The notes under the pieces: generated by a model
Seen by the model: only the letters and a program-made list of their open reading frames with translations
Told to the model about the DNA's origin: nothing
Database searches by the model: none
Source: a virus
IMG/VR virus record: IMGVR_UViG_3300022074_000118
Coordinates: 1-40,337 of that record
Strand: one strand, 5' to 3'
DNA length: 40,337 nt
Shown here: positions 1 to 40,337 of the stretch, one piece after another
Position numbering within the stretch: the first letter of the stretch is position 1
Layout of the letters: every line of letters starts with the position of its first letter
Position numbers and translations under genes: made by a program

Positions 1-24
1 GTTCTTGCAGATGCGGAGCTATAA
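1..24 (+). CDS. C-terminal end of an upstream gene (partial)
   Basis: Frame 1 is open from the window edge and reads VLADAEL before a TAA stop at 22-24, two bases ahead of the next ATG. The tight spacing matches the rest of this operon, so this is probably the tail end of a structural gene whose body lies outside the window. Nothing can be said about its function. Confidence 0.55.
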   Translation, partial: VLADAEL

Positions 25-26
25 AC

Positions 27-209
27 ATGGATAATTTTATAGATTTTTCATTAGCAAAATATATCGCTACTGATGGTAGTAATACCTCAATAGAGGTTGT
101 TGTTGACGGAACAACTATGTATGTCCCCCTCGACCCAGCCAACCGCCACTACGCCGAAATCCTACGCCAAGTAGAAGCTGGTACACTAACGATTACGGAG
201 GCCGAATAA
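27..209 (+). CDS. Small conserved phage protein next to the tail fibre gene
   Basis: This 60-residue protein begins at an ATG preceded by GGAG and ends in a TAATG overlap with the tail fibre gene, so the two are probably translationally coupled. The C-terminal half contains VPLDPANRHYAEILRQVEAG, a pattern I associate with small marine-phage and XkdW-like proteins encoded beside tail fibres. It has no signal peptide or membrane segment. A role in tail fibre assembly or as a fibre chaperone is an inference from position only; no catalytic motif is visible. Confidence 0.75.
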   Translation: MDNFIDFSLAKYIATDGSNTSIEVVVDGTTMYVPLDPANRHYAEILRQVEAGTLTITEAE

Positions 210-1345
210 TGGCATACATAGGCAAAGAACCGGGCAGTGGTCTTCGAGGCAGGTTTGTCTACACAGCCACAGCAGGGCAGACCAGCTTCACTGGATCTGA
301 CAGTCTTGGACGCACCCTAACATACACAGATTCCGAATACACGGATGTATTTCTCAACGGCGTTAAGCTAGACAAGACAGACTACACCGCCACTAGCGGC
401 ACAAGCATCGTGCTGGACAGCGGTGCCTCCGCAAACGACACGCTAGAGATACTGGCGTTTGACACGTTTGGGTTGTTCTCCGGTGAGTTTGCACAGGACG
501 TATCTGTAGGTGGCGACCTGACCATTAGTGATAAAATAATTCACTCAGGAGATACTAACACTGCAATCCGTTTCGCTGATGCCGACACTGTTACCGTCGA
601 AACAGGCGGGTCAGAACGTATGCGTATTACGTCAGGTGGCAACATACAAATCGGCTCAACCAATAGCGGTGTTGCGGGTTCGATTGATGTTTCTATAGGT
701 AGTACTTCTTCTTCTGGCGGGATTACTTTATTCTCACCCACAAACGGCACTCACTCTATTGGTTTTGCAGATGGCACATCGGGCACTGACCGATATAGGG
801 GTTATATAGAATATCAACACGCTAATGATGCAATGGCTTTTGCTACACAATCTACTGAGCGTTTGCGTATCCAGTCTGGTGGCGGCATATCTTTCAACGG
901 CGACACCGCTGCCGTCAATGCGCTGGATGATTATGAAGAGGGCACGTTTACGCCAATTTTTGTACAGGCTGGCAGTGCCATTTCAGGCTGTACCACAAGC
1001 ATTAACAGTGGAAAATATACAAAAGTTGGAAATGTTTGCACAGTTGAGATTTACTTAAAAAGCACGGCGGCTGGGTCAACAAGCGCAAGTTCTCATCTTG
1101 GGGTAGGCGGTTTGCCTTTTACGGCGGCAAATACTGCAAATGTTTTACCGTCAGTTAGTGTTGGGTATAGAGCTAATTTCAATACAGCTAATCCTACACA
1201 CGGAATTGTTCAAACAAATCAAGATTACATTAATCTTTACACACTAGCATCTGCTGATGCCAGAACTAATAGTGCGACAATGATTGGGACGTATTTGGGC
1301 AGTGATACTTACTTAATCCTAAATGCTACATACCTTACAAATTAA
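209..1345 (+). CDS. Tail fibre / receptor-binding protein
   Basis: The 378-residue protein has a modular fibre layout. An N-terminal part (about residues 1-95) resembles the virion-anchoring region of marine-phage fibres and includes DVFLNGVKLDKTDYT. The middle (about 100-235) carries Gly/Ser/Thr-rich beta-structured repeats of the type DTVTVETGGSERMRITSGG, repeated more loosely near residue 215 (STERLRIQSGGGISF). The C-terminal domain begins near DDYEEGTFTPIF and is rich in Gly, Ser and Asn, as expected of a trimeric receptor-binding tip. There is no chaperone or protease motif. It probably projects from the tail and determines host binding. The call rests on composition and repeat style, so the receptor and fold are unknown. 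Confidence 0.8.
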   Translation: MAYIGKEPGSGLRGRFVYTATAGQTSFTGSDSLGRTLTYTDSEYTDVFLNGVKLDKTDYTATSGTSIVLDSGASANDTLEILAFDTFGLFSGEFAQDVSVGGDLTISDKIIHSGDTNTAIRFADADTVTVETGGSERMRITSGGNIQIGSTNSGVAGSIDVSIGSTSSSGGITLFSPTNGTHSIGFADGTSGTDRYRGYIEYQHANDAMAFATQSTERLRIQSGGGISFNGDTAAVNALDDYEEGTFTPIFVQAGSAISGCTTSINSGKYTKVGNVCTVEIYLKSTAAGSTSASSHLGVGGLPFTAANTANVLPSVSVGYRANFNTANPTHGIVQTNQDYINLYTLASADARTNSATMIGTYLGSDTYLILNATYLTN

Positions 1346-1362
1346 AAGATTAGGAGATAAAA

Positions 1363-1647
1363 ATGGCACTAACTAAAGAATTTGAATACGATTGCGAGGT
1401 CAGAGGCGAACATAAAAACGTCCAAGTTCGCACGGCAACAATCGTAAAGGATGATGGTGTAGAACTTAGCCGCACCTATCACCGACACGTTTTGCACTGC
1501 CGCACGAAGTCTGGTGACACTTGGGGTGACACAGACATTTCTGGCGAGGATGCAACCGTTCAGGCGGTGTGCAATGCGGTTTGGACGGACAGCGTGAAGT
1601 CTGCTTATGAGACTTTTGCGGATAGTCAAGAAACACCGGGTGACTAG
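1363..1647 (+). CDS. Conserved small marine-phage protein of unknown function
   Basis: Ninety-four residues, starting at an ATG preceded by TTAGGAG about 8 bases upstream. The protein is soluble and mixed alpha/beta in appearance, with the conserved-looking stretches HVLHCRTKSGDTWGDTDISG and VQAVCNAVWTDSVK. I recognise this as a type of small protein commonly found just after tail fibre genes in marine podoviruses, but I know of no function. Position suggests a virion or fibre-associated part. Three cysteines are not arranged as an obvious metal site. Confidence 0.75.
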   Translation: MALTKEFEYDCEVRGEHKNVQVRTATIVKDDGVELSRTYHRHVLHCRTKSGDTWGDTDISGEDATVQAVCNAVWTDSVKSAYETFADSQETPGD

Positions 1648-1649
1648 CA

Positions 1650-1883
1650 ATGGATCTTAGTCCCATGATGTTTTGGAATGTTATTCTTACGTTGGTAATC
1701 GCGCCAGCCGTATATTCATTCCGCAATCTTATAAATGAAGTAAAGCGCATGGATATTTTACTTAACAAAACTCGTGAAGAGTTTGCGACCAAAGTAGAAT
1801 TAAAAGAAGAGATGCGCGAGGTGATGGACGCTTTGCACCGTCTTGAGGATAAGTTAGACAGAGTATTAACACAGCGTTATTAA
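1650..1883 (+). CDS. Small membrane-anchored coiled-coil protein, possible lysis accessory
   Basis: Seventy-seven residues. An N-terminal hydrophobic stretch (about residues 6-25, ending VIAPAVYSF) is followed by a charged helix with heptad-like spacing (VKRMDILLNK through LEDKLDRVL). One transmembrane helix plus a cytoplasmic or periplasmic coiled coil resembles XhlA-like or spanin-like lysis accessory proteins, but there is no lipobox and the endolysin is encoded far away at 23.7 kb. A virion membrane-contact role is equally possible. It starts 2 bases after the preceding stop, so it belongs to the same operon. Confidence 0.7.
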   Translation: MDLSPMMFWNVILTLVIAPAVYSFRNLINEVKRMDILLNKTREEFATKVELKEEMREVMDALHRLEDKLDRVLTQRY

Positions 1884-1905
1884 ATCGGTTCTAAGGAGGG
1901 AAACA

Positions 1906-2373
1906 ATGGACCCGATATCAACTGGACTAGCTGGGATAACGCTAGTTCAAAAGTCGGTTGAGTTTATCAAATCAAACATCAACACGGCTAACGACATCAA
2001 GGATATTGCAGGTGCCATTGACGGACTTTTTGCGGGAGAGAAACAAGTACAGCAGGAACGTTTCGGCAGCAAGAGCCTAATAGGGCAAACAAAGGATGCT
2101 GCCAGCAGTGTTATCGATGCAAAGTTAGCACAAGAGCAGATGGAAGAGATAAGCATCCTGATCAACAACCGTTTCGGATACGGCACGTGGAGACAGATCG
2201 TCAACGAACGAGCCAAACGTATACAAGAGGAAAAGGAACGAATAGCAGAGGCTAAACGCATAAAACGTAAACAGCGTGAAGAGACCCTTGAGTTCATCAA
2301 GATAGGAAGTATCATAATGGGTTCCGCTTTTACTATCGCAGTTATCGCCATCGTGCTTATCAAGGTACTGTAA
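1906..2373 (+). CDS. Helical virion-associated protein with a C-terminal membrane segment
   Basis: One hundred fifty-five residues after a good ribosome binding site (AAGGAGGG). The N-terminus (MDPISTGLAG) is typical of a marine-phage virion protein family I recognise but cannot name. The middle is helical, the region around residues 100-130 is strongly charged and coiled-coil-like (ERAKRIQEEKERIAEAKRIK), and the last about 20 residues form a hydrophobic helix (SAFTIAVIAIVLIKVL). A tail-anchored topology would suit a protein that inserts in the host membrane during DNA ejection or lysis. The function is unproven. Confidence 0.7.
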   Translation: MDPISTGLAGITLVQKSVEFIKSNINTANDIKDIAGAIDGLFAGEKQVQQERFGSKSLIGQTKDAASSVIDAKLAQEQMEEISILINNRFGYGTWRQIVNERAKRIQEEKERIAEAKRIKRKQREETLEFIKIGSIIMGSAFTIAVIAIVLIKVL

Positions 2374-2374
2374 C

Positions 2375-3739
2375 ATGAGTCAAGCAACAGATATTAAACA
2401 ACAGATGGACGAACAGGCGGGCATAGGAGATGCAACTCCTCAAGCCCCCGCAGGAACAGTCATTGTACCTGAGAAGATTTCGTCTGAAGGAACCATACAA
2501 GTTGCGCCAGAAGCCCTCGAAGCCCAAGATGTTCAAGTGGCTCAAACAGAGGCTCCTCTACAAGTAACCCCACCGATAAAAGAGGCCGCAGCGCAGTACG
2601 AAGCGTATGTTGCCCCCGGAACTCCTGAAGCTCAAGCCGTACAGGGTAAGCTCTCGTCTGAAGCTATCATCGGGGACATTCAGGGTGCGGTATCTGAGGG
2701 TGCAATCGCACAGGCCGCAACAGGTGTAGTAGACGAACGCTCCACAGTTAAGTACCAGCTAGGTGAACTGTTCAAGTCGTTCGAGGAGGGCAAAGATCCT
2801 CCGGCGTGGGCAAGCCCAGCCATCCGTTCCGTTACTGCTCAGATGCAAGCACGAGGACTGGGCTCGTCCTCTATGGCGGCTGCAGCCATCACGCAGTCCA
2901 TCATGGAAGCGGGTATCCCGATTGCGAAGTCTGACGCTGATCGTTACGGGGCGATGCAGCTAACTAACCTGAACAACCAGCAACAGGCAGCGTTGCAGAA
3001 CGCCAGCGTGTTCGCCGCGATGGACAAAGCTAACTTGGATGCCCGGATGAACGCTGCGGTCAACAACGCTAGGTCGTTCTTGGCTATAGACACACAGAAC
3101 TTGACGGGTGATCAACGCAGGTCAGAGATTACGTATCAGGGTGAGTTACAGAAGTTGTTCACCGACCAAGCTGCGACCAACGCTGCACGTAACTTCAACG
3201 CAAGTTCTCAAGCGCAAGTTGACCAGTTCTACGCCCAACTTGATGTATCAGTAGAAGCTGCTAATGCTAATCGTCTAGCTGCTCAACAGCAGTTCAACGT
3301 TAACGAAGCAAATGCGATGCGACAGTTCGTTTCTAACTTGGATAATCAGCGTCAACAGTTTAACGCTAACATGCAAGCTCAGATAGATCAGGCCAACGCA
3401 CAGTGGCGTAGGCAACAGAACACCGCTGATACACAAGCTGCGAACGAGGCAGCACGGATTAACGCACAGAACATGTTCAACATGACTGCACAAGCTCAGA
3501 ATAATTTATGGAATGATTACCGGGATAAAGTGCAATGGGCTATGCAGACTGCTGAAAACACGTTGGAGCGTCAGCATCAGCTTACTGTAGCTGCTATGGA
3601 AGCCGACGCTAACTCTGATCTGTATGATAAGGAGATGATGTTCTCTGCTGCTGCTGGTGTTGGCGGTCTTGTTTCAGATATATTGAAAAATAAGTTCTCA
3701 ACTCCCGCTACAAAAACACCATCTACAAAAACACCATAA
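2375..3739 (+). CDS. Gln/Ala/Asn-rich helical internal virion protein
   Basis: The 454-residue protein starts one base after the preceding stop. It has a Pro/Val/Glu-rich, probably disordered N-terminal 110 residues. A short globular part follows (VKYQLGELFKSFEEGKDPPAWASP, in two pieces around residues 125-150). A long region from about 180 to 420 is dominated by Gln, Ala and Asn and lacks proline, consistent with extended helices (for example NRLAAQQQFNVNEANAMRQF). This composition is typical of podoviral internal core or ejection proteins. It sits at the head of a run of similar genes. No enzymatic motif is visible, and the ejection role is inferred. Confidence 0.7.
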   Translation: MSQATDIKQQMDEQAGIGDATPQAPAGTVIVPEKISSEGTIQVAPEALEAQDVQVAQTEAPLQVTPPIKEAAAQYEAYVAPGTPEAQAVQGKLSSEAIIGDIQGAVSEGAIAQAATGVVDERSTVKYQLGELFKSFEEGKDPPAWASPAIRSVTAQMQARGLGSSSMAAAAITQSIMEAGIPIAKSDADRYGAMQLTNLNNQQQAALQNASVFAAMDKANLDARMNAAVNNARSFLAIDTQNLTGDQRRSEITYQGELQKLFTDQAATNAARNFNASSQAQVDQFYAQLDVSVEAANANRLAAQQQFNVNEANAMRQFVSNLDNQRQQFNANMQAQIDQANAQWRRQQNTADTQAANEAARINAQNMFNMTAQAQNNLWNDYRDKVQWAMQTAENTLERQHQLTVAAMEADANSDLYDKEMMFSAAAGVGGLVSDILKNKFSTPATKTPSTKTP

Positions 3740-3760
3740 AGTTTTTAAAGGAATAGAATT

Positions 3761-4183
3761 ATGAGTTTAGTTGATAAGGCAAAAAGTGGACTTAATTACG
3801 TTTTTAATTATTACAGCCCCGACAAGCCTCAAACTACAGAAGAAAAACTGGATGCGATCTTAGCGGGACAGAGTGGAAGTAGTGGGTTTGCAGCCCCTAG
3901 TTCAAAAACAAGGCGCGTTAATTTGTCAGGCGCAACTAGAACTAAAAAATTAACACAAGCGACATCAAGTAAACCAACTGCGTTTGTGTCTCAAAACCCT
4001 GCGGTAGTCAATGCTGCACAGAATATTCTTAAATCTAATAATCCTATAGTCGCAGATGCAATTCGTAGGGTTGGAGGACGAAGTGCCGCAGGACCTCGTA
4101 TTAAGTTGGACTCTGCTGCTCAAGCTGTTCCTGCCCCAACACCTCGACCAAGACCTACTTCTGTTAAAACAAAAATGGCATAA
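3761..4183 (+). CDS. Small basic low-complexity protein
   Basis: One hundred forty residues from an ATG preceded by AAAGGA. After a short amphipathic start (VDKAKSGLNYVFNYY) the protein is rich in Ser, Thr, Ala, Lys and Arg and ends in a Pro/Arg tail (PAPTPRPRPTSVKTK). The net charge is strongly positive, so DNA or virion-interior binding is plausible. It lies between two ejection-type genes. I do not recognise the family. Confidence 0.6.
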   Translation: MSLVDKAKSGLNYVFNYYSPDKPQTTEEKLDAILAGQSGSSGFAAPSSKTRRVNLSGATRTKKLTQATSSKPTAFVSQNPAVVNAAQNILKSNNPIVADAIRRVGGRSAAGPRIKLDSAAQAVPAPTPRPRPTSVKTKMA

Positions 4184-4188
4184 CTGTA

Positions 4189-4761
4189 ATGGCAAAAACT
4201 AGACCCTTTAAAGATAAAATGCTGAGTCGTGCTCCTGCCGGATACTGGATGACGCAAGACATGAAGGCTACACCTCAAAAATTTGTTGATCCGGAGGATG
4301 CTCTTCAAAGCGTCATTGATGGTTTGAACGTTCCAGAAAACCGGGACAAGACAAAGGCATATATCTATGCGGGCATACCTGTATCAACCATTGCTGAAAC
4401 TATTGCTATTACAGGGTATGCAGAAAACCAGTTTAATCCTGATGTTGCGGAGATAATCAAGCCCGCTGTTAATTTAATTCTTACCGATATAGCCCTTGAG
4501 GACGACTTCATGGGTCCGTTTCGTCTTACCCCTCAACCCACGTATCAAGAAGACATTGACGAGGTCGAGCTTGAGAACACCATGATGAATCTGATGGAAG
4601 AAGAAAACCCGCAACTTGCTAAACTTGTTCAGATGAAACAGGACGAAGACGAGCAGGAAGAGTTGAAAGTTCGAGAAGAAGAGATTGTGAAACGTCAACA
4701 GAAAGCTAACTCACCTGCTCCGACGAGCGGGTTCATAACACGTGATGAGGAGTCTGTCTAA
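4189..4761 (+). CDS. Conserved virion-region protein with acidic helical C-terminus
   Basis: One hundred ninety residues. The first about 110 look globular (PEDALQSVIDGLNVPENRDK, YIYAGIPVSTIAETIAI), and residues 125-175 form a highly charged Glu-rich helix (EEENPQLAKLVQMKQDEDEQ). It overlaps the next gene by TAATG, indicating translational coupling with the 610-residue protein. The charged tail suggests a protein-protein contact inside the capsid or tail. No known function is recognised. Confidence 0.7.
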   Translation: MAKTRPFKDKMLSRAPAGYWMTQDMKATPQKFVDPEDALQSVIDGLNVPENRDKTKAYIYAGIPVSTIAETIAITGYAENQFNPDVAEIIKPAVNLILTDIALEDDFMGPFRLTPQPTYQEDIDEVELENTMMNLMEEENPQLAKLVQMKQDEDEQEELKVREEEIVKRQQKANSPAPTSGFITRDEESV

Positions 4762-6593
4762 TGCTTGCTGCTTTTTTAGGATTTGCAAAAGGAGCCTCTG
4801 AACGTTACAGCGAGAACATAGATCTTCAAGCTAAACGTGAAGCCAGCCTTCTTAAAAGGATGACGGAGGGTAAAGTCGCTTACAATCAGATTGCGCGTGA
4901 TGATGCGGCTTATGTTAGAACACCAGAAATTCAATTTCTTTCAGGGCAAAGACAAGCTAACGGGGAAGACATGGCAGTATTAAGTGCCGATCTTCAAAGA
5001 CGTGAACACATGAACGGGACTCCCTCTAGCTTTGTAAATAAAAATGATCCTGCTCTAGTGAGAGCATCTGAATTGTTTAAGTATGACGAGTGGAAACTTA
5101 ACCCCAATGATTACGAACCAGAAGTTAGAGATAGCTTACTCAGGTATGACGCTGTTGTTACCTCCACACTCGCTGAGTTATACGAACAGGGGACAGTTAC
5201 AGATACAGTAAATGGGAAAGTAGTTAGCGTTCAGCCCATAGTTGGAAAAATACCGGGCTTTGAAGAAATGCCTGTAGCTAAACAGAACTACATAATAGAA
5301 AAAGCAGCTCAATCCATAGGAAAAAGCACTAGAGTACAATCACTTTTAGGACTAGCTCCGGATGTTACTGTAGAGGTGCAAGGAACTGATGCAATTATCA
5401 GACCTAGAACGGTGACTACTCCAAACGGTGTAACTAAGTCGTTAGATGATCCAGAAGTTCAAGCTCAAGCAGAACCCCTAGTAAAAGTTGCTGCACAATC
5501 AACATTTTTAAGAGATCCAAAAGACCATTTTGAGTTTGTGCTACAGGGAGTAAACACAATATCAAATAAAACTACGCTTACACAAGAACAGAGCATAGAT
5601 GCGGTTGTGGCAATAAATGGGCATTACAATTCCGGTAATATAAGCACGGCAGTAACAGGAAAGTTATCTGCTGGTCCTGCTCAAGTGGCTGCTATAAGAC
5701 AAGATATAGACCCTGTTTTAAATAAGATAGGGTTTGGTAACACTGTTAGTTTGATGCAGTATGCAACCCCCGCACAAGCATTGTATACGGGAGAGGCTAC
5801 TAAAACTTTAGATTTAACAGTATCTACAAGAAACAGAATTCTTGATTTTAAAGCGAATGTTCTAGGAATTAAAACTTCGGACGATGTGACTGTACAAAAT
5901 AATAAACTAACAACTCTGCAAGCCCTTCAAACTAACATTGCAGATTTACAATACGCAATCACCACATTAAAAGGCCAACAACAGGGAACAGTAGGTGCTG
6001 GTCTTACTAAGTTTAAAGCAGGTCTTCTAAACGCTCTGGACCAACTTGCTTCTCCTTATAAAGATCGTGCAGATGTAACTAATAATATTGATGGTCTTAC
6101 AGAATTTTTAAAGGGTTTAGATTCAGTCGAAGCTATACAAGAACAAGCTAACTACGACAAAATTGTCAGTTTTCTAACTAATCAACTGGCTTACAACATT
6201 GCGAGATCTTTGGAAAGTTCTACTGGTAACGCCCGACTGTCAAATATTGACGTTGAAAATGCTAAAGAGTCTTTGGGTTTGACGGGTATCTTTGCAACTC
6301 CGGGTGCAGCGTTAGCAGTTCTAGACTTGCTTAGTGCTAGAACTACACGTGAAATAGAGTACCAAAAGGCTATAACATCTGATATCTTACCTCGTATGCA
6401 AAATGCTTTTCTTTTGCAACAGATGTATGGGGCCGACAGCATGTTACGAGTACAAGGATTTAACGATACGAGTTTGGCAGGTCAAAGACAAACTCTACAA
6501 AATTTTAGAAACTCTGTAATAACAGAGCTACAACAACAGCCAGAATTTGCAGATTCTCAATTCGGTGCAATTCGACCGACGCTATTTGAATAA
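4761..6593 (+). CDS. Large helical virion protein, probable DNA-ejection protein
   Basis: Six hundred ten residues, predominantly helical and hydrophilic, without transmembrane segments or catalytic motifs that I can recognise. The N-terminus (MLAAFLGFAKGASERYSENI) has a short amphipathic helix, and the C-terminus reads FADSQFGAIRPTLFE. Size and position, between a coupled 190-residue gene and the 1793-residue giant, match the internal virion protein cluster of podoviruses (the T7 gp14-gp15-gp16 position). Homology to T7 proteins is not visible by eye, so the role is inferred from gene order. Confidence 0.65.
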   Translation: MLAAFLGFAKGASERYSENIDLQAKREASLLKRMTEGKVAYNQIARDDAAYVRTPEIQFLSGQRQANGEDMAVLSADLQRREHMNGTPSSFVNKNDPALVRASELFKYDEWKLNPNDYEPEVRDSLLRYDAVVTSTLAELYEQGTVTDTVNGKVVSVQPIVGKIPGFEEMPVAKQNYIIEKAAQSIGKSTRVQSLLGLAPDVTVEVQGTDAIIRPRTVTTPNGVTKSLDDPEVQAQAEPLVKVAAQSTFLRDPKDHFEFVLQGVNTISNKTTLTQEQSIDAVVAINGHYNSGNISTAVTGKLSAGPAQVAAIRQDIDPVLNKIGFGNTVSLMQYATPAQALYTGEATKTLDLTVSTRNRILDFKANVLGIKTSDDVTVQNNKLTTLQALQTNIADLQYAITTLKGQQQGTVGAGLTKFKAGLLNALDQLASPYKDRADVTNNIDGLTEFLKGLDSVEAIQEQANYDKIVSFLTNQLAYNIARSLESSTGNARLSNIDVENAKESLGLTGIFATPGAALAVLDLLSARTTREIEYQKAITSDILPRMQNAFLLQQMYGADSMLRVQGFNDTSLAGQRQTLQNFRNSVITELQQQPEFADSQFGAIRPTLFE

Positions 6594-6601
6594 GGTAAAA
6601 T

Positions 6602-9600
6602 ATGTCACAAGCCATATCAGATGAAATGATAAACCTGACTGACCCAACTGCGGCAGTTCAAGCAGTGGATGACGTTGCACAAAAAGAACAAGAGCCCGTT
6701 GAGACTGCTGCTGTTCCAGAGGAACCCGTACCGATTCTGACAAGGGATGACGCTGCACAAAAAGAACAAGAGCCCGTTGAGACTGCTCCTGTTCCAGAAG
6801 AACCTGCACCGATTCTAACAGAGAAAACATCTGATATCATATCCGATGCTCCTATAAAAACTGATACCGAAAAGCAGATGGAGAGAATAGAGACAGAGGC
6901 TAAAGTAAAACGCTCTGAATTTTTTCCAGTTCAGACGGGAACTATGTTCTCTGGAAGCACGGCTATTCGTAACGATGTTGAACGTATTCAAACCATAAAT
7001 CCGGTGCAACCTGAAAGCGTTCTCTTTAATGAGGTATTCTCAACTGGAGATGCCCAAGAGGACGCAAATCTAATTGAATTAATTGATGGTGCTTACGGGT
7101 TCTATACGCCTTATGATACAGACGGATCTCTACTACCGGGATCGATCATCGGCGGTAACTTTAACGTTTCTAATTCTCGTTTTGTGGGGTTTAGTCCCAG
7201 TAATCAGAATCGCGTTCAAACTCTTGTCAAAAGAGGATCAGTGGTTTTAGCTCTTAAAACACCAGAGACAGACACATCAACTAAAGTAATAAGCCAGCCA
7301 GTAGTAAAACAAGATGGCACGGTGGAGTATGTTAGTGTCCGACAGGTGGCTCTACCCCAGTTTCAACAAAACCTAGACTTAACAGGGCGATACATAGATG
7401 ATCGTGGAAGAATAGTCTACGAGGAGCCTGAAGTATTAGGTCGCCTGATGAATCTTGTTACTACATCAGAGGAAGATAAGGGACTGATTAGAGAACGTTA
7501 TGCTAACCTTTTAGTTGCTAACGGAATAGACAATCCGTATATGATAAACAGACTGCTTAAACTCCACGATAACAGAGTGATTAAAAGCATAGAATTTAAT
7601 GAGACTGTAAACGATTTAGGCAGATTCTTTACAAACATAGCAATAGGGATTGCTAATATCGGTCTTGAAGGCGTAGAGACCAAATTAGAGCAAAATCAAA
7701 TGCTGGCAGAGAGCATAGGGTTAGCTGCAGACAGCATAGAACAAGCTATGACTGATCCAGAAAGTATGGCGTTCATGTCTATAGGCGCGAACACAATACT
7801 CAGAGCAAGGATTCTTGACAACCCAGAAGAACAAGATAAAGTAATTGTGGGTGAAGACGGAGTTAAGCGTATCAAGCTGGAGTACCTGCCTTACGCTGAA
7901 GACATGCTTGCTGATAGCTTTGGTATTACAACGGATCAAGCACGTACCGTGCTCGGCTTTAATGACGACGCTGTAGAATACTTAACGGAACTTGCCCCCG
8001 AAGCTGTAGCGTTCGCAGCGGGTGAGGCTGTTTACATGGGAGCACGAGGGGCTTATCTATTCAATAGTTCCTTTAAACCCATGTTTATGAAGAAATTTCC
8101 TCAAGCTAAAACGTATGAAGAAGCTGTGGATATGGCGAACAAACAGGGAGTCATAGTTGGAGCAGTTCTTAATGAGTGGGCGGAAGCAAACACGAGGCAG
8201 TGGTTACAAAAATTCAAAATTCGTAACATGCTGATCAACCGAAAGATGGATCTTGTAAACGTAGGCGCGTCTCTTACTAGAGTCGTAGTAGGCGGACAAA
8301 CCTCTAAAGCTGCTCTTGATGCCGCTGAAAAATTTACGAAACTTGAGGATGAAGCCACTCAGTTGTTCTCTGAAGCAGCAGGTGTTGATTCAATAGTAAA
8401 GAGAGAAAAACTACGAGCTCTGGGGTACGCAAAGCAAGTCGCTGCCAGAAAAGCCCTGTACGTAGACCAGTATGTTCCCAGAGTTGTATCAGAACTAGCG
8501 GGGGACGAATTCTGGGCTGCTGGTGGCTCTGCTCTAATGGGACATACCCTGTCCTCTTCATTCAGTGAAGACTTTCGTCCTGTAGGGGACTTCTTCGGTG
8601 CTTTTTTCGGTCTTACTCTTCTCAGAAGCGGCGTAAAAGGCACAGCAAAATTGGGAGTGTCAATACCCGTAAATGCTATTCCGGGAGGTCAAGCGGCTTT
8701 TCGGTCTATGCTTAGAGGATTTTATCAGGCTAAAAATAGGATACTTGATTCTGGAATAGATGTAGACAGAGAAGTCCCTGCATCCCTCACCTTTGGTCAA
8801 TGGCTTGGTGGCGAGTCTGAGTATAATGAAATATACAGAGAACTCTGGTCCTCAATGCCCCCCGAACAACAAGCTCTTGTTGAAGAGAAGATAAGACTGT
8901 TCGGGGATCTGGAAGAGCGTTTGATGCAAGTTACACTTCCAGATGGACAACCTGCGTTTAGGGAAGGGGAAATACCTACCCTTCTTGCTGACATAACAGG
9001 ACTAGCCGTTCTTAAAGAAGTCACCGATTACTTTAACGCTCGTGTTATGGCATCAGATATTATGACGCGACTTGGTACAGCTATCACAAGTCAGGATGTA
9101 ATATATCAAAGACAGCTTTTAAACCGACGCATTGGAGAGACTTTAGCGAGAATGTCTCAGGTTGAAGAGCTTAAAACAAGCCCTGAGTTTCAAGGGATAA
9201 TTGAAAGTTTTGGAAAAATACAAACAAGCACTGAAACACAGATAGCTAAAGACTTTGATGAATTTGAACAGGTGCGACAAGAGCTTGAGGCAAACGTAAA
9301 TACCTTGTTAACATCAGGCACTGTAATACGTGCATCAGATGGTAAAGAGATAACTACACTCAACGCCCGCGAGATTTTAGATGCAAAACACCGAGAAGTT
9401 CTCAGTAGATATACTGGAGAGGACGGATTTCTTACAGACATAGAAAGCTATTTGGAAGAGACAGAACGACTTGCCCGTGCAACGAGAGACGCATTTGCTG
9501 AAAAGGGCAGGTTACATGCTGACGTAGGCGCAGCAAAAACAACTGAAACCAGATCAATAGATACTGTTCGTGAGTTTTCAGACCGTAAAGAAGCTGACGG

Positions 9601-11983
9601 AATAATACGAGATTCTCTGTATGAAGCCGTTAGAACTGAACATCCAGATGCTCGTATGGACGGTACGACTCTGTACGCTAGTTTAGGCAAAGAAGATACT
9701 GTATTTAATAGATTAGATGACGATTTCGGTGACATCGTTACAGAAACTGATTTAGAACTTTCAGAGACTGATAAAGTATCCATGCTCTTGTCTGCAGGTG
9801 CCACGCCTCAAAAACGAGTTCGTAAACAGTTCTTCAACGCAGCAGCTATGGACGAGTTTAGAAATAATCCCGTCATAGTTCAAGCAGTACAGATAACCCC
9901 AGATATGTCTGATAAAGAAGTGTTGCAGTCTTTAGTTACTTTTAGAAACACGTTAAAAGACGAAATAGGCTTCACTGAAGCCATGAGCGATGCAGCTTTG
10001 GAGGGTAACACGCCAACAGATGTCTGGGATTTTTTCAAAGAGGTAGGATCTAAAGGAAATCCAGAAGATCTAGCAGAGCTAGGTTTTACGAGACAGTTTA
10101 GCGATAATCTCACCATGCCTATTTCCCCACGATCTTTTCATAACATAACAAAGTTTTTGGGAAGGTCTGCAGATCCAACTACAGAGTTAGGTAAGGCTCT
10201 AATAACCAAACGCAGAGAGTTATTAAGGGATGCTGGCGATCCGGTAAAAGGTTTCCAAGAAAATTACTATGGAGAACGCACCCCTTTGATTGAAGTTTCG
10301 GAACGCCTGAAAACAGCGAACAGGTTCAACACAGAGTACCAGATGCGCTATAATACTCCTGAAGTATCTACCTATGGTATAGAGACTTTATCAACTCAAA
10401 CAGCGGTAAAACCTGCAGAAGTAGTAGACAACATAATAAACGCGGCTCTGACAAAAGTTGAAGGTTCGAGCAACCCTCAGATGGTTGCCAGCCAAACTAT
10501 CGGCTCTGACTTTGCCAGAATATTCGGTTCTTCCTTAGAGATGGGCCCTGATGGAAGAGAGGGTTTCTTCTTGGTGGCAGGGGAAGAGGCTGCTGCAAGA
10601 ACAGCAGATCTCTTGAAATCTGTATCAGACGCTAAACTTTGGTTGTCTAAGCCCGGACAGGAAATACTTCGTTTGGGAAAATCGGGACAAGCACTGGGAT
10701 ATCGAATCAATCAAGGACAGCTTGAACAGCTTTCTAATTTAATGGGGGGAGGCTCTACTGCATACAAACCCATAGAGAAGATGACTGATACGGAAATCTT
10801 AAATTTAGTTGACATGTTCAGTCGCGTCCCTACGTACCCTCGTAGAGCAGACGGTTCGATAGACTTCGACAATCCTCAACAACTTATCAGTCAAGAACGC
10901 CTGTATGAGGTTATAGACATAACGAATTTTTATGAAATGGCTCCGACAACAACCGGAGCGGCTCGTCGTAAGTTATCCCGCGAGAGCACAGATTTTGTAT
11001 CAGATTACTCTGTAGGGGTAAAACGGGTTGGCGCAGATTTAAAAGCTAAACTTACGGAAGTAAGACGTATGGGAGAGGCTGAAAGAAACCTTAGAAGCAA
11101 CGCCTATGATAACATAAAACGAGTTGTAGCAGGACTTGAAGGAGTCACTGATAGACCGGGTGCAGTCATCTCAAGCACCATTAGAACTCCTAACGGATTT
11201 CGACTTATACTAGATGCTAGAGAAGCTCATGTAGCACGGGCCGTTGCAGGTGAGCTTGGTGAAAACATCAGTGCGGAAAAAGCAAGAGAAGTGTTTAATC
11301 GAGAGATATTTTCTGTGATGGCCTACGAAATGTCTTCAAGAGTAAAAGATAAACGAGGCGGCTTAGACCCAACGAAGCTATCGGAATTAGTAAATGATAA
11401 AGAACTCATGGCTGCTATTGAGGAGTTTAATCCTGAATCCACGCAGATCATACGTGATTTACAAGAACTTGCAACAGGCGTTCTAGATAGAGACACTGGA
11501 AAAGTTAACATCAGAGGATTCACCACTCCCTACAACTTTGATACGGAACTTAACAAAATATGGGCTGTATCAACGGGGCGAGGCAGCTTGCGTTGGTGGA
11601 CAATTCAGTTAACAGCTAGACAAGGACGTTTGGCAAATCAGCAAATGTTTAGATCAATGCTAGAAGATCCTAAACTAGGCAGAGACTTGATTGATATCGT
11701 CAAGTCCGGTAAAAAGCCCGGAGAGGCAAAGATAGTGAGAATAGCTGACACTATGTTAACTTACGCCGCTCTTGATATCTACCGCCACAATGATGAAGAA
11801 AATTCAGGCGGGCTGTTTGTACCTCTCGTTGAAAGCGGAATAGCGACAGCTTCAGCGTTTGGACGAGGTTTAAAAGGGTTCTTCGGGGAGACAACCCGAA
11901 GAGATCCCAGAATAGAGAACATAACTCTACCTACATCCTATACTCAAATAAACCAAGAAATGAAAACTCTGAAAGGACAATGA
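6602..11983 (+). CDS. Giant internal virion protein (1793 residues)
   Basis: This is the largest gene in the window. The N-terminal about 90 residues are acidic and Pro/Glu/Val-rich and contain a 26-residue tandem repeat. The rest is mainly helical and charged, with Ala-rich stretches near residues 455-500 (APEAVAFAAGEAVYMGARGAY) and small hydrophobic patches near 655-680, but no clear transmembrane helix. I looked for a lysozyme or transglycosylase motif like that of T7 gp16 and for a protease motif and saw none. Length and position suggest the podoviral giant ejection protein that travels into the host with the DNA. It overlaps the next gene by ATGA. Confidence 0.7.
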   Translation: MSQAISDEMINLTDPTAAVQAVDDVAQKEQEPVETAAVPEEPVPILTRDDAAQKEQEPVETAPVPEEPAPILTEKTSDIISDAPIKTDTEKQMERIETEAKVKRSEFFPVQTGTMFSGSTAIRNDVERIQTINPVQPESVLFNEVFSTGDAQEDANLIELIDGAYGFYTPYDTDGSLLPGSIIGGNFNVSNSRFVGFSPSNQNRVQTLVKRGSVVLALKTPETDTSTKVISQPVVKQDGTVEYVSVRQVALPQFQQNLDLTGRYIDDRGRIVYEEPEVLGRLMNLVTTSEEDKGLIRERYANLLVANGIDNPYMINRLLKLHDNRVIKSIEFNETVNDLGRFFTNIAIGIANIGLEGVETKLEQNQMLAESIGLAADSIEQAMTDPESMAFMSIGANTILRARILDNPEEQDKVIVGEDGVKRIKLEYLPYAEDMLADSFGITTDQARTVLGFNDDAVEYLTELAPEAVAFAAGEAVYMGARGAYLFNSSFKPMFMKKFPQAKTYEEAVDMANKQGVIVGAVLNEWAEANTRQWLQKFKIRNMLINRKMDLVNVGASLTRVVVGGQTSKAALDAAEKFTKLEDEATQLFSEAAGVDSIVKREKLRALGYAKQVAARKALYVDQYVPRVVSELAGDEFWAAGGSALMGHTLSSSFSEDFRPVGDFFGAFFGLTLLRSGVKGTAKLGVSIPVNAIPGGQAAFRSMLRGFYQAKNRILDSGIDVDREVPASLTFGQWLGGESEYNEIYRELWSSMPPEQQALVEEKIRLFGDLEERLMQVTLPDGQPAFREGEIPTLLADITGLAVLKEVTDYFNARVMASDIMTRLGTAITSQDVIYQRQLLNRRIGETLARMSQVEELKTSPEFQGIIESFGKIQTSTETQIAKDFDEFEQVRQELEANVNTLLTSGTVIRASDGKEITTLNAREILDAKHREVLSRYTGEDGFLTDIESYLEETERLARATRDAFAEKGRLHADVGAAKTTETRSIDTVREFSDRKEADGIIRDSLYEAVRTEHPDARMDGTTLYASLGKEDTVFNRLDDDFGDIVTETDLELSETDKVSMLLSAGATPQKRVRKQFFNAAAMDEFRNNPVIVQAVQITPDMSDKEVLQSLVTFRNTLKDEIGFTEAMSDAALEGNTPTDVWDFFKEVGSKGNPEDLAELGFTRQFSDNLTMPISPRSFHNITKFLGRSADPTTELGKALITKRRELLRDAGDPVKGFQENYYGERTPLIEVSERLKTANRFNTEYQMRYNTPEVSTYGIETLSTQTAVKPAEVVDNIINAALTKVEGSSNPQMVASQTIGSDFARIFGSSLEMGPDGREGFFLVAGEEAAARTADLLKSVSDAKLWLSKPGQEILRLGKSGQALGYRINQGQLEQLSNLMGGGSTAYKPIEKMTDTEILNLVDMFSRVPTYPRRADGSIDFDNPQQLISQERLYEVIDITNFYEMAPTTTGAARRKLSRESTDFVSDYSVGVKRVGADLKAKLTEVRRMGEAERNLRSNAYDNIKRVVAGLEGVTDRPGAVISSTIRTPNGFRLILDAREAHVARAVAGELGENISAEKAREVFNREIFSVMAYEMSSRVKDKRGGLDPTKLSELVNDKELMAAIEEFNPESTQIIRDLQELATGVLDRDTGKVNIRGFTTPYNFDTELNKIWAVSTGRGSLRWWTIQLTARQGRLANQQMFRSMLEDPKLGRDLIDIVKSGKKPGEAKIVRIADTMLTYAALDIYRHNDEENSGGLFVPLVESGIATASAFGRGLKGFFGETTRRDPRIENITLPTSYTQINQEMKTLKGQ
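6668..6823 (+). repeat. Two-copy 78-bp in-frame tandem repeat
   Basis: Two adjacent 78-bp units at 6668-6745 and 6746-6823 encode 26-residue copies beginning DDVAQKEQEPVE and DDAAQKEQEPVE. The differences are few and partly synonymous, so this is a fairly recent duplication within the disordered N-terminus of the giant virion protein. Confidence 0.85.
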
Positions 11984-12264
11984 AAATGAAAACCTACGGA
12001 AATGGACCAAAGGGGATGCGGTACGGCGGAATGTCTCGCAAGCCCATGATGTATGGTGGTAAGGCGACCATGAAGCCCAAGAAGAAGAAGCAGATGGGTG
12101 GCATGATCAACAACACCATGTCAACAGGAATGAACAAGATGCCCAATCCCATGATGGGAAAAAGCATGATGGCTATGGGCGGTAAGCTGCCTATGACCAC
12201 AGTAAAAGGCAAGAAAGTGCCTGTTTTTGCCGCTGACGGAAAAGGTAAAAACGACCTAGCATAA
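11980..12264 (+). CDS. Met/Gly/Lys-rich small basic protein
   Basis: Ninety-four residues, with about 18 methionines plus many Gly and Lys in patches such as MMYGGK and MKPKKKKQMGG. It starts inside the stop codon of the giant gene (ATGA); a second ATG at 11986 is also possible. The last gene of the rightward structural block, it is followed at once by terminators. The composition is extreme and low in complexity, so homology is hard to judge. Its strong positive charge fits DNA or nucleoprotein binding in the capsid, but that is a guess. The C-terminal VKGKKVPVFAADGKGKNDLA looks more ordinary. Confidence 0.7.
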   Translation: MKMKTYGNGPKGMRYGGMSRKPMMYGGKATMKPKKKKQMGGMINNTMSTGMNKMPNPMMGKSMMAMGGKLPMTTVKGKKVPVFAADGKGKNDLA

Positions 12265-12270
12265 AAAAAA

Positions 12271-12340
12271 GATCGGGGTAAACCCGACCTATACACAAAA
12301 AGACCCCGGCAGGTTAGTTCTTGCCGGGGTTATTTTTTAT
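12271..12340. terminator. Bidirectional rho-independent terminators between convergent operons
   Basis: A 9-bp GC-rich stem (ACCCCGGCA at 12303-12311 with TGCCGGGGT at 12322-12330) is followed on the + strand by TATTTTTTAT and on the - strand by CTTTTT, so it can terminate both ways. A smaller hairpin (TCGGG/CCCGA, 12273-12287) is followed on the - strand by a long T run. They separate the + structural block from the - replication block. Confidence 0.9.
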
Positions 12341-12525
12341 CCAAAGTGCTGGCGTATCGTGTCTATCTTCTCCTGTGCGGCGGCTATCTTCTCTATCTGC
12401 GTTTCAATGGCCTCTACAACATCAGGGTGCTCTCCGATGCCTACAGAGTGATTGAGGTAGACATTGACGTTAGCTTTGGCAACGGCTATCTCACCCTCTA
12501 GTTTTAGTATTAGTGCTTCCAACAT
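12337..12525 (-). CDS. Small coiled-coil protein, unknown function
   Basis: Sixty-two residues, almost entirely one charged amphipathic helix pair (LEALILKLEGEIAVAKANVN; EAIETQIEKIAAAQEKIDTI). It starts at an ATG behind AGGGA. It is the last gene of the leftward operon, and its stop codon lies inside the T tract of the terminator. No function is recognised. Confidence 0.65.
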   Translation of the reverse strand: MLEALILKLEGEIAVAKANVNVYLNHSVGIGEHPDVVEAIETQIEKIAAAQEKIDTIRQHFG

Positions 12526-12535
12526 GTTGCGTTCC

Positions 12536-12733
12536 CTACTCAGCGTTGATGCTCTGTTTGAGAACTGTCGTAAACATCTGGTGTGCAGCGTTCAGTTGTG
12601 CAATCTTGAACTCAAGACGTGACCGCTCGTTATGAATATCTGACAGTTGCGAGACAAAGTATTTCTGCTCGTCTGTGAAGTCCGTCATGGCGTACTCTTT
12701 GTCGTCGATGACTACTTTCTGTGATTCACTCAT
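12536..12733 (-). CDS. Conserved small phage protein (DUF6447-like)
   Basis: Sixty-five residues with the pattern VVIDDKEYAMTDFTDEQKYF followed by a coiled coil (LSDIHNERSRLEFKIAQLNA). This beta-strand-then-helix layout is common to small proteins of marine myo- and podoviruses that I recall being filed as DUF6447; the family name is from memory. It is part of the tail end of the replication operon. Function unknown. Confidence 0.7.
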   Translation of the reverse strand: MSESQKVVIDDKEYAMTDFTDEQKYFVSQLSDIHNERSRLEFKIAQLNAAHQMFTTVLKQSINAE

Positions 12734-12735
12734 TG

Positions 12736-12990
12736 TTATACTCCCGTCGTGTTAATAAAGGCAATGATCAGCAACACACTGGCTACTGCATTGAGAACGA
12801 TTAGTGCTCTGTCGTGCCACAGCCATCCTACAACCAGCCAACATACTGCTCCGTTAAAGGACAGGGCTATGTCCAGAGCAGGGCTGATGCCTGATGCCCG
12901 TGTAATGAGAGCAGCCAGAAACATCAGAGTTCCGGCCCATTTGATCCACCATGATAGATCGTCTGTTGGTGTTACTTTATCTTTGTGCAT
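12736..12990 (-). CDS. Small integral membrane protein
   Basis: Eighty-four residues with about three hydrophobic segments: around 14-32 (WIKWAGTLMFLAALI), 40-56 (LDIALSFNGAVCWLVVGW) and 60-80 (ALIVLNAVASVLLIIAF). The WxxHDRALIxxN pattern is one I recall from small membrane proteins of marine phages. GGAG lies upstream of its ATG. With its size and three helices a holin role is possible, but it is far from the lysin gene and in the replication operon, so an inner-membrane accessory role is equally likely. Confidence 0.7.
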   Translation of the reverse strand: MHKDKVTPTDDLSWWIKWAGTLMFLAALITRASGISPALDIALSFNGAVCWLVVGWLWHDRALIVLNAVASVLLIIAFINTTGV

Positions 12991-12993
12991 TGC

Positions 12994-13149
12994 TTACTCC
13001 ACAGGTTTGTCGCTGTCTATATATCGTTTGACTCCATTCCCATCGTAATACCAGTCTCTGTCCGCTGGGTCAATAGGCAGTTCCATCTGGCGGGAATCTT
13101 TACGAGCTTGTTCTAGTTCCTTGTCCTCTGTATCAGGTGACGTATCCAT
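12994..13149 (-). CDS. 51-residue small protein, unknown function
   Basis: A short gene with an ATG at 13149 preceded by GGAG and a TAA at 12994-12996, three bases before the next start. The product begins MDTSPDTEDKELEQARK and contains LPIDPADRDWYYDGNGVKRY. It is acidic and soluble. The 17-bp overlap with the upstream gene fits the packed operon. Position, spacing and ribosome binding site support translation; the function is unknown. Confidence 0.65.
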   Translation of the reverse strand: MDTSPDTEDKELEQARKDSRQMELPIDPADRDWYYDGNGVKRYIDSDKPVE

Positions 13150-13366
13150 TAGACTTCTCCATTATCTCCTCGCCCTTTGTTTTCAGATACCGGAGCAGTG
13201 ATGCAACCTTCCATGTATCATCAAACTCAGGGGCGTGTTCTTCCATAGTCTTGGTAAACACTTCTGCGTTTACGTAGTCCATCTCCATCTTGATGTCTCC
13301 GGAGCGGGTCATACCCATACGGAGAGAGAACAGATCATCTATCTTGGTTTTTGCTTTTTGTTTCAT
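13133..13366 (-). CDS. Small hypothetical protein
   Basis: Seventy-seven residues whose ATG overlaps the stop of the upstream nuclease gene (ATGA). The N-terminus is basic (MKQKAKTKIDDLFSLRMGMT) and the rest is helical (TKTMEEHAPEFDDTWKVASL). No motif is recognised. Coupling to the nuclease gene may mean a shared role, but nothing in the sequence shows it. Confidence 0.65.
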   Translation of the reverse strand: MKQKAKTKIDDLFSLRMGMTRSGDIKMEMDYVNAEVFTKTMEEHAPEFDDTWKVASLLRYLKTKGEEIMEKSNGYVT

Positions 13367-13839
13367 CCTACGTCCTTTAGCTTACTGATTGGTATGTTGT
13401 AGCAGTCAGCACGGAACGTGTAATTGTTACGAGAGTCAACTTCTCCGCGTTTGTGACGAGTCGCGGATTCGTAGAACTCAGACTTAGATATGCTGCCTAA
13501 TATCCAAGCCCGCTTCATGTTGTGCAACACTCTGACAAAGATGTATTCGTCACAGTTTTGGTCTGACCCATGTGCAGCAACAGAACAGTCATAATAGGAC
13601 AGAGGGGCGGAGTCACACCGCTTGGTCTTGACATCAATGCGTCTGCCCTTGTGCATCAGGTCGTAGTCGAACGTGTTGCTAGGGGAGGCATTGAGGTGGT
13701 TCTGAACGATGACCTCACCAAGACTTCCCAGAACGTTGCTCGTTCCGTTGGTAATGCTACCAGTAAGGAACTGCATCTGTGCGGCCTTCTTAGCGGCCTG
13801 TTTCATCATATCTTCGGTTACGTCTACTGAAATCATCAT
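13363..13839 (-). CDS. PD-(D/E)XK-like nuclease
   Basis: The 158-residue protein contains a nuclease-like core: helix with GSLGEVIVQNHL (Glu42), then HKGRRIDVKTKR giving Asp69 and Lys71 of the D-x-K motif. This arrangement matches small resolvase or restriction-type PD-(D/E)XK enzymes. The Arg-rich C-terminal half has several Cys/His residues that do not form a clear zinc site. I chose the ATG at 13839 because GGAG lies about 10 bases upstream and it starts 5 bases after the reductase stop; a TTG at 13857 would extend the frame but overlaps the reductase and lacks a site. Substrate unknown: branched DNA or host DNA are candidates. Confidence 0.65.
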   Translation of the reverse strand: MMISVDVTEDMMKQAAKKAAQMQFLTGSITNGTSNVLGSLGEVIVQNHLNASPSNTFDYDLMHKGRRIDVKTKRCDSAPLSYYDCSVAAHGSDQNCDEYIFVRVLHNMKRAWILGSISKSEFYESATRHKRGEVDSRNNYTFRADCYNIPISKLKDVG

Positions 13840-13843
13840 TGTT

Positions 13844-15826
13844 TTACTCCGCTGCAACTATATCTACTACTTCACAGGCATCTGCAGAACAGGCTAGTTC
13901 CCGGTTGCCATTGGTTGAATCTTCTGTCTCGAACGCTTCGAGCCCCGACCAGTCTATGTCGTCAGGTATCTTGAGGTTTATCTCAGACCACTCCGCGATA
14001 CCGTCCTCGTTGACGTTAGATACCTTCTGGTAGTTGCCCTTGTACTCTTCCTCACTGATGTCCTGATACGGGGCTTGCTTGTAGGTGTGGTCAGTGAACG
14101 GCAGGAACGATATGCCACTGCACAGATCGAAGTTGTCGTACACCCATGCACCCACCTTGACCCACTCGTCCTCTTTGACGCTGATGGTAACAGATGGTTT
14201 GTGCTCACACCAGTGCAGAGCGTACAGCTTCCACAGTTCAAGCTGGTCGATAGCTGACATGTCATTGCGGCAAGTGGCACCGTGCGGCGAACGTGTAATG
14301 AAGCTGAATACGGTTGTGTTGTCTGGCTTCATAACGTCTGGCTCACTGGGTATGCCCTGCTCAACCAAGAACTGTGTCAGCGGGTCTTTGTTGTCGCCTC
14401 GTACAGTTCGAACATAATAGGGGTTATGTCGTGCGTGGATACCGCTGGCAGCATCGACGAGTTGCGATACAGTGCCGGATGGTTTCACACAGGTAATGGC
14501 GGTAGACCGTTCGATACCGATCTGGTCTGCCACATATGCGTTCTGGTCAATAGCCACTTGGCGCATTTCACTTAGCCAACGCACAGAATCCTCTGTCTTG
14601 GACAGCACAGGGTGATCCATGATACCTGTCAGGGACACACCCAAAAGACGTTCTTCTTTGGTGTTCTTCTCCCAGATCTTACGCAGATACTTGAAGTTGG
14701 TGAGGGTGCTCTGGAACGTACCCAGCGTGGTTGCGAGACGAACCTTATGCTTCAAATCTTCGAGACTATCTGTAGGACGAACAACTACCTCTGACAGGTT
14801 GCAGAACTGGTACGGACGCAAGATAATCTCACTGCACGGGTTACAACCGAAGTCGTGTTCGGGGTCACGTCGTCCGTTCTCAGCGACTTTCATCTTGGCG
14901 GCTTCACGATTGAAGATGCCACGCTCCCCGCTCTTGCTGTCGTACAGAGACAGCCACTCTTTTAGAAACGTTCCAATGTCGGGTTTCTTGGAGTACGATA
15001 CAGAGTTGTTAGCCAATGCTCTGTGTCCATCGTTCTCCCACCAGTTGCCAGACTTGGCGTGGGACATCTCCCTGTCAGAAAGATCAGATAAACTAATCAG
15101 TGCAGAACGACGAACGCCACCTACGACAACGATCTCACCGACCTTGCACATGATGTCGTGACACTCGATTGCTTTGAGACGACGACCAGCGGCACGTTTG
15201 AAGATGTCGATACAAAAGTTAAATAACTCAAGCAGAGGTTCCGGCCCAGAGGCACGGCCTCCCATAGTCTTCAGACGAACCCCGGATGGGCGAACAGACG
15301 ACACATCTATCGATGGGACTTGTCCAGCATACAGCAGAGACAGCAGTTCACGAAACGCCCTAGCCCATCCGCTACGGCTGTCGGCAACGTGCACAACAGT
15401 CGGGGACTCCTCAAAGTGTTCGTTCACGATAGGCAGCTTGCACACCTGAGACTCCTCAACAGAAAAGCCCACGCCTGTGCCACACATCAGAATGTACATA
15501 CACTCGTCGAACGCACGGGGGCTGTCTACAGGTAGGTACGAGCAGTTGTATCCCACAACGTTGTCTCGTTCCAGTGCTGATCCAGAAGTCATCATAGCCC
15601 GCATAGATGGCATGATCTTCAAGTCGAGAACAGCATTTTCCAATTCTTCAGCAAACAATTCGTTAACGTCGTAACCGTGCTCAGTCTTGAGGTGATCACA
15701 CATAAAGTTCATATAACGACGGACAGTCTCTTCCCATGTCTCTCTACGATTATGTTCTGGGATCCAACGGGCATAGCGCGACTTGTGGATGAATTGCTGG
15801 TAAATGGTGGGTAGCTGATTCGACAT
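13844..15826 (-). CDS. nrdJ: Adenosylcobalamin-dependent (class II) ribonucleoside-triphosphate reductase, monomeric
   Basis: Six hundred sixty residues. It converts ribonucleotides to deoxyribonucleotides for phage DNA synthesis using a B12-generated thiyl radical. Visible motifs are the first redox cysteine in VGYNCSYLP (Cys95), the active-site block GCNPCSEIILRPYQFCNLSE (Cys331, Glu333, Cys342), the barrel segment TCVKPSGTVSQL, and the C-terminal re-reducing pair ELACSADACEVVDI (Cys646/Cys651, CxxxxC). These match the Lactobacillus-type monomeric RTPR rather than class I NrdA. It is somewhat shorter than the 739-residue Lactobacillus enzyme, with no ATP-cone seen at the N-terminus. It sits next to a DUF3310 gene, another likely nucleotide-metabolism gene. 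Marine podoviruses commonly carry this type. Confidence 0.95.
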   Translation of the reverse strand: MSNQLPTIYQQFIHKSRYARWIPEHNRRETWEETVRRYMNFMCDHLKTEHGYDVNELFAEELENAVLDLKIMPSMRAMMTSGSALERDNVVGYNCSYLPVDSPRAFDECMYILMCGTGVGFSVEESQVCKLPIVNEHFEESPTVVHVADSRSGWARAFRELLSLLYAGQVPSIDVSSVRPSGVRLKTMGGRASGPEPLLELFNFCIDIFKRAAGRRLKAIECHDIMCKVGEIVVVGGVRRSALISLSDLSDREMSHAKSGNWWENDGHRALANNSVSYSKKPDIGTFLKEWLSLYDSKSGERGIFNREAAKMKVAENGRRDPEHDFGCNPCSEIILRPYQFCNLSEVVVRPTDSLEDLKHKVRLATTLGTFQSTLTNFKYLRKIWEKNTKEERLLGVSLTGIMDHPVLSKTEDSVRWLSEMRQVAIDQNAYVADQIGIERSTAITCVKPSGTVSQLVDAASGIHARHNPYYVRTVRGDNKDPLTQFLVEQGIPSEPDVMKPDNTTVFSFITRSPHGATCRNDMSAIDQLELWKLYALHWCEHKPSVTISVKEDEWVKVGAWVYDNFDLCSGISFLPFTDHTYKQAPYQDISEEEYKGNYQKVSNVNEDGIAEWSEINLKIPDDIDWSGLEAFETEDSTNGNRELACSADACEVVDIVAAE

Positions 15827-15827
15827 G

Positions 15828-16049
15828 TTACTTCTCCTTTATTTCTATCAACTTGGTGAGATACCATTGAGCTTTTTTCAAGTCCTCTACACCGTTCTTG
15901 TAGCGGTATCTCCATAGATACTTAATGATATTACCCTGTAGGTAATACTCGAAGCCTTCATCTGTTGCGGCTTCAATAGCAGAAATACACTCGACCCCTG
16001 CCTGATTATAGTGTGGCGGGTTGTTCACCACATCTTTTTTACTTCTCAC
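15828..16049 (-). CDS. DUF3310 protein (T7 gp1.7-like / SaV-like), possible nucleotide kinase
   Basis: Seventy-three residues with the diagnostic pattern NPPHYNQAGVECISAIE, then EYYLQGNIIKYLWRYRYKNG and EDLKKAQWYLTKLI, which is the core of DUF3310. The family includes the C-terminal part of T7 gp1.7, reported as a nucleotide monophosphate kinase. It lies one base from the reductase gene and overlaps the next gene by ATGA, supporting a role in dNTP supply. Catalysis by so short a form is not certain. Confidence 0.85.
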   Translation of the reverse strand: MRSKKDVVNNPPHYNQAGVECISAIEAATDEGFEYYLQGNIIKYLWRYRYKNGVEDLKKAQWYLTKLIEIKEK

Positions 16050-16372
16050 TGTTTGGCTCCAAAGTCAACGCGAATGATGTTGCCATCTGTTTCATAGTCA
16101 TTCCCAGTCTGTTCTGCAAAGTGCTCACGAGCCTGTATAGCAATAACACCACTGGAGAATACTTGATCGATGTCCGCCTGTAGCAGAGCAAGGATGCCCT
16201 CAACTGCGACCTCTCCGGGATGGGGGTTGCCTTCATCATCCAGCAGTCCACCTGTCGTATCAAATACCTTTGCACTAAATCCTTCGGCATTAGGCTTGAG
16301 TATAATGTAGTACCTGTCTGGCAGCAAGAAGTTTTTTTCTAACTCAATTTCGTTTTCAATGTCGTCGCTCAT
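16046..16372 (-). CDS. Conserved marine-phage protein, unknown function
   Basis: One hundred eight residues, acidic, alpha/beta in appearance (PDRYYIILKPNAEGFSAKVF; VEGILALLQADIDQVF). I chose the ATG at 16372, which overlaps the endonuclease I stop (ATGA) and has AGAGGA 8 bases upstream; an ATG at 16381 is in frame but would sit directly against that ribosome binding site. Placed between DUF3310 and endonuclease I in the operon. No catalytic motif. Confidence 0.65.
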   Translation of the reverse strand: MSDDIENEIELEKNFLLPDRYYIILKPNAEGFSAKVFDTTGGLLDDEGNPHPGEVAVEGILALLQADIDQVFSSGVIAIQAREHFAEQTGNDYETDGNIIRVDFGAKQ

Positions 16373-16737
16373 TTGAACCATTCCTCTGGTATGCTACCTT
16401 CTGCCCACAAGAAACCATGTCTCTCACACCACATAGCGTAGCTGGTTTTACTGTTCTTTCGAATCTTGTTTCTTGCGCGTTGGAACACAAAGCGGATATC
16501 GACATCCGGATTCTGTTTCTTGATCAGCAGGTGTTTGCTTCTGTCTGCCGCATCAAACTTGCCTTTTGTCTCAACGTAGAACCCATACTCAGGAAACCAA
16601 AAGTCTGGTGTGTAGTTTTTTATCTTAGGTTGAAACGATATTTTCTGTGTCTCGTATTCAAAGTCTCTTCCGTTCTCAGCCAACTTACGTGCAACACGTA
16701 ACTCAAAATCGGATCTAAATCTGTGTCGTCCTGCCAT
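16369..16737 (-). CDS. T7 endonuclease I-like Holliday junction resolvase (T7 gp3 homologue)
   Basis: One hundred twenty-two residues (T7 protein: 149). It cleaves four-way DNA junctions and so debranches replicating DNA before packaging and helps degrade host DNA. The catalytic set of the T7 enzyme is conserved: Glu12 (FRSDFELRVARKL), Asp45 (NYTPDFWFP), Glu56 and Lys58 (FYVETKGKF), followed by DRSKHLLIKKQNPDVDIRFV and KTSYAMWCERHGF, which align directly with T7 gp3. I chose the ATG at 16737, which overlaps the upstream stop (TAATG) and matches the T7 MAG start; the frame extends to 16872, but that would overlap the upstream gene by 136 bp. Confidence 0.93.
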   Translation of the reverse strand: MAGRHRFRSDFELRVARKLAENGRDFEYETQKISFQPKIKNYTPDFWFPEYGFYVETKGKFDAADRSKHLLIKKQNPDVDIRFVFQRARNKIRKNSKTSYAMWCERHGFLWAEGSIPEEWFK

Positions 16738-17150
16738 TACGGTAACTCTATGTTGGGCGGCGAGAAGTTCAACGTTAGGTGCTCTAACCTTTTCAGTGCG
16801 TACCCTGCCATCTTTGGGGATGATTTTTCTAAAGAAGTAATCTGAGTTTGAATTTCCCGACTTGGTAGCCATACGACTGCACCACTCCTTAACACAAAGT
16901 TTATCTTTTGAAACTGCTCCTCGACAGTCCTCATGTCACGCTCACTGGTCTCTCCCTGCAAGTTGCCAACAAGACCCTCTTGCAGATACTGTTCGATAAG
17001 CGTAAGAGGCAAACCCTGTCGGCTGTTACGTAGCTGTATAATGCCAGCATTACCACCCCGCCCCTGTGCCGCCTCAACGTACACAAAGAACGTATTGGGG
17101 TTGAGGAACTGCATCGAAGGAGTAAAGTCTGTGTAGTATATGATGTTCAT
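16737..17150 (-). CDS. Hypothetical protein of the replication operon
   Basis: One hundred thirty-seven residues, overlapping the exonuclease gene upstream by ATGA and endonuclease I downstream by TAATG. The N-terminus MNIIYYTDFTPSMQFLNPNT and the Gly/Arg patch AAQGRGGNAGIIQLRNSRQG are conspicuous; the middle is helical. No nuclease or nucleotide-binding motif is seen. Position between two nucleases suggests involvement in DNA processing, but this is inference. Confidence 0.6.
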   Translation of the reverse strand: MNIIYYTDFTPSMQFLNPNTFFVYVEAAQGRGGNAGIIQLRNSRQGLPLTLIEQYLQEGLVGNLQGETSERDMRTVEEQFQKINFVLRSGAVVWLPSREIQTQITSLEKSSPKMAGYALKRLEHLTLNFSPPNIELP

Positions 17151-18037
17151 AGTACGACACTTTCTTTAGCTAATTTAGTGTACCACGTCCCCGGCCTACT
17201 CTGAGCCCGTGAGGTTGCTTTAGGTGCAAACTTAGCTTTAGGCCAACACTTGCTCTTGTGACCACAGAACGAGCAGGTACGGGGCATAAGCATGTTGCCC
17301 GTTGGTTCGCCCTTGTGCATCTCCTTCTCAGGTTGGAACTCCTTGCGGAACGGTTTGTCCGACAGGAGATACTTAGCACGAGCTTTGGCATCCGCAATGT
17401 ATTGCTTGCGGTCTTGCTCTTGGTCATCCGGCGCGGCACACATAATCCACTCGCCGTTGTTTTTGTTTACAACAATCCAACCGCCAAAAGGCAACCCAGC
17501 AGCAGTAGCGTAAAGATACCCCTGCATGATATAGCCAAAGGTGTCTTCCTCTTTGATCTTTTCGTACCCTCCGAAAGAGCCGAATTTATGGTTAAAAGAG
17601 TAATCAGACGCTGATTTGATGTCCCAAACTTTTGGCCCTGACCCATCATCAATAATGATATCCAGTGTCCCATTGATCTTAATGTCATCGTCAAGCTCCA
17701 GTTCTACTTTCTTTTGCAGGTCTACAATCTCGACCCCAGATAATCTCATGGCTAACACGGCAAGAGATTCGATCATGTCCCCGAATATGAATCTCATAAA
17801 CGTGGTGTAATCCATCTCTTCTTTGTCACCAGCTATCTCATGCTGTTGTTGACACAGAGGTCTACCCAGACCGGACATGCGTATGCCAGACCTGTCAGAC
17901 TTTCTGCTGAATTGTTTCTCTATAGAGGCGGCTACAGATTCAACAAACTCCTGAGAAAATTCGGGCGGGAGATTGATCGTCCCCCGCCCTGCACTTTCAA
18001 GAGCCGCCTGTATCTTAGGCAGCGTCAGCATCGGCAA
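17147..18037 (-). CDS. Cas4/RecB-like PD-(D/E)XK exonuclease with probable 4Fe-4S cluster
   Basis: Two hundred ninety-six residues. Core motifs in order: FGDMIESLAVLAM (Glu90), INGTLDIII (Asp126), KVWDIKSAS (Asp139, Lys141) and MQGYLYA (Gln172), the signature of the RecB/lambda-exonuclease/Cas4 nucleases. One cysteine upstream of the core (Cys62 in GRPLCQQQHE) plus three at the C-terminus (Cys255, Cys258, Cys264 in CSFCGHKSKC) reproduce the Cas4/AddB pattern for a 4Fe-4S cluster. In place of T7 gp6 it probably degrades DNA ends for recombination or host DNA turnover. The start at 18037 has GGAG at a good distance and overlaps the upstream gene. Confidence 0.85.
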   Translation of the reverse strand: MPMLTLPKIQAALESAGRGTINLPPEFSQEFVESVAASIEKQFSRKSDRSGIRMSGLGRPLCQQQHEIAGDKEEMDYTTFMRFIFGDMIESLAVLAMRLSGVEIVDLQKKVELELDDDIKINGTLDIIIDDGSGPKVWDIKSASDYSFNHKFGSFGGYEKIKEEDTFGYIMQGYLYATAAGLPFGGWIVVNKNNGEWIMCAAPDDQEQDRKQYIADAKARAKYLLSDKPFRKEFQPEKEMHKGEPTGNMLMPRTCSFCGHKSKCWPKAKFAPKATSRAQSRPGTWYTKLAKESVVL

Positions 18038-18863
18038 GCTCCGCTTCTAACGAAACGTCGAGGCTATCCGTGCTGAGTTTTTGAGCTTCCCGAAACTTTT
18101 CAAGAACACCGTCATTGTATCCTTTGATTGTCTCCAAGAACTTTTTAATCAGATCCAAATCGTCTTGTGTCAGATCCTTGAGGTAGTCAGTCTGTGCAAA
18201 CGTGGGAACCCAGAAGTTCACACTACCTGATTTCATTTTCTTTGTGCCCAGTTGGAACACAGTTTTCTGCATCAGTTTCTTCTGTCGCGTAATGAGGTCA
18301 AGAGCCTCACGAACGGGACGGAAGCCTGATTTCTTGAAGTAGGCCACTACGGGTTGATTGTCGAGTTCGAGATCGTTGCCCTCTGCGTCTTTGGCTGTGC
18401 CCGACACTGTTGCGTACACAACTTGGTTGCAGACTACTTCACGTGAAAGAAGAAGGCGTGGGTCTGTTGGCTCTAGGTCTTTTTCTTCGTCCTTTGTCAA
18501 GCGACCACACTTCTCGCTTCCTGCTGAATCAGGGAACTTATCACCAAGACTTCCGGTCTGAATAGACTGGGAGACAAACACGTTTTCTTCATTGTCCCAG
18601 TGACTGTATGTGTACATGCGGCTAAACGGACGCAGTGTCAGCGTCTCTGCAAATACAAAGCGACCATCAAGCATCAGCTTCCAGTGGCCTTTCGGAAGAC
18701 GGTTTCCGTTGTCGTCTTCGTCTGTATAGTTGATTGACAGGCGAGGCAGTCCGTTACCGGAACCAGTAGCGGGGGCACCGCCCTGTCCTGTGAGAGCCAT
18801 CAGTGCTGACTCGTCAAGGTTATCTAGATTAAGGTTTTCAAGTGTTGCTAAATCGTTTGTCAT
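18015..18863 (-). CDS. Putative single-stranded DNA-binding protein
   Basis: Two hundred eighty-two residues after a strong AGGAG site. It begins with an acidic linker (about residues 1-40), then a beta-rich body (LPRLSINYTDEDDNGNRLPK; HWKLMLDGRFVFAETLTLRP), then a basic helical part, and ends in an acidic tail (SLEAELADADAA). A beta-rich body plus acidic C-terminus, encoded directly between polymerase and exonuclease, is the profile of phage SSBs such as T7 gp2.5. I recognise the family as common in marine podoviruses, but there is no diagnostic motif, so the function is inferred. Confidence 0.55.
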   Translation of the reverse strand: MTNDLATLENLNLDNLDESALMALTGQGGAPATGSGNGLPRLSINYTDEDDNGNRLPKGHWKLMLDGRFVFAETLTLRPFSRMYTYSHWDNEENVFVSQSIQTGSLGDKFPDSAGSEKCGRLTKDEEKDLEPTDPRLLLSREVVCNQVVYATVSGTAKDAEGNDLELDNQPVVAYFKKSGFRPVREALDLITRQKKLMQKTVFQLGTKKMKSGSVNFWVPTFAQTDYLKDLTQDDLDLIKKFLETIKGYNDGVLEKFREAQKLSTDSLDVSLEAELADADAA

Positions 18864-18896
18864 CTTTAACTCCTATGACTGTTTAACTTGTCTATT

Positions 18897-20438
18897 CTAA
18901 GGCTCAACAAGCTCTGTGTCAAGCCAATTATCTCCTATTTTTAATTCAATATCGACAGGCATATCATAGTGGATACCGTACCGTCTGTGTGACTCGTCCT
19001 TGATAGACAGCATGGCTTCCTCCATCATACTGATTGCCTTACTTTCTTCGCCCGGATAGACATCCATGACGATGCTATCGTGGACGGTGTTGCATATTAC
19101 ACTGTTCATTTTGGACTGTCTTAAAAGTTTACTCAGATGAATAAGAGCGAGGGGTAACAGGTCTCCTGTAGCAAAGCCCTGAACAGGATAGTTACAGATG
19201 GCGGTGCGGTTTGTTGCGGTGCCCCACTTCGTCCACTTGGTTCCGGGGAAGTGGTACTGCCTACCGGAGGGCAGGGTTATGTAACCCCTGTCCACAGCCT
19301 GACGCTGCATCTCGTCCTGCCAGTCAGTCACAGCGGCATACTTGTCCTTGAAGGCGTTGTAGTATCGCTTCTGTGAATCAGTGCCTGTAACGCCACCGTA
19401 CAGCGGTTTAAAGGTGTGTGCCTTTGCTTCCTGTCGGCTACACCCTATGATCTCTGCAGTGTAGCTGTGAACGTCGGTTCCGGCTTTGACATCGTTATAG
19501 ATGGACTCGTCGCTGGACAGAAACCCAGCCACACGAAACTCTAGCTGACTATAGTCCCCCTCAAGTATCTTACCGCCTTCCCAGCGGCTTTTAACAACCT
19601 TACGAATAACGAATGTAGAGCCTCGTGGCATGTTCTGAAAGTTTGGGTTTCTCGAAGAAAGTCTTCCAGTCGCAGTAACACACTGCATAAACTCAGGATG
19701 AATAAAATCATCGTGATCAAGATTGTTGAACATACCGTCCACAAAATTAGACAGGTAAGTTCGAATAGCAGAGTATCGGATATAAGCTGCCACAAACTCT
19801 TTAGCTTCTCCTGACAACTCGTCAAGGCGTTGCTCAAGCGTTTCCTTGTCTGTTTTAAATCCACCTGCCGCGACATCAGCAACCCCTCTAGGGCTGATTT
19901 TAAATCCCGCAGTTTTTCCAGTATCGACATAGGTCATTCCCTTTCCGTTACACGCCGAACAAATGCGCTTGGCTTTACTGATGCTGCCATCCTTACGAGT
20001 AAAGGACACACGCCCTACACCGTCACAGTGCATACACTGAGAGCCAATCGTACGACGTATTACCGTTGTGTTATCGCTCACAGCATGTTTGAACTCGCTC
20101 TGCTTCATGCGAGTACGCATCTTCTGTTTCTTGGTTGCCCCCCGTTGCTCAGTACCTAAATTGAACAACGTCTTCCATACCTGCTTGTTGTTTACCTTAC
20201 GAGAGTAGAACAGAGCAGAACGATCATCAGGGCTATCAAGGTTGATAGGGGTATCGCCCATTGCGGCTTGAGCCATGCTTCGGAGCTTGTGTCGGAGTTC
20301 CTCTTGTTCATTTTCAAAATCCTCTTTGAGTTGTATCAGTGCCTGTCTATCTATCTTGATACCAGCGCGTTCGATGTCACACAGAACGTCTGTCATCTCA
20401 CAGGACATGAGTAGTGTGGACTGTAAACTAGAGCTCAT
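18897..20438 (-). CDS. Family A DNA polymerase with DnaJ-like zinc finger, lacking the exonuclease domain
   Basis: Five hundred thirteen residues; replicates the phage genome. A short helical N-terminus is followed by a DnaJ-type zinc finger (Cys135, Cys138, Cys160, Cys163 in two CxxCxGxG units), then the palm and fingers: TATGRLSSRNPNFQNM, motif A EGDYSQLEFRVAG (Asp295), O-helix RQEAKAHTFKPLYGG (Arg335, Lys339, Phe343, Tyr347), motif C NTVHDSIVMDV (His453, Asp454). The residue equivalent to E. coli 762 is Phe. The next position is Lys instead of Gly, and the usual HDE is HDS. The proofreading exonuclease is a separate upstream gene overlapping by 11 bases. The ATG at 20438 has AAAGGA upstream, and the frame extends further without a better start. 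Confidence 0.95.
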   Translation of the reverse strand: MSSSLQSTLLMSCEMTDVLCDIERAGIKIDRQALIQLKEDFENEQEELRHKLRSMAQAAMGDTPINLDSPDDRSALFYSRKVNNKQVWKTLFNLGTEQRGATKKQKMRTRMKQSEFKHAVSDNTTVIRRTIGSQCMHCDGVGRVSFTRKDGSISKAKRICSACNGKGMTYVDTGKTAGFKISPRGVADVAAGGFKTDKETLEQRLDELSGEAKEFVAAYIRYSAIRTYLSNFVDGMFNNLDHDDFIHPEFMQCVTATGRLSSRNPNFQNMPRGSTFVIRKVVKSRWEGGKILEGDYSQLEFRVAGFLSSDESIYNDVKAGTDVHSYTAEIIGCSRQEAKAHTFKPLYGGVTGTDSQKRYYNAFKDKYAAVTDWQDEMQRQAVDRGYITLPSGRQYHFPGTKWTKWGTATNRTAICNYPVQGFATGDLLPLALIHLSKLLRQSKMNSVICNTVHDSIVMDVYPGEESKAISMMEEAMLSIKDESHRRYGIHYDMPVDIELKIGDNWLDTELVEP

Positions 20439-20982
20439 GGTACATCCTTTCAAGTGTGGTGCCAAAGGCTTCGGCTTGTTTGATAGCGATACGTTCCGTA
20501 ACAAGAACGTCTTCTTTACCGTACTCTTCTACAATGTCGTATGGTATCTTGTCAAACGTCACACCGTCATCCAAGTAAGGTTGAACGAGGTCTTTCTTCT
20601 TGGAGCCCACTTCATACTTCTCAGCGAGGGCGGCAAGGCTGAGAGGCCAACGCCGGGAACCAGCTAAGATGTACTCCCCCACCATTGTGTCATACAGCTT
20701 GCCATCGTAAGACCAACCACACTCACGCAACCACATCAGGTCAAACTTAATGTTGTGACCAATCAACAGGTCACACCACTCAAGTGCAGAACGAATCTGT
20801 TCGAACCCACCATTAGTCGGTGTTTCCTTTTCGTGGTGAAAGCAGAGGTAGTCAACGCCTACATCAGTTATGCGTTTGTAGCCAACACTGACCAGAAGAT
20901 TCTTGAAGAATGGAGAAGGTGTCCAAGAGCCGTTTGGCTTTTTTGTTGTGGTAGTCTCCACGTCAAGAGTCACTATGTTCAT
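20428..20982 (-). CDS. DEDDy 3'-5' exonuclease (split-off proofreading domain)
   Basis: One hundred eighty-four residues. Exo I motif VTLDVETTT (Asp7, Glu9), Exo II GHNIKFDLMWL (Asp81) and Exo III EEYGKEDVL (Tyr154-x3-Asp158) define a complete DEDDy proofreading exonuclease like the N-terminal domain of T7 or E. coli family A polymerases. The gene ends inside the start region of the polymerase gene, so the two are probably co-translated and may form a two-subunit polymerase. HMO-2011, as I recall, has these domains in one chain. Confidence 0.93.
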   Translation of the reverse strand: MNIVTLDVETTTTKKPNGSWTPSPFFKNLLVSVGYKRITDVGVDYLCFHHEKETPTNGGFEQIRSALEWCDLLIGHNIKFDLMWLRECGWSYDGKLYDTMVGEYILAGSRRWPLSLAALAEKYEVGSKKKDLVQPYLDDGVTFDKIPYDIVEEYGKEDVLVTERIAIKQAEAFGTTLERMYHEL

Positions 20983-21256
20983 TGAGCTCCTCCATATTCA
21001 CTCTGTCTACCATGTAGATTTCAACGCCTATCTTTTTCTGATGTGGTTTGGCTATGCGATTTATCAGTGTACCATCCTTGCGATACGATTTTGTTTTCAC
21101 ATCGTAGAAACGTGTCTCTCCGGTCTCTGGATTGACAACCACAAGATCTATCAGGCCGTTACTACTTATGTTGTGAAAGACGTGCCAGCCTTGTTTAATT
21201 AGTTGTGCGGCAGCAATCATCTCGCTGAGTGCGCCTCTTGCATGTTTGATATCCAT
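20963..21256 (-). CDS. Small PD-(D/E)XK nuclease (Holliday-junction-resolvase-like)
   Basis: Ninety-seven residues: an almost minimal PD-(D/E)XK fold. ARGALSEMIAAAQLIKQGW supplies Glu12, SSNGLIDLVVV supplies Asp37, and TRFYDVKTKS supplies Asp52 and Lys54. This is the pattern of archaeal Hjc-like or VRR-NUC-like small nucleases. It overlaps the helicase gene upstream and the exonuclease gene downstream, placing it within the replisome operon. It may process junctions or flaps; substrate unknown. Confidence 0.75.
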   Translation of the reverse strand: MDIKHARGALSEMIAAAQLIKQGWHVFHNISSNGLIDLVVVNPETGETRFYDVKTKSYRKDGTLINRIAKPHQKKIGVEIYMVDRVNMEELNEHSDS

Positions 21257-22488
21257 TAGTAGTAGAACCCCCTGTGAATGTCTATGTTTGCGTTTATCAT
21301 ACCGTGATATCCATTGACCTTATTCTTGGATACATTCAGGTAACGCATGTAGTTATCGTCATCAACATCTCCAGTCTTACCTATGCCGATGATAACATCA
21401 GCTTCACCAGCTTTACCTGTCCGGCTGTTATCCATCATGGAGTAGTCAATATTCATGCGGTTGTGTGCCTCATAGCTTGCTTGAGACACAGCCCAGAACA
21501 ACAGATTGTTACGTTTAGCTATCTCCCGCGCCTTGATGTATATCTCTTTGAGGCGTTCGTCACCACGACCAAAGTCTCCGTTCACGCGAAACTTATCAAG
21601 CTGGTCAGCGAACACGATATCAGGGTCAGACAGCTTACAGTATTGATCAAGCTCCTCGACAGACGAGCCAACTGAATCTACCACAGTAAGATACGGCTTG
21701 ATATCCTGTACGTACTTTTCGTTGATGACAGACTTATCTTTGACCATCTCTTGTTTTGTTAGCTTGTAGTAGCTTTGAATAATACGCAACTTAATCTTAG
21801 CGGCGGGCTCCTCGTTCGCCCAGTACGCAACCTTGTTCTTGTTCTTGATGTAAGAAGCACAGAGATGGGCACAGAACGTTGTCTTGCCTGTTTCTGGTCG
21901 GGCAAAGATTATACCCAGATTACCACGAGACATCCCCGGAAGGTTGTCCTTAATTATGTTGAGGTCAAACGGGAAGTCTACACCTCTTTCTTCGCTCTCT
22001 ATAAGTTGCATGAAATCATCCTCAAATATGGTGTAGGTCTCACTGCCTTTGATGCTGTGCTCCGACACTCTGTCTAGTATACTTTTGATTGGCGTGAAGT
22101 CAGTGGACTCACCAGTGTATATGTCAATGGCTCGTTCACCGATGACACGTGCTTGGTCTCTTGCCCAGAACTCTTCTACAATCTTACGATGTAGATCTAC
22201 GTTCTGTTCTCCTGACGGGTCACGCATCCTGTTGAATATGTCAGCCAAGTCCTCTCGACTTGACTTAGTTAGTGCAGGGTTGGATGTCAGCAACATCGAA
22301 TGAACTTCCCCTGCGGTAAGGTTCGTGGTTGCAACGTCGTGACAGTTTAGAATCGTTCTAAATACTGTCTTGGACAAACCCTCGAACATGTCCTCTGACA
22401 ATATGTGCTTCACACCGGAGTAGAAGTCGCGGTGCAAAATGAATTGCAGAATATGTTGTTCAATCGGTTTTTCTTCTGATGAACTCAT
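21256..22488 (-). CDS. DnaB-like replicative helicase
   Basis: Four hundred ten residues. N-terminal helical domain, then a RecA-type ATPase: GNLGIIFARPETGKTTFCAH (Walker A, Lys202), NEEP (switch glutamates), DPDIVFADQLDKF (Walker B, Asp295) and a downstream SQAS motif (residue about 345). It should form a hexameric ring that unwinds DNA ahead of the polymerase. The primase is a separate gene immediately upstream overlapping by 29 bases, so the fused primase-helicase of T7 gp4 is split here. A GGAAA site precedes the ATG at 22488. Confidence 0.9.
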   Translation of the reverse strand: MSSSEEKPIEQHILQFILHRDFYSGVKHILSEDMFEGLSKTVFRTILNCHDVATTNLTAGEVHSMLLTSNPALTKSSREDLADIFNRMRDPSGEQNVDLHRKIVEEFWARDQARVIGERAIDIYTGESTDFTPIKSILDRVSEHSIKGSETYTIFEDDFMQLIESEERGVDFPFDLNIIKDNLPGMSRGNLGIIFARPETGKTTFCAHLCASYIKNKNKVAYWANEEPAAKIKLRIIQSYYKLTKQEMVKDKSVINEKYVQDIKPYLTVVDSVGSSVEELDQYCKLSDPDIVFADQLDKFRVNGDFGRGDERLKEIYIKAREIAKRNNLLFWAVSQASYEAHNRMNIDYSMMDNSRTGKAGEADVIIGIGKTGDVDDDNYMRYLNVSKNKVNGYHGMINANIDIHRGFYY

Positions 22489-23245
22489 TCAGTTTTTCCT
22501 TTTCCATGTTTTTCAAATCATCTTCAAGAATAAGCATCCGGACATTCAGGTGAGGTTTGAGTGTCTGGACAGTTTTCAAGCCTAGCTTGGTTGCGTCCTT
22601 ATCTAACGCAACGTACACGGTGTCGAACTTTTTGAGTTGGACTATGTGTTCTTTGAGCAGAGACGTGCCCAGCATAGCAACGCCAGTCATCACGTGACTA
22701 ACACACGAGGCTGAAGCACAGTCCTCAACGAGCACTGCACTGGGAGCGTCTCCTGCGGTGAATAGTTGTTTTGAGTTGCCGTATCTGTACCACTTCGGTT
22801 TGGCTCCTGCAAGGGTTCGACCTACAGCATCCACCGTCTTGGCACCTTCTCGAATCAAGAACACCGCACGGTTCAATCTCTGATCATACATGAGACGAAC
22901 GGTGCGGTGCGAATAGGCATCGAACACATTGACATCTTTCATGTAACGCATAGCTGCATCACTTCGGGAGATGTCCACAAATGTGTCTGGAATTTGAAAT
23001 GAATTCAAAGGCTTGTCTGGTTCTTCGTAACGGTTACGAGTACGCAGAGGTGGAGGGTCGGCAGAGAGCCGAACCCGGAGCCGACCCTTCACAGAACAAT
23101 CAGCGTGAAAGCATTTGAATATGATATTCATCCCGTCATTGAAGGCGGCAAATGAATTCTTGTGTCCGCAGGATGGACAATCGGAGCGGTAACGTGTACC
23201 ACCCTGAATGTTCAAGGACTCAATGTAGTCGTGTATCATGCTCAT
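22460..23245 (-). CDS. DNA primase (zinc-binding plus Toprim domains)
   Basis: About 261 residues. An N-terminal zinc ribbon (Cys23, Cys26, Cys45, Cys50; CPSCGHKNSF and KCFHADC) reads the template, and the Toprim domain carries SAVLVEDCASAS (Glu174) and VYVALDKDATKLG (Asp215, Asp217). It makes primers for the lagging strand. The frame is open to a TTG at 23281, but that codon is part of a -35 box. I prefer the ATG at 23245, because related primases begin with a short residue run before YIESLNI. With a predicted transcription start near 23246 the message could be leaderless. Lagging-strand partner: the helicase gene downstream. Confidence 0.88.
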   Translation of the reverse strand: MSMIHDYIESLNIQGGTRYRSDCPSCGHKNSFAAFNDGMNIIFKCFHADCSVKGRLRVRLSADPPPLRTRNRYEEPDKPLNSFQIPDTFVDISRSDAAMRYMKDVNVFDAYSHRTVRLMYDQRLNRAVFLIREGAKTVDAVGRTLAGAKPKWYRYGNSKQLFTAGDAPSAVLVEDCASASCVSHVMTGVAMLGTSLLKEHIVQLKKFDTVYVALDKDATKLGLKTVQTLKPHLNVRMLILEDDLKNMEKEKLNEFIRRKTD

Positions 23246-23252
23246 AACCACG

Positions 23253-23281
23253 AGCATACGAGCAAATGAATTTGGTGTCAA
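23253..23281 (-). promoter_or_regulatory. Promoter for the leftward replication operon
   Basis: On the - strand TTGACA (23281-23276) and TATGCT (23258-23253) are separated by 17 bases, a good sigma70-type promoter. Initiation would be near 23246, just before the primase ATG. One copy of the AAATGAATTT motif lies in the spacer, where a repressor or activator could act. Confidence 0.65.
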
Positions 23282-23294
23282 ACGATTTTTTTTC

Positions 23295-23325
23295 TTGACA
23301 GCCCTTTGCGACCTATGGTTATACT
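23295..23325 (+). promoter_or_regulatory. Promoter for the rightward early operon
   Basis: TTGACA at 23295-23300 is followed by TATACT at 23320-23325 with a long 19-base spacer (or TTATAC with 18). It points at the small-gene operon and is divergent from the replication promoter. A dyad-like sequence, TAGGGTTCCCCAATGGG, begins at 23330, at the expected start site, and may be an operator. Confidence 0.55.
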
Positions 23326-23395
23326 CCCGTAGGGTTCCCCAATGGGATTACTCTGTTATGTAAAATAACCGTTAGCTTACCTATAGGGATACCTT

Positions 23396-23584
23396 ATGAA
23401 GGAAAGAGAGAAAAGAAAACTGTCAACCTATCATGGTCGTCTGTTTGCTGATAAAGAACAGGCAGAGCATTGGCTCGACAGGATGCGTACAAAACTAGGA
23501 GGAGACTACACCTATGAATGTAAATGGCACAAAGGACACGAACTCTGGCACGGGGTTCTATATCGAGAGCAGGAACTCAGATGA
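23396..23584 (+). CDS. Small early protein, unknown
   Basis: Sixty-two residues, the first gene after the rightward promoter. It is very basic at the start (MKEREKRKLSTYHGRLFADK) and has aromatic and His residues later (YECKWHKGHELWHGVLYREQ). No strong ribosome binding site is visible. It overlaps the next gene by 71 bases. As a promoter-proximal small gene it may act early against the host, but no motif shows this. Confidence 0.55.
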   Translation: MKEREKRKLSTYHGRLFADKEQAEHWLDRMRTKLGGDYTYECKWHKGHELWHGVLYREQELR

Positions 23585-23738
23585 ATTACTTGTCTGCTTA
23601 CACAAGGCTCGTGAAGAGACTAGGAACAAGGCGATTGATCTAGAGTGGCAGGGTCTACCTGCTGATCATTTGTGGAAAACAGTTAGAAGTATGACCGAAC
23701 GAATTGAAAATGGCGAACAGTATGAGGTGTTGTTTTGA
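23514..23738 (+). CDS. Small early protein, unknown
   Basis: Seventy-four residues with a strong AGGAGGA site upstream of ATG 23514, although this start lies within the preceding gene. The product has a Ser/Asn-rich N-terminus and a helical remainder (SDELLVCLHKAREETRNKAI; MTERIENGEQYEVLF). Its stop overlaps the TTG start of the lysin gene, suggesting coupling. If the first part is not translated, an internal start is possible. Confidence 0.55.
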   Translation: MNVNGTKDTNSGTGFYIESRNSDELLVCLHKAREETRNKAIDLEWQGLPADHLWKTVRSMTERIENGEQYEVLF

Positions 23739-24148
23739 TAACTGAAGCATTGATGTGTATGGCGATGAACATCTACCATGAAGCGCGAAATGAATCCACG
23801 ATTGGTAAGATGGCAGTTGCCCAAGTTGTAATGAACAGAATGGATGATGAACGTTTCCCAGATACAGTCTGTGGCGTTGTTTATCAGGGTGAACACACGG
23901 CATCTGGGCACCCCAAACGAAACCAATGTCAGTTTAGTTGGTACTGTGATGGGCTACCGGACAATCCGAAAAATGAATCTGCGTTTCAGGAGTCATACGA
24001 AATCGGCAAGTTCGTAGCCGAAGGATGGATGGCTGGTAACTTTGATGGGGCAACCCACTACCACGCCACCTACGTCAATCCGTCATGGTCTAGGGTGTTC
24101 ACTCATGCGGTCACAATCGATGGTCACGTGTTCTACAGATGGGAATGA
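23735..24148 (+). CDS. Cell wall hydrolase of the SleB/CwlJ (Hydrolase_2) family: probable endolysin
   Basis: One hundred thirty-seven residues. The family signature is clear: MAMNIYHEARNESTIGKMAV with catalytic-type Glu16 (and Glu19), then VVMNRM, CGVVYQGEH, and CQFSWYCDG. These enzymes cut the glycan strands of peptidoglycan, so this is the best candidate for the phage lysin. There is no signal peptide, so it needs a holin. The start is a TTG overlapping the preceding stop (TTGA) with GAGG upstream; the N-terminus it gives fits the family better than the next ATG (23753). The neighbouring genes are small and unknown. Confidence 0.88.
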   Translation: MITEALMCMAMNIYHEARNESTIGKMAVAQVVMNRMDDERFPDTVCGVVYQGEHTASGHPKRNQCQFSWYCDGLPDNPKNESAFQESYEIGKFVAEGWMAGNFDGATHYHATYVNPSWSRVFTHAVTIDGHVFYRWE

Positions 24149-24152
24149 ATCT

Positions 24153-24392
24153 ATGATGAAGCTGCCAAATGAATTCGATATCGCGGTGCTGGGTGTCAGC
24201 TATCGAATAGGCTGGGAGGACTGCATCGTCTATGACGTGAATGAAATCCTACGTATCCTGATGCAGGACATGTTAGCGGATGATGCGCTCGAACATTTCA
24301 TGTATAACATAGCCGGGTCTTACGTAGGAGAAACGACCCCAATCTTCTTGTGGGAAAGAACCATGAAGGAGATAGAGGAAGATGCAGAATGA
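24153..24392 (+). CDS. Small acidic protein, unknown
   Basis: Seventy-nine residues. I chose the ATG at 24153 (second ATG at 24156) with GGGA upstream, four bases after the lysin stop; the frame extends further but only by overlapping the lysin. The sequence (MMKLPNEFDIAVLGVSYRIG; DDALEHFMYNIAGSYVGE) looks globular and acidic at the end. Its stop overlaps the next ATG (ATGA). Family not recognised. Confidence 0.65.
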   Translation: MMKLPNEFDIAVLGVSYRIGWEDCIVYDVNEILRILMQDMLADDALEHFMYNIAGSYVGETTPIFLWERTMKEIEEDAE

Positions 24393-24583
24393 ACGTGAAC
24401 TTGGGAGATAGTCCCTGTAAGAAACAGTGCAGAGTTGATTGGGACTACGAGGCGTGTTCGACATGCGGCAGAACTTTATCTGATCTAACGAACTGGAGCA
24501 AAATGAATTTGCTTGAACGTATCCTTGCCAACGCAAAAGCAATCCGTATACTGAGGCGGATGGAGAAAATTAATGGTAGATGA
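24389..24583 (+). CDS. DUF1289-like Cys-rich small protein
   Basis: Sixty-four residues starting in an ATGA overlap. SPCKKQCRVDWDYEACSTCG followed by RTLSDLTNW matches the DUF1289 pattern (SPCxxxC ... CxxCGRTLxEIxxW), a small bacterial family with four conserved cysteines that probably bind metal. The C-terminal helix (MNLLERILANAKAIRILRRM) is basic. DUF1289 function is unknown; it is common in Proteobacteria, so this may be a captured host gene used to interfere with or imitate a host factor. Confidence 0.75.
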   Translation: MNVNLGDSPCKKQCRVDWDYEACSTCGRTLSDLTNWSKMNLLERILANAKAIRILRRMEKINGR

Positions 24584-24821
24584 ATCCAGAATAAAACGAA
24601 TTAAGGCGCGTGTGAAATATTTGTACAACCTGATTGAAGAGATGGAGAGCGAAATTGAGCAAGAAAAAAAATCAAATGAATCCTGTAGCCAAGAGCCTGT
24701 CGGAGAAGCAGAACAGACCGAAGACGATACCAGACAAGAGGCGGGAGAGTTACGACAGGTACATCGCTCGGAAGTTAAGAGAAAACTGGCGAAACTTAGA
24801 CGCAAGAAAAAAAGATATTGA
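24573..24821 (+). CDS. Charged coiled-coil small protein
   Basis: Eighty-two residues after GGAG, overlapping the previous stop by 11 bases. The first part is a long helix (VKYLYNLIEEMESEIEQEKK), then an acidic linker, and a very basic end (EVKRKLAKLRRKKKRY). A run of eight A at 24664-24671 lies after the helix, and the +1 frame downstream also looks coding, so the true product may include a frameshift or there may be two overlapping genes. Confidence 0.5.
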   Translation: MVDESRIKRIKARVKYLYNLIEEMESEIEQEKKSNESCSQEPVGEAEQTEDDTRQEAGELRQVHRSEVKRKLAKLRRKKKRY

Positions 24822-24828
24822 CGACTAA
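24676..24828 (+). CDS. Possible overlapping small protein in the +1 frame
   Basis: Fifty residues from an ATG inside an AAATGAATCC motif. The product (MNPVAKSLSEKQNRPKTIPD, then RRESYDRYIARKLRENWRN) looks as protein-like as the overlapping frame, perhaps more so. There is no ribosome binding site, which argues for expression by frameshifting at the A8 run or against expression at all. Confidence 0.3.
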   Translation: MNPVAKSLSEKQNRPKTIPDKRRESYDRYIARKLRENWRNLDARKKDIDD

Positions 24829-24881
24829 GCCCAACTCGTGCCATACCGTTTTTGTCGTTGTTTTTAACACAGGAGTAAACG

Positions 24882-25163
24882 ATGTATTACGCAGACATCA
24901 TCACCAAAGATGATTTGATTCAGGAGTTCAAGGAAGAGCGTCTGGTCGTTCGTAGGATGTTTAACAACATCAAGAGTTGCAAACACTCTATCACACAGTC
25001 TCTGCTTGCCAAGCCCCGTGATGTTCACGAGGTTGTTATCTATAAGTACTTCGAGACCAAGCGCGACAAAATTCATGGCTATTACGAGTGGACTGGTGAG
25101 AAACTCAAACTCAACAGCAAAATAGATGCGTTCGTCCATAACGTGTTCTACGGGAGAATGTAA
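24882..25163 (+). CDS. Small protein, unknown
   Basis: Ninety-three residues behind a clear AGGAG. The sequence is mixed alpha/beta with balanced charge (MYYADIITKDDLIQEFKEER; HEVVIYKYFETKRDKIHGYY). No known motif. It is separated from the preceding gene by about 53 bases, unlike the overlaps elsewhere, so it may begin a new translation unit. Confidence 0.7.
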   Translation: MYYADIITKDDLIQEFKEERLVVRRMFNNIKSCKHSITQSLLAKPRDVHEVVIYKYFETKRDKIHGYYEWTGEKLKLNSKIDAFVHNVFYGRM

Positions 25164-25164
25164 A

Positions 25165-25455
25165 GTGAGCAAGCGTGATTACAAAGAGGTAGAACTCCTC
25201 AAGCACAAACTGACCAACCGCGCTGGTGGTAGGTTTTTCAGTATAACTTTTGTCAAGGCAGATGGCTCGACCCGTAAGATGGTCTGCCGCTTGGGTGTGA
25301 AGCAACACGCCGGAGGTAAGTCATCTGACCAGTTTAACTACAGCCTGTTGACTGTGTACGATGTGCAGAAGCGTGGCTTCCGGAACATCAACCTTGAGAC
25401 TGTCCAACAATACACTGTGTCCGGTCAGACCTTTGAGCAGAAGTGGGTGCAGTAA
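25165..25455 (+). CDS. Conserved phage protein, SH3-like beta-barrel type
   Basis: Ninety-six residues starting at a GTG with GGGAG upstream, one base after the previous stop. GGRFFSITFVKADGSTRKMV, LGVKQHAGGKSSDQFN and TVYDVQKRGFRNINLETV form the beta pattern of a small phage protein family that I recall being labelled SH3 beta-barrel fold. Such proteins are widespread in podoviruses and marine myoviruses; the function is unknown. Confidence 0.75.
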   Translation: MSKRDYKEVELLKHKLTNRAGGRFFSITFVKADGSTRKMVCRLGVKQHAGGKSSDQFNYSLLTVYDVQKRGFRNINLETVQQYTVSGQTFEQKWVQ

Positions 25456-25457
25456 CG

Positions 25458-25625
25458 ATGAAAAAGTACAAACCAGTATCTGTAACAATCCGTGCTCACT
25501 ACACGTTGCACATGGAGCCGGAAGACATGGCACAACTAGACGATGGCACACCAATCACAGATTTTGATGGTTGGAACGATGAACTCGTCCAAGTTGAAAT
25601 CTACGACATCACACCGGAGGAATAG
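25458..25625 (+). CDS. Small acidic protein, unknown
   Basis: Fifty-five residues from the ATG at 25458, three bases after the previous stop; a GTG at 25443 would lie inside the upstream gene. It begins MKKYKPVSVTIRAHYTLHME, beta-like, and ends acidic (VEIYDITPEE). The following gene also starts MKKYK with the same codons, hinting at duplication of the 5' end. Confidence 0.65.
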   Translation: MKKYKPVSVTIRAHYTLHMEPEDMAQLDDGTPITDFDGWNDELVQVEIYDITPEE

Positions 25626-25627
25626 AG

Positions 25628-25819
25628 ATGAAAAAGTACAAGGTATCTTACGAACCTAGTGAAGCTGTTTACGAATACATAGTTGAAGCTGACGATGAAT
25701 TCAAAGCCGAAGACGAGGCGTATGAAATGCTACAAGAAGCAATCGGATGGGACGGGGCGAAAGACTGGTGTTTCGTTAGTGCCGAAGAAATAGACGAGGA
25801 ACAAAATGAACCACTATGA
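25628..25819 (+). CDS. Small acidic protein, unknown
   Basis: Sixty-three residues with a very good GGAGG site. MKKYKVSYEPSEAVYEYIVE then acidic helices (DEFKAEDEAYEMLQEAIGWD). High acidity and small size resemble DNA-mimic or host-takeover proteins, but this is only a compositional resemblance. It overlaps the next gene by 14 bases. Confidence 0.68.
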   Translation: MKKYKVSYEPSEAVYEYIVEADDEFKAEDEAYEMLQEAIGWDGAKDWCFVSAEEIDEEQNEPL

Positions 25820-26060
25820 AAAGGGAATTGAATTTGGCATACATCCCCGATGGGACAAGAGGGTTAACGTCTGGTGCCAAATGAAATCCACCTCGCTTGG
25901 TATTGAACCGGAGCGCGGCGAACTAAATGAATTTCCTGTACAGACAATTATCGGCGTGTTCGATGATCAATGGGGCGCAATGAATTTCTGCTCACGTCTA
26001 GCAAATGAATTTAGGAATGAATTCCGTAAGCACCTTTTTATTGACACGGTGCCCAAATGA
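25806..26060 (+). CDS. Small protein whose gene is studded with the AAATGAATY motif
   Basis: Eighty-four residues with GAGGA ahead of the ATG. The product (MNHYEKGIEFGIHPRWDKRV; QTIIGVFDDQWGAMNFCSRL) is soluble and of unknown family. The gene contains three exact copies of AAATGAATY and several near copies, one of which provides the stop codon. They produce NEF twice plus MNF in different codon registers, so the repetition is at the DNA level rather than in the protein. Confidence 0.65.
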   Translation: MNHYEKGIEFGIHPRWDKRVNVWCQMKSTSLGIEPERGELNEFPVQTIIGVFDDQWGAMNFCSRLANEFRNEFRKHLFIDTVPK

Positions 26061-26125
26061 ATTTACTTCTAGTGTTGTTGGTTGTTCGTGGCATCTTCGT
26101 TGAGGTGCTCAACCAAAAAAACTAG
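26057..26125 (+). CDS. 22-residue hydrophobic peptide
   Basis: ATGA overlaps the previous stop, and the open frame encodes MNLLLVLLVVRGIFVEVLNQ plus KN before TAG, followed by a terminator. The first about 14 residues are strongly hydrophobic. It could be a tiny membrane peptide of the early operon. No ribosome binding site beyond possible re-initiation, so translation is uncertain. Confidence 0.35.
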   Translation: MNLLLVLLVVRGIFVEVLNQKN

Positions 26126-26160
26126 TCGGAGTTTTTCCCTCCTTTCTCCTCCGGCAAGTG

Positions 26161-26199
26161 CCCCGCTCGGTTCTCCCACTGGGCGGGGTTTTCTTTTTT
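26161..26199 (+). terminator. Rho-independent terminator of the early small-gene operon
   Basis: CCCCGCTC pairs with GGGCGGGG (one G-U) across a 12-base loop at 26161-26188 and is followed by a T-rich tract to 26199. It ends the 23.4-26.1 kb operon and isolates the next cassette. Confidence 0.9.
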
Positions 26200-26254
26200 G
26201 TTTGACGTAAAATGAATAATCGGCTACGCCTTGATTATTGAAAGTGAGGAACCC

Positions 26255-26911
26255 ATGCAATTAACTGGTACACGTTTTGAGAAAGCCCGACGCGACTTGT
26301 CGGCTTATCCTTATTCATTATTAAAACACCCCAAGCCTAAAAATAAACTGGGGCGCAAAGTAACAAAGGGCGAGTTTGCCGGATACCGTGTCTATTCCCT
26401 GACACTGGAAGAACGCGCCACATGCCCGACAACGTGCGAACGCTGGGGGGACTGCTACGGGAATAACATGCCATTTGCCCACCGCTTGCAGCATGGCGCG
26501 GAATTGGAGCGCAGACTGCCGGATGAGATAGCCGCACTATGCGCCAAGTATCCGGACGGGGTACTTATCCGGCTTCACGTGCTGGGTGATTTTTATTCGC
26601 CGGAATATGTGCAACTTTGGGGCGAGTTATTGGCAACGCATCCAAACCTTGCAATCTGGGGGTACACGCACCGCACCGATCCGGCTTGTGATATCCATAA
26701 GGCCATTGTGCGAACCAAAATGAATTTTGGCGTACGCTTTTTTATTCGATGGTCTGACGTGCCCAACGTGCCGGATAGTGCCAGCCATGAAACAATCGCC
26801 GCGCCGGACGCTATCACTTGTCCGGAGCAAATCGGCAAGACAAAAAATTGCGCCGCTTGCGGTCTCTGCTGGAACGCCGCCGCCGAAAAAATCCGATTTA
26901 TTCATCACTAA
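26255..26911 (+). CDS. GP88-like Cys-rich protein
   Basis: Two hundred eighteen residues. ATCPTTCERWGDCYGNNMPF near residue 50 and CPEQIGKTKNCAACGLCW near the C-terminus hold two cysteine clusters; the middle (VLIRLHVLGDFYSPEYVQLW; WGYTHRTD; FFIRWSDV) resembles the core of phage GP88-type proteins. The cysteines could hold a metal or Fe-S centre. The family's biochemical role is unknown to me. I chose the ATG at 26255 with AGGA upstream over a TTG at 26231. Codon use is much richer in G+C than in the neighbouring genes. Confidence 0.75.
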   Translation: MQLTGTRFEKARRDLSAYPYSLLKHPKPKNKLGRKVTKGEFAGYRVYSLTLEERATCPTTCERWGDCYGNNMPFAHRLQHGAELERRLPDEIAALCAKYPDGVLIRLHVLGDFYSPEYVQLWGELLATHPNLAIWGYTHRTDPACDIHKAIVRTKMNFGVRFFIRWSDVPNVPDSASHETIAAPDAITCPEQIGKTKNCAACGLCWNAAAEKIRFIHH

Positions 26912-26979
26912 TAACTTGCGCCCGATACCAAATCAGCGCACAGTTTGTTTGTCGTTAATTTTTGAGAAAGGTTAAAACG

Positions 26980-27939
26980 ATGACTATTCAAGTATTCGAA
27001 CATAAGGACTTGAGCAATCTCGACGCTTTTGTCGGGTGCCGAACATTCAAGGCACCGATCCACACAACACGGGGCGAACTGGTGCCGGATTATTACGCAT
27101 TGGTAAATGAGAACGGCGAACCATTGCCAGCCCGCCCGGTCTCTAAAAGCTACAAGCTAGTGAGCCATCTTGAGATGTTCCGGCAACAGGCCGAACAGCT
27201 TGCGGATAGCTCTTTGCCGACTGCCAATGTGTCGGTTAAGGATACCGTGCTAGACGGGGGGCTTCGCGCAACCCGTGAGGTACATTTTGACGACGTGCGG
27301 CTGGATATGCCCTGCGGTCGTCTTACTGACCCGATGGTCGCCCGCATGGACACAATTAACAGCGTTGATATGTCGTGGGCTTTTCAAGCCTTCGCGGGGG
27401 CATATCGTAGCTATTGCCGAAATACTCAGGTATTCGGCGGCGAGAAGGTCTATCACGCCAAGCGCAAGCATACCCGCAATCTGTCGCCGGAAAGCATAAC
27501 GGCAAATAGCATTGTCGGGCTGGACACGTTCCACAATAACCGCGATTATTTTAACCGCATGAGGACGGTTGATTTAAGGCCGGACGAATGGCGGGAAATC
27601 ATGGAACAAACCCTGTGCCATAAGCAAGGGCGGGGTGCTGCCGAAACTACCGACAAAGCGGCAAAGGTCAACGTCGCATTGCTGGGTCAGATGATGACCC
27701 GCTACGACCAAGAAAGCGCGGACTTAGGGTCTAACATGTGGGCGGGGTACAATGCCCTCACCGCATGGTCTACACATGTGGACAAGGACGCAAACTGGCT
27801 GGATGAAGACGGGAACGAGAAAAGCCGGAAAGCCCGAACTACTGACCCAAACAGGGTGCCCCATGTTCAGATGCAACGCCAGAACCGTGTTCGTGACGTG
27901 CTTAACAGCACGGCATGGGCGCAGAAATTGGCGGCATAA
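26980..27939 (+). CDS. DUF932 (phage/plasmid-like TIGR03299) protein
   Basis: Three hundred nineteen residues from an ATG with AAAGG upstream. Features of the DUF932 family are visible: PVSKSYKLVSHLEMFRQQAE, the central TINSVDMSWAFQAFAGAYRS with YCRNTQVFGG, and the C-terminal WAGYNALTAWSTHV and QNRVRDVLNSTAW. This family is carried by phages and plasmids, often near antirestriction and replication genes; no enzymatic activity is known to me. In this window it sits within the G+C-rich cassette. Confidence 0.8.
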   Translation: MTIQVFEHKDLSNLDAFVGCRTFKAPIHTTRGELVPDYYALVNENGEPLPARPVSKSYKLVSHLEMFRQQAEQLADSSLPTANVSVKDTVLDGGLRATREVHFDDVRLDMPCGRLTDPMVARMDTINSVDMSWAFQAFAGAYRSYCRNTQVFGGEKVYHAKRKHTRNLSPESITANSIVGLDTFHNNRDYFNRMRTVDLRPDEWREIMEQTLCHKQGRGAAETTDKAAKVNVALLGQMMTRYDQESADLGSNMWAGYNALTAWSTHVDKDANWLDEDGNEKSRKARTTDPNRVPHVQMQRQNRVRDVLNSTAWAQKLAA

Positions 27940-27941
27940 TC

Positions 27942-28022
27942 GTGGGGGATTTGCTTGCTATCATTTATAAAACTTTACTTTGCATAATTGCCCTTGTTAT
28001 TCTGGGCGCGTTAATCAACTAG
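27942..28022 (+). CDS. Possible 26-residue membrane peptide
   Basis: GTG at 27942, two bases after the DUF932 stop, opens a frame encoding VGDLLAIIYKTLLCIIALVI then LGALIN and TAG, one hydrophobic helix. No clear ribosome binding site. Similar in kind to the peptide at 28887-28964, which supports it mildly. Confidence 0.3.
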   Translation: MGDLLAIIYKTLLCIIALVILGALIN

Positions 28023-28037
28023 AAAGGAACTAACGCC

Positions 28038-28334
28038 ATGACACAATTCAAACTCAACCAACCAGCACCGGAACGCTTTGCGTCGGACGTGCTGGACAAC
28101 CGCGACGAAGTAATCGAAACCCGCAAGGCGGTCATCCGTACGCTGGGCTATACTCAGGTACAGCTTGCCGACGCAACGGGGTGCGGTGCGGTAACAATCA
28201 ATAGCTGGCTGAACAACAGCAAGAGCACACGCAACGGGGTGCGGGTACGTATCGCCAATGCTCTGTTGCTCCGGTATATTGAGAAGTACCAACCAACGGC
28301 ATTGGACACTTTGCCGCCATTTCGCAACTTGTAA
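28038..28334 (+). CDS. Small helix-turn-helix DNA-binding protein
   Basis: Ninety-eight residues behind AAAGGA. Residues about 35-75 (GYTQVQLADATGCGAVTINS then WLNNSK) form an HTH of the Cro/XRE style: helix 2 TQVQLADATG, turn, recognition helix AVTINSWLN. The N-terminus is a linker. It could regulate its own cassette or be a phage early/late switch, but it has no dimerisation domain that I can see and no cognate operator is proven. It is the only HTH regulator apparent in the window apart from TerS. Confidence 0.65.
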   Translation: MTQFKLNQPAPERFASDVLDNRDEVIETRKAVIRTLGYTQVQLADATGCGAVTINSWLNNSKSTRNGVRVRIANALLLRYIEKYQPTALDTLPPFRNL

Positions 28335-28347
28335 GGGGGGGCACATT

Positions 28348-28617
28348 ATGACTGTTAACAAGATGGACAGCGTAGGTAATGTTCAACCTATCGAGACGCG
28401 CAACGCTTGGGGCTATCCCGACAGGGACACGCTCCGGCTTAACGCCAATCAGACCCAATCGCTCCGGCGGGTCATTGCCCACTATATGCCAAGCGAAACT
28501 ATACACTGGGAAGAAAGCGGCGAACCAGCCGACCACGTTTATTCTGACTTGGTGGTGTTGCGCTGGGCAATTCGTGAGCATGATAACGTGGGCACAATGG
28601 GGGCAAATCATGAGTGA
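28348..28617 (+). CDS. Hypothetical cassette protein
   Basis: Eighty-nine residues with an AGGGGGGG ribosome binding site. Contains RDTLRLNANQTQSLRRVIAH and EPADHVYSDLVVLRWAIREH, helical and soluble. G+C-rich codon usage as in its neighbours. Overlaps the next gene by 8 bases. No family recognised. Confidence 0.6.
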   Translation: MTVNKMDSVGNVQPIETRNAWGYPDRDTLRLNANQTQSLRRVIAHYMPSETIHWEESGEPADHVYSDLVVLRWAIREHDNVGTMGANHE

Positions 28618-28894
28618 CATCTACTTAAACGCTAAAGCGGCGGGGGTACTGGTCGAGGTGCTAGACTTCATTATTGACGACACTTACCAGACGCCGAAAC
28701 TCACCCCAACAGCCGCCAGACTATCCGCACAGTACTTGCGCGGGGAACTGGACGAGACCAAGCAAGACGAGTACCGCATAAAACTTGCGGGGGCACACTC
28801 CCTGCTGGAAGCATTGCGAGCGGTGCCTGTTGGTCACGACGCGCTTGCGCCCGTGTCAAACCTCGACGACTATCGGGGGGCTGACCATGATTAG
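28610..28894 (+). CDS. Hypothetical helical cassette protein
   Basis: Ninety-four residues, ATG preceded by GGGGG. Mostly helical (MSDIYLNAKAAGVLVEVLDF; AHSLLEALRAV) with an acidic end (SNLDDYRGADHD). It overlaps both neighbours, so it is translated as part of a coupled series. Unknown function. Confidence 0.6.
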   Translation: MSDIYLNAKAAGVLVEVLDFIIDDTYQTPKLTPTAARLSAQYLRGELDETKQDEYRIKLAGAHSLLEALRAVPVGHDALAPVSNLDDYRGADHD

Positions 28895-28964
28895 CATCGC
28901 CGGACTGCTTCTAGTCGTTTCTATTGCGTTTCTTGTCTGGCTGATTATTGAGGAGTACCGATAG
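28887..28964 (+). CDS. 25-residue single-transmembrane peptide
   Basis: An ATG overlapping the preceding stop, with CGGGGGG six bases upstream, encodes MISIAGLLLVVSIAFLVWLI then IEEYR and TAG. The strong ribosome binding site, coupling and perfect hydrophobic helix with a charged end support a real micro-protein. Possible roles are small holin/antiholin or membrane partner of another cassette protein; none is shown. Confidence 0.55.
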   Translation: MISIAGLLLVVSIAFLVWLIIEEYR

Positions 28965-28997
28965 CCAGCAACACTTCGGGAACCTCCCGCCGAGAAG

Positions 28998-29027
28998 CCC
29001 TCCAGCTTAACCGCTGGGGGGTTTTTT
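28998..29027 (+). terminator. Rho-independent terminator of the G+C-rich cassette
   Basis: CCCTCCAGC and GCTGGGGGG form a 9-bp stem (one G-U) with loop TTAACC at 28998-29021, followed by six T. It closes the 26.2-29.0 kb cassette. Confidence 0.93.
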
Positions 29028-29387
29028 CGTGGGCACGGGGGAATAATACCTAGCGGGCTGTTATCGCTCTGTTATCACGTTGTGTGGCTTGTCGGGGATA
29101 ATGCGCCGATGTGCGCCCGACGGTGCACTTTTAGGGGGTGGGCACTGGGGTCAAATGAATTCGCTTGCTGTCTCGCGCATGGGCACGGGCGCGTAAGCCC
29201 TCAAGTAGCACGGCGGGACACTATCGGGGGTTATGGCGGGGAAACTGCGAGGCCACGGCATCACCGATGGGGAAATATATTTGTGACCGACTAGGGCGGG
29301 CAAGGGCCACCCCACCCCCCAGTACATTTACATGCAATCCAGCCATATTTTTTGTAGTTTTAGGGGTGTGACATTTGTGCAACCGTC

Positions 29388-29476
29388 GCAACATATAGGG
29401 AGACCCTCCAGTTTCCCAATAAAAAACCCCCACTGGGATCAGTGAGGGGTCCAATCTGCAACATTTAGGGTACCCT
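29388..29476. repeat. Two-copy GCAACATWTAGGG repeat with dyad
   Basis: GCAACATATAGGGAGACCCT (29388-29407) and GCAACATTTAGGGTACCCT (29458-29476) are direct repeats 70 bases apart, each holding an AGGG/CCCT dyad. They flank the hairpin terminator at 29427-29449 and are candidates for binding sites. Confidence 0.6.
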
Positions 29477-29519
29477 ATAGGGGTCTAGGAGGATATGGTG
29501 TATCTCCCGGCGGGTTACT
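29420..29519 (-). ncRNA. Predicted approximately 100-nt phage small RNA with anti-Shine-Dalgarno element
   Basis: A consensus promoter on the - strand and a rho-independent terminator 70-odd bases downstream bracket a short transcript with no useful reading frame. About 25-35 nt from the predicted start the RNA contains UCCUCCU, complementary to AGGAGGA ribosome binding sites, followed by a small hairpin (ACCC-CUAUA-GGGU) and the terminator stem. A similar CCUCC-rich loop is known from regulatory small RNAs of Alphaproteobacteria. Ends are predicted, not observed. Confidence 0.6.
29421..29449 (-). terminator. Rho-independent terminator on the - strand
   Basis: CACTG/CAGTG plus CCCC/GGGG with one bulged A and a four-base loop (29427-29449) is followed on the - strand by six T (29426-29421). 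It points away from the small RNA promoter and ends that transcript. Confidence 0.8.
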
Positions 29520-29524
29520 CCCTG

Positions 29525-29553
29525 AGTATACATGTGGATTTCGCGTTTGTCAA
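29525..29553 (-). promoter_or_regulatory. Strong sigma70-type promoter on the - strand
   Basis: TTGACA (29553-29548), 17-base spacer, TATACT (29530-29525): five of six -10 bases and all -35 bases match the consensus. No gene lies downstream before the terminator at 29421-29449, which suggests a non-coding transcript starting near 29518. Confidence 0.75.
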
Positions 29554-29635
29554 CCCCAAAAACACCCCCCGGTGCATTTTTCTAGGAAAATACCCGTAAA
29601 TGCCCCCCCTAATTTTATTTTTTGGTAAAAAAGAG

Positions 29636-29663
29636 TTGACATATTGGTTTTAACCACTAGAAT
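29636..29663 (+). promoter_or_regulatory. Promoter for the packaging/structural operon
   Basis: TTGACA (29636-29641), 16-base spacer, TAGAAT (29658-29663). It is the only strong + promoter before the terminase genes and gives a leader of about 90 bases. The preceding sequence is A/T-rich (TTTTATTTTTTGGTAAAAAA), as an UP element would be. Confidence 0.75.
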
Positions 29664-29761
29664 ATGTAGTAGGGCCACTGTGTAACGGCAAAAGAGAAAC
29701 AATTATAGACAATATAGTCTTTTACTGCCTCACATGTCCCACTTCATATCAAAAGAGTCCC

Positions 29762-30163
29762 ATGAATCTGTTACCCCAACAGCGTAAGAAGGTGCCACTC
29801 AGCGAGAAACAGGAAAAGTTCCTCGACGAGTTGTTCGACAACGGCGGCAATACGAAGGCTGCAGCCATAGCTGCGGGCTATGCAGAGGGTTCTGCCAAAT
29901 GGTTGCGCGATAGGTTGTCCGACGAGATCATCGAACGCAGCAGACACGTCATGGCAGCACACGCAGTAAAGGCCGTTAACCGGATCGTTGCAACAATAGA
30001 CGATGATGGCAGCGAACCACGCGCCGAAGTGCGTCTACGGGCTGCTGAAGCCCTCCTGAACCGTGTTGGACTCGGCAAACAAGAAACAGTTAACCACAAT
30101 GTACAGGCAGTACACGGCGTAGTTCTGTTGCCGCCTAAAAAGGAGATACAGATCGATGGCTGA
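29762..30163 (+). CDS. terS: Terminase small subunit
   Basis: One hundred thirty-three residues. An N-terminal HTH (LSEKQEKFLDELFDNGGNTK then AAAIAAGYAEGSAKWLRDRL) is the DNA-recognition domain of small terminases; the central helices (RAEVRLRAAEALLNRVGLGK) are the usual oligomerisation part. It binds the packaging site and loads the large subunit. Context supports this: it is first in the packaging operon, with the large subunit two genes later. The ribosome binding site is weak (AAGAG). Confidence 0.88.
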   Translation: MNLLPQQRKKVPLSEKQEKFLDELFDNGGNTKAAAIAAGYAEGSAKWLRDRLSDEIIERSRHVMAAHAVKAVNRIVATIDDDGSEPRAEVRLRAAEALLNRVGLGKQETVNHNVQAVHGVVLLPPKKEIQIDG

Positions 30164-30467
30164 AAGAATAATACAACCCCGGAGGGCTGATTTGCCCGTG
30201 AGTGAACGTGCTTATGATTCACAGGTAGAGCAAAACAGACAGGATGCTGCTCAGAGGGCAGGAGAAAACAAACGGGACGCATTAAAACGGCGACGTAGGA
30301 CACAACAAGAAAATTTTGATAGAGTAACACGCCAAGTTAATAAAAATCTTAGAGAAGGTAACAAACGACTAGGTGGCGGACCTCCCCTTCAAGAAAGTCT
30401 TCGGGCAGACAAAATTCAAACCGGACTTCTGAATCAAAATCAAAAACTCAAGAAACGTCCAAAATAG
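30156..30467 (+). CDS. Small basic helical protein
   Basis: One hundred three residues overlapping the TerS stop by 8 bases with AAGGAG upstream. Very basic, Arg/Gln/Lys-rich helices (DAAQRAGENKRDALKRRRRT). Could bind DNA or act as a packaging accessory; family not recognised. Confidence 0.65.
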   Translation: MAERIIQPRRADLPVSERAYDSQVEQNRQDAAQRAGENKRDALKRRRRTQQENFDRVTRQVNKNLREGNKRLGGGPPLQESLRADKIQTGLLNQNQKLKKRPK

Positions 30468-30478
30468 AAAGTAACACT

Positions 30479-30766
30479 ATGACCAGCAAAACATACTACA
30501 ATAGCCCCGGAGCTCGTGCAGATGGAACACCTTCTGGTCAGAACGGGGAGATGGCTCAAGATAAAACCAAAGATCCTTCAGATAGTCTTGTAGGACGTGT
30601 AGGAATAGAACTTAACAGGCGTAACGCCGGAAAGCCCGACTTGATTAATAAAGATGGCGTTAACGTAACTGTCCGGACATTAAGCGCAGGAATCAACGCT
30701 GGTATCATCAAATCTAAAGATATCAAAAATAAGAATCCGATAAAACCAAAATCTAACCGTGACTGA
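30479..30766 (+). CDS. Small protein between terminase subunits
   Basis: Ninety-five residues. N-terminus rich in Gly, Ser, Asp and Asn (SPGARADGTPSGQNGEMAQD) then a basic C-terminus (NKNPIKPKSNRD). The tail overlaps the TerL start. No recognised domain; it may be a packaging accessory. Confidence 0.6.
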   Translation: MTSKTYYNSPGARADGTPSGQNGEMAQDKTKDPSDSLVGRVGIELNRRNAGKPDLINKDGVNVTVRTLSAGINAGIIKSKDIKNKNPIKPKSNRD

Positions 30767-32465
30767 TGATGCGAATCCCACTCCGCCCAAACGTCCACGT
30801 GGGCGACCTAAGAAGGACCCCGATGCCCCGAAAGCATCGTACCATCTTTCCCGTGCAGAAACAGCCCGCCGTGAAACTCAAAAGAGAATACGCCGTAACA
30901 AGAAAAAAGCGGACAAACTAGAAGGTCAAGCCAAACGCTACCGTCAAGTTGTTCGTGAACAGAAGAAAGCCGCACAGAATGTCGAAAATGCTCTCAACGG
31001 TGAAAAGTCACGTGTTATCGATCAGGGTGAGATTAACAGCCTCCCTAAATCAGTTCGAGATCTCGTTGAAGATTCTGAGGTGGTATTTAAGCCTAACGAT
31101 GGCCCTCAGTTTGATTTCCTCTCGGCTCCAGAGCAAGATGTCCTGTATGGCGGAGCGGCTGGCGGGGGTAAATCTTTCGCTCTCCTTGCGGACCCTCTTC
31201 GTTATTGTCATAATGCTAATTTTCGTGGCCTTCTGCTCCGCCGCACTCTAGACGAGCTAACAGAGCTTATCGACAAATCAAAACAACTGTACCCCAAAGC
31301 GTTCCCCGGTGCAGTGTTCCGTGAATCCAAATCAACGTGGAACTTCCCCTCTGGGGCAACTCTCTGGTTCACCTATCTAGAAAAAGACCGTGACGTTACC
31401 CGCTTTCAGGGTCAAGCGTTTGCGTGGATAGGCATCGACGAGATAACACAGTATCCGTCCTCTTACGTGTGGGACTACCTACGCTCTCGTCTGCGTACGA
31501 CTGATCCGGAACTCATGGGGCAACTCTCCATGCGTTGCACAGCCAACCCCGGTGGGGTAGGAGGCTGGTGGGTCAAGAAGATGTACATCGACGCAGCACC
31601 GCACAATACGACATATCCGGCAATAGATATCGAAACAGGCAAACCGTTCGTGTGGCCTGTTGGTCACGAGAAAGAGGGAGAGCCTCTGTTCTATCGCCGC
31701 TTTATCCCCGCACGTCTTACCGACAACCCATACCTCATGGCGGACGGACAGTACGAGGCGATGCTACGCTCCCTCCCAGAGGTAGAGCGCAAGCGTCTTC
31801 TTGATGGGGACTGGGACGTTGCCGAAGGTGCAGCGTTCCCAGAGTTTAGCAGGGTTCGCCACGTGGTTGATCCCGTAGAGTTGCCAACCAACTGGCCTCG
31901 CATCAGAGCCGCTGACTACGGCTACAGTTCTCCGTCATGTGTCCTGTGGGGCGCAATCGACTGGGACAACAACATCTGGGTCTACCGTGAACTCTACGGC
32001 AAGGGTATGACAGGCGAACAGCTTGCCAGTCGTATCATGGAGATGGAGGCAGACGATCAGCCACCACACTACACGGTGCTTGACTCCTCCTGTTGGAACA
32101 AGACTGGGCTTGGCCCGTCTATTGCAGAAACAATGATACGGTGCGGCGTGAGGTGGACACCCTCTGACCGGAACCGTTTAGCGGGTAAGATGGAGATCCA
32201 CCGTCGTCTGTCGGATGATCCGTACACCAACGAACCCCGTATGAAGATATTCAACACCTGTCAGAACACAATCAAACAACTGTCAGGTATTCCGCTGTCT
32301 AAGAACAACAGCGAAGACGTAGACACAAAGGCTGAAGACCACGCCTACGACGCACTGAGATATATGCTAATGACAAGAACATCAGGATACGCAACGATCA
32401 ACAATCAGCTTCGCGGCATCAAAGACCGTGTGTATCAGCCGATGGATTCGACGTTCGGGTACTAA
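30759..32465 (+). CDS. terL: Terminase large subunit
   Basis: Five hundred sixty-eight residues; the ATP-driven motor that cuts and packages DNA. N-terminal basic AT-hook-like tail (KRPRGRPKKD at 11-20). ATPase: Walker A GGAAGGGKS (131-139), Walker B WIGIDE (223-228), coupling motif near CTANPGG. C-terminal nuclease: AADYGYSSPS (first acidic residue), YTVLDSSCW and EDHAYDALRYMLM. Translation starts at a GTG (30759) overlapping the previous stop; no better start exists upstream of the ATPase. Confidence 0.95.
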   Translation: MTDDANPTPPKRPRGRPKKDPDAPKASYHLSRAETARRETQKRIRRNKKKADKLEGQAKRYRQVVREQKKAAQNVENALNGEKSRVIDQGEINSLPKSVRDLVEDSEVVFKPNDGPQFDFLSAPEQDVLYGGAAGGGKSFALLADPLRYCHNANFRGLLLRRTLDELTELIDKSKQLYPKAFPGAVFRESKSTWNFPSGATLWFTYLEKDRDVTRFQGQAFAWIGIDEITQYPSSYVWDYLRSRLRTTDPELMGQLSMRCTANPGGVGGWWVKKMYIDAAPHNTTYPAIDIETGKPFVWPVGHEKEGEPLFYRRFIPARLTDNPYLMADGQYEAMLRSLPEVERKRLLDGDWDVAEGAAFPEFSRVRHVVDPVELPTNWPRIRAADYGYSSPSCVLWGAIDWDNNIWVYRELYGKGMTGEQLASRIMEMEADDQPPHYTVLDSSCWNKTGLGPSIAETMIRCGVRWTPSDRNRLAGKMEIHRRLSDDPYTNEPRMKIFNTCQNTIKQLSGIPLSKNNSEDVDTKAEDHAYDALRYMLMTRTSGYATINNQLRGIKDRVYQPMDSTFGY

Positions 32466-32468
32466 GGT

Positions 32469-34262
32469 ATGGCAGAGAAACGACTAACATCAGCGCAAAA
32501 ACGTAATCTCACATTACGAGGTCTTTTCGAACTTGAGGGTTCTCAGAAAGAAAACGTACGCGCAGAAACCGGGCGTTTTATAAAAGAGCTTGAGGGAGTT
32601 GTAGACCCTGTATCAGGACAGAATGTCTTGGATATGAAAGTTCAAGATATGGATGTCGGTCAAGTTGTAGGCGACGTAATTGAAAAAAGTAAGTTTGGTA
32701 TTAGCGACGCTGAAAATAATCCGGAAACACGCACCCGGAGTCAGGGTTTAATTGTTCGACTTAAAACAATGTTTGGTGGAGCGGGATATCCTACAGACTA
32801 TGTCAACAAAGAAGTTCAAAACTATTTAGGTGAAGACGCTTACGAGGCAAACACTAAAATGAGTTTGTTCAGGGCGCGTAAAACACTTTTAGGGCTTCCT
32901 GACGATATTTATCCAAAATTAAAAACTGTATTACAAGACCCCAATTTACCTCAAGACACAAAGCTACAGTTTTCTGCACACTTATTTGGGGGCTTCCGCC
33001 CAGCTACTCTTAAAGAATTTGACATTAAAAACTTTGATGCTCAAAAGGGGATAATCTCTGTATATGATGCTAAATCTAAAAAGACAAAGGTAACTGTACT
33101 CAATCCTGTTCTTGTCGATATATTTAAACAAGCATCCGAAGGGCGTAAAACTGGGCCAATATTTTTGGATGTCACCAGTAACACTAAAATTATTAATGAT
33201 AGATTAAAAAATGTTGTTGGAGAAGTATCTTTTTTAAAACCTTCAGGGAATATTGAGAAAGAACAATTTTCTGTATATAAACTTCGCAATATGAATGAGA
33301 CTTTGCTCTCAGAAACAGGATTAAATACAGAGGATACTGCATTTCTAAGTGGTAGGGCACAAGCCACAGAAGCGGGAGGGTATGTAACTCAGAAAAGCCG
33401 TAAACGTAGAGTAGATCGTGCGGGACAAGAAGTAGTTGCAAAAATTATCGGTTATTCTGGCGACGCTAATCCTGCTCAATTTGGAGCAGATACTGGTTTA
33501 AAACTAAGTGCCAAATCCAAAAATATACCCATCTTAACAAGTCTTTTAGATGACGAGGATTACGTAAAAGCATTGCCGGAGGGCTTTTTAGAAAGTCTAC
33601 CTGAAGAAGGTCAAGCACCCACAGGAAAAGCTGCAGAAGCTGATCCAGAACTAACAGAACAACGCCGTCTACAAGCCTTAGAAGAAAGCCGCAAAGTTAC
33701 AGAAGCGGCGGGACTTGAGGCCGATGATTTAGAAAGGGAGCGTCGCCGCCTCGCATTAGAGCAGCCTGAACTTACTGAAGAAGAAGCGTTGCGGTTGGCT
33801 CGTGAACGCGCAACCCGACAACAGGCAACTCAACAAGTTAAACAAGAGAAAAAGGCTGAAACCACCGCCGCTGAAAAGCAGCAAGCACGAGAGGATGTAA
33901 AAGGGTTTTTTGAACGAGCTAACGAGGCTCTATCTAAGCTCCCGCCACCTGTTAAAAAAGCAATCCCTATCGCTGGCACCGCCGCTAGTTTACTTGCTGC
34001 CGACGCAAAACGACAAGAAGCAAAGGCGGCTGCTGAAGAGGGTCGTCCCATAGTAGCAGCTTTACGAGGGGCACAAGCGGTTGAAGAAGTCGTTAGCCCA
34101 CTGCCTTTTACCACTGGGGACGTTGAAGATTTGGTTGTTACAGAGAGAACACCACAAGAAGAAGAATTTTTACGTGCACAACGAGAAACACGCGCAGAGC
34201 GTATGGGAGCACGTAGAGAAAGGGCTGCATCTGCCCAAATGGATGCACTAATGTCAAAATAG
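32469..34262 (+). CDS. Tyrosine-recombinase-like domain fused to a long helical tail
   Basis: Five hundred ninety-seven residues. Residues about 90-150 look like a core-binding domain, and 160-310 match a tyrosine recombinase catalytic domain: SAHLFGGFRPATLKEFDI (box I Arg177), SVYDAKSKKTKVTVLNP (Lys204-207), SVYKLRNMNET (box II Arg273, with Tyr270 at the His position) and LSGRAQATEAGGYVT (Arg296 at the LGH His, nucleophile Tyr305 at the standard +9 spacing). Residues 385-480 are Glu/Arg-rich coiled coil and 490-545 an Ala-rich, weakly hydrophobic stretch, unlike any integrase. It lies between the terminase and portal genes. It may be active, or reused as a structural fold. Confidence 0.65.
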   Translation: MAEKRLTSAQKRNLTLRGLFELEGSQKENVRAETGRFIKELEGVVDPVSGQNVLDMKVQDMDVGQVVGDVIEKSKFGISDAENNPETRTRSQGLIVRLKTMFGGAGYPTDYVNKEVQNYLGEDAYEANTKMSLFRARKTLLGLPDDIYPKLKTVLQDPNLPQDTKLQFSAHLFGGFRPATLKEFDIKNFDAQKGIISVYDAKSKKTKVTVLNPVLVDIFKQASEGRKTGPIFLDVTSNTKIINDRLKNVVGEVSFLKPSGNIEKEQFSVYKLRNMNETLLSETGLNTEDTAFLSGRAQATEAGGYVTQKSRKRRVDRAGQEVVAKIIGYSGDANPAQFGADTGLKLSAKSKNIPILTSLLDDEDYVKALPEGFLESLPEEGQAPTGKAAEADPELTEQRRLQALEESRKVTEAAGLEADDLERERRRLALEQPELTEEEALRLARERATRQQATQQVKQEKKAETTAAEKQQAREDVKGFFERANEALSKLPPPVKKAIPIAGTAASLLAADAKRQEAKAAAEEGRPIVAALRGAQAVEEVVSPLPFTTGDVEDLVVTERTPQEEEFLRAQRETRAERMGARRERAASAQMDALMSK

Positions 34263-34273
34263 GAGTAGACAAA

Positions 34274-34495
34274 ATGCCGGGTAATAACTATAATTATGGT
34301 GCGGGCTACATTATGGGTCAAGACAAACAGTCTGTTGATCAAAACGTAGGCGAAACCCAACTGTACCGTGAATCACTAGAGTTTGATACGAAAACTGCAC
34401 AAGGCGTTCTCACTGAGGACATGCCTAAGAAGCAGACCAAGCCTACTGACACAGGTATTATGAAACAGGCTGAAGATCACAGCATCTACGGCTAA
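34274..34495 (+). CDS. Small protein upstream of portal
   Basis: Seventy-three residues with AGGAG ahead of the ATG. Gly/Asn/Tyr-rich start (MPGNNYNYGAGYIMGQDKQS) and a polar remainder. Position just before the portal suggests a head or connector accessory. No family recognised. Confidence 0.7.
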   Translation: MPGNNYNYGAGYIMGQDKQSVDQNVGETQLYRESLEFDTKTAQGVLTEDMPKKQTKPTDTGIMKQAEDHSIYG

Positions 34496-34510
34496 TCCAA
34501 AGGGGCCACT

Positions 34511-36637
34511 ATGGACGAGGATATGATGCCATCTGGTGACGATCAACCAGATGTGATTGACAACGCTGAAGAGATAGCCCCCGGACTTGCAGGTTTGATA
34601 CAGGAACGGTTCCGCTCTGCGGAGACGGGCCGCTATAATCACGAGCAACGCTGGTTGCAAGCCTACAAGAACTTTCGGGGCAACTTTAACGACGGGACGA
34701 CGCAGTACCGCGATTCCGAACGTTCGAAAGTCTTTCTAAAAATAACAAAGACAAAGGTCTTGGCAGCATACGGTCAGATCGTTGATATCCTGTTCGCTAA
34801 CAAGAAGTTTCCGCTGACAGTTGAGAACACACCTGTCCCAGAAGGGATTGCTGAGTTCGCACATATGGAAACGCCCCTTGATCAGGCTCAACCCCAACCA
34901 GATCCATTCGGGTTTGACGGTGATGGTCGGGAGATACCTCCCGGCGGCACAGAAGCCGTAGAGTCTGAAAACTTTCTTGGTGGACTCAAGGACGAGTACG
35001 CCGGACTTCCTCTGCGTGAGGGCAAAGCCCGTTTGGGAGAGCCTCAGATCTCTCCTGCCGCTGAAGCAGCCCGTCGTCTTGAAAAGCACATCCACGATCA
35101 GCTTCTCGATTCTAACGCAGTCAACGTCATGCGTACTGCTGTGTTCGAGTCAGCACTGTTCGGGACAGGCATCGTCAAGGGTCCTCTCAACTTCCAGAAG
35201 ACAGTGTGTCGGTGGGAACGTAACGAAGAGGGAGAGCGTATGTACAGCCCGTTCGAGAAGGTTGTGCCCCGTATCGAAGCTGTATCCGTGTGGGACTTTC
35301 ACCCAGACCCCTCCGCTACAAGTCTAGAGGACGCAGAGTACGTCATTCAGCGTCACCGCATGAACCGCCAACAGCTACGTGCGCTACAGCAGCGTCCATT
35401 CTTCGACAAAGAAATTCTTGCCGATGTTATTGCTAACGGTCCAAACTATACCGACAAGTATTATGAAGATACTGTTCGAAACGATGAGAATGACCCTGCA
35501 TATCAAGACAATCGCTTTGAGGTTCTAGAATACTGGGGCGTACTTGACGCTTACTTTGCCAAAGAGATTGGCATGGACATTCCGGCTGGCATGGACGATC
35601 TTGACCAGCTTCAGATCAATGCTTGGGTCTGCGGTCCTCGCGTTTTACGCTGTGTGTTGAACCCGTTTACTCCGGCGCGTATTCCGTATTGCGCCATGCC
35701 GTTCGAAGTTAACCCGTACAACATCTTTGGTGTTGGCGTAGCTGAGAACATGGAAGACGCACAGATGCTGATGAACGGTCACATGCGTATGGCGATTGAC
35801 AACCTTGCTCTCGCTGGCAACCTTGTGTTCGACGTAGACGAGGCGGCTCTGGTCCCCGGACAGAACTTCGATATCTTCCCCGGAAAGATCTTCCGACGAC
35901 AGTCGGGAGTTACAGGGACAGCAATCAACGGGTTGAAGTTCCCCAACACGGCTGGTGAGAACATCCAGATGTATCAGATCGCCCGTCAGCTTGCCGACGA
36001 AGAGACAGGTATCCCGTCTATCATGCACGGGCAAACAGGCGTTACGGGCACAGGGCGCACGGCAGCGGGTCTGTCGATGCTGCTAGGCTCTGCCAGCCTG
36101 TCTATGAAAACAGTAATTAAGAACATCGACGACTTCATGTTGAAGCCTTTGGGAGAAGCATACTTTCAGTGGAATATGCAGTTCAACGATGACGCTCCGG
36201 ACATTGTAGGGGACTTGGAGATCAAGCCTCGCGGTGCCGCAGCAGTCATGCAGAAGGAGGTACGCACACAGCGTCTTACAGCGTTGTTGCAGACGGTAGC
36301 TAACCCGATGTTGGCTCCGTTCATCAAACTACCTAACTTGATGCGAGAGCTTGCGATATCTCAGGACATTGATCCTGATAGTTTGGTCAACAATATGGAC
36401 GAAGCTGCGCTCTACGCCGAAATGCTCAAAGGACTACAAAATGCTCAACAAGGAACAGGCCCGGAAGGTGGCTCCGCTACTCAGCAACCAACAGGCATGG
36501 GAGGGGCTGGAGGCGTACCTCAAGGACCTCCACCAACTGACGATTCGGGGGTTGGTGATGGCACAATCGGAACCGGAGTTGCGCCAACTGCAGGGGAAAG
36601 CGGCTTTACTGGAAATGCTCCTGAAGTTGAGACTTGA
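34511..36637 (+). CDS. Portal protein (head-tail connector)
   Basis: Seven hundred eight residues with AAAGGGG before the ATG. It forms the dodecameric ring at the capsid vertex through which DNA passes. The N-terminal part (RWLQAYKNFRGNFNDGTTQY; KITKTKVLAAYGQIVDILFA) and the core (VRNDENDPAYQDNRFEVLEY; FEVNPYNIFGVGVAENMEDA; HGQTGVTGTGRTAAGLSMLL) match podoviral portals of the P22/marine type. The C-terminal about 90 residues are Gly/Pro-rich and disordered, and this stretch is shared in a second frame with the 36441 gene. Confidence 0.9.
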   Translation: MDEDMMPSGDDQPDVIDNAEEIAPGLAGLIQERFRSAETGRYNHEQRWLQAYKNFRGNFNDGTTQYRDSERSKVFLKITKTKVLAAYGQIVDILFANKKFPLTVENTPVPEGIAEFAHMETPLDQAQPQPDPFGFDGDGREIPPGGTEAVESENFLGGLKDEYAGLPLREGKARLGEPQISPAAEAARRLEKHIHDQLLDSNAVNVMRTAVFESALFGTGIVKGPLNFQKTVCRWERNEEGERMYSPFEKVVPRIEAVSVWDFHPDPSATSLEDAEYVIQRHRMNRQQLRALQQRPFFDKEILADVIANGPNYTDKYYEDTVRNDENDPAYQDNRFEVLEYWGVLDAYFAKEIGMDIPAGMDDLDQLQINAWVCGPRVLRCVLNPFTPARIPYCAMPFEVNPYNIFGVGVAENMEDAQMLMNGHMRMAIDNLALAGNLVFDVDEAALVPGQNFDIFPGKIFRRQSGVTGTAINGLKFPNTAGENIQMYQIARQLADEETGIPSIMHGQTGVTGTGRTAAGLSMLLGSASLSMKTVIKNIDDFMLKPLGEAYFQWNMQFNDDAPDIVGDLEIKPRGAAAVMQKEVRTQRLTALLQTVANPMLAPFIKLPNLMRELAISQDIDPDSLVNNMDEAALYAEMLKGLQNAQQGTGPEGGSATQQPTGMGGAGGVPQGPPPTDDSGVGDGTIGTGVAPTAGESGFTGNAPEVET

Positions 36638-36683
36638 TCACGCAGCAGTTATGAAACAAGAGAATGTCACAAACAGAACTTGA
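36441..36683 (+). CDS. Overlapping gene in the +1 frame of the portal 3' end
   Basis: Eighty residues from an ATG at 36441 preceded by AAAGGA, overlapping the portal gene by 197 bases. The product (MLNKEQARKVAPLLSNQQAW then EGLEAYLKDLHQLTIRGLVM and LQGKAALLEMLLKLR) is a normal amphipathic helical protein, whereas the portal frame at this place is low-complexity Gly/Pro. It extends past the portal stop and overlaps the next gene by 20 bases. I read it as a real small connector or portal-associated gene. Confidence 0.65.
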   Translation: MLNKEQARKVAPLLSNQQAWEGLEAYLKDLHQLTIRGLVMAQSEPELRQLQGKAALLEMLLKLRLDHAAVMKQENVTNRT

Positions 36684-38727
36684 TAACTCATTTTTGACGA
36701 CGGGGCTCCCTACAGATCAGAGCACCCCGGATCTTGATGCTGTCGAGTCCCCTGAACTAGATTTCTCTGCTGTTGAGTCGCCTAGTGTAGACTCACCCGG
36801 ATTGTTTGAATACGAAGGGCCGTTTGGTGACTTCACACGCCCCGATGATGACCTTTGGTTTGAAATTAGACGTAAAGCACGGCGAGACCAACGCCTCTTC
36901 GAACGTAGACAAGTCATGGACTTCTATGAAAATTTTAATTTTGAAGAAGACGGAAGCATTAAATTTAAAGACGGTGGCACGTTTGATTTTGATTTTGATC
37001 TAGACATAGACCTTAGAGAATTAGGCTTTAAGCTCCCTGAGTGGAACCCGAAGCTAAAACTTGAAGATGCTATTCCGCGATTAAACTTTGGATACCTTTT
37101 AGAAAAGGACATGATTCCAAAATTTGACACTCCTGAATCTGTTAAGGAGTTTTTTGAAGGGGTAACATCCGGCTTAGATAACTTGATTGGTGGCATAGAT
37201 TTAACCAATCTCGAATCTTTCAAAGACAATTTTGATGGGTATGGCAGCGCAGGTAAATCAGCTTATGACGCAATATCGCAAACTCTCAACTTCTACGAAA
37301 ATCCGTCTTTGACAAATGCTGAAGGTCTTTTAAACAGTTTAAACAAAGCCTCTGAAACTTTTGAAAAAATTGGTTTTCAATCTGGCTCTGACCTTGCAAA
37401 GTTGTCTCCCAACCTATCAGGACTTCTTTTGGATGCGGGTGCTGTGAGTGACATAGCTTCATTTGTGGATGATCCTTCTTTGAAATCTGCGGCACAAGCC
37501 TACGGAAGCATGAATTTTCTTTTGGAAAATTACACTGATCTAGGAAGTATACCGGGTTCTCAGAGCGATATTGCTAAATTAGCGGGCAACGCAGTGACAG
37601 TAATAAACGCTGCTACGCAGTTAGATGATTTCTTCAAAGATCCAACTCTTAGCGGAGCCCTTACCACAAGTGCCGCTGTAGCAAATGCCGCCGCTGTATT
37701 TGGTAGCACGTCAACTGCGGCTACTGCAACAAGCATAGCCAATTTTTTAAATCCAATCACAGCGTTTGTTGCTGGTGTTGGTTTGATCAGGGGGCTCACC
37801 CACGACGCTGACTACACACGATCAGATGGAATTGTCTCCTACGGTAACGGTAAATTCAGTACAACATCCCTTAACGGTGCAGACGGTGGTCCTCTAGCTT
37901 TTAAACATTGGGCTGATGCTCACACATCCACTGCTGTAACCGGACTAAACTCCCTGATCAATGACTACGGTTTTACCGTAGATGAAAAAAAGATGGCTAC
38001 TATATTTAATAGCCACATGAACAAATCCTATATAACAAACAACCCTCAGTATGCAAGGCAGGGAGGTAGGAATCACTCATCCAGTAACGTCGATATGGTT
38101 CTGTCTTTGCTGAAGGCCGGAGCTTTGAAACCGGGAGAGGATACCCCGCTTGTTTTGGTTCAGGATGAAGGCACGTTCGGATCGTTTATGGGCAGTTTCT
38201 TCAGGCAGATGACCAACGATGCCGCAACGTACATGATGGACAACGGCGGGTTTGTTTCACAACAATATAGACGAGGGGCTGGTCAACAGCGGAAAATAGA
38301 ATCTCGAACATATCTCCCCTTCGCGGACAAGCAATCTGCACAAGCCTATATAGATACTAGAGGTATAGGACTTAAAAAGAGCGGTATGCAGGAGATCGGA
38401 AGTAGAAGAGTATACAAAACTCGGAGCATACCTATATTGGGTTTTAACGTAACTGGGCACACAATAAACTCTGACAACTCTATAAAACCCACCACTCTTA
38501 CGTATAACGTCGGAGAGGGCACGGTGAAATACAGAAGCAAGTATACTCCTCAATACACCAGAACATTTAAAACAGAGGCACAAGCCAAAGCGTTTGTTTC
38601 TGCCAATAGCGGAGATGTTGTCGAAAAATATACTCGTCAAGAAGGTAGGTACAAAGAACGCACTGACTACGCCTACATACGACACGAAGGCAAATACCTC
38701 ATAGGCTCAAGAACTGTAAAGATTTAA
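36664..38727 (+). CDS. Large virion protein, unknown
   Basis: Six hundred eighty-seven residues. The N-terminal 60 are acidic and Ser/Pro-rich. A Phe/Asp-rich patch follows (GGTFDFDFDLDIDLREL). The middle (about 170-340) is helical with repeated Leu-Asn-Ser elements, 335-385 is Ala-rich and hydrophobic (AVANAAAVFGSTSTAATATS), and the C-terminus is beta-rich and basic (KYRSKYTPQYTRTFKTEAQA). Lies after the portal. It may be a scaffold-like, connector or ejection protein, and I see no enzymatic motif. Confidence 0.65.
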   Translation: MSQTELDNSFLTTGLPTDQSTPDLDAVESPELDFSAVESPSVDSPGLFEYEGPFGDFTRPDDDLWFEIRRKARRDQRLFERRQVMDFYENFNFEEDGSIKFKDGGTFDFDFDLDIDLRELGFKLPEWNPKLKLEDAIPRLNFGYLLEKDMIPKFDTPESVKEFFEGVTSGLDNLIGGIDLTNLESFKDNFDGYGSAGKSAYDAISQTLNFYENPSLTNAEGLLNSLNKASETFEKIGFQSGSDLAKLSPNLSGLLLDAGAVSDIASFVDDPSLKSAAQAYGSMNFLLENYTDLGSIPGSQSDIAKLAGNAVTVINAATQLDDFFKDPTLSGALTTSAAVANAAAVFGSTSTAATATSIANFLNPITAFVAGVGLIRGLTHDADYTRSDGIVSYGNGKFSTTSLNGADGGPLAFKHWADAHTSTAVTGLNSLINDYGFTVDEKKMATIFNSHMNKSYITNNPQYARQGGRNHSSSNVDMVLSLLKAGALKPGEDTPLVLVQDEGTFGSFMGSFFRQMTNDAATYMMDNGGFVSQQYRRGAGQQRKIESRTYLPFADKQSAQAYIDTRGIGLKKSGMQEIGSRRVYKTRSIPILGFNVTGHTINSDNSIKPTTLTYNVGEGTVKYRSKYTPQYTRTFKTEAQAKAFVSANSGDVVEKYTRQEGRYKERTDYAYIRHEGKYLIGSRTVKI

Positions 38728-38728
38728 C

Positions 38729-40337
38729 ATGCAACCTAAAATGATCATAGCTCTAGATGTTTCAGATAAGTCCGAAGAGGCTAACATGATTCGTCGCACG
38801 TACTCTAACATACGTAATAAAAAAATAGAGAACACGGCAACAACTGACGAGCAGGTCGACGGGATGATGGCTACTGGTGGTGTTTCCCAAGTTCCCACAG
38901 AAGAACCCATCCCGCAGGAGGCACCCAACGGACCTCCCTCTGGTGTTATTGGATCTCAGAACGCTTCGCCGGAGGAGACTGTAGCTGATGATATTCCGAT
39001 GGAAGTACCAGAGGGAGCGTTCATCATCAACGCCGCCGCTGCAGAGGTAGCAGGATATGGTGACATCAAGAAGATGATTCTAGATGCAGTGGGTGTAGCC
39101 CGTCGGCTGGGTGTTGAAATATCTACAGGCGAGGACGAAGCCGGGGACGAAGAGGCAGTAGACCTGCTCGTGTCAAAGGGCGAAGTCTACATTGAGCCCA
39201 CTCTGGCTAAGATCATTGGCTACGATGTTCTAGAGAAGATCAACAACAGAGGTAAACGTGAAGTAGCCCGCCGCCAGCAGGAGGCAGAGGCCAAACAACA
39301 ACCACCGCAAGAACAGCCGCCACAAGCTCCACCACAGCCTCAGATGGCGCAAGAAGGCGGGTTCGTAAAAAAAAAGTTCGCTGATGGCGGAGAAATACCC
39401 CTAGAGAGTGAGCAAGATCTTTTTAACTTCATGTTGAAGCAACAGAGGGAGGTCCCTCAGAAAGAAGTAAACCCAATATCTGATGATGCTCTAGCACTCG
39501 CTGATTTGGAATTTGAAGTTGACATAGTTAACAGGTCTAAAAATGACCCTGTTCTACGTGCCGCATTTCAAGACGCTCAAGGCAGGATGCCAAGTGAATA
39601 TATTGAAATGAGAAATATGAGTATTAGAGAGGCAGAACAGATCTTAGCATCTCAAGAACGCCCCAGTTTTTATGACGTTGAACGAGTTAACCGCGCAAAA
39701 CGTGAAGGTTACAAAACTTTAGATAGCCCTAGTTTTGATTTTAAAGGTCAATATTCTCAAACTATAAAAGGGTTTGGCCCCGACAGAGACACAATATTAA
39801 CACGGGCACACAGTGAACAAACTGATCCTACAGACGTTTCCGCAACCCTGTACCATGAATTGTTGCATAAAGGACATCAAAAACTAGTTGGAATACCTAC
39901 AACTAGCTTTACAAGAGACAAAACAGGCACTCTTAAATACGTCCTTACAACGCCGGAACAAGCTGATCGTGCAAGACTTTTACATTTAGATGTTCATCGT
40001 AGAACTTACGAGGCTTACAAAGACGAGTTATCTTCGGAAGCATTAAAACTTTTTACTGCACAAGTATTTGACACTTACGGATCAAGAGCTACTCAGCCTT
40101 ATATGCAGAAGTTTATAAAAAACTTAATTTCTTCTGAAGCCCCAGAAGTTAATCCTCGTGAAATTTTTAAGTTTAATATGCTAAAAAAGGATCTTATTCC
40201 CGATGATAAGGCGCGACCTATTGCAGACGCTGTATTCGCAGAAGTCGCAAAACTACCGCCAATACGCGCTTTAGATGAAGAATTAAAAACTGCTTATCAA
40301 AAGCAACGAAAGAATTCTCAGGGATTCGCTGAAGGTG
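38729..40337 (+). CDS. Virion-region protein with an HExxH motif (partial, runs off the window)
   Basis: At least 536 residues, starting one base after the previous stop. N-terminal part with EVPEGAFIINAAAAEVAGYG and ARRLGVEIS (about 93-130), a pattern I recall in marine phages; a Gln/Pro-rich linker (189-206); KKFADGGEIP (about 215-224); then helical sequence. Residues 376-383 read HELLHKGH, an HExxH zinc-metalloprotease-like motif with a third His three residues on. It could be a virion-processing or host-envelope protease. The C-terminus is missing, so the length and the rest of the active site are unknown. Confidence 0.75.
   Translation, partial: MQPKMIIALDVSDKSEEANMIRRTYSNIRNKKIENTATTDEQVDGMMATGGVSQVPTEEPIPQEAPNGPPSGVIGSQNASPEETVADDIPMEVPEGAFIINAAAAEVAGYGDIKKMILDAVGVARRLGVEISTGEDEAGDEEAVDLLVSKGEVYIEPTLAKIIGYDVLEKINNRGKREVARRQQEAEAKQQPPQEQPPQAPPQPQMAQEGGFVKKKFADGGEIPLESEQDLFNFMLKQQREVPQKEVNPISDDALALADLEFEVDIVNRSKNDPVLRAAFQDAQGRMPSEYIEMRNMSIREAEQILASQERPSFYDVERVNRAKREGYKTLDSPSFDFKGQYSQTIKGFGPDRDTILTRAHSEQTDPTDVSATLYHELLHKGHQKLVGIPTTSFTRDKTGTLKYVLTTPEQADRARLLHLDVHRRTYEAYKDELSSEALKLFTAQVFDTYGSRATQPYMQKFIKNLISSEAPEVNPREIFKFNMLKKDLIPDDKARPIADAVFAEVAKLPPIRALDEELKTAYQKQRKNSQGFAEG

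What the first reader, a model, noticed from the sequence alone, without database searches (positions are those of the whole stretch)
22437..29162. A one-orientation interspersed motif, AAATGAATY, confined to the early region
Seen: 14 exact copies, 10 of them AAATGAATTY, all in the same orientation on the + strand, all between 22437 and 29162, with further near copies. For a 9-mer of this information content fewer than one copy would be expected in both strands of the window. Copies lie in - strand genes (primase, helicase), + strand genes in several reading frames (as NEF/NES, MNF/MNL), over stop codons and in intergenic DNA. The protein therefore cannot explain them. The outer bases are symmetrical, so a dimeric DNA-binding protein is possible, but the fixed polarity of the central GA suggests a directional role: primase start or replication-direction site, recombination or packaging polarity, or an RNA element. 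Three copies follow TTGAC boxes (23276, 26041, 26202), one inside a promoter spacer. I know of no described phage system of this kind.
Basis: partly seen in the sequence, partly recalled or inferred. Interest (0 to 1): 0.82.

Follow-up and report, generated by a model that had tools for sequence, protein, structure and literature searches.

The report
Dispersed one-way regulator sites in phage
A ten-letter DNA word, always pointing the same way, is sprinkled through and kept by selection in the early genes and start signals of a group of marine-type phages, most likely as landing sites for an unknown phage switch protein, and related phages each use their own different word.

Summary
In detail: 14 AAATGAATY, all on the + strand, 22437-29161, against 1.1 expected on both strands; synonymous-codon nulls never reach 14. 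It is not peculiar to this genome. In 17 contigs of the same HMO-2011-type clade (primase 60-100% identical) there are 114 copies in one genomic orientation and none in the other. Selection acts on the DNA: codons AAT-TCA stay frozen in primase, one site is kept in a shifted reading frame, and a non-coding site is footprinted. The site sits in the spacer of the leftward early promoter in 10 of 14 contigs that span it, next to the -35 box in the other four, and around the rightward promoter in several. Distant relatives lack this word, but several groups carry their own: AAACCGAC, AAACGTAC, AAGTACGC, TTTTGTCA. Best reading: dispersed operators of a phage-encoded early regulator, analogous to L5 stoperators or SPbeta SPBRE, but mostly inside genes and not aligned with transcription. 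The reader protein is unidentified; the proposed HTH protein is weakened, and an RHH-like protein of relatives is absent from this clade.

The parts
23264..23272 (+). AAATGAATT inside the 17-bp spacer of the leftward early promoter P_L (operator)
   Evidence: spacer copy in 10 of 14 contigs spanning the region, the other four keep the word next to the -35 box
23253..23281 (-). P_L, sigma-70-like promoter TTGACA-17-TATGCT for primase/helicase block
   Evidence: 10 of 12 matches; conserved in relatives
23293..23325 (+). P_R, rightward early promoter (TTGACA..TATACT), back to back with P_L; in L010-L012 a motif copy lies in its spacer
   Evidence: read directly; one search did not list it
22437..22445 (+). 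motif copy, in helicase gene (antisense)
   Evidence: also in L001-L003, degenerate in L004/L005
22997..23005 (+). motif copy, in primase gene (codons NSF, antisense)
   Evidence: a word copy is also present here in L011 although the aligned protein differs
23150..23158 (+). motif copy, in primase gene (codons N32 S33 F34)
   Evidence: AAT-TCA frozen in 8 of 8 sequences with Ser
23788..23796 (+). motif copy (..AATC), cell-wall hydrolase gene
23971..23979 (+). motif copy (..AATC), cell-wall hydrolase gene
24167..24175 (+). motif copy, start of gene 24153-24392
   Evidence: conserved in L002, L003, L151
24501..24509 (+). motif copy, gene 24389-24583
24674..24682 (+). motif copy (..AATC) over the start codon of small ORF c24 (about 24673-24828)
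   Evidence: in L002-L005, L010-L012
25826..26064 (+). dense cluster: exact copies 25925, 26003, 26055 and near copies 25826, 25879, 25978, 26015, in and at the end of gene 25806-26060
   Evidence: cluster conserved in L001, L005, L012
26202..26218 (+). TTGACGTAAAATGAATA: near copy beside the -35-like box of the second early operon
   Evidence: absent at this promoter in L005
26718..26726 (+). motif copy in GP88-family gene; K-M-N-F here, Q-N-E-F in L012 (other reading frame)
29153..29161 (+). motif copy in non-coding DNA between the early operon terminator and terS
   Evidence: AAA[TC]GAATTC at the same place in five contigs amid poorly conserved DNA

Best explanation
The copies are dispersed asymmetric binding sites, about one helical turn long (consensus AAAYGAATTY), for a sequence-specific DNA-binding regulator, most likely phage-encoded, that controls the early region. 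Shown: non-random, one genomic orientation, maintained by selection on the DNA, present in the divergent early promoters P_L/P_R and scattered over the genes they drive. Inferred: the regulator represses P_L/P_R by occupying the -35/-10 spacer, while the intragenic copies either hinder elongation or help build a multi-site complex over the early region. Different groups of HMO-2011-type phages would have diverged in site specificity, as heteroimmune phages do. The reader protein is not identified, and the meaning of the fixed polarity is not explained.
For: Counts and nulls. 114: 0 orientation in 17 contigs, 208 kb. Primase: of 114 invariant residues only 14 are codon-identical, 0 of 5 invariant Ser and 0 of 5 invariant Phe, yet AAT-TCA at N32-S33 is frozen in all 8 sequences with Ser there. 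Same word in a different reading frame in the GP88 gene. Non-coding footprint at 29153. Promoter placement: motif core in the P_L spacer of 10 of 14 contigs, next to the -35 box in the others, P_R spacer in L010-L012, second early promoter in window and L001. Relatives carry other words: AAACCGAC 28, 25 and 23 copies in about 40 kb with 0-5 reversed-pattern controls, AAACGTAC 41 copies (expected 5.4) in 55 kb.
Against: No reader found. HTH 28038 is missing from L012; o24882 has homologs in phages without the motif and no fold match. No lysogeny gene is evident in the early region of this clade. Most copies are intragenic, and 4 of 14 oppose the local gene, unlike stoperators. In RHH-bearing relatives the few divergent promoters inspected lack the lineage word in their spacers. 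No binding or expression data.
Confidence: 0.55

Rival explanations
1. Iteron-type replication sites: the copies are direct repeats bound by a phage initiator; the dense cluster 25826-26064 or the P_L/P_R region is the origin, and the outlying copies titrate or handcuff the initiator.
For: Uniform orientation regardless of gene direction is what iterons show; seven exact and near copies in 240 bp, partly conserved in L001, L005, L012; cumulative GC skew has a local minimum near 22-23 kb; no initiator or helicase loader was recognised.
Against: Copies are spread over 6.7 kb with irregular spacing, sit in promoter spacers, and no initiator-like protein is found; other relatives have comparable words genome-wide, including structural genes.
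Confidence: 0.17
2. Sites of a host-encoded regulator or nucleoid protein recruited by the phage.
For: No phage reader found; the clade could share a host lineage.
Against: The word follows phage clade closely and related phages carry different words; no known host factor with this consensus comes to mind (own knowledge).
Confidence: 0.12
3. Polar genome-orientation signal (for example a fork- or translocase-steering site, or a DNA-entry or packaging polarity signal) acting along the early end of the genome.
For: Fixed genomic orientation over two oppositely transcribed blocks, 114 of 114 copies in 17 contigs; confinement to the early region.
Against: Promoter-spacer placement is unexplained; in the AAACCGAC lineages orientation changes between blocks.
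Confidence: 0.1
4. Chance, codon bias or common descent without selection.
For: Codon nulls give up to 10 copies because N-E-[FS] residues are common here; the three ..AATC copies are weaker.
Confidence: 0.02

Closest known systems
Operator/stoperator system of Cluster A mycobacteriophages (L5 gp71 type)
   Same: Short asymmetric sites, more than 20 per genome, in early promoters and dispersed downstream; lineage-specific motif sets that diverge with the repressor (PMC9283540, PMC6550527).
   Different: There 13 bp, mostly short intergenic spaces, orientation follows transcription and reversal abolishes repression; here 10 bp, mostly inside genes, orientation fixed to the genome, no such repressor found.
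SPbeta repeated element SPBRE and its repressor MrpR
   Same: Repeated phage-wide element first seen in silico, located in promoters, bound by a single master repressor (PMC10516654).
   Different: 15-bp motif, intergenic; reader has a tyrosine-recombinase fold. The recombinase-like part of window gene 32469-34262 is not shared by motif-bearing G005.
Phage P1 C1 operators
   Same: From own knowledge: many asymmetric operators scattered over one phage genome.
   Different: Longer site, C1 has no counterpart recognised here; not tested.
Iterons of phage lambda ori / iteron plasmids
   Same: From own knowledge: direct repeats bound by an initiator, sometimes inside its own gene.
   Different: Tandem and regular there; irregular and dispersed over 6.7 kb here.

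Membership tests
HMO-2011-type phages | Helicase, primase and DNA polymerase homologs in the group's gene order | tested here: met
   Best phage-record matches of the helicase are HTVC033P, CRP phages and HMO-2011; shared gene set with nine relatives
[quoted passage not shown]
   CMHCDGVG and CSACNGKG in 18897-20504; exonuclease part is a separate ORF, also in G005. DnaJ domain itself not searched
Cluster A stoperators | Many dispersed asymmetric sites with copies in early promoters | tested here: met
Cluster A stoperators | Orientation follows the direction of transcription | tested here: not met
   22437, 22997, 23150, 23264 oppose the leftward helicase/primase block; all copies share one genomic orientation
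Cluster A stoperators | Sites mainly in short intergenic spaces | tested here: not met
   11 of 14 in coding DNA
Cluster A stoperators | About 180-residue repressor with HTH plus stoperator domain | tested here: not met
   Only a 98-aa HTH_3-like protein found among the early proteins scanned, itself missing in L012
Cluster A stoperators | Repressor confers immunity; reversing a site abolishes repression | not testable with these tools
   needs experiment
SPBRE/MrpR | Reader with tyrosine-recombinase fold conserved with the sites | tested here: not met
   Recombinase-like domain of 32469-34262 (PF00589, E 0.008, below cut-off) is not in G005, which has 9 sites
RHH-protein operators | RHH gene present with the sites | tested here: not met
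   RHH-like family next to c24 in most relatives; no hit in window clade with hmmsearch --max
Iteron replication origin | Cluster of direct repeats and a cognate initiator | tested here: inconclusive
   Cluster 25826-26064 present; no initiator recognised; model of 25806-26060 protein too weak, pLDDT 63

The most novel reading that the evidence does not exclude
A family-wide, previously undescribed control code: several groups of HMO-2011-type phages each write their own short word many times into their genomes, including inside genes and, in this clade, in a genome-fixed polarity independent of transcription, read by a fast-evolving phage protein of an unrecognised DNA-binding class in this clade.
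Probability: 0.25. Interest if true: 0.8.

Novelty: new variant of a known kind. Interest (0 to 1): 0.58.

Why it matters
HMO-2011-type phages are described as a dominant marine viral group (PMC9038755), and the two papers on the group that were searched do not mention a repressor. The finding gives a concrete set of predicted operators in the P_L/P_R region, a list of candidate readers and a natural experiment (different words in sister groups) with which to find the early switch and test whether related phages are mutually immune. It also separates site orientation from transcription direction, which the stoperator model ties together.

Tried and rejected
HTH 28038-28334 as reader: absent in L012, recognition helix diverged while the motif is constant. 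o24882 (24882-25163) as reader: present in all motif contigs that reach it, but its wider family occurs without the motif and its model (pLDDT 80) has no fold match. o25806: present wherever the contig reaches, weak model. Recombinase-like 32469 protein: not shared by G005. RHH regulator: absent from this clade; in relatives its N-terminal arm broadly tracks the word, but L160 and L171 share the arm and only L171 has AAACCGAC, so it is unproven as reader there too. Motif as a -35-like element: no matching -10 spacing seen downstream of the intragenic copies (inspection). Prophage relatives: none found in genome contigs. Rfam: no match. Motif discovery in the first 14 kb of HTVC033P, HMO-2011, CRP-235 and CRP-1 gave no strong word.
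Full report
Observation. The pattern AAATGAATY occurs 14 times, all on the + strand between 22437 and 29161, and nowhere else in the 40,337-base virus record. Dinucleotide shuffles give 1.1 copies for both strands, maximum 4. A synonymous-codon null, which keeps every protein and leaves non-coding sites in place, gives 4.1 (codons permuted within genes) or 2.5 (codons redrawn from genome usage) on the + strand, never more than 10, and none on the - strand of the early region, in 2000 runs each. Relaxing the pattern to [ACG]AAYGAATYY gives 17 on + and none on -.

What the genome is. The helicase matches HTVC033P, CRP and HMO-2011 phages best among phage records, and the polymerase carries the two CXXCXGXG motifs used to define HMO-2011-type phages (criterion in PMC9038755). 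Genes run leftward from primase (23281 down to about 12300) and rightward from 23396 to 28964, so the motif region is centred on a divergent promoter region.

Relatives. Primase homologs were collected from viral contigs. The clade with primase 60-100% identical to the window (L001-L012, L151), plus L300, L302 and L305 found with other early proteins, carries 114 exact copies in one genomic orientation and none in the other over 208 kb, window included. Relatives with primase 48% identical or less have none or a stray one or two copies.

Selection acts on DNA. In nine aligned primases 114 residues are invariant but only 14 are codon-identical; none of the five invariant serines or five invariant phenylalanines is. 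Yet N32-S33 is AAT-TCA in all eight sequences that have serine there, and the next codon is TTT in seven of those eight. This is where the 23150 copy lies. In the GP88 gene the 26718 copy reads K-M-N-F in the window and Q-N-E-F in L012: the DNA word is kept, the frame and peptide are not. The non-coding copy at 29153 is matched by AAA[TC]GAATTC at the same place in L300, L305, L012 and L005 within poorly conserved DNA. Site positions also turn over between lineages, as expected for binding sites.

Promoters. A sigma-70-like promoter on the - strand, TTGACA-17-TATGCT at 23281-23253, drives primase; the 23264 copy fills its spacer. A strict search finds the motif core in this spacer in 10 of the 14 contigs that span it; L007-L009 and L151 have the word next to the -35 box but a weaker -10. 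L010-L012 carry a further copy in the spacer of the rightward promoter, and L004, L005, L010-L012 and L151 a copy between the two -35 boxes. The window and L001 have AAATGAATA beside the -35-like box of the second early operon; L005 does not.

A wider pattern. Several groups of more distant relatives have their own words: AAACCGAC (28, 23 and 25 copies in G026, G034, G025; reversed-pattern controls 0-5), AAACGTAC (41 in G023, 29 in G027), AAGTACGC, TTTTGTCA. For other relatives no strong word emerged. Within blocks the AAACCGAC copies are largely uniform in orientation; in G026 they agree with transcription in the early and replication blocks except for a few, but in the structural block they mostly oppose it (the automatic gene-strand assignment uses the longest ORF and is rough). 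AAACGTAC is mixed. So orientation does not follow one rule across the group.

Who reads it. In most relatives outside the clade a 65-98 residue RHH-like protein (only weak PHROG and Pfam support; RHH is my reading of the sequence) follows the small ORF c24 right next to the divergent promoter. Its N-terminal arm broadly tracks the word, but with shared ancestry and an exception (L160 versus L171), so it is only a candidate. The window clade keeps c24 but lacks this protein. HTH 28038, o24882, o25806 and the recombinase-like protein 32469 were considered and are weak or excluded.

Mechanism. I take the copies to be operators plus dispersed secondary sites of an early regulator (0.55). Shown are non-randomness, polarity, DNA-level selection and promoter placement. 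Inferred are repression, a phage-encoded reader and the role of intragenic copies. Iterons are the main rival (0.17); a host reader (0.12) or a polar genome signal (0.10) remain possible.

Comparison. L5 stoperators are 13-bp asymmetric sites whose orientation follows transcription and whose reversal abolishes repression (PMC9283540); their motifs diverge between lineages (PMC6550527). SPBRE is a 15-bp element found in silico and later shown to be bound by MrpR (PMC10516654). The present sites work like these at most; they fail the orientation and intergenic criteria, so they are not filed as members. A search of PMC9038755 and PMC6918029 found no mention of a repressor in this phage group; integrases occur in some subgroups and CRP-3 integrates, while other subgroups have no identifiable lysogeny gene.

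Limits. All sequences are computed or metagenomic; several contigs are fragments; contigs L002/L003, L004/L005, L007-L009 and L010/L011 are near duplicates and L001 is very close to the window, so independent lineages number about seven. The three ..AATC copies (23788, 23971, 24674) are less certain than the ..AATT ones.

Noticed in passing
L013-L218, G023-G034: Several groups of HMO-2011-type relatives have their own interspersed words (AAACCGAC, AAACGTAC, AAGTACGC, TTTTGTCA), up to 41 copies per genome.
   Followed up: partly
window 24573-24828: Two overlapping ORFs in different frames (24573-24821 and c24 about 24673-24828) are both conserved; c24 (NPxAKxL...PDKR) is present in nearly all relatives and precedes an RHH-like gene there.
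   Followed up: partly
window 18897-20982: DNA polymerase is split into a separate exonuclease ORF (20428-20982) and a polymerase ORF; the same split is in G005, whereas HMO-2011 has one gene.
   Followed up: partly
window 29418-29553, - strand: Strong leftward promoter (TTGACA-17-TATACT) followed about 80-100 nt later by a terminator hairpin: a possible small RNA, similar sequence in L300, L305 and L005; fold z-score only -1.3, no Rfam match.
   Followed up: partly
window 32469-34262: Protein between large terminase and portal with a weak tyrosine-recombinase-like N-terminal part (PF00589, E 0.008) that is replaced in G005, whose protein shares only the C-terminal part.
   Followed up: partly
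L135 1-1220 (contig IMGVR_UViG_3300009108_000002, 74727-75946): Unrelated array of about 36-37-bp units with conserved GATTCATTY and GNTACTNT separated by variable DNA in a 141-kb viral contig.
   Followed up: no
L254-L298: Protein o24882 belongs to a wider family of small viral-contig proteins (motif HGYYxWxG) that occurs without AAATGAATY.
   Followed up: partly

Follow-up and report, generated by a model that had tools for sequence, protein, structure and literature searches.

Tyrosine recombinases have precedents in virus particles and in genome packaging. VLF-1 of baculoviruses and VLF-1 and INT-1 of bracoviruses are virion proteins of the tyrosine-recombinase superfamily, required to excise or package DNA or to form capsids (PMC3649998, PMC11654684). 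A different precedent is gp44 of phage 80alpha, a late-made ejection protein that aids circularisation of the genome. It is encoded in the late operon between the portal and major capsid genes, and it acts on the incoming genome as a non-specific DNA-end binder, not as a recombinase (PMC7290940). In the wider group of marine podoviruses around HMO-2011, integrase genes precede the replication module and head the early module (PMC9038755, PMC6918029). CRP-3 of this group integrates at tRNA-Met (PMC6918029), and the presence of an integrase is patchy among the HMO-2011 subgroups (PMC9038755).

The locus described here encodes a predicted tyrosine recombinase directly behind the terminase large subunit gene (terL). 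It resembles Brujita Int, archaeal XerA, XerH, Cre and the core of lambda Int, its best structural matches, in its core-binding and catalytic domains and in the residue set R-K-R-(H/R)-Y. It differs from simple integrases and Xer proteins by a long coiled-coil tail and a fixed late place in the packaging operon; the box II histidine is nearly always lost, box III is often arginine, and no att or dif site was found. The integrase of HMO-2011 (a 302-aa frame) and gp02 of CRP-3 belong to the same superfamily, and an HMM of the present family matched the former weakly (E 4.7e-4). However, these integrases stand first in the early/replication module, are encoded on the opposite strand and have no long tail, and CRP-3 has a tRNA-derived T-arm that the present phages lack. 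Type IB topoisomerases share a related catalytic fold without a box II histidine, but they are structurally less similar than integrases (VIA Z ~8), and the present recombinase has a SAM-like core-binding domain. VLF-1 and INT-1 (PMC3649998, PMC11654684) and gp44 (PMC7290940) are possible functional parallels. The viruses with VLF-1 and INT-1 infect insects and have neither terminase nor portal, no sequence relation to them is claimed, and virion location is established there, whereas here we infer it. A literature search with most subscription journals outside its reach found no published account of a recombinase between terL and the portal gene. A conserved single-copy recombinase locked into this position in a whole clade of tailed phages would be a candidate counter-example from a very different virus world, and a testable one.

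The slot between terminase and portal

The window is the whole stretch of DNA analysed, 40,337 nt of IMG/VR record IMGVR_UViG_3300022074_000118, and represents a 40-kb fragment. The 597-aa ORF begins with an ATG at 32469 on the plus strand, and its stop codon ends at 34262. The genes around it are as follows.

29762..30163, +, terminase small subunit gene, terS (PHROG 51, E 3.2e-8)
30759..32465, +, terminase large subunit gene, terL, directly upstream in every locus (PHROG 979, E 8.9e-60)
32469..34262, +, tyrosine-recombinase/tail fusion gene, 597 aa (ORF, PF00589, AlphaFold, Foldseek, VIA-align; slot occupied in 111/111 related loci)
34274..34495, +, 73-aa ORF in the gap between recombinase and portal (counterparts of ~66-101 aa in the compared loci)
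34511..36637, +, portal protein gene, SU10/HMO-2011-type (PF23899, E 5.1e-27; PHROG 332, E 7.2e-81)

The recombinase ORF starts 3 nt past the stop codon of terL, about 11 nt are clear downstream, and the 73-aa ORF precedes the portal gene. The placement between terminase and portal that had been noted from the sequence alone is thereby borne out. The terminase of the window is ~49-56% identical and the portal ~44-53% identical to those of Roseobacter CRP, HMO-2011 and pelagiphage HTVC genomes. By these flanking genes, the phage belongs to the HMO-2011 group of marine podoviruses or lies close to it. The minus strand carries the replication genes and the plus strand the structural ones, which puts the recombinase gene on the late side of the genome.

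Several other features of the window were recorded. A DUF932 protein is encoded just upstream of the packaging genes (26962-27939, +; PF06067, E 3.1e-18). A short ORF upstream of terS (28143-28265, +) has a weak HTH_3 match (E 5.6e-6, below the cut-off) that was absent from the other clade genomes searched. The DNA polymerase A gene (18897-20982, minus) contains a segment resembling a DnaJ zinc finger, as is typical of the HMO-2011 group, and its exonuclease part forms a separate overlapping ORF. The final ORF (38729-40337) is open-ended and encodes YHELLHKGHQ, which resembles a zinc-peptidase motif, together with a GGFVKKK segment.

The window protein itself has just two detectable relatives in IMG/VR, and tblastn found no match to it among 50,697 phage records. 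Searches of isolate phages by tblastn with the alleles of L002 and L028 and with a C-terminal fragment of L034 also gave no match at that sensitivity. The family was therefore sought through relatives of the portal gene, with inspection of the interval between terminase and portal. All 111 distinct IMG/VR loci having both genes were found to carry an ORF of 522-790 aa in this slot. It starts 0-9 nt past the predicted end of terL, with terL, this ORF and the portal gene all on one strand. The clade consists of HMO-2011-related, uncultured, mostly marine viruses of bacteria. The GC content of the slot gene is below that of its flanks in 94/94 loci.

The recombinase is present once per genome. 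PF00589 matches were confined to the slot across the window and 32 related contigs, of which four span 55-57 kb, and where the slot gene was too divergent for PF00589, the domain matched no other ORF of the contig. An HMM of the slot family gave one match per contig in ten contigs, the next-best ORF having an E value of 0.74. In the four genome-length relatives (55-57 kb), the slot gene is the sole tyrosine recombinase. Overlapping ends occur in three of these four contigs, and the completeness of the set rests partly on length, since an exact direct end repeat (91 bp) is found in one of them only.

More distant phages lack the recombinase in this slot. It is empty in HMO-2011 and Aeromonas MQM1 and taken by small ORFs in HTVC115P and HTVC033P, and two MAG contigs (portal 54-56% identical) have a 189-aa protein there. 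In phiM6 and RHph_N3_19, several genes occupy the slot, among them those of an SGNH hydrolase and an FAD-dependent oxidoreductase, which marks the junction of terL and portal as a point where different clades have inserted different enzymes. The enzyme genes of these two phages lie at L004 5222-6829 and L007 3935-6484.

Fold, active site and tail

By sequence, PF00589 of Pfam matched residues 166-298 of the window ORF at E 0.0082, under the cut-off, and 25 of the 56 family members scanned at E<0.1 (best 1.2e-7). PHROGs had no family matching the window protein, and a PDB sequence search with it gave only chance coiled-coil matches (E 0.46-0.63). An AlphaFold2 model, made from an input alignment of 55 sequences, has a mean pLDDT of 85 and exceeds 90 across most of residues 11-380. 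When the model was compared with the PDB using Foldseek, every match with E <0.001 was a tyrosine recombinase, the top ones being Brujita integrase, XerA and others of this type (E from 6.9e-5). VIA-align 2 aligned residues 13-328 with a Z score of 12.4, with Brujita Int and archaeal Xer among the matches, and it aligned the catalytic domain to those of lambda Int, HP1 Int and SSV1 Int. Structural matches in BFVD that bear names are nearly all phage integrases. The L002 allele, also modelled with AlphaFold, is a predicted tyrosine recombinase with lambda Int, Cre and XerH as its best matches; two alleles without BLAST similarity both give tyrosine recombinases as top Foldseek matches. On these models, the 597-aa ORF encodes a genuine tyrosine recombinase with an integrase-type catalytic fold and a core-binding domain, and the lambda-integrase/Xer fold proposed by the sequence-only reading is confirmed by structure prediction, Foldseek and VIA-align.

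The order of domains is core-binding domain, catalytic domain, tail. The core-binding domain begins almost at the start codon, so an arm-binding domain of the lambda type is absent. Simpler integrases and Xer proteins likewise have no arm-binding domain ahead of the core-binding domain. Domains and catalytic positions, with counts among 110 copies, are listed below.

32505..32858, +, N-terminal core-binding (SAM-like) domain, ~residues 13-130 (AF2 helices 8-130; VIA-align; T15 in 103/110)
32877..33455, +, catalytic domain, ~residues 137-329 (VIA-align to lambda, HP1 and SSV1 Int; PF00589 at residues 166-298)
32997..32999, +, Arg177, box I catalytic Arg (110/110)
33081..33083, +, Lys205, beta-hairpin catalytic Lys (Lys in 104/110; with neighbours K202, K204 and K207, the exact register depends on the alignment)
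33285..33287, +, Arg273, box II catalytic Arg (Arg 110/110); the HxxR His is Tyr270 here (His in 5/110)
33354..33356, +, Arg296, box III position (His 63, Arg 45, Ser 2 of 110)
33381..33383, +, Tyr305, putative nucleophile, nine residues past R296 (110/110)
33639..34259, +, C-terminal tail, ~residues 391-597 (predicted helices, composition, separate exchange)

The counts refer to non-redundant copies with a median pairwise identity of 17%. The catalytic set that had been picked out by eye (box I Arg, hairpin lysines, box II Arg and a Tyr at +9) is present in full, far beyond chance, and the window protein has the lysines spanning 202-207 as well as Y270-x-x-R273. Comparison of homologues gave no free variation at R177, R273 or Y305, which are invariant throughout. 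The same reading saw two catalytic histidines replaced, by Tyr270 and Arg296. These replacements are real, but they are not peculiar to the window copy, as 105 of the 110 lack the box II His and 45 have Arg at box III, a position that is His or Arg in 108/110. Both positions can vary: box III is Trp in Cre and Flp, and the box II His is absent from type IB topoisomerases.

Beyond the catalytic positions, the only near-invariant columns are one Phe (109/110) and one Thr (T15, 103/110), and in the median well-occupied column the commonest residue is held by about one third of the sequences. Within alleles, dN/dS is ~0.11 in the recombinase part, as against 0.26 in the tail. Near-invariant catalytic residues at a median identity of 17%, together with a dN/dS of ~0.11, are the signature of an enzyme in use, and the alignment indicates that the active site is under strong constraint. 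Tyr305 would cut DNA through a 3'-phosphotyrosine link, while the core-binding and catalytic domains would bind the DNA.

A Glu/Ala-rich, mostly helical C-terminal part does follow the recombinase fold, as the first inspection had suggested and as composition and the AlphaFold model agree. In the window, long Ala/Glu-rich helices or coiled coil are predicted to lead through a low-confidence linker to a C-terminal helix ending in QMDALMSK. A tail of 143-294 residues is present in 110/110 copies. The window and L002 have ~55% of the tail in common, with no match over the first 390 residues, and L063 and L064 have the recombinase part in common with different tails. These comparisons identify the tail as a second, separately exchanged module. 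The description of the tail as virion-like found no support, and no homologue was found among known or neighbouring virion proteins; in a comparison with 4,290 other ORFs, tails matched solely other recombinase tails cut by contig ends. The tail was also considered as a transmembrane segment, but 8 of the 110 reach a mean hydropathy of 1.6 and a membrane segment is not claimed.

Short C-terminal peptides (PEAAP...QGFLSR or GF[LIV]/[NSD]FL) recur on unrelated recombinase parts, for example in L034, L037, L038 and L061. They were found in 45 of 67 slot recombinases and in 24 of 333 other large ORFs, and could represent a docking or sorting signal. The QMDALMSK ending of the window and L002 forms a second C-terminal class. 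The 110 tails contain 0.0% His, 0.0% Cys and 0.1% Trp, and the recombinase parts are also without Cys.

Whole-gene replacement in near-identical phages

Near-identical phages carry unrelated recombinase alleles, and the gene is exchanged whole. G033 (locus L140) has 99.65% DNA identity to the window through terL up to 32476 and 98.9% over 34255-38732, whereas 32477-34254 shows no detectable similarity.

32477..34254, +, segment replaced as a unit in G033/L140, from codon 3 to the last codons (pairwise DNA comparison; left breakpoint at 32476 shared with L002, L132 and L139)

L139 is 99.1% identical to the window over 28001-32476 and then divergent up to the tail. Among 50 locus pairs with a terminase identity of at least 98%, 29 have recombinase parts that BLAST does not match with one another. 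The relatives all come from metagenomic assemblies, and individual contigs may contain errors. However, chimeric assembly is a poor explanation because the ORFs are intact, the active sites conserved and the breakpoints recurrent.

No matching change tracks the alleles elsewhere in the phage sequence compared, from which the target of the recombinase most likely lies in the gene itself, in non-phage DNA or in a DNA structure, and not in a fixed phage site; genome pairs were compared where their contigs overlap, so that a site beyond these overlaps may co-vary with the allele. The patch of small ORFs between terS and terL (30164-30756) was considered as a cognate site and rejected, as G033 diverges from the window here whereas L139 matches it exactly, and the patch thus does not track the allele. 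Its two small ORFs are replaced in G033, L002, L132 and L010 and kept in L139, which makes the patch a second hypervariable slot beside terL, independent of the recombinase allele. The window and G033 also diverge at 38733-38869, near the start of the last ORF. A further hypervariable late gene is a large post-portal protein that diverges between G003 (23398-25879; L213) and G023, a pair otherwise 91-96% identical.

Possible roles of the recombinase

There is an even chance, in our estimate, that the protein is a catalytically constrained late-operon recombinase that acts on phage DNA at packaging or entry, and not an ordinary lysogeny integrase. Action on DNA ends or concatemers and carriage in the capsid, two options of the sequence-only reading, belong to this preferred reading. 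Judged by its gene position, the recombinase would be made late, together with the packaging and head operon. The coiled-coil tail would hold the enzyme at the packaging complex or inside the head. During packaging, the enzyme would act there on genome ends or branched junctions, resolving, joining or circularising them. Alternatively, the enzyme would be ejected with the genome and do the end joining, circularising or resolving on arrival. By analogy, the position next to terL is suggestive of a packaging role like that of VLF-1. A more specific proposal is put forward tentatively: that the clade packages the recombinase with or onto the genome, that the recombinase is a core component of the packaging/ejection machinery, and that its DNA-recognising part is swapped whole among otherwise identical phages. 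The exchanged alleles also form a natural set of enzymes, presumably differing in specificity.

The main rival, which we consider rather unlikely, is a lysogeny integrase relocated to the terminase-portal junction; its own gene would contain a simple attP, and allele exchange would change the host site. Temperate phages commonly swap integrase cassettes, an intragenic attP would travel with whole-gene exchange, and allele replacement is equally expected of integrases that change host att sites. The conserved catalytic set and the closest folds (integrases and Xer) also agree with an integrase, as do temperate relatives in the wider group such as CRP-3 at tRNA-Met (PMC6918029). However, the gene keeps its late-operon place in 111/111 loci, and room for an attP beside it is absent, as the gap to terL is 0-9 nt and, in the window, ~11 nt separate the gene from the next ORF. 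A strict tRNA T-arm pattern was not found in ten clade contigs, whereas the CRP-3 control shows a T-arm with a CCA end. A loose T-arm-like pattern occurred 9 times in recombinase genes against 2.4 expected, several of these being copies in related loci, and not in the recombinase gene of the window. Inverted repeats like loxP in the gene and its flanks numbered 8 against 8.7 expected, and no recombination site was found there.

No CI/Xis-type domain (HTH_3/HTH_17) exceeded the cut-off in seven clade records, and the HMO-2011 record likewise gave none. No clade prophage was found in one genome each of 84,980 species, which is weak evidence because the hosts of the clade are uncultured. As a positive control, PF00589 matches the integrase of HMO-2011 at E 1.2e-21, so an ordinary integrase would have been detected. 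The results on att sites, CI/Xis genes and prophages weaken the integrase reading, against which also stand the tail of 143-294 residues in all 110 copies and the universal presence of the slot gene, as opposed to the patchy integrases of HMO-2011 subgroups (PMC9038755). If the gene is nevertheless a lysogeny integrase, it would point to a possible temperate life in relatives of groups called obligately lytic for want of a recognised lysogeny gene (PMC9038755), and to an unusual coupling of an integrase to the late operon.

It is less probable still that the enzyme is aimed at other DNA, such as host sites like dif, plasmids or competing phages, and is delivered or expressed late with frequency-dependent diversity of alleles. 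Such a role would fit the replacement of alleles with no co-varying phage site in the parts compared, and the purifying selection on alleles once fixed (dN/dS 0.11). The GC content below that of the flanks in 94/94 loci may mean that the alleles come from outside, and the slot of other relatives holds unrelated enzymes (SGNH hydrolase, FAD oxidoreductase). On the other hand, no target was identified in the sequence compared, and universal presence argues for a core role and not for an accessory weapon.

A domesticated recombinase fold that does structural or regulatory work without cleaving DNA, comparable to the SroF/YopR repressors, had been among the options of the sequence-only reading and is now very improbable. 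The gene sits among head genes, 105 of the 110 copies lack the box II His, and SroF/YopR are among the structural matches; yet a structural protein would have no need of Tyr305, and a purely structural fold is disfavoured because the invariant R, R and Y, with Lys in 104/110, are nearly the sole invariant columns in a family of 17% median identity.

A protelomerase (hairpin telomere resolvase) is hardly credible: long palindromes or telomere hairpins stay at the control level in the four genome-length contigs and the window, which outweighs the long C-terminal part and the missing box II His that such a recombinase would share, while the absence of protelomerases from the VIA-align matches listed carries no weight, as an unlisted family may still match. 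The exact 91-bp direct end repeat of one genome-length contig points to a circular or terminally redundant map.
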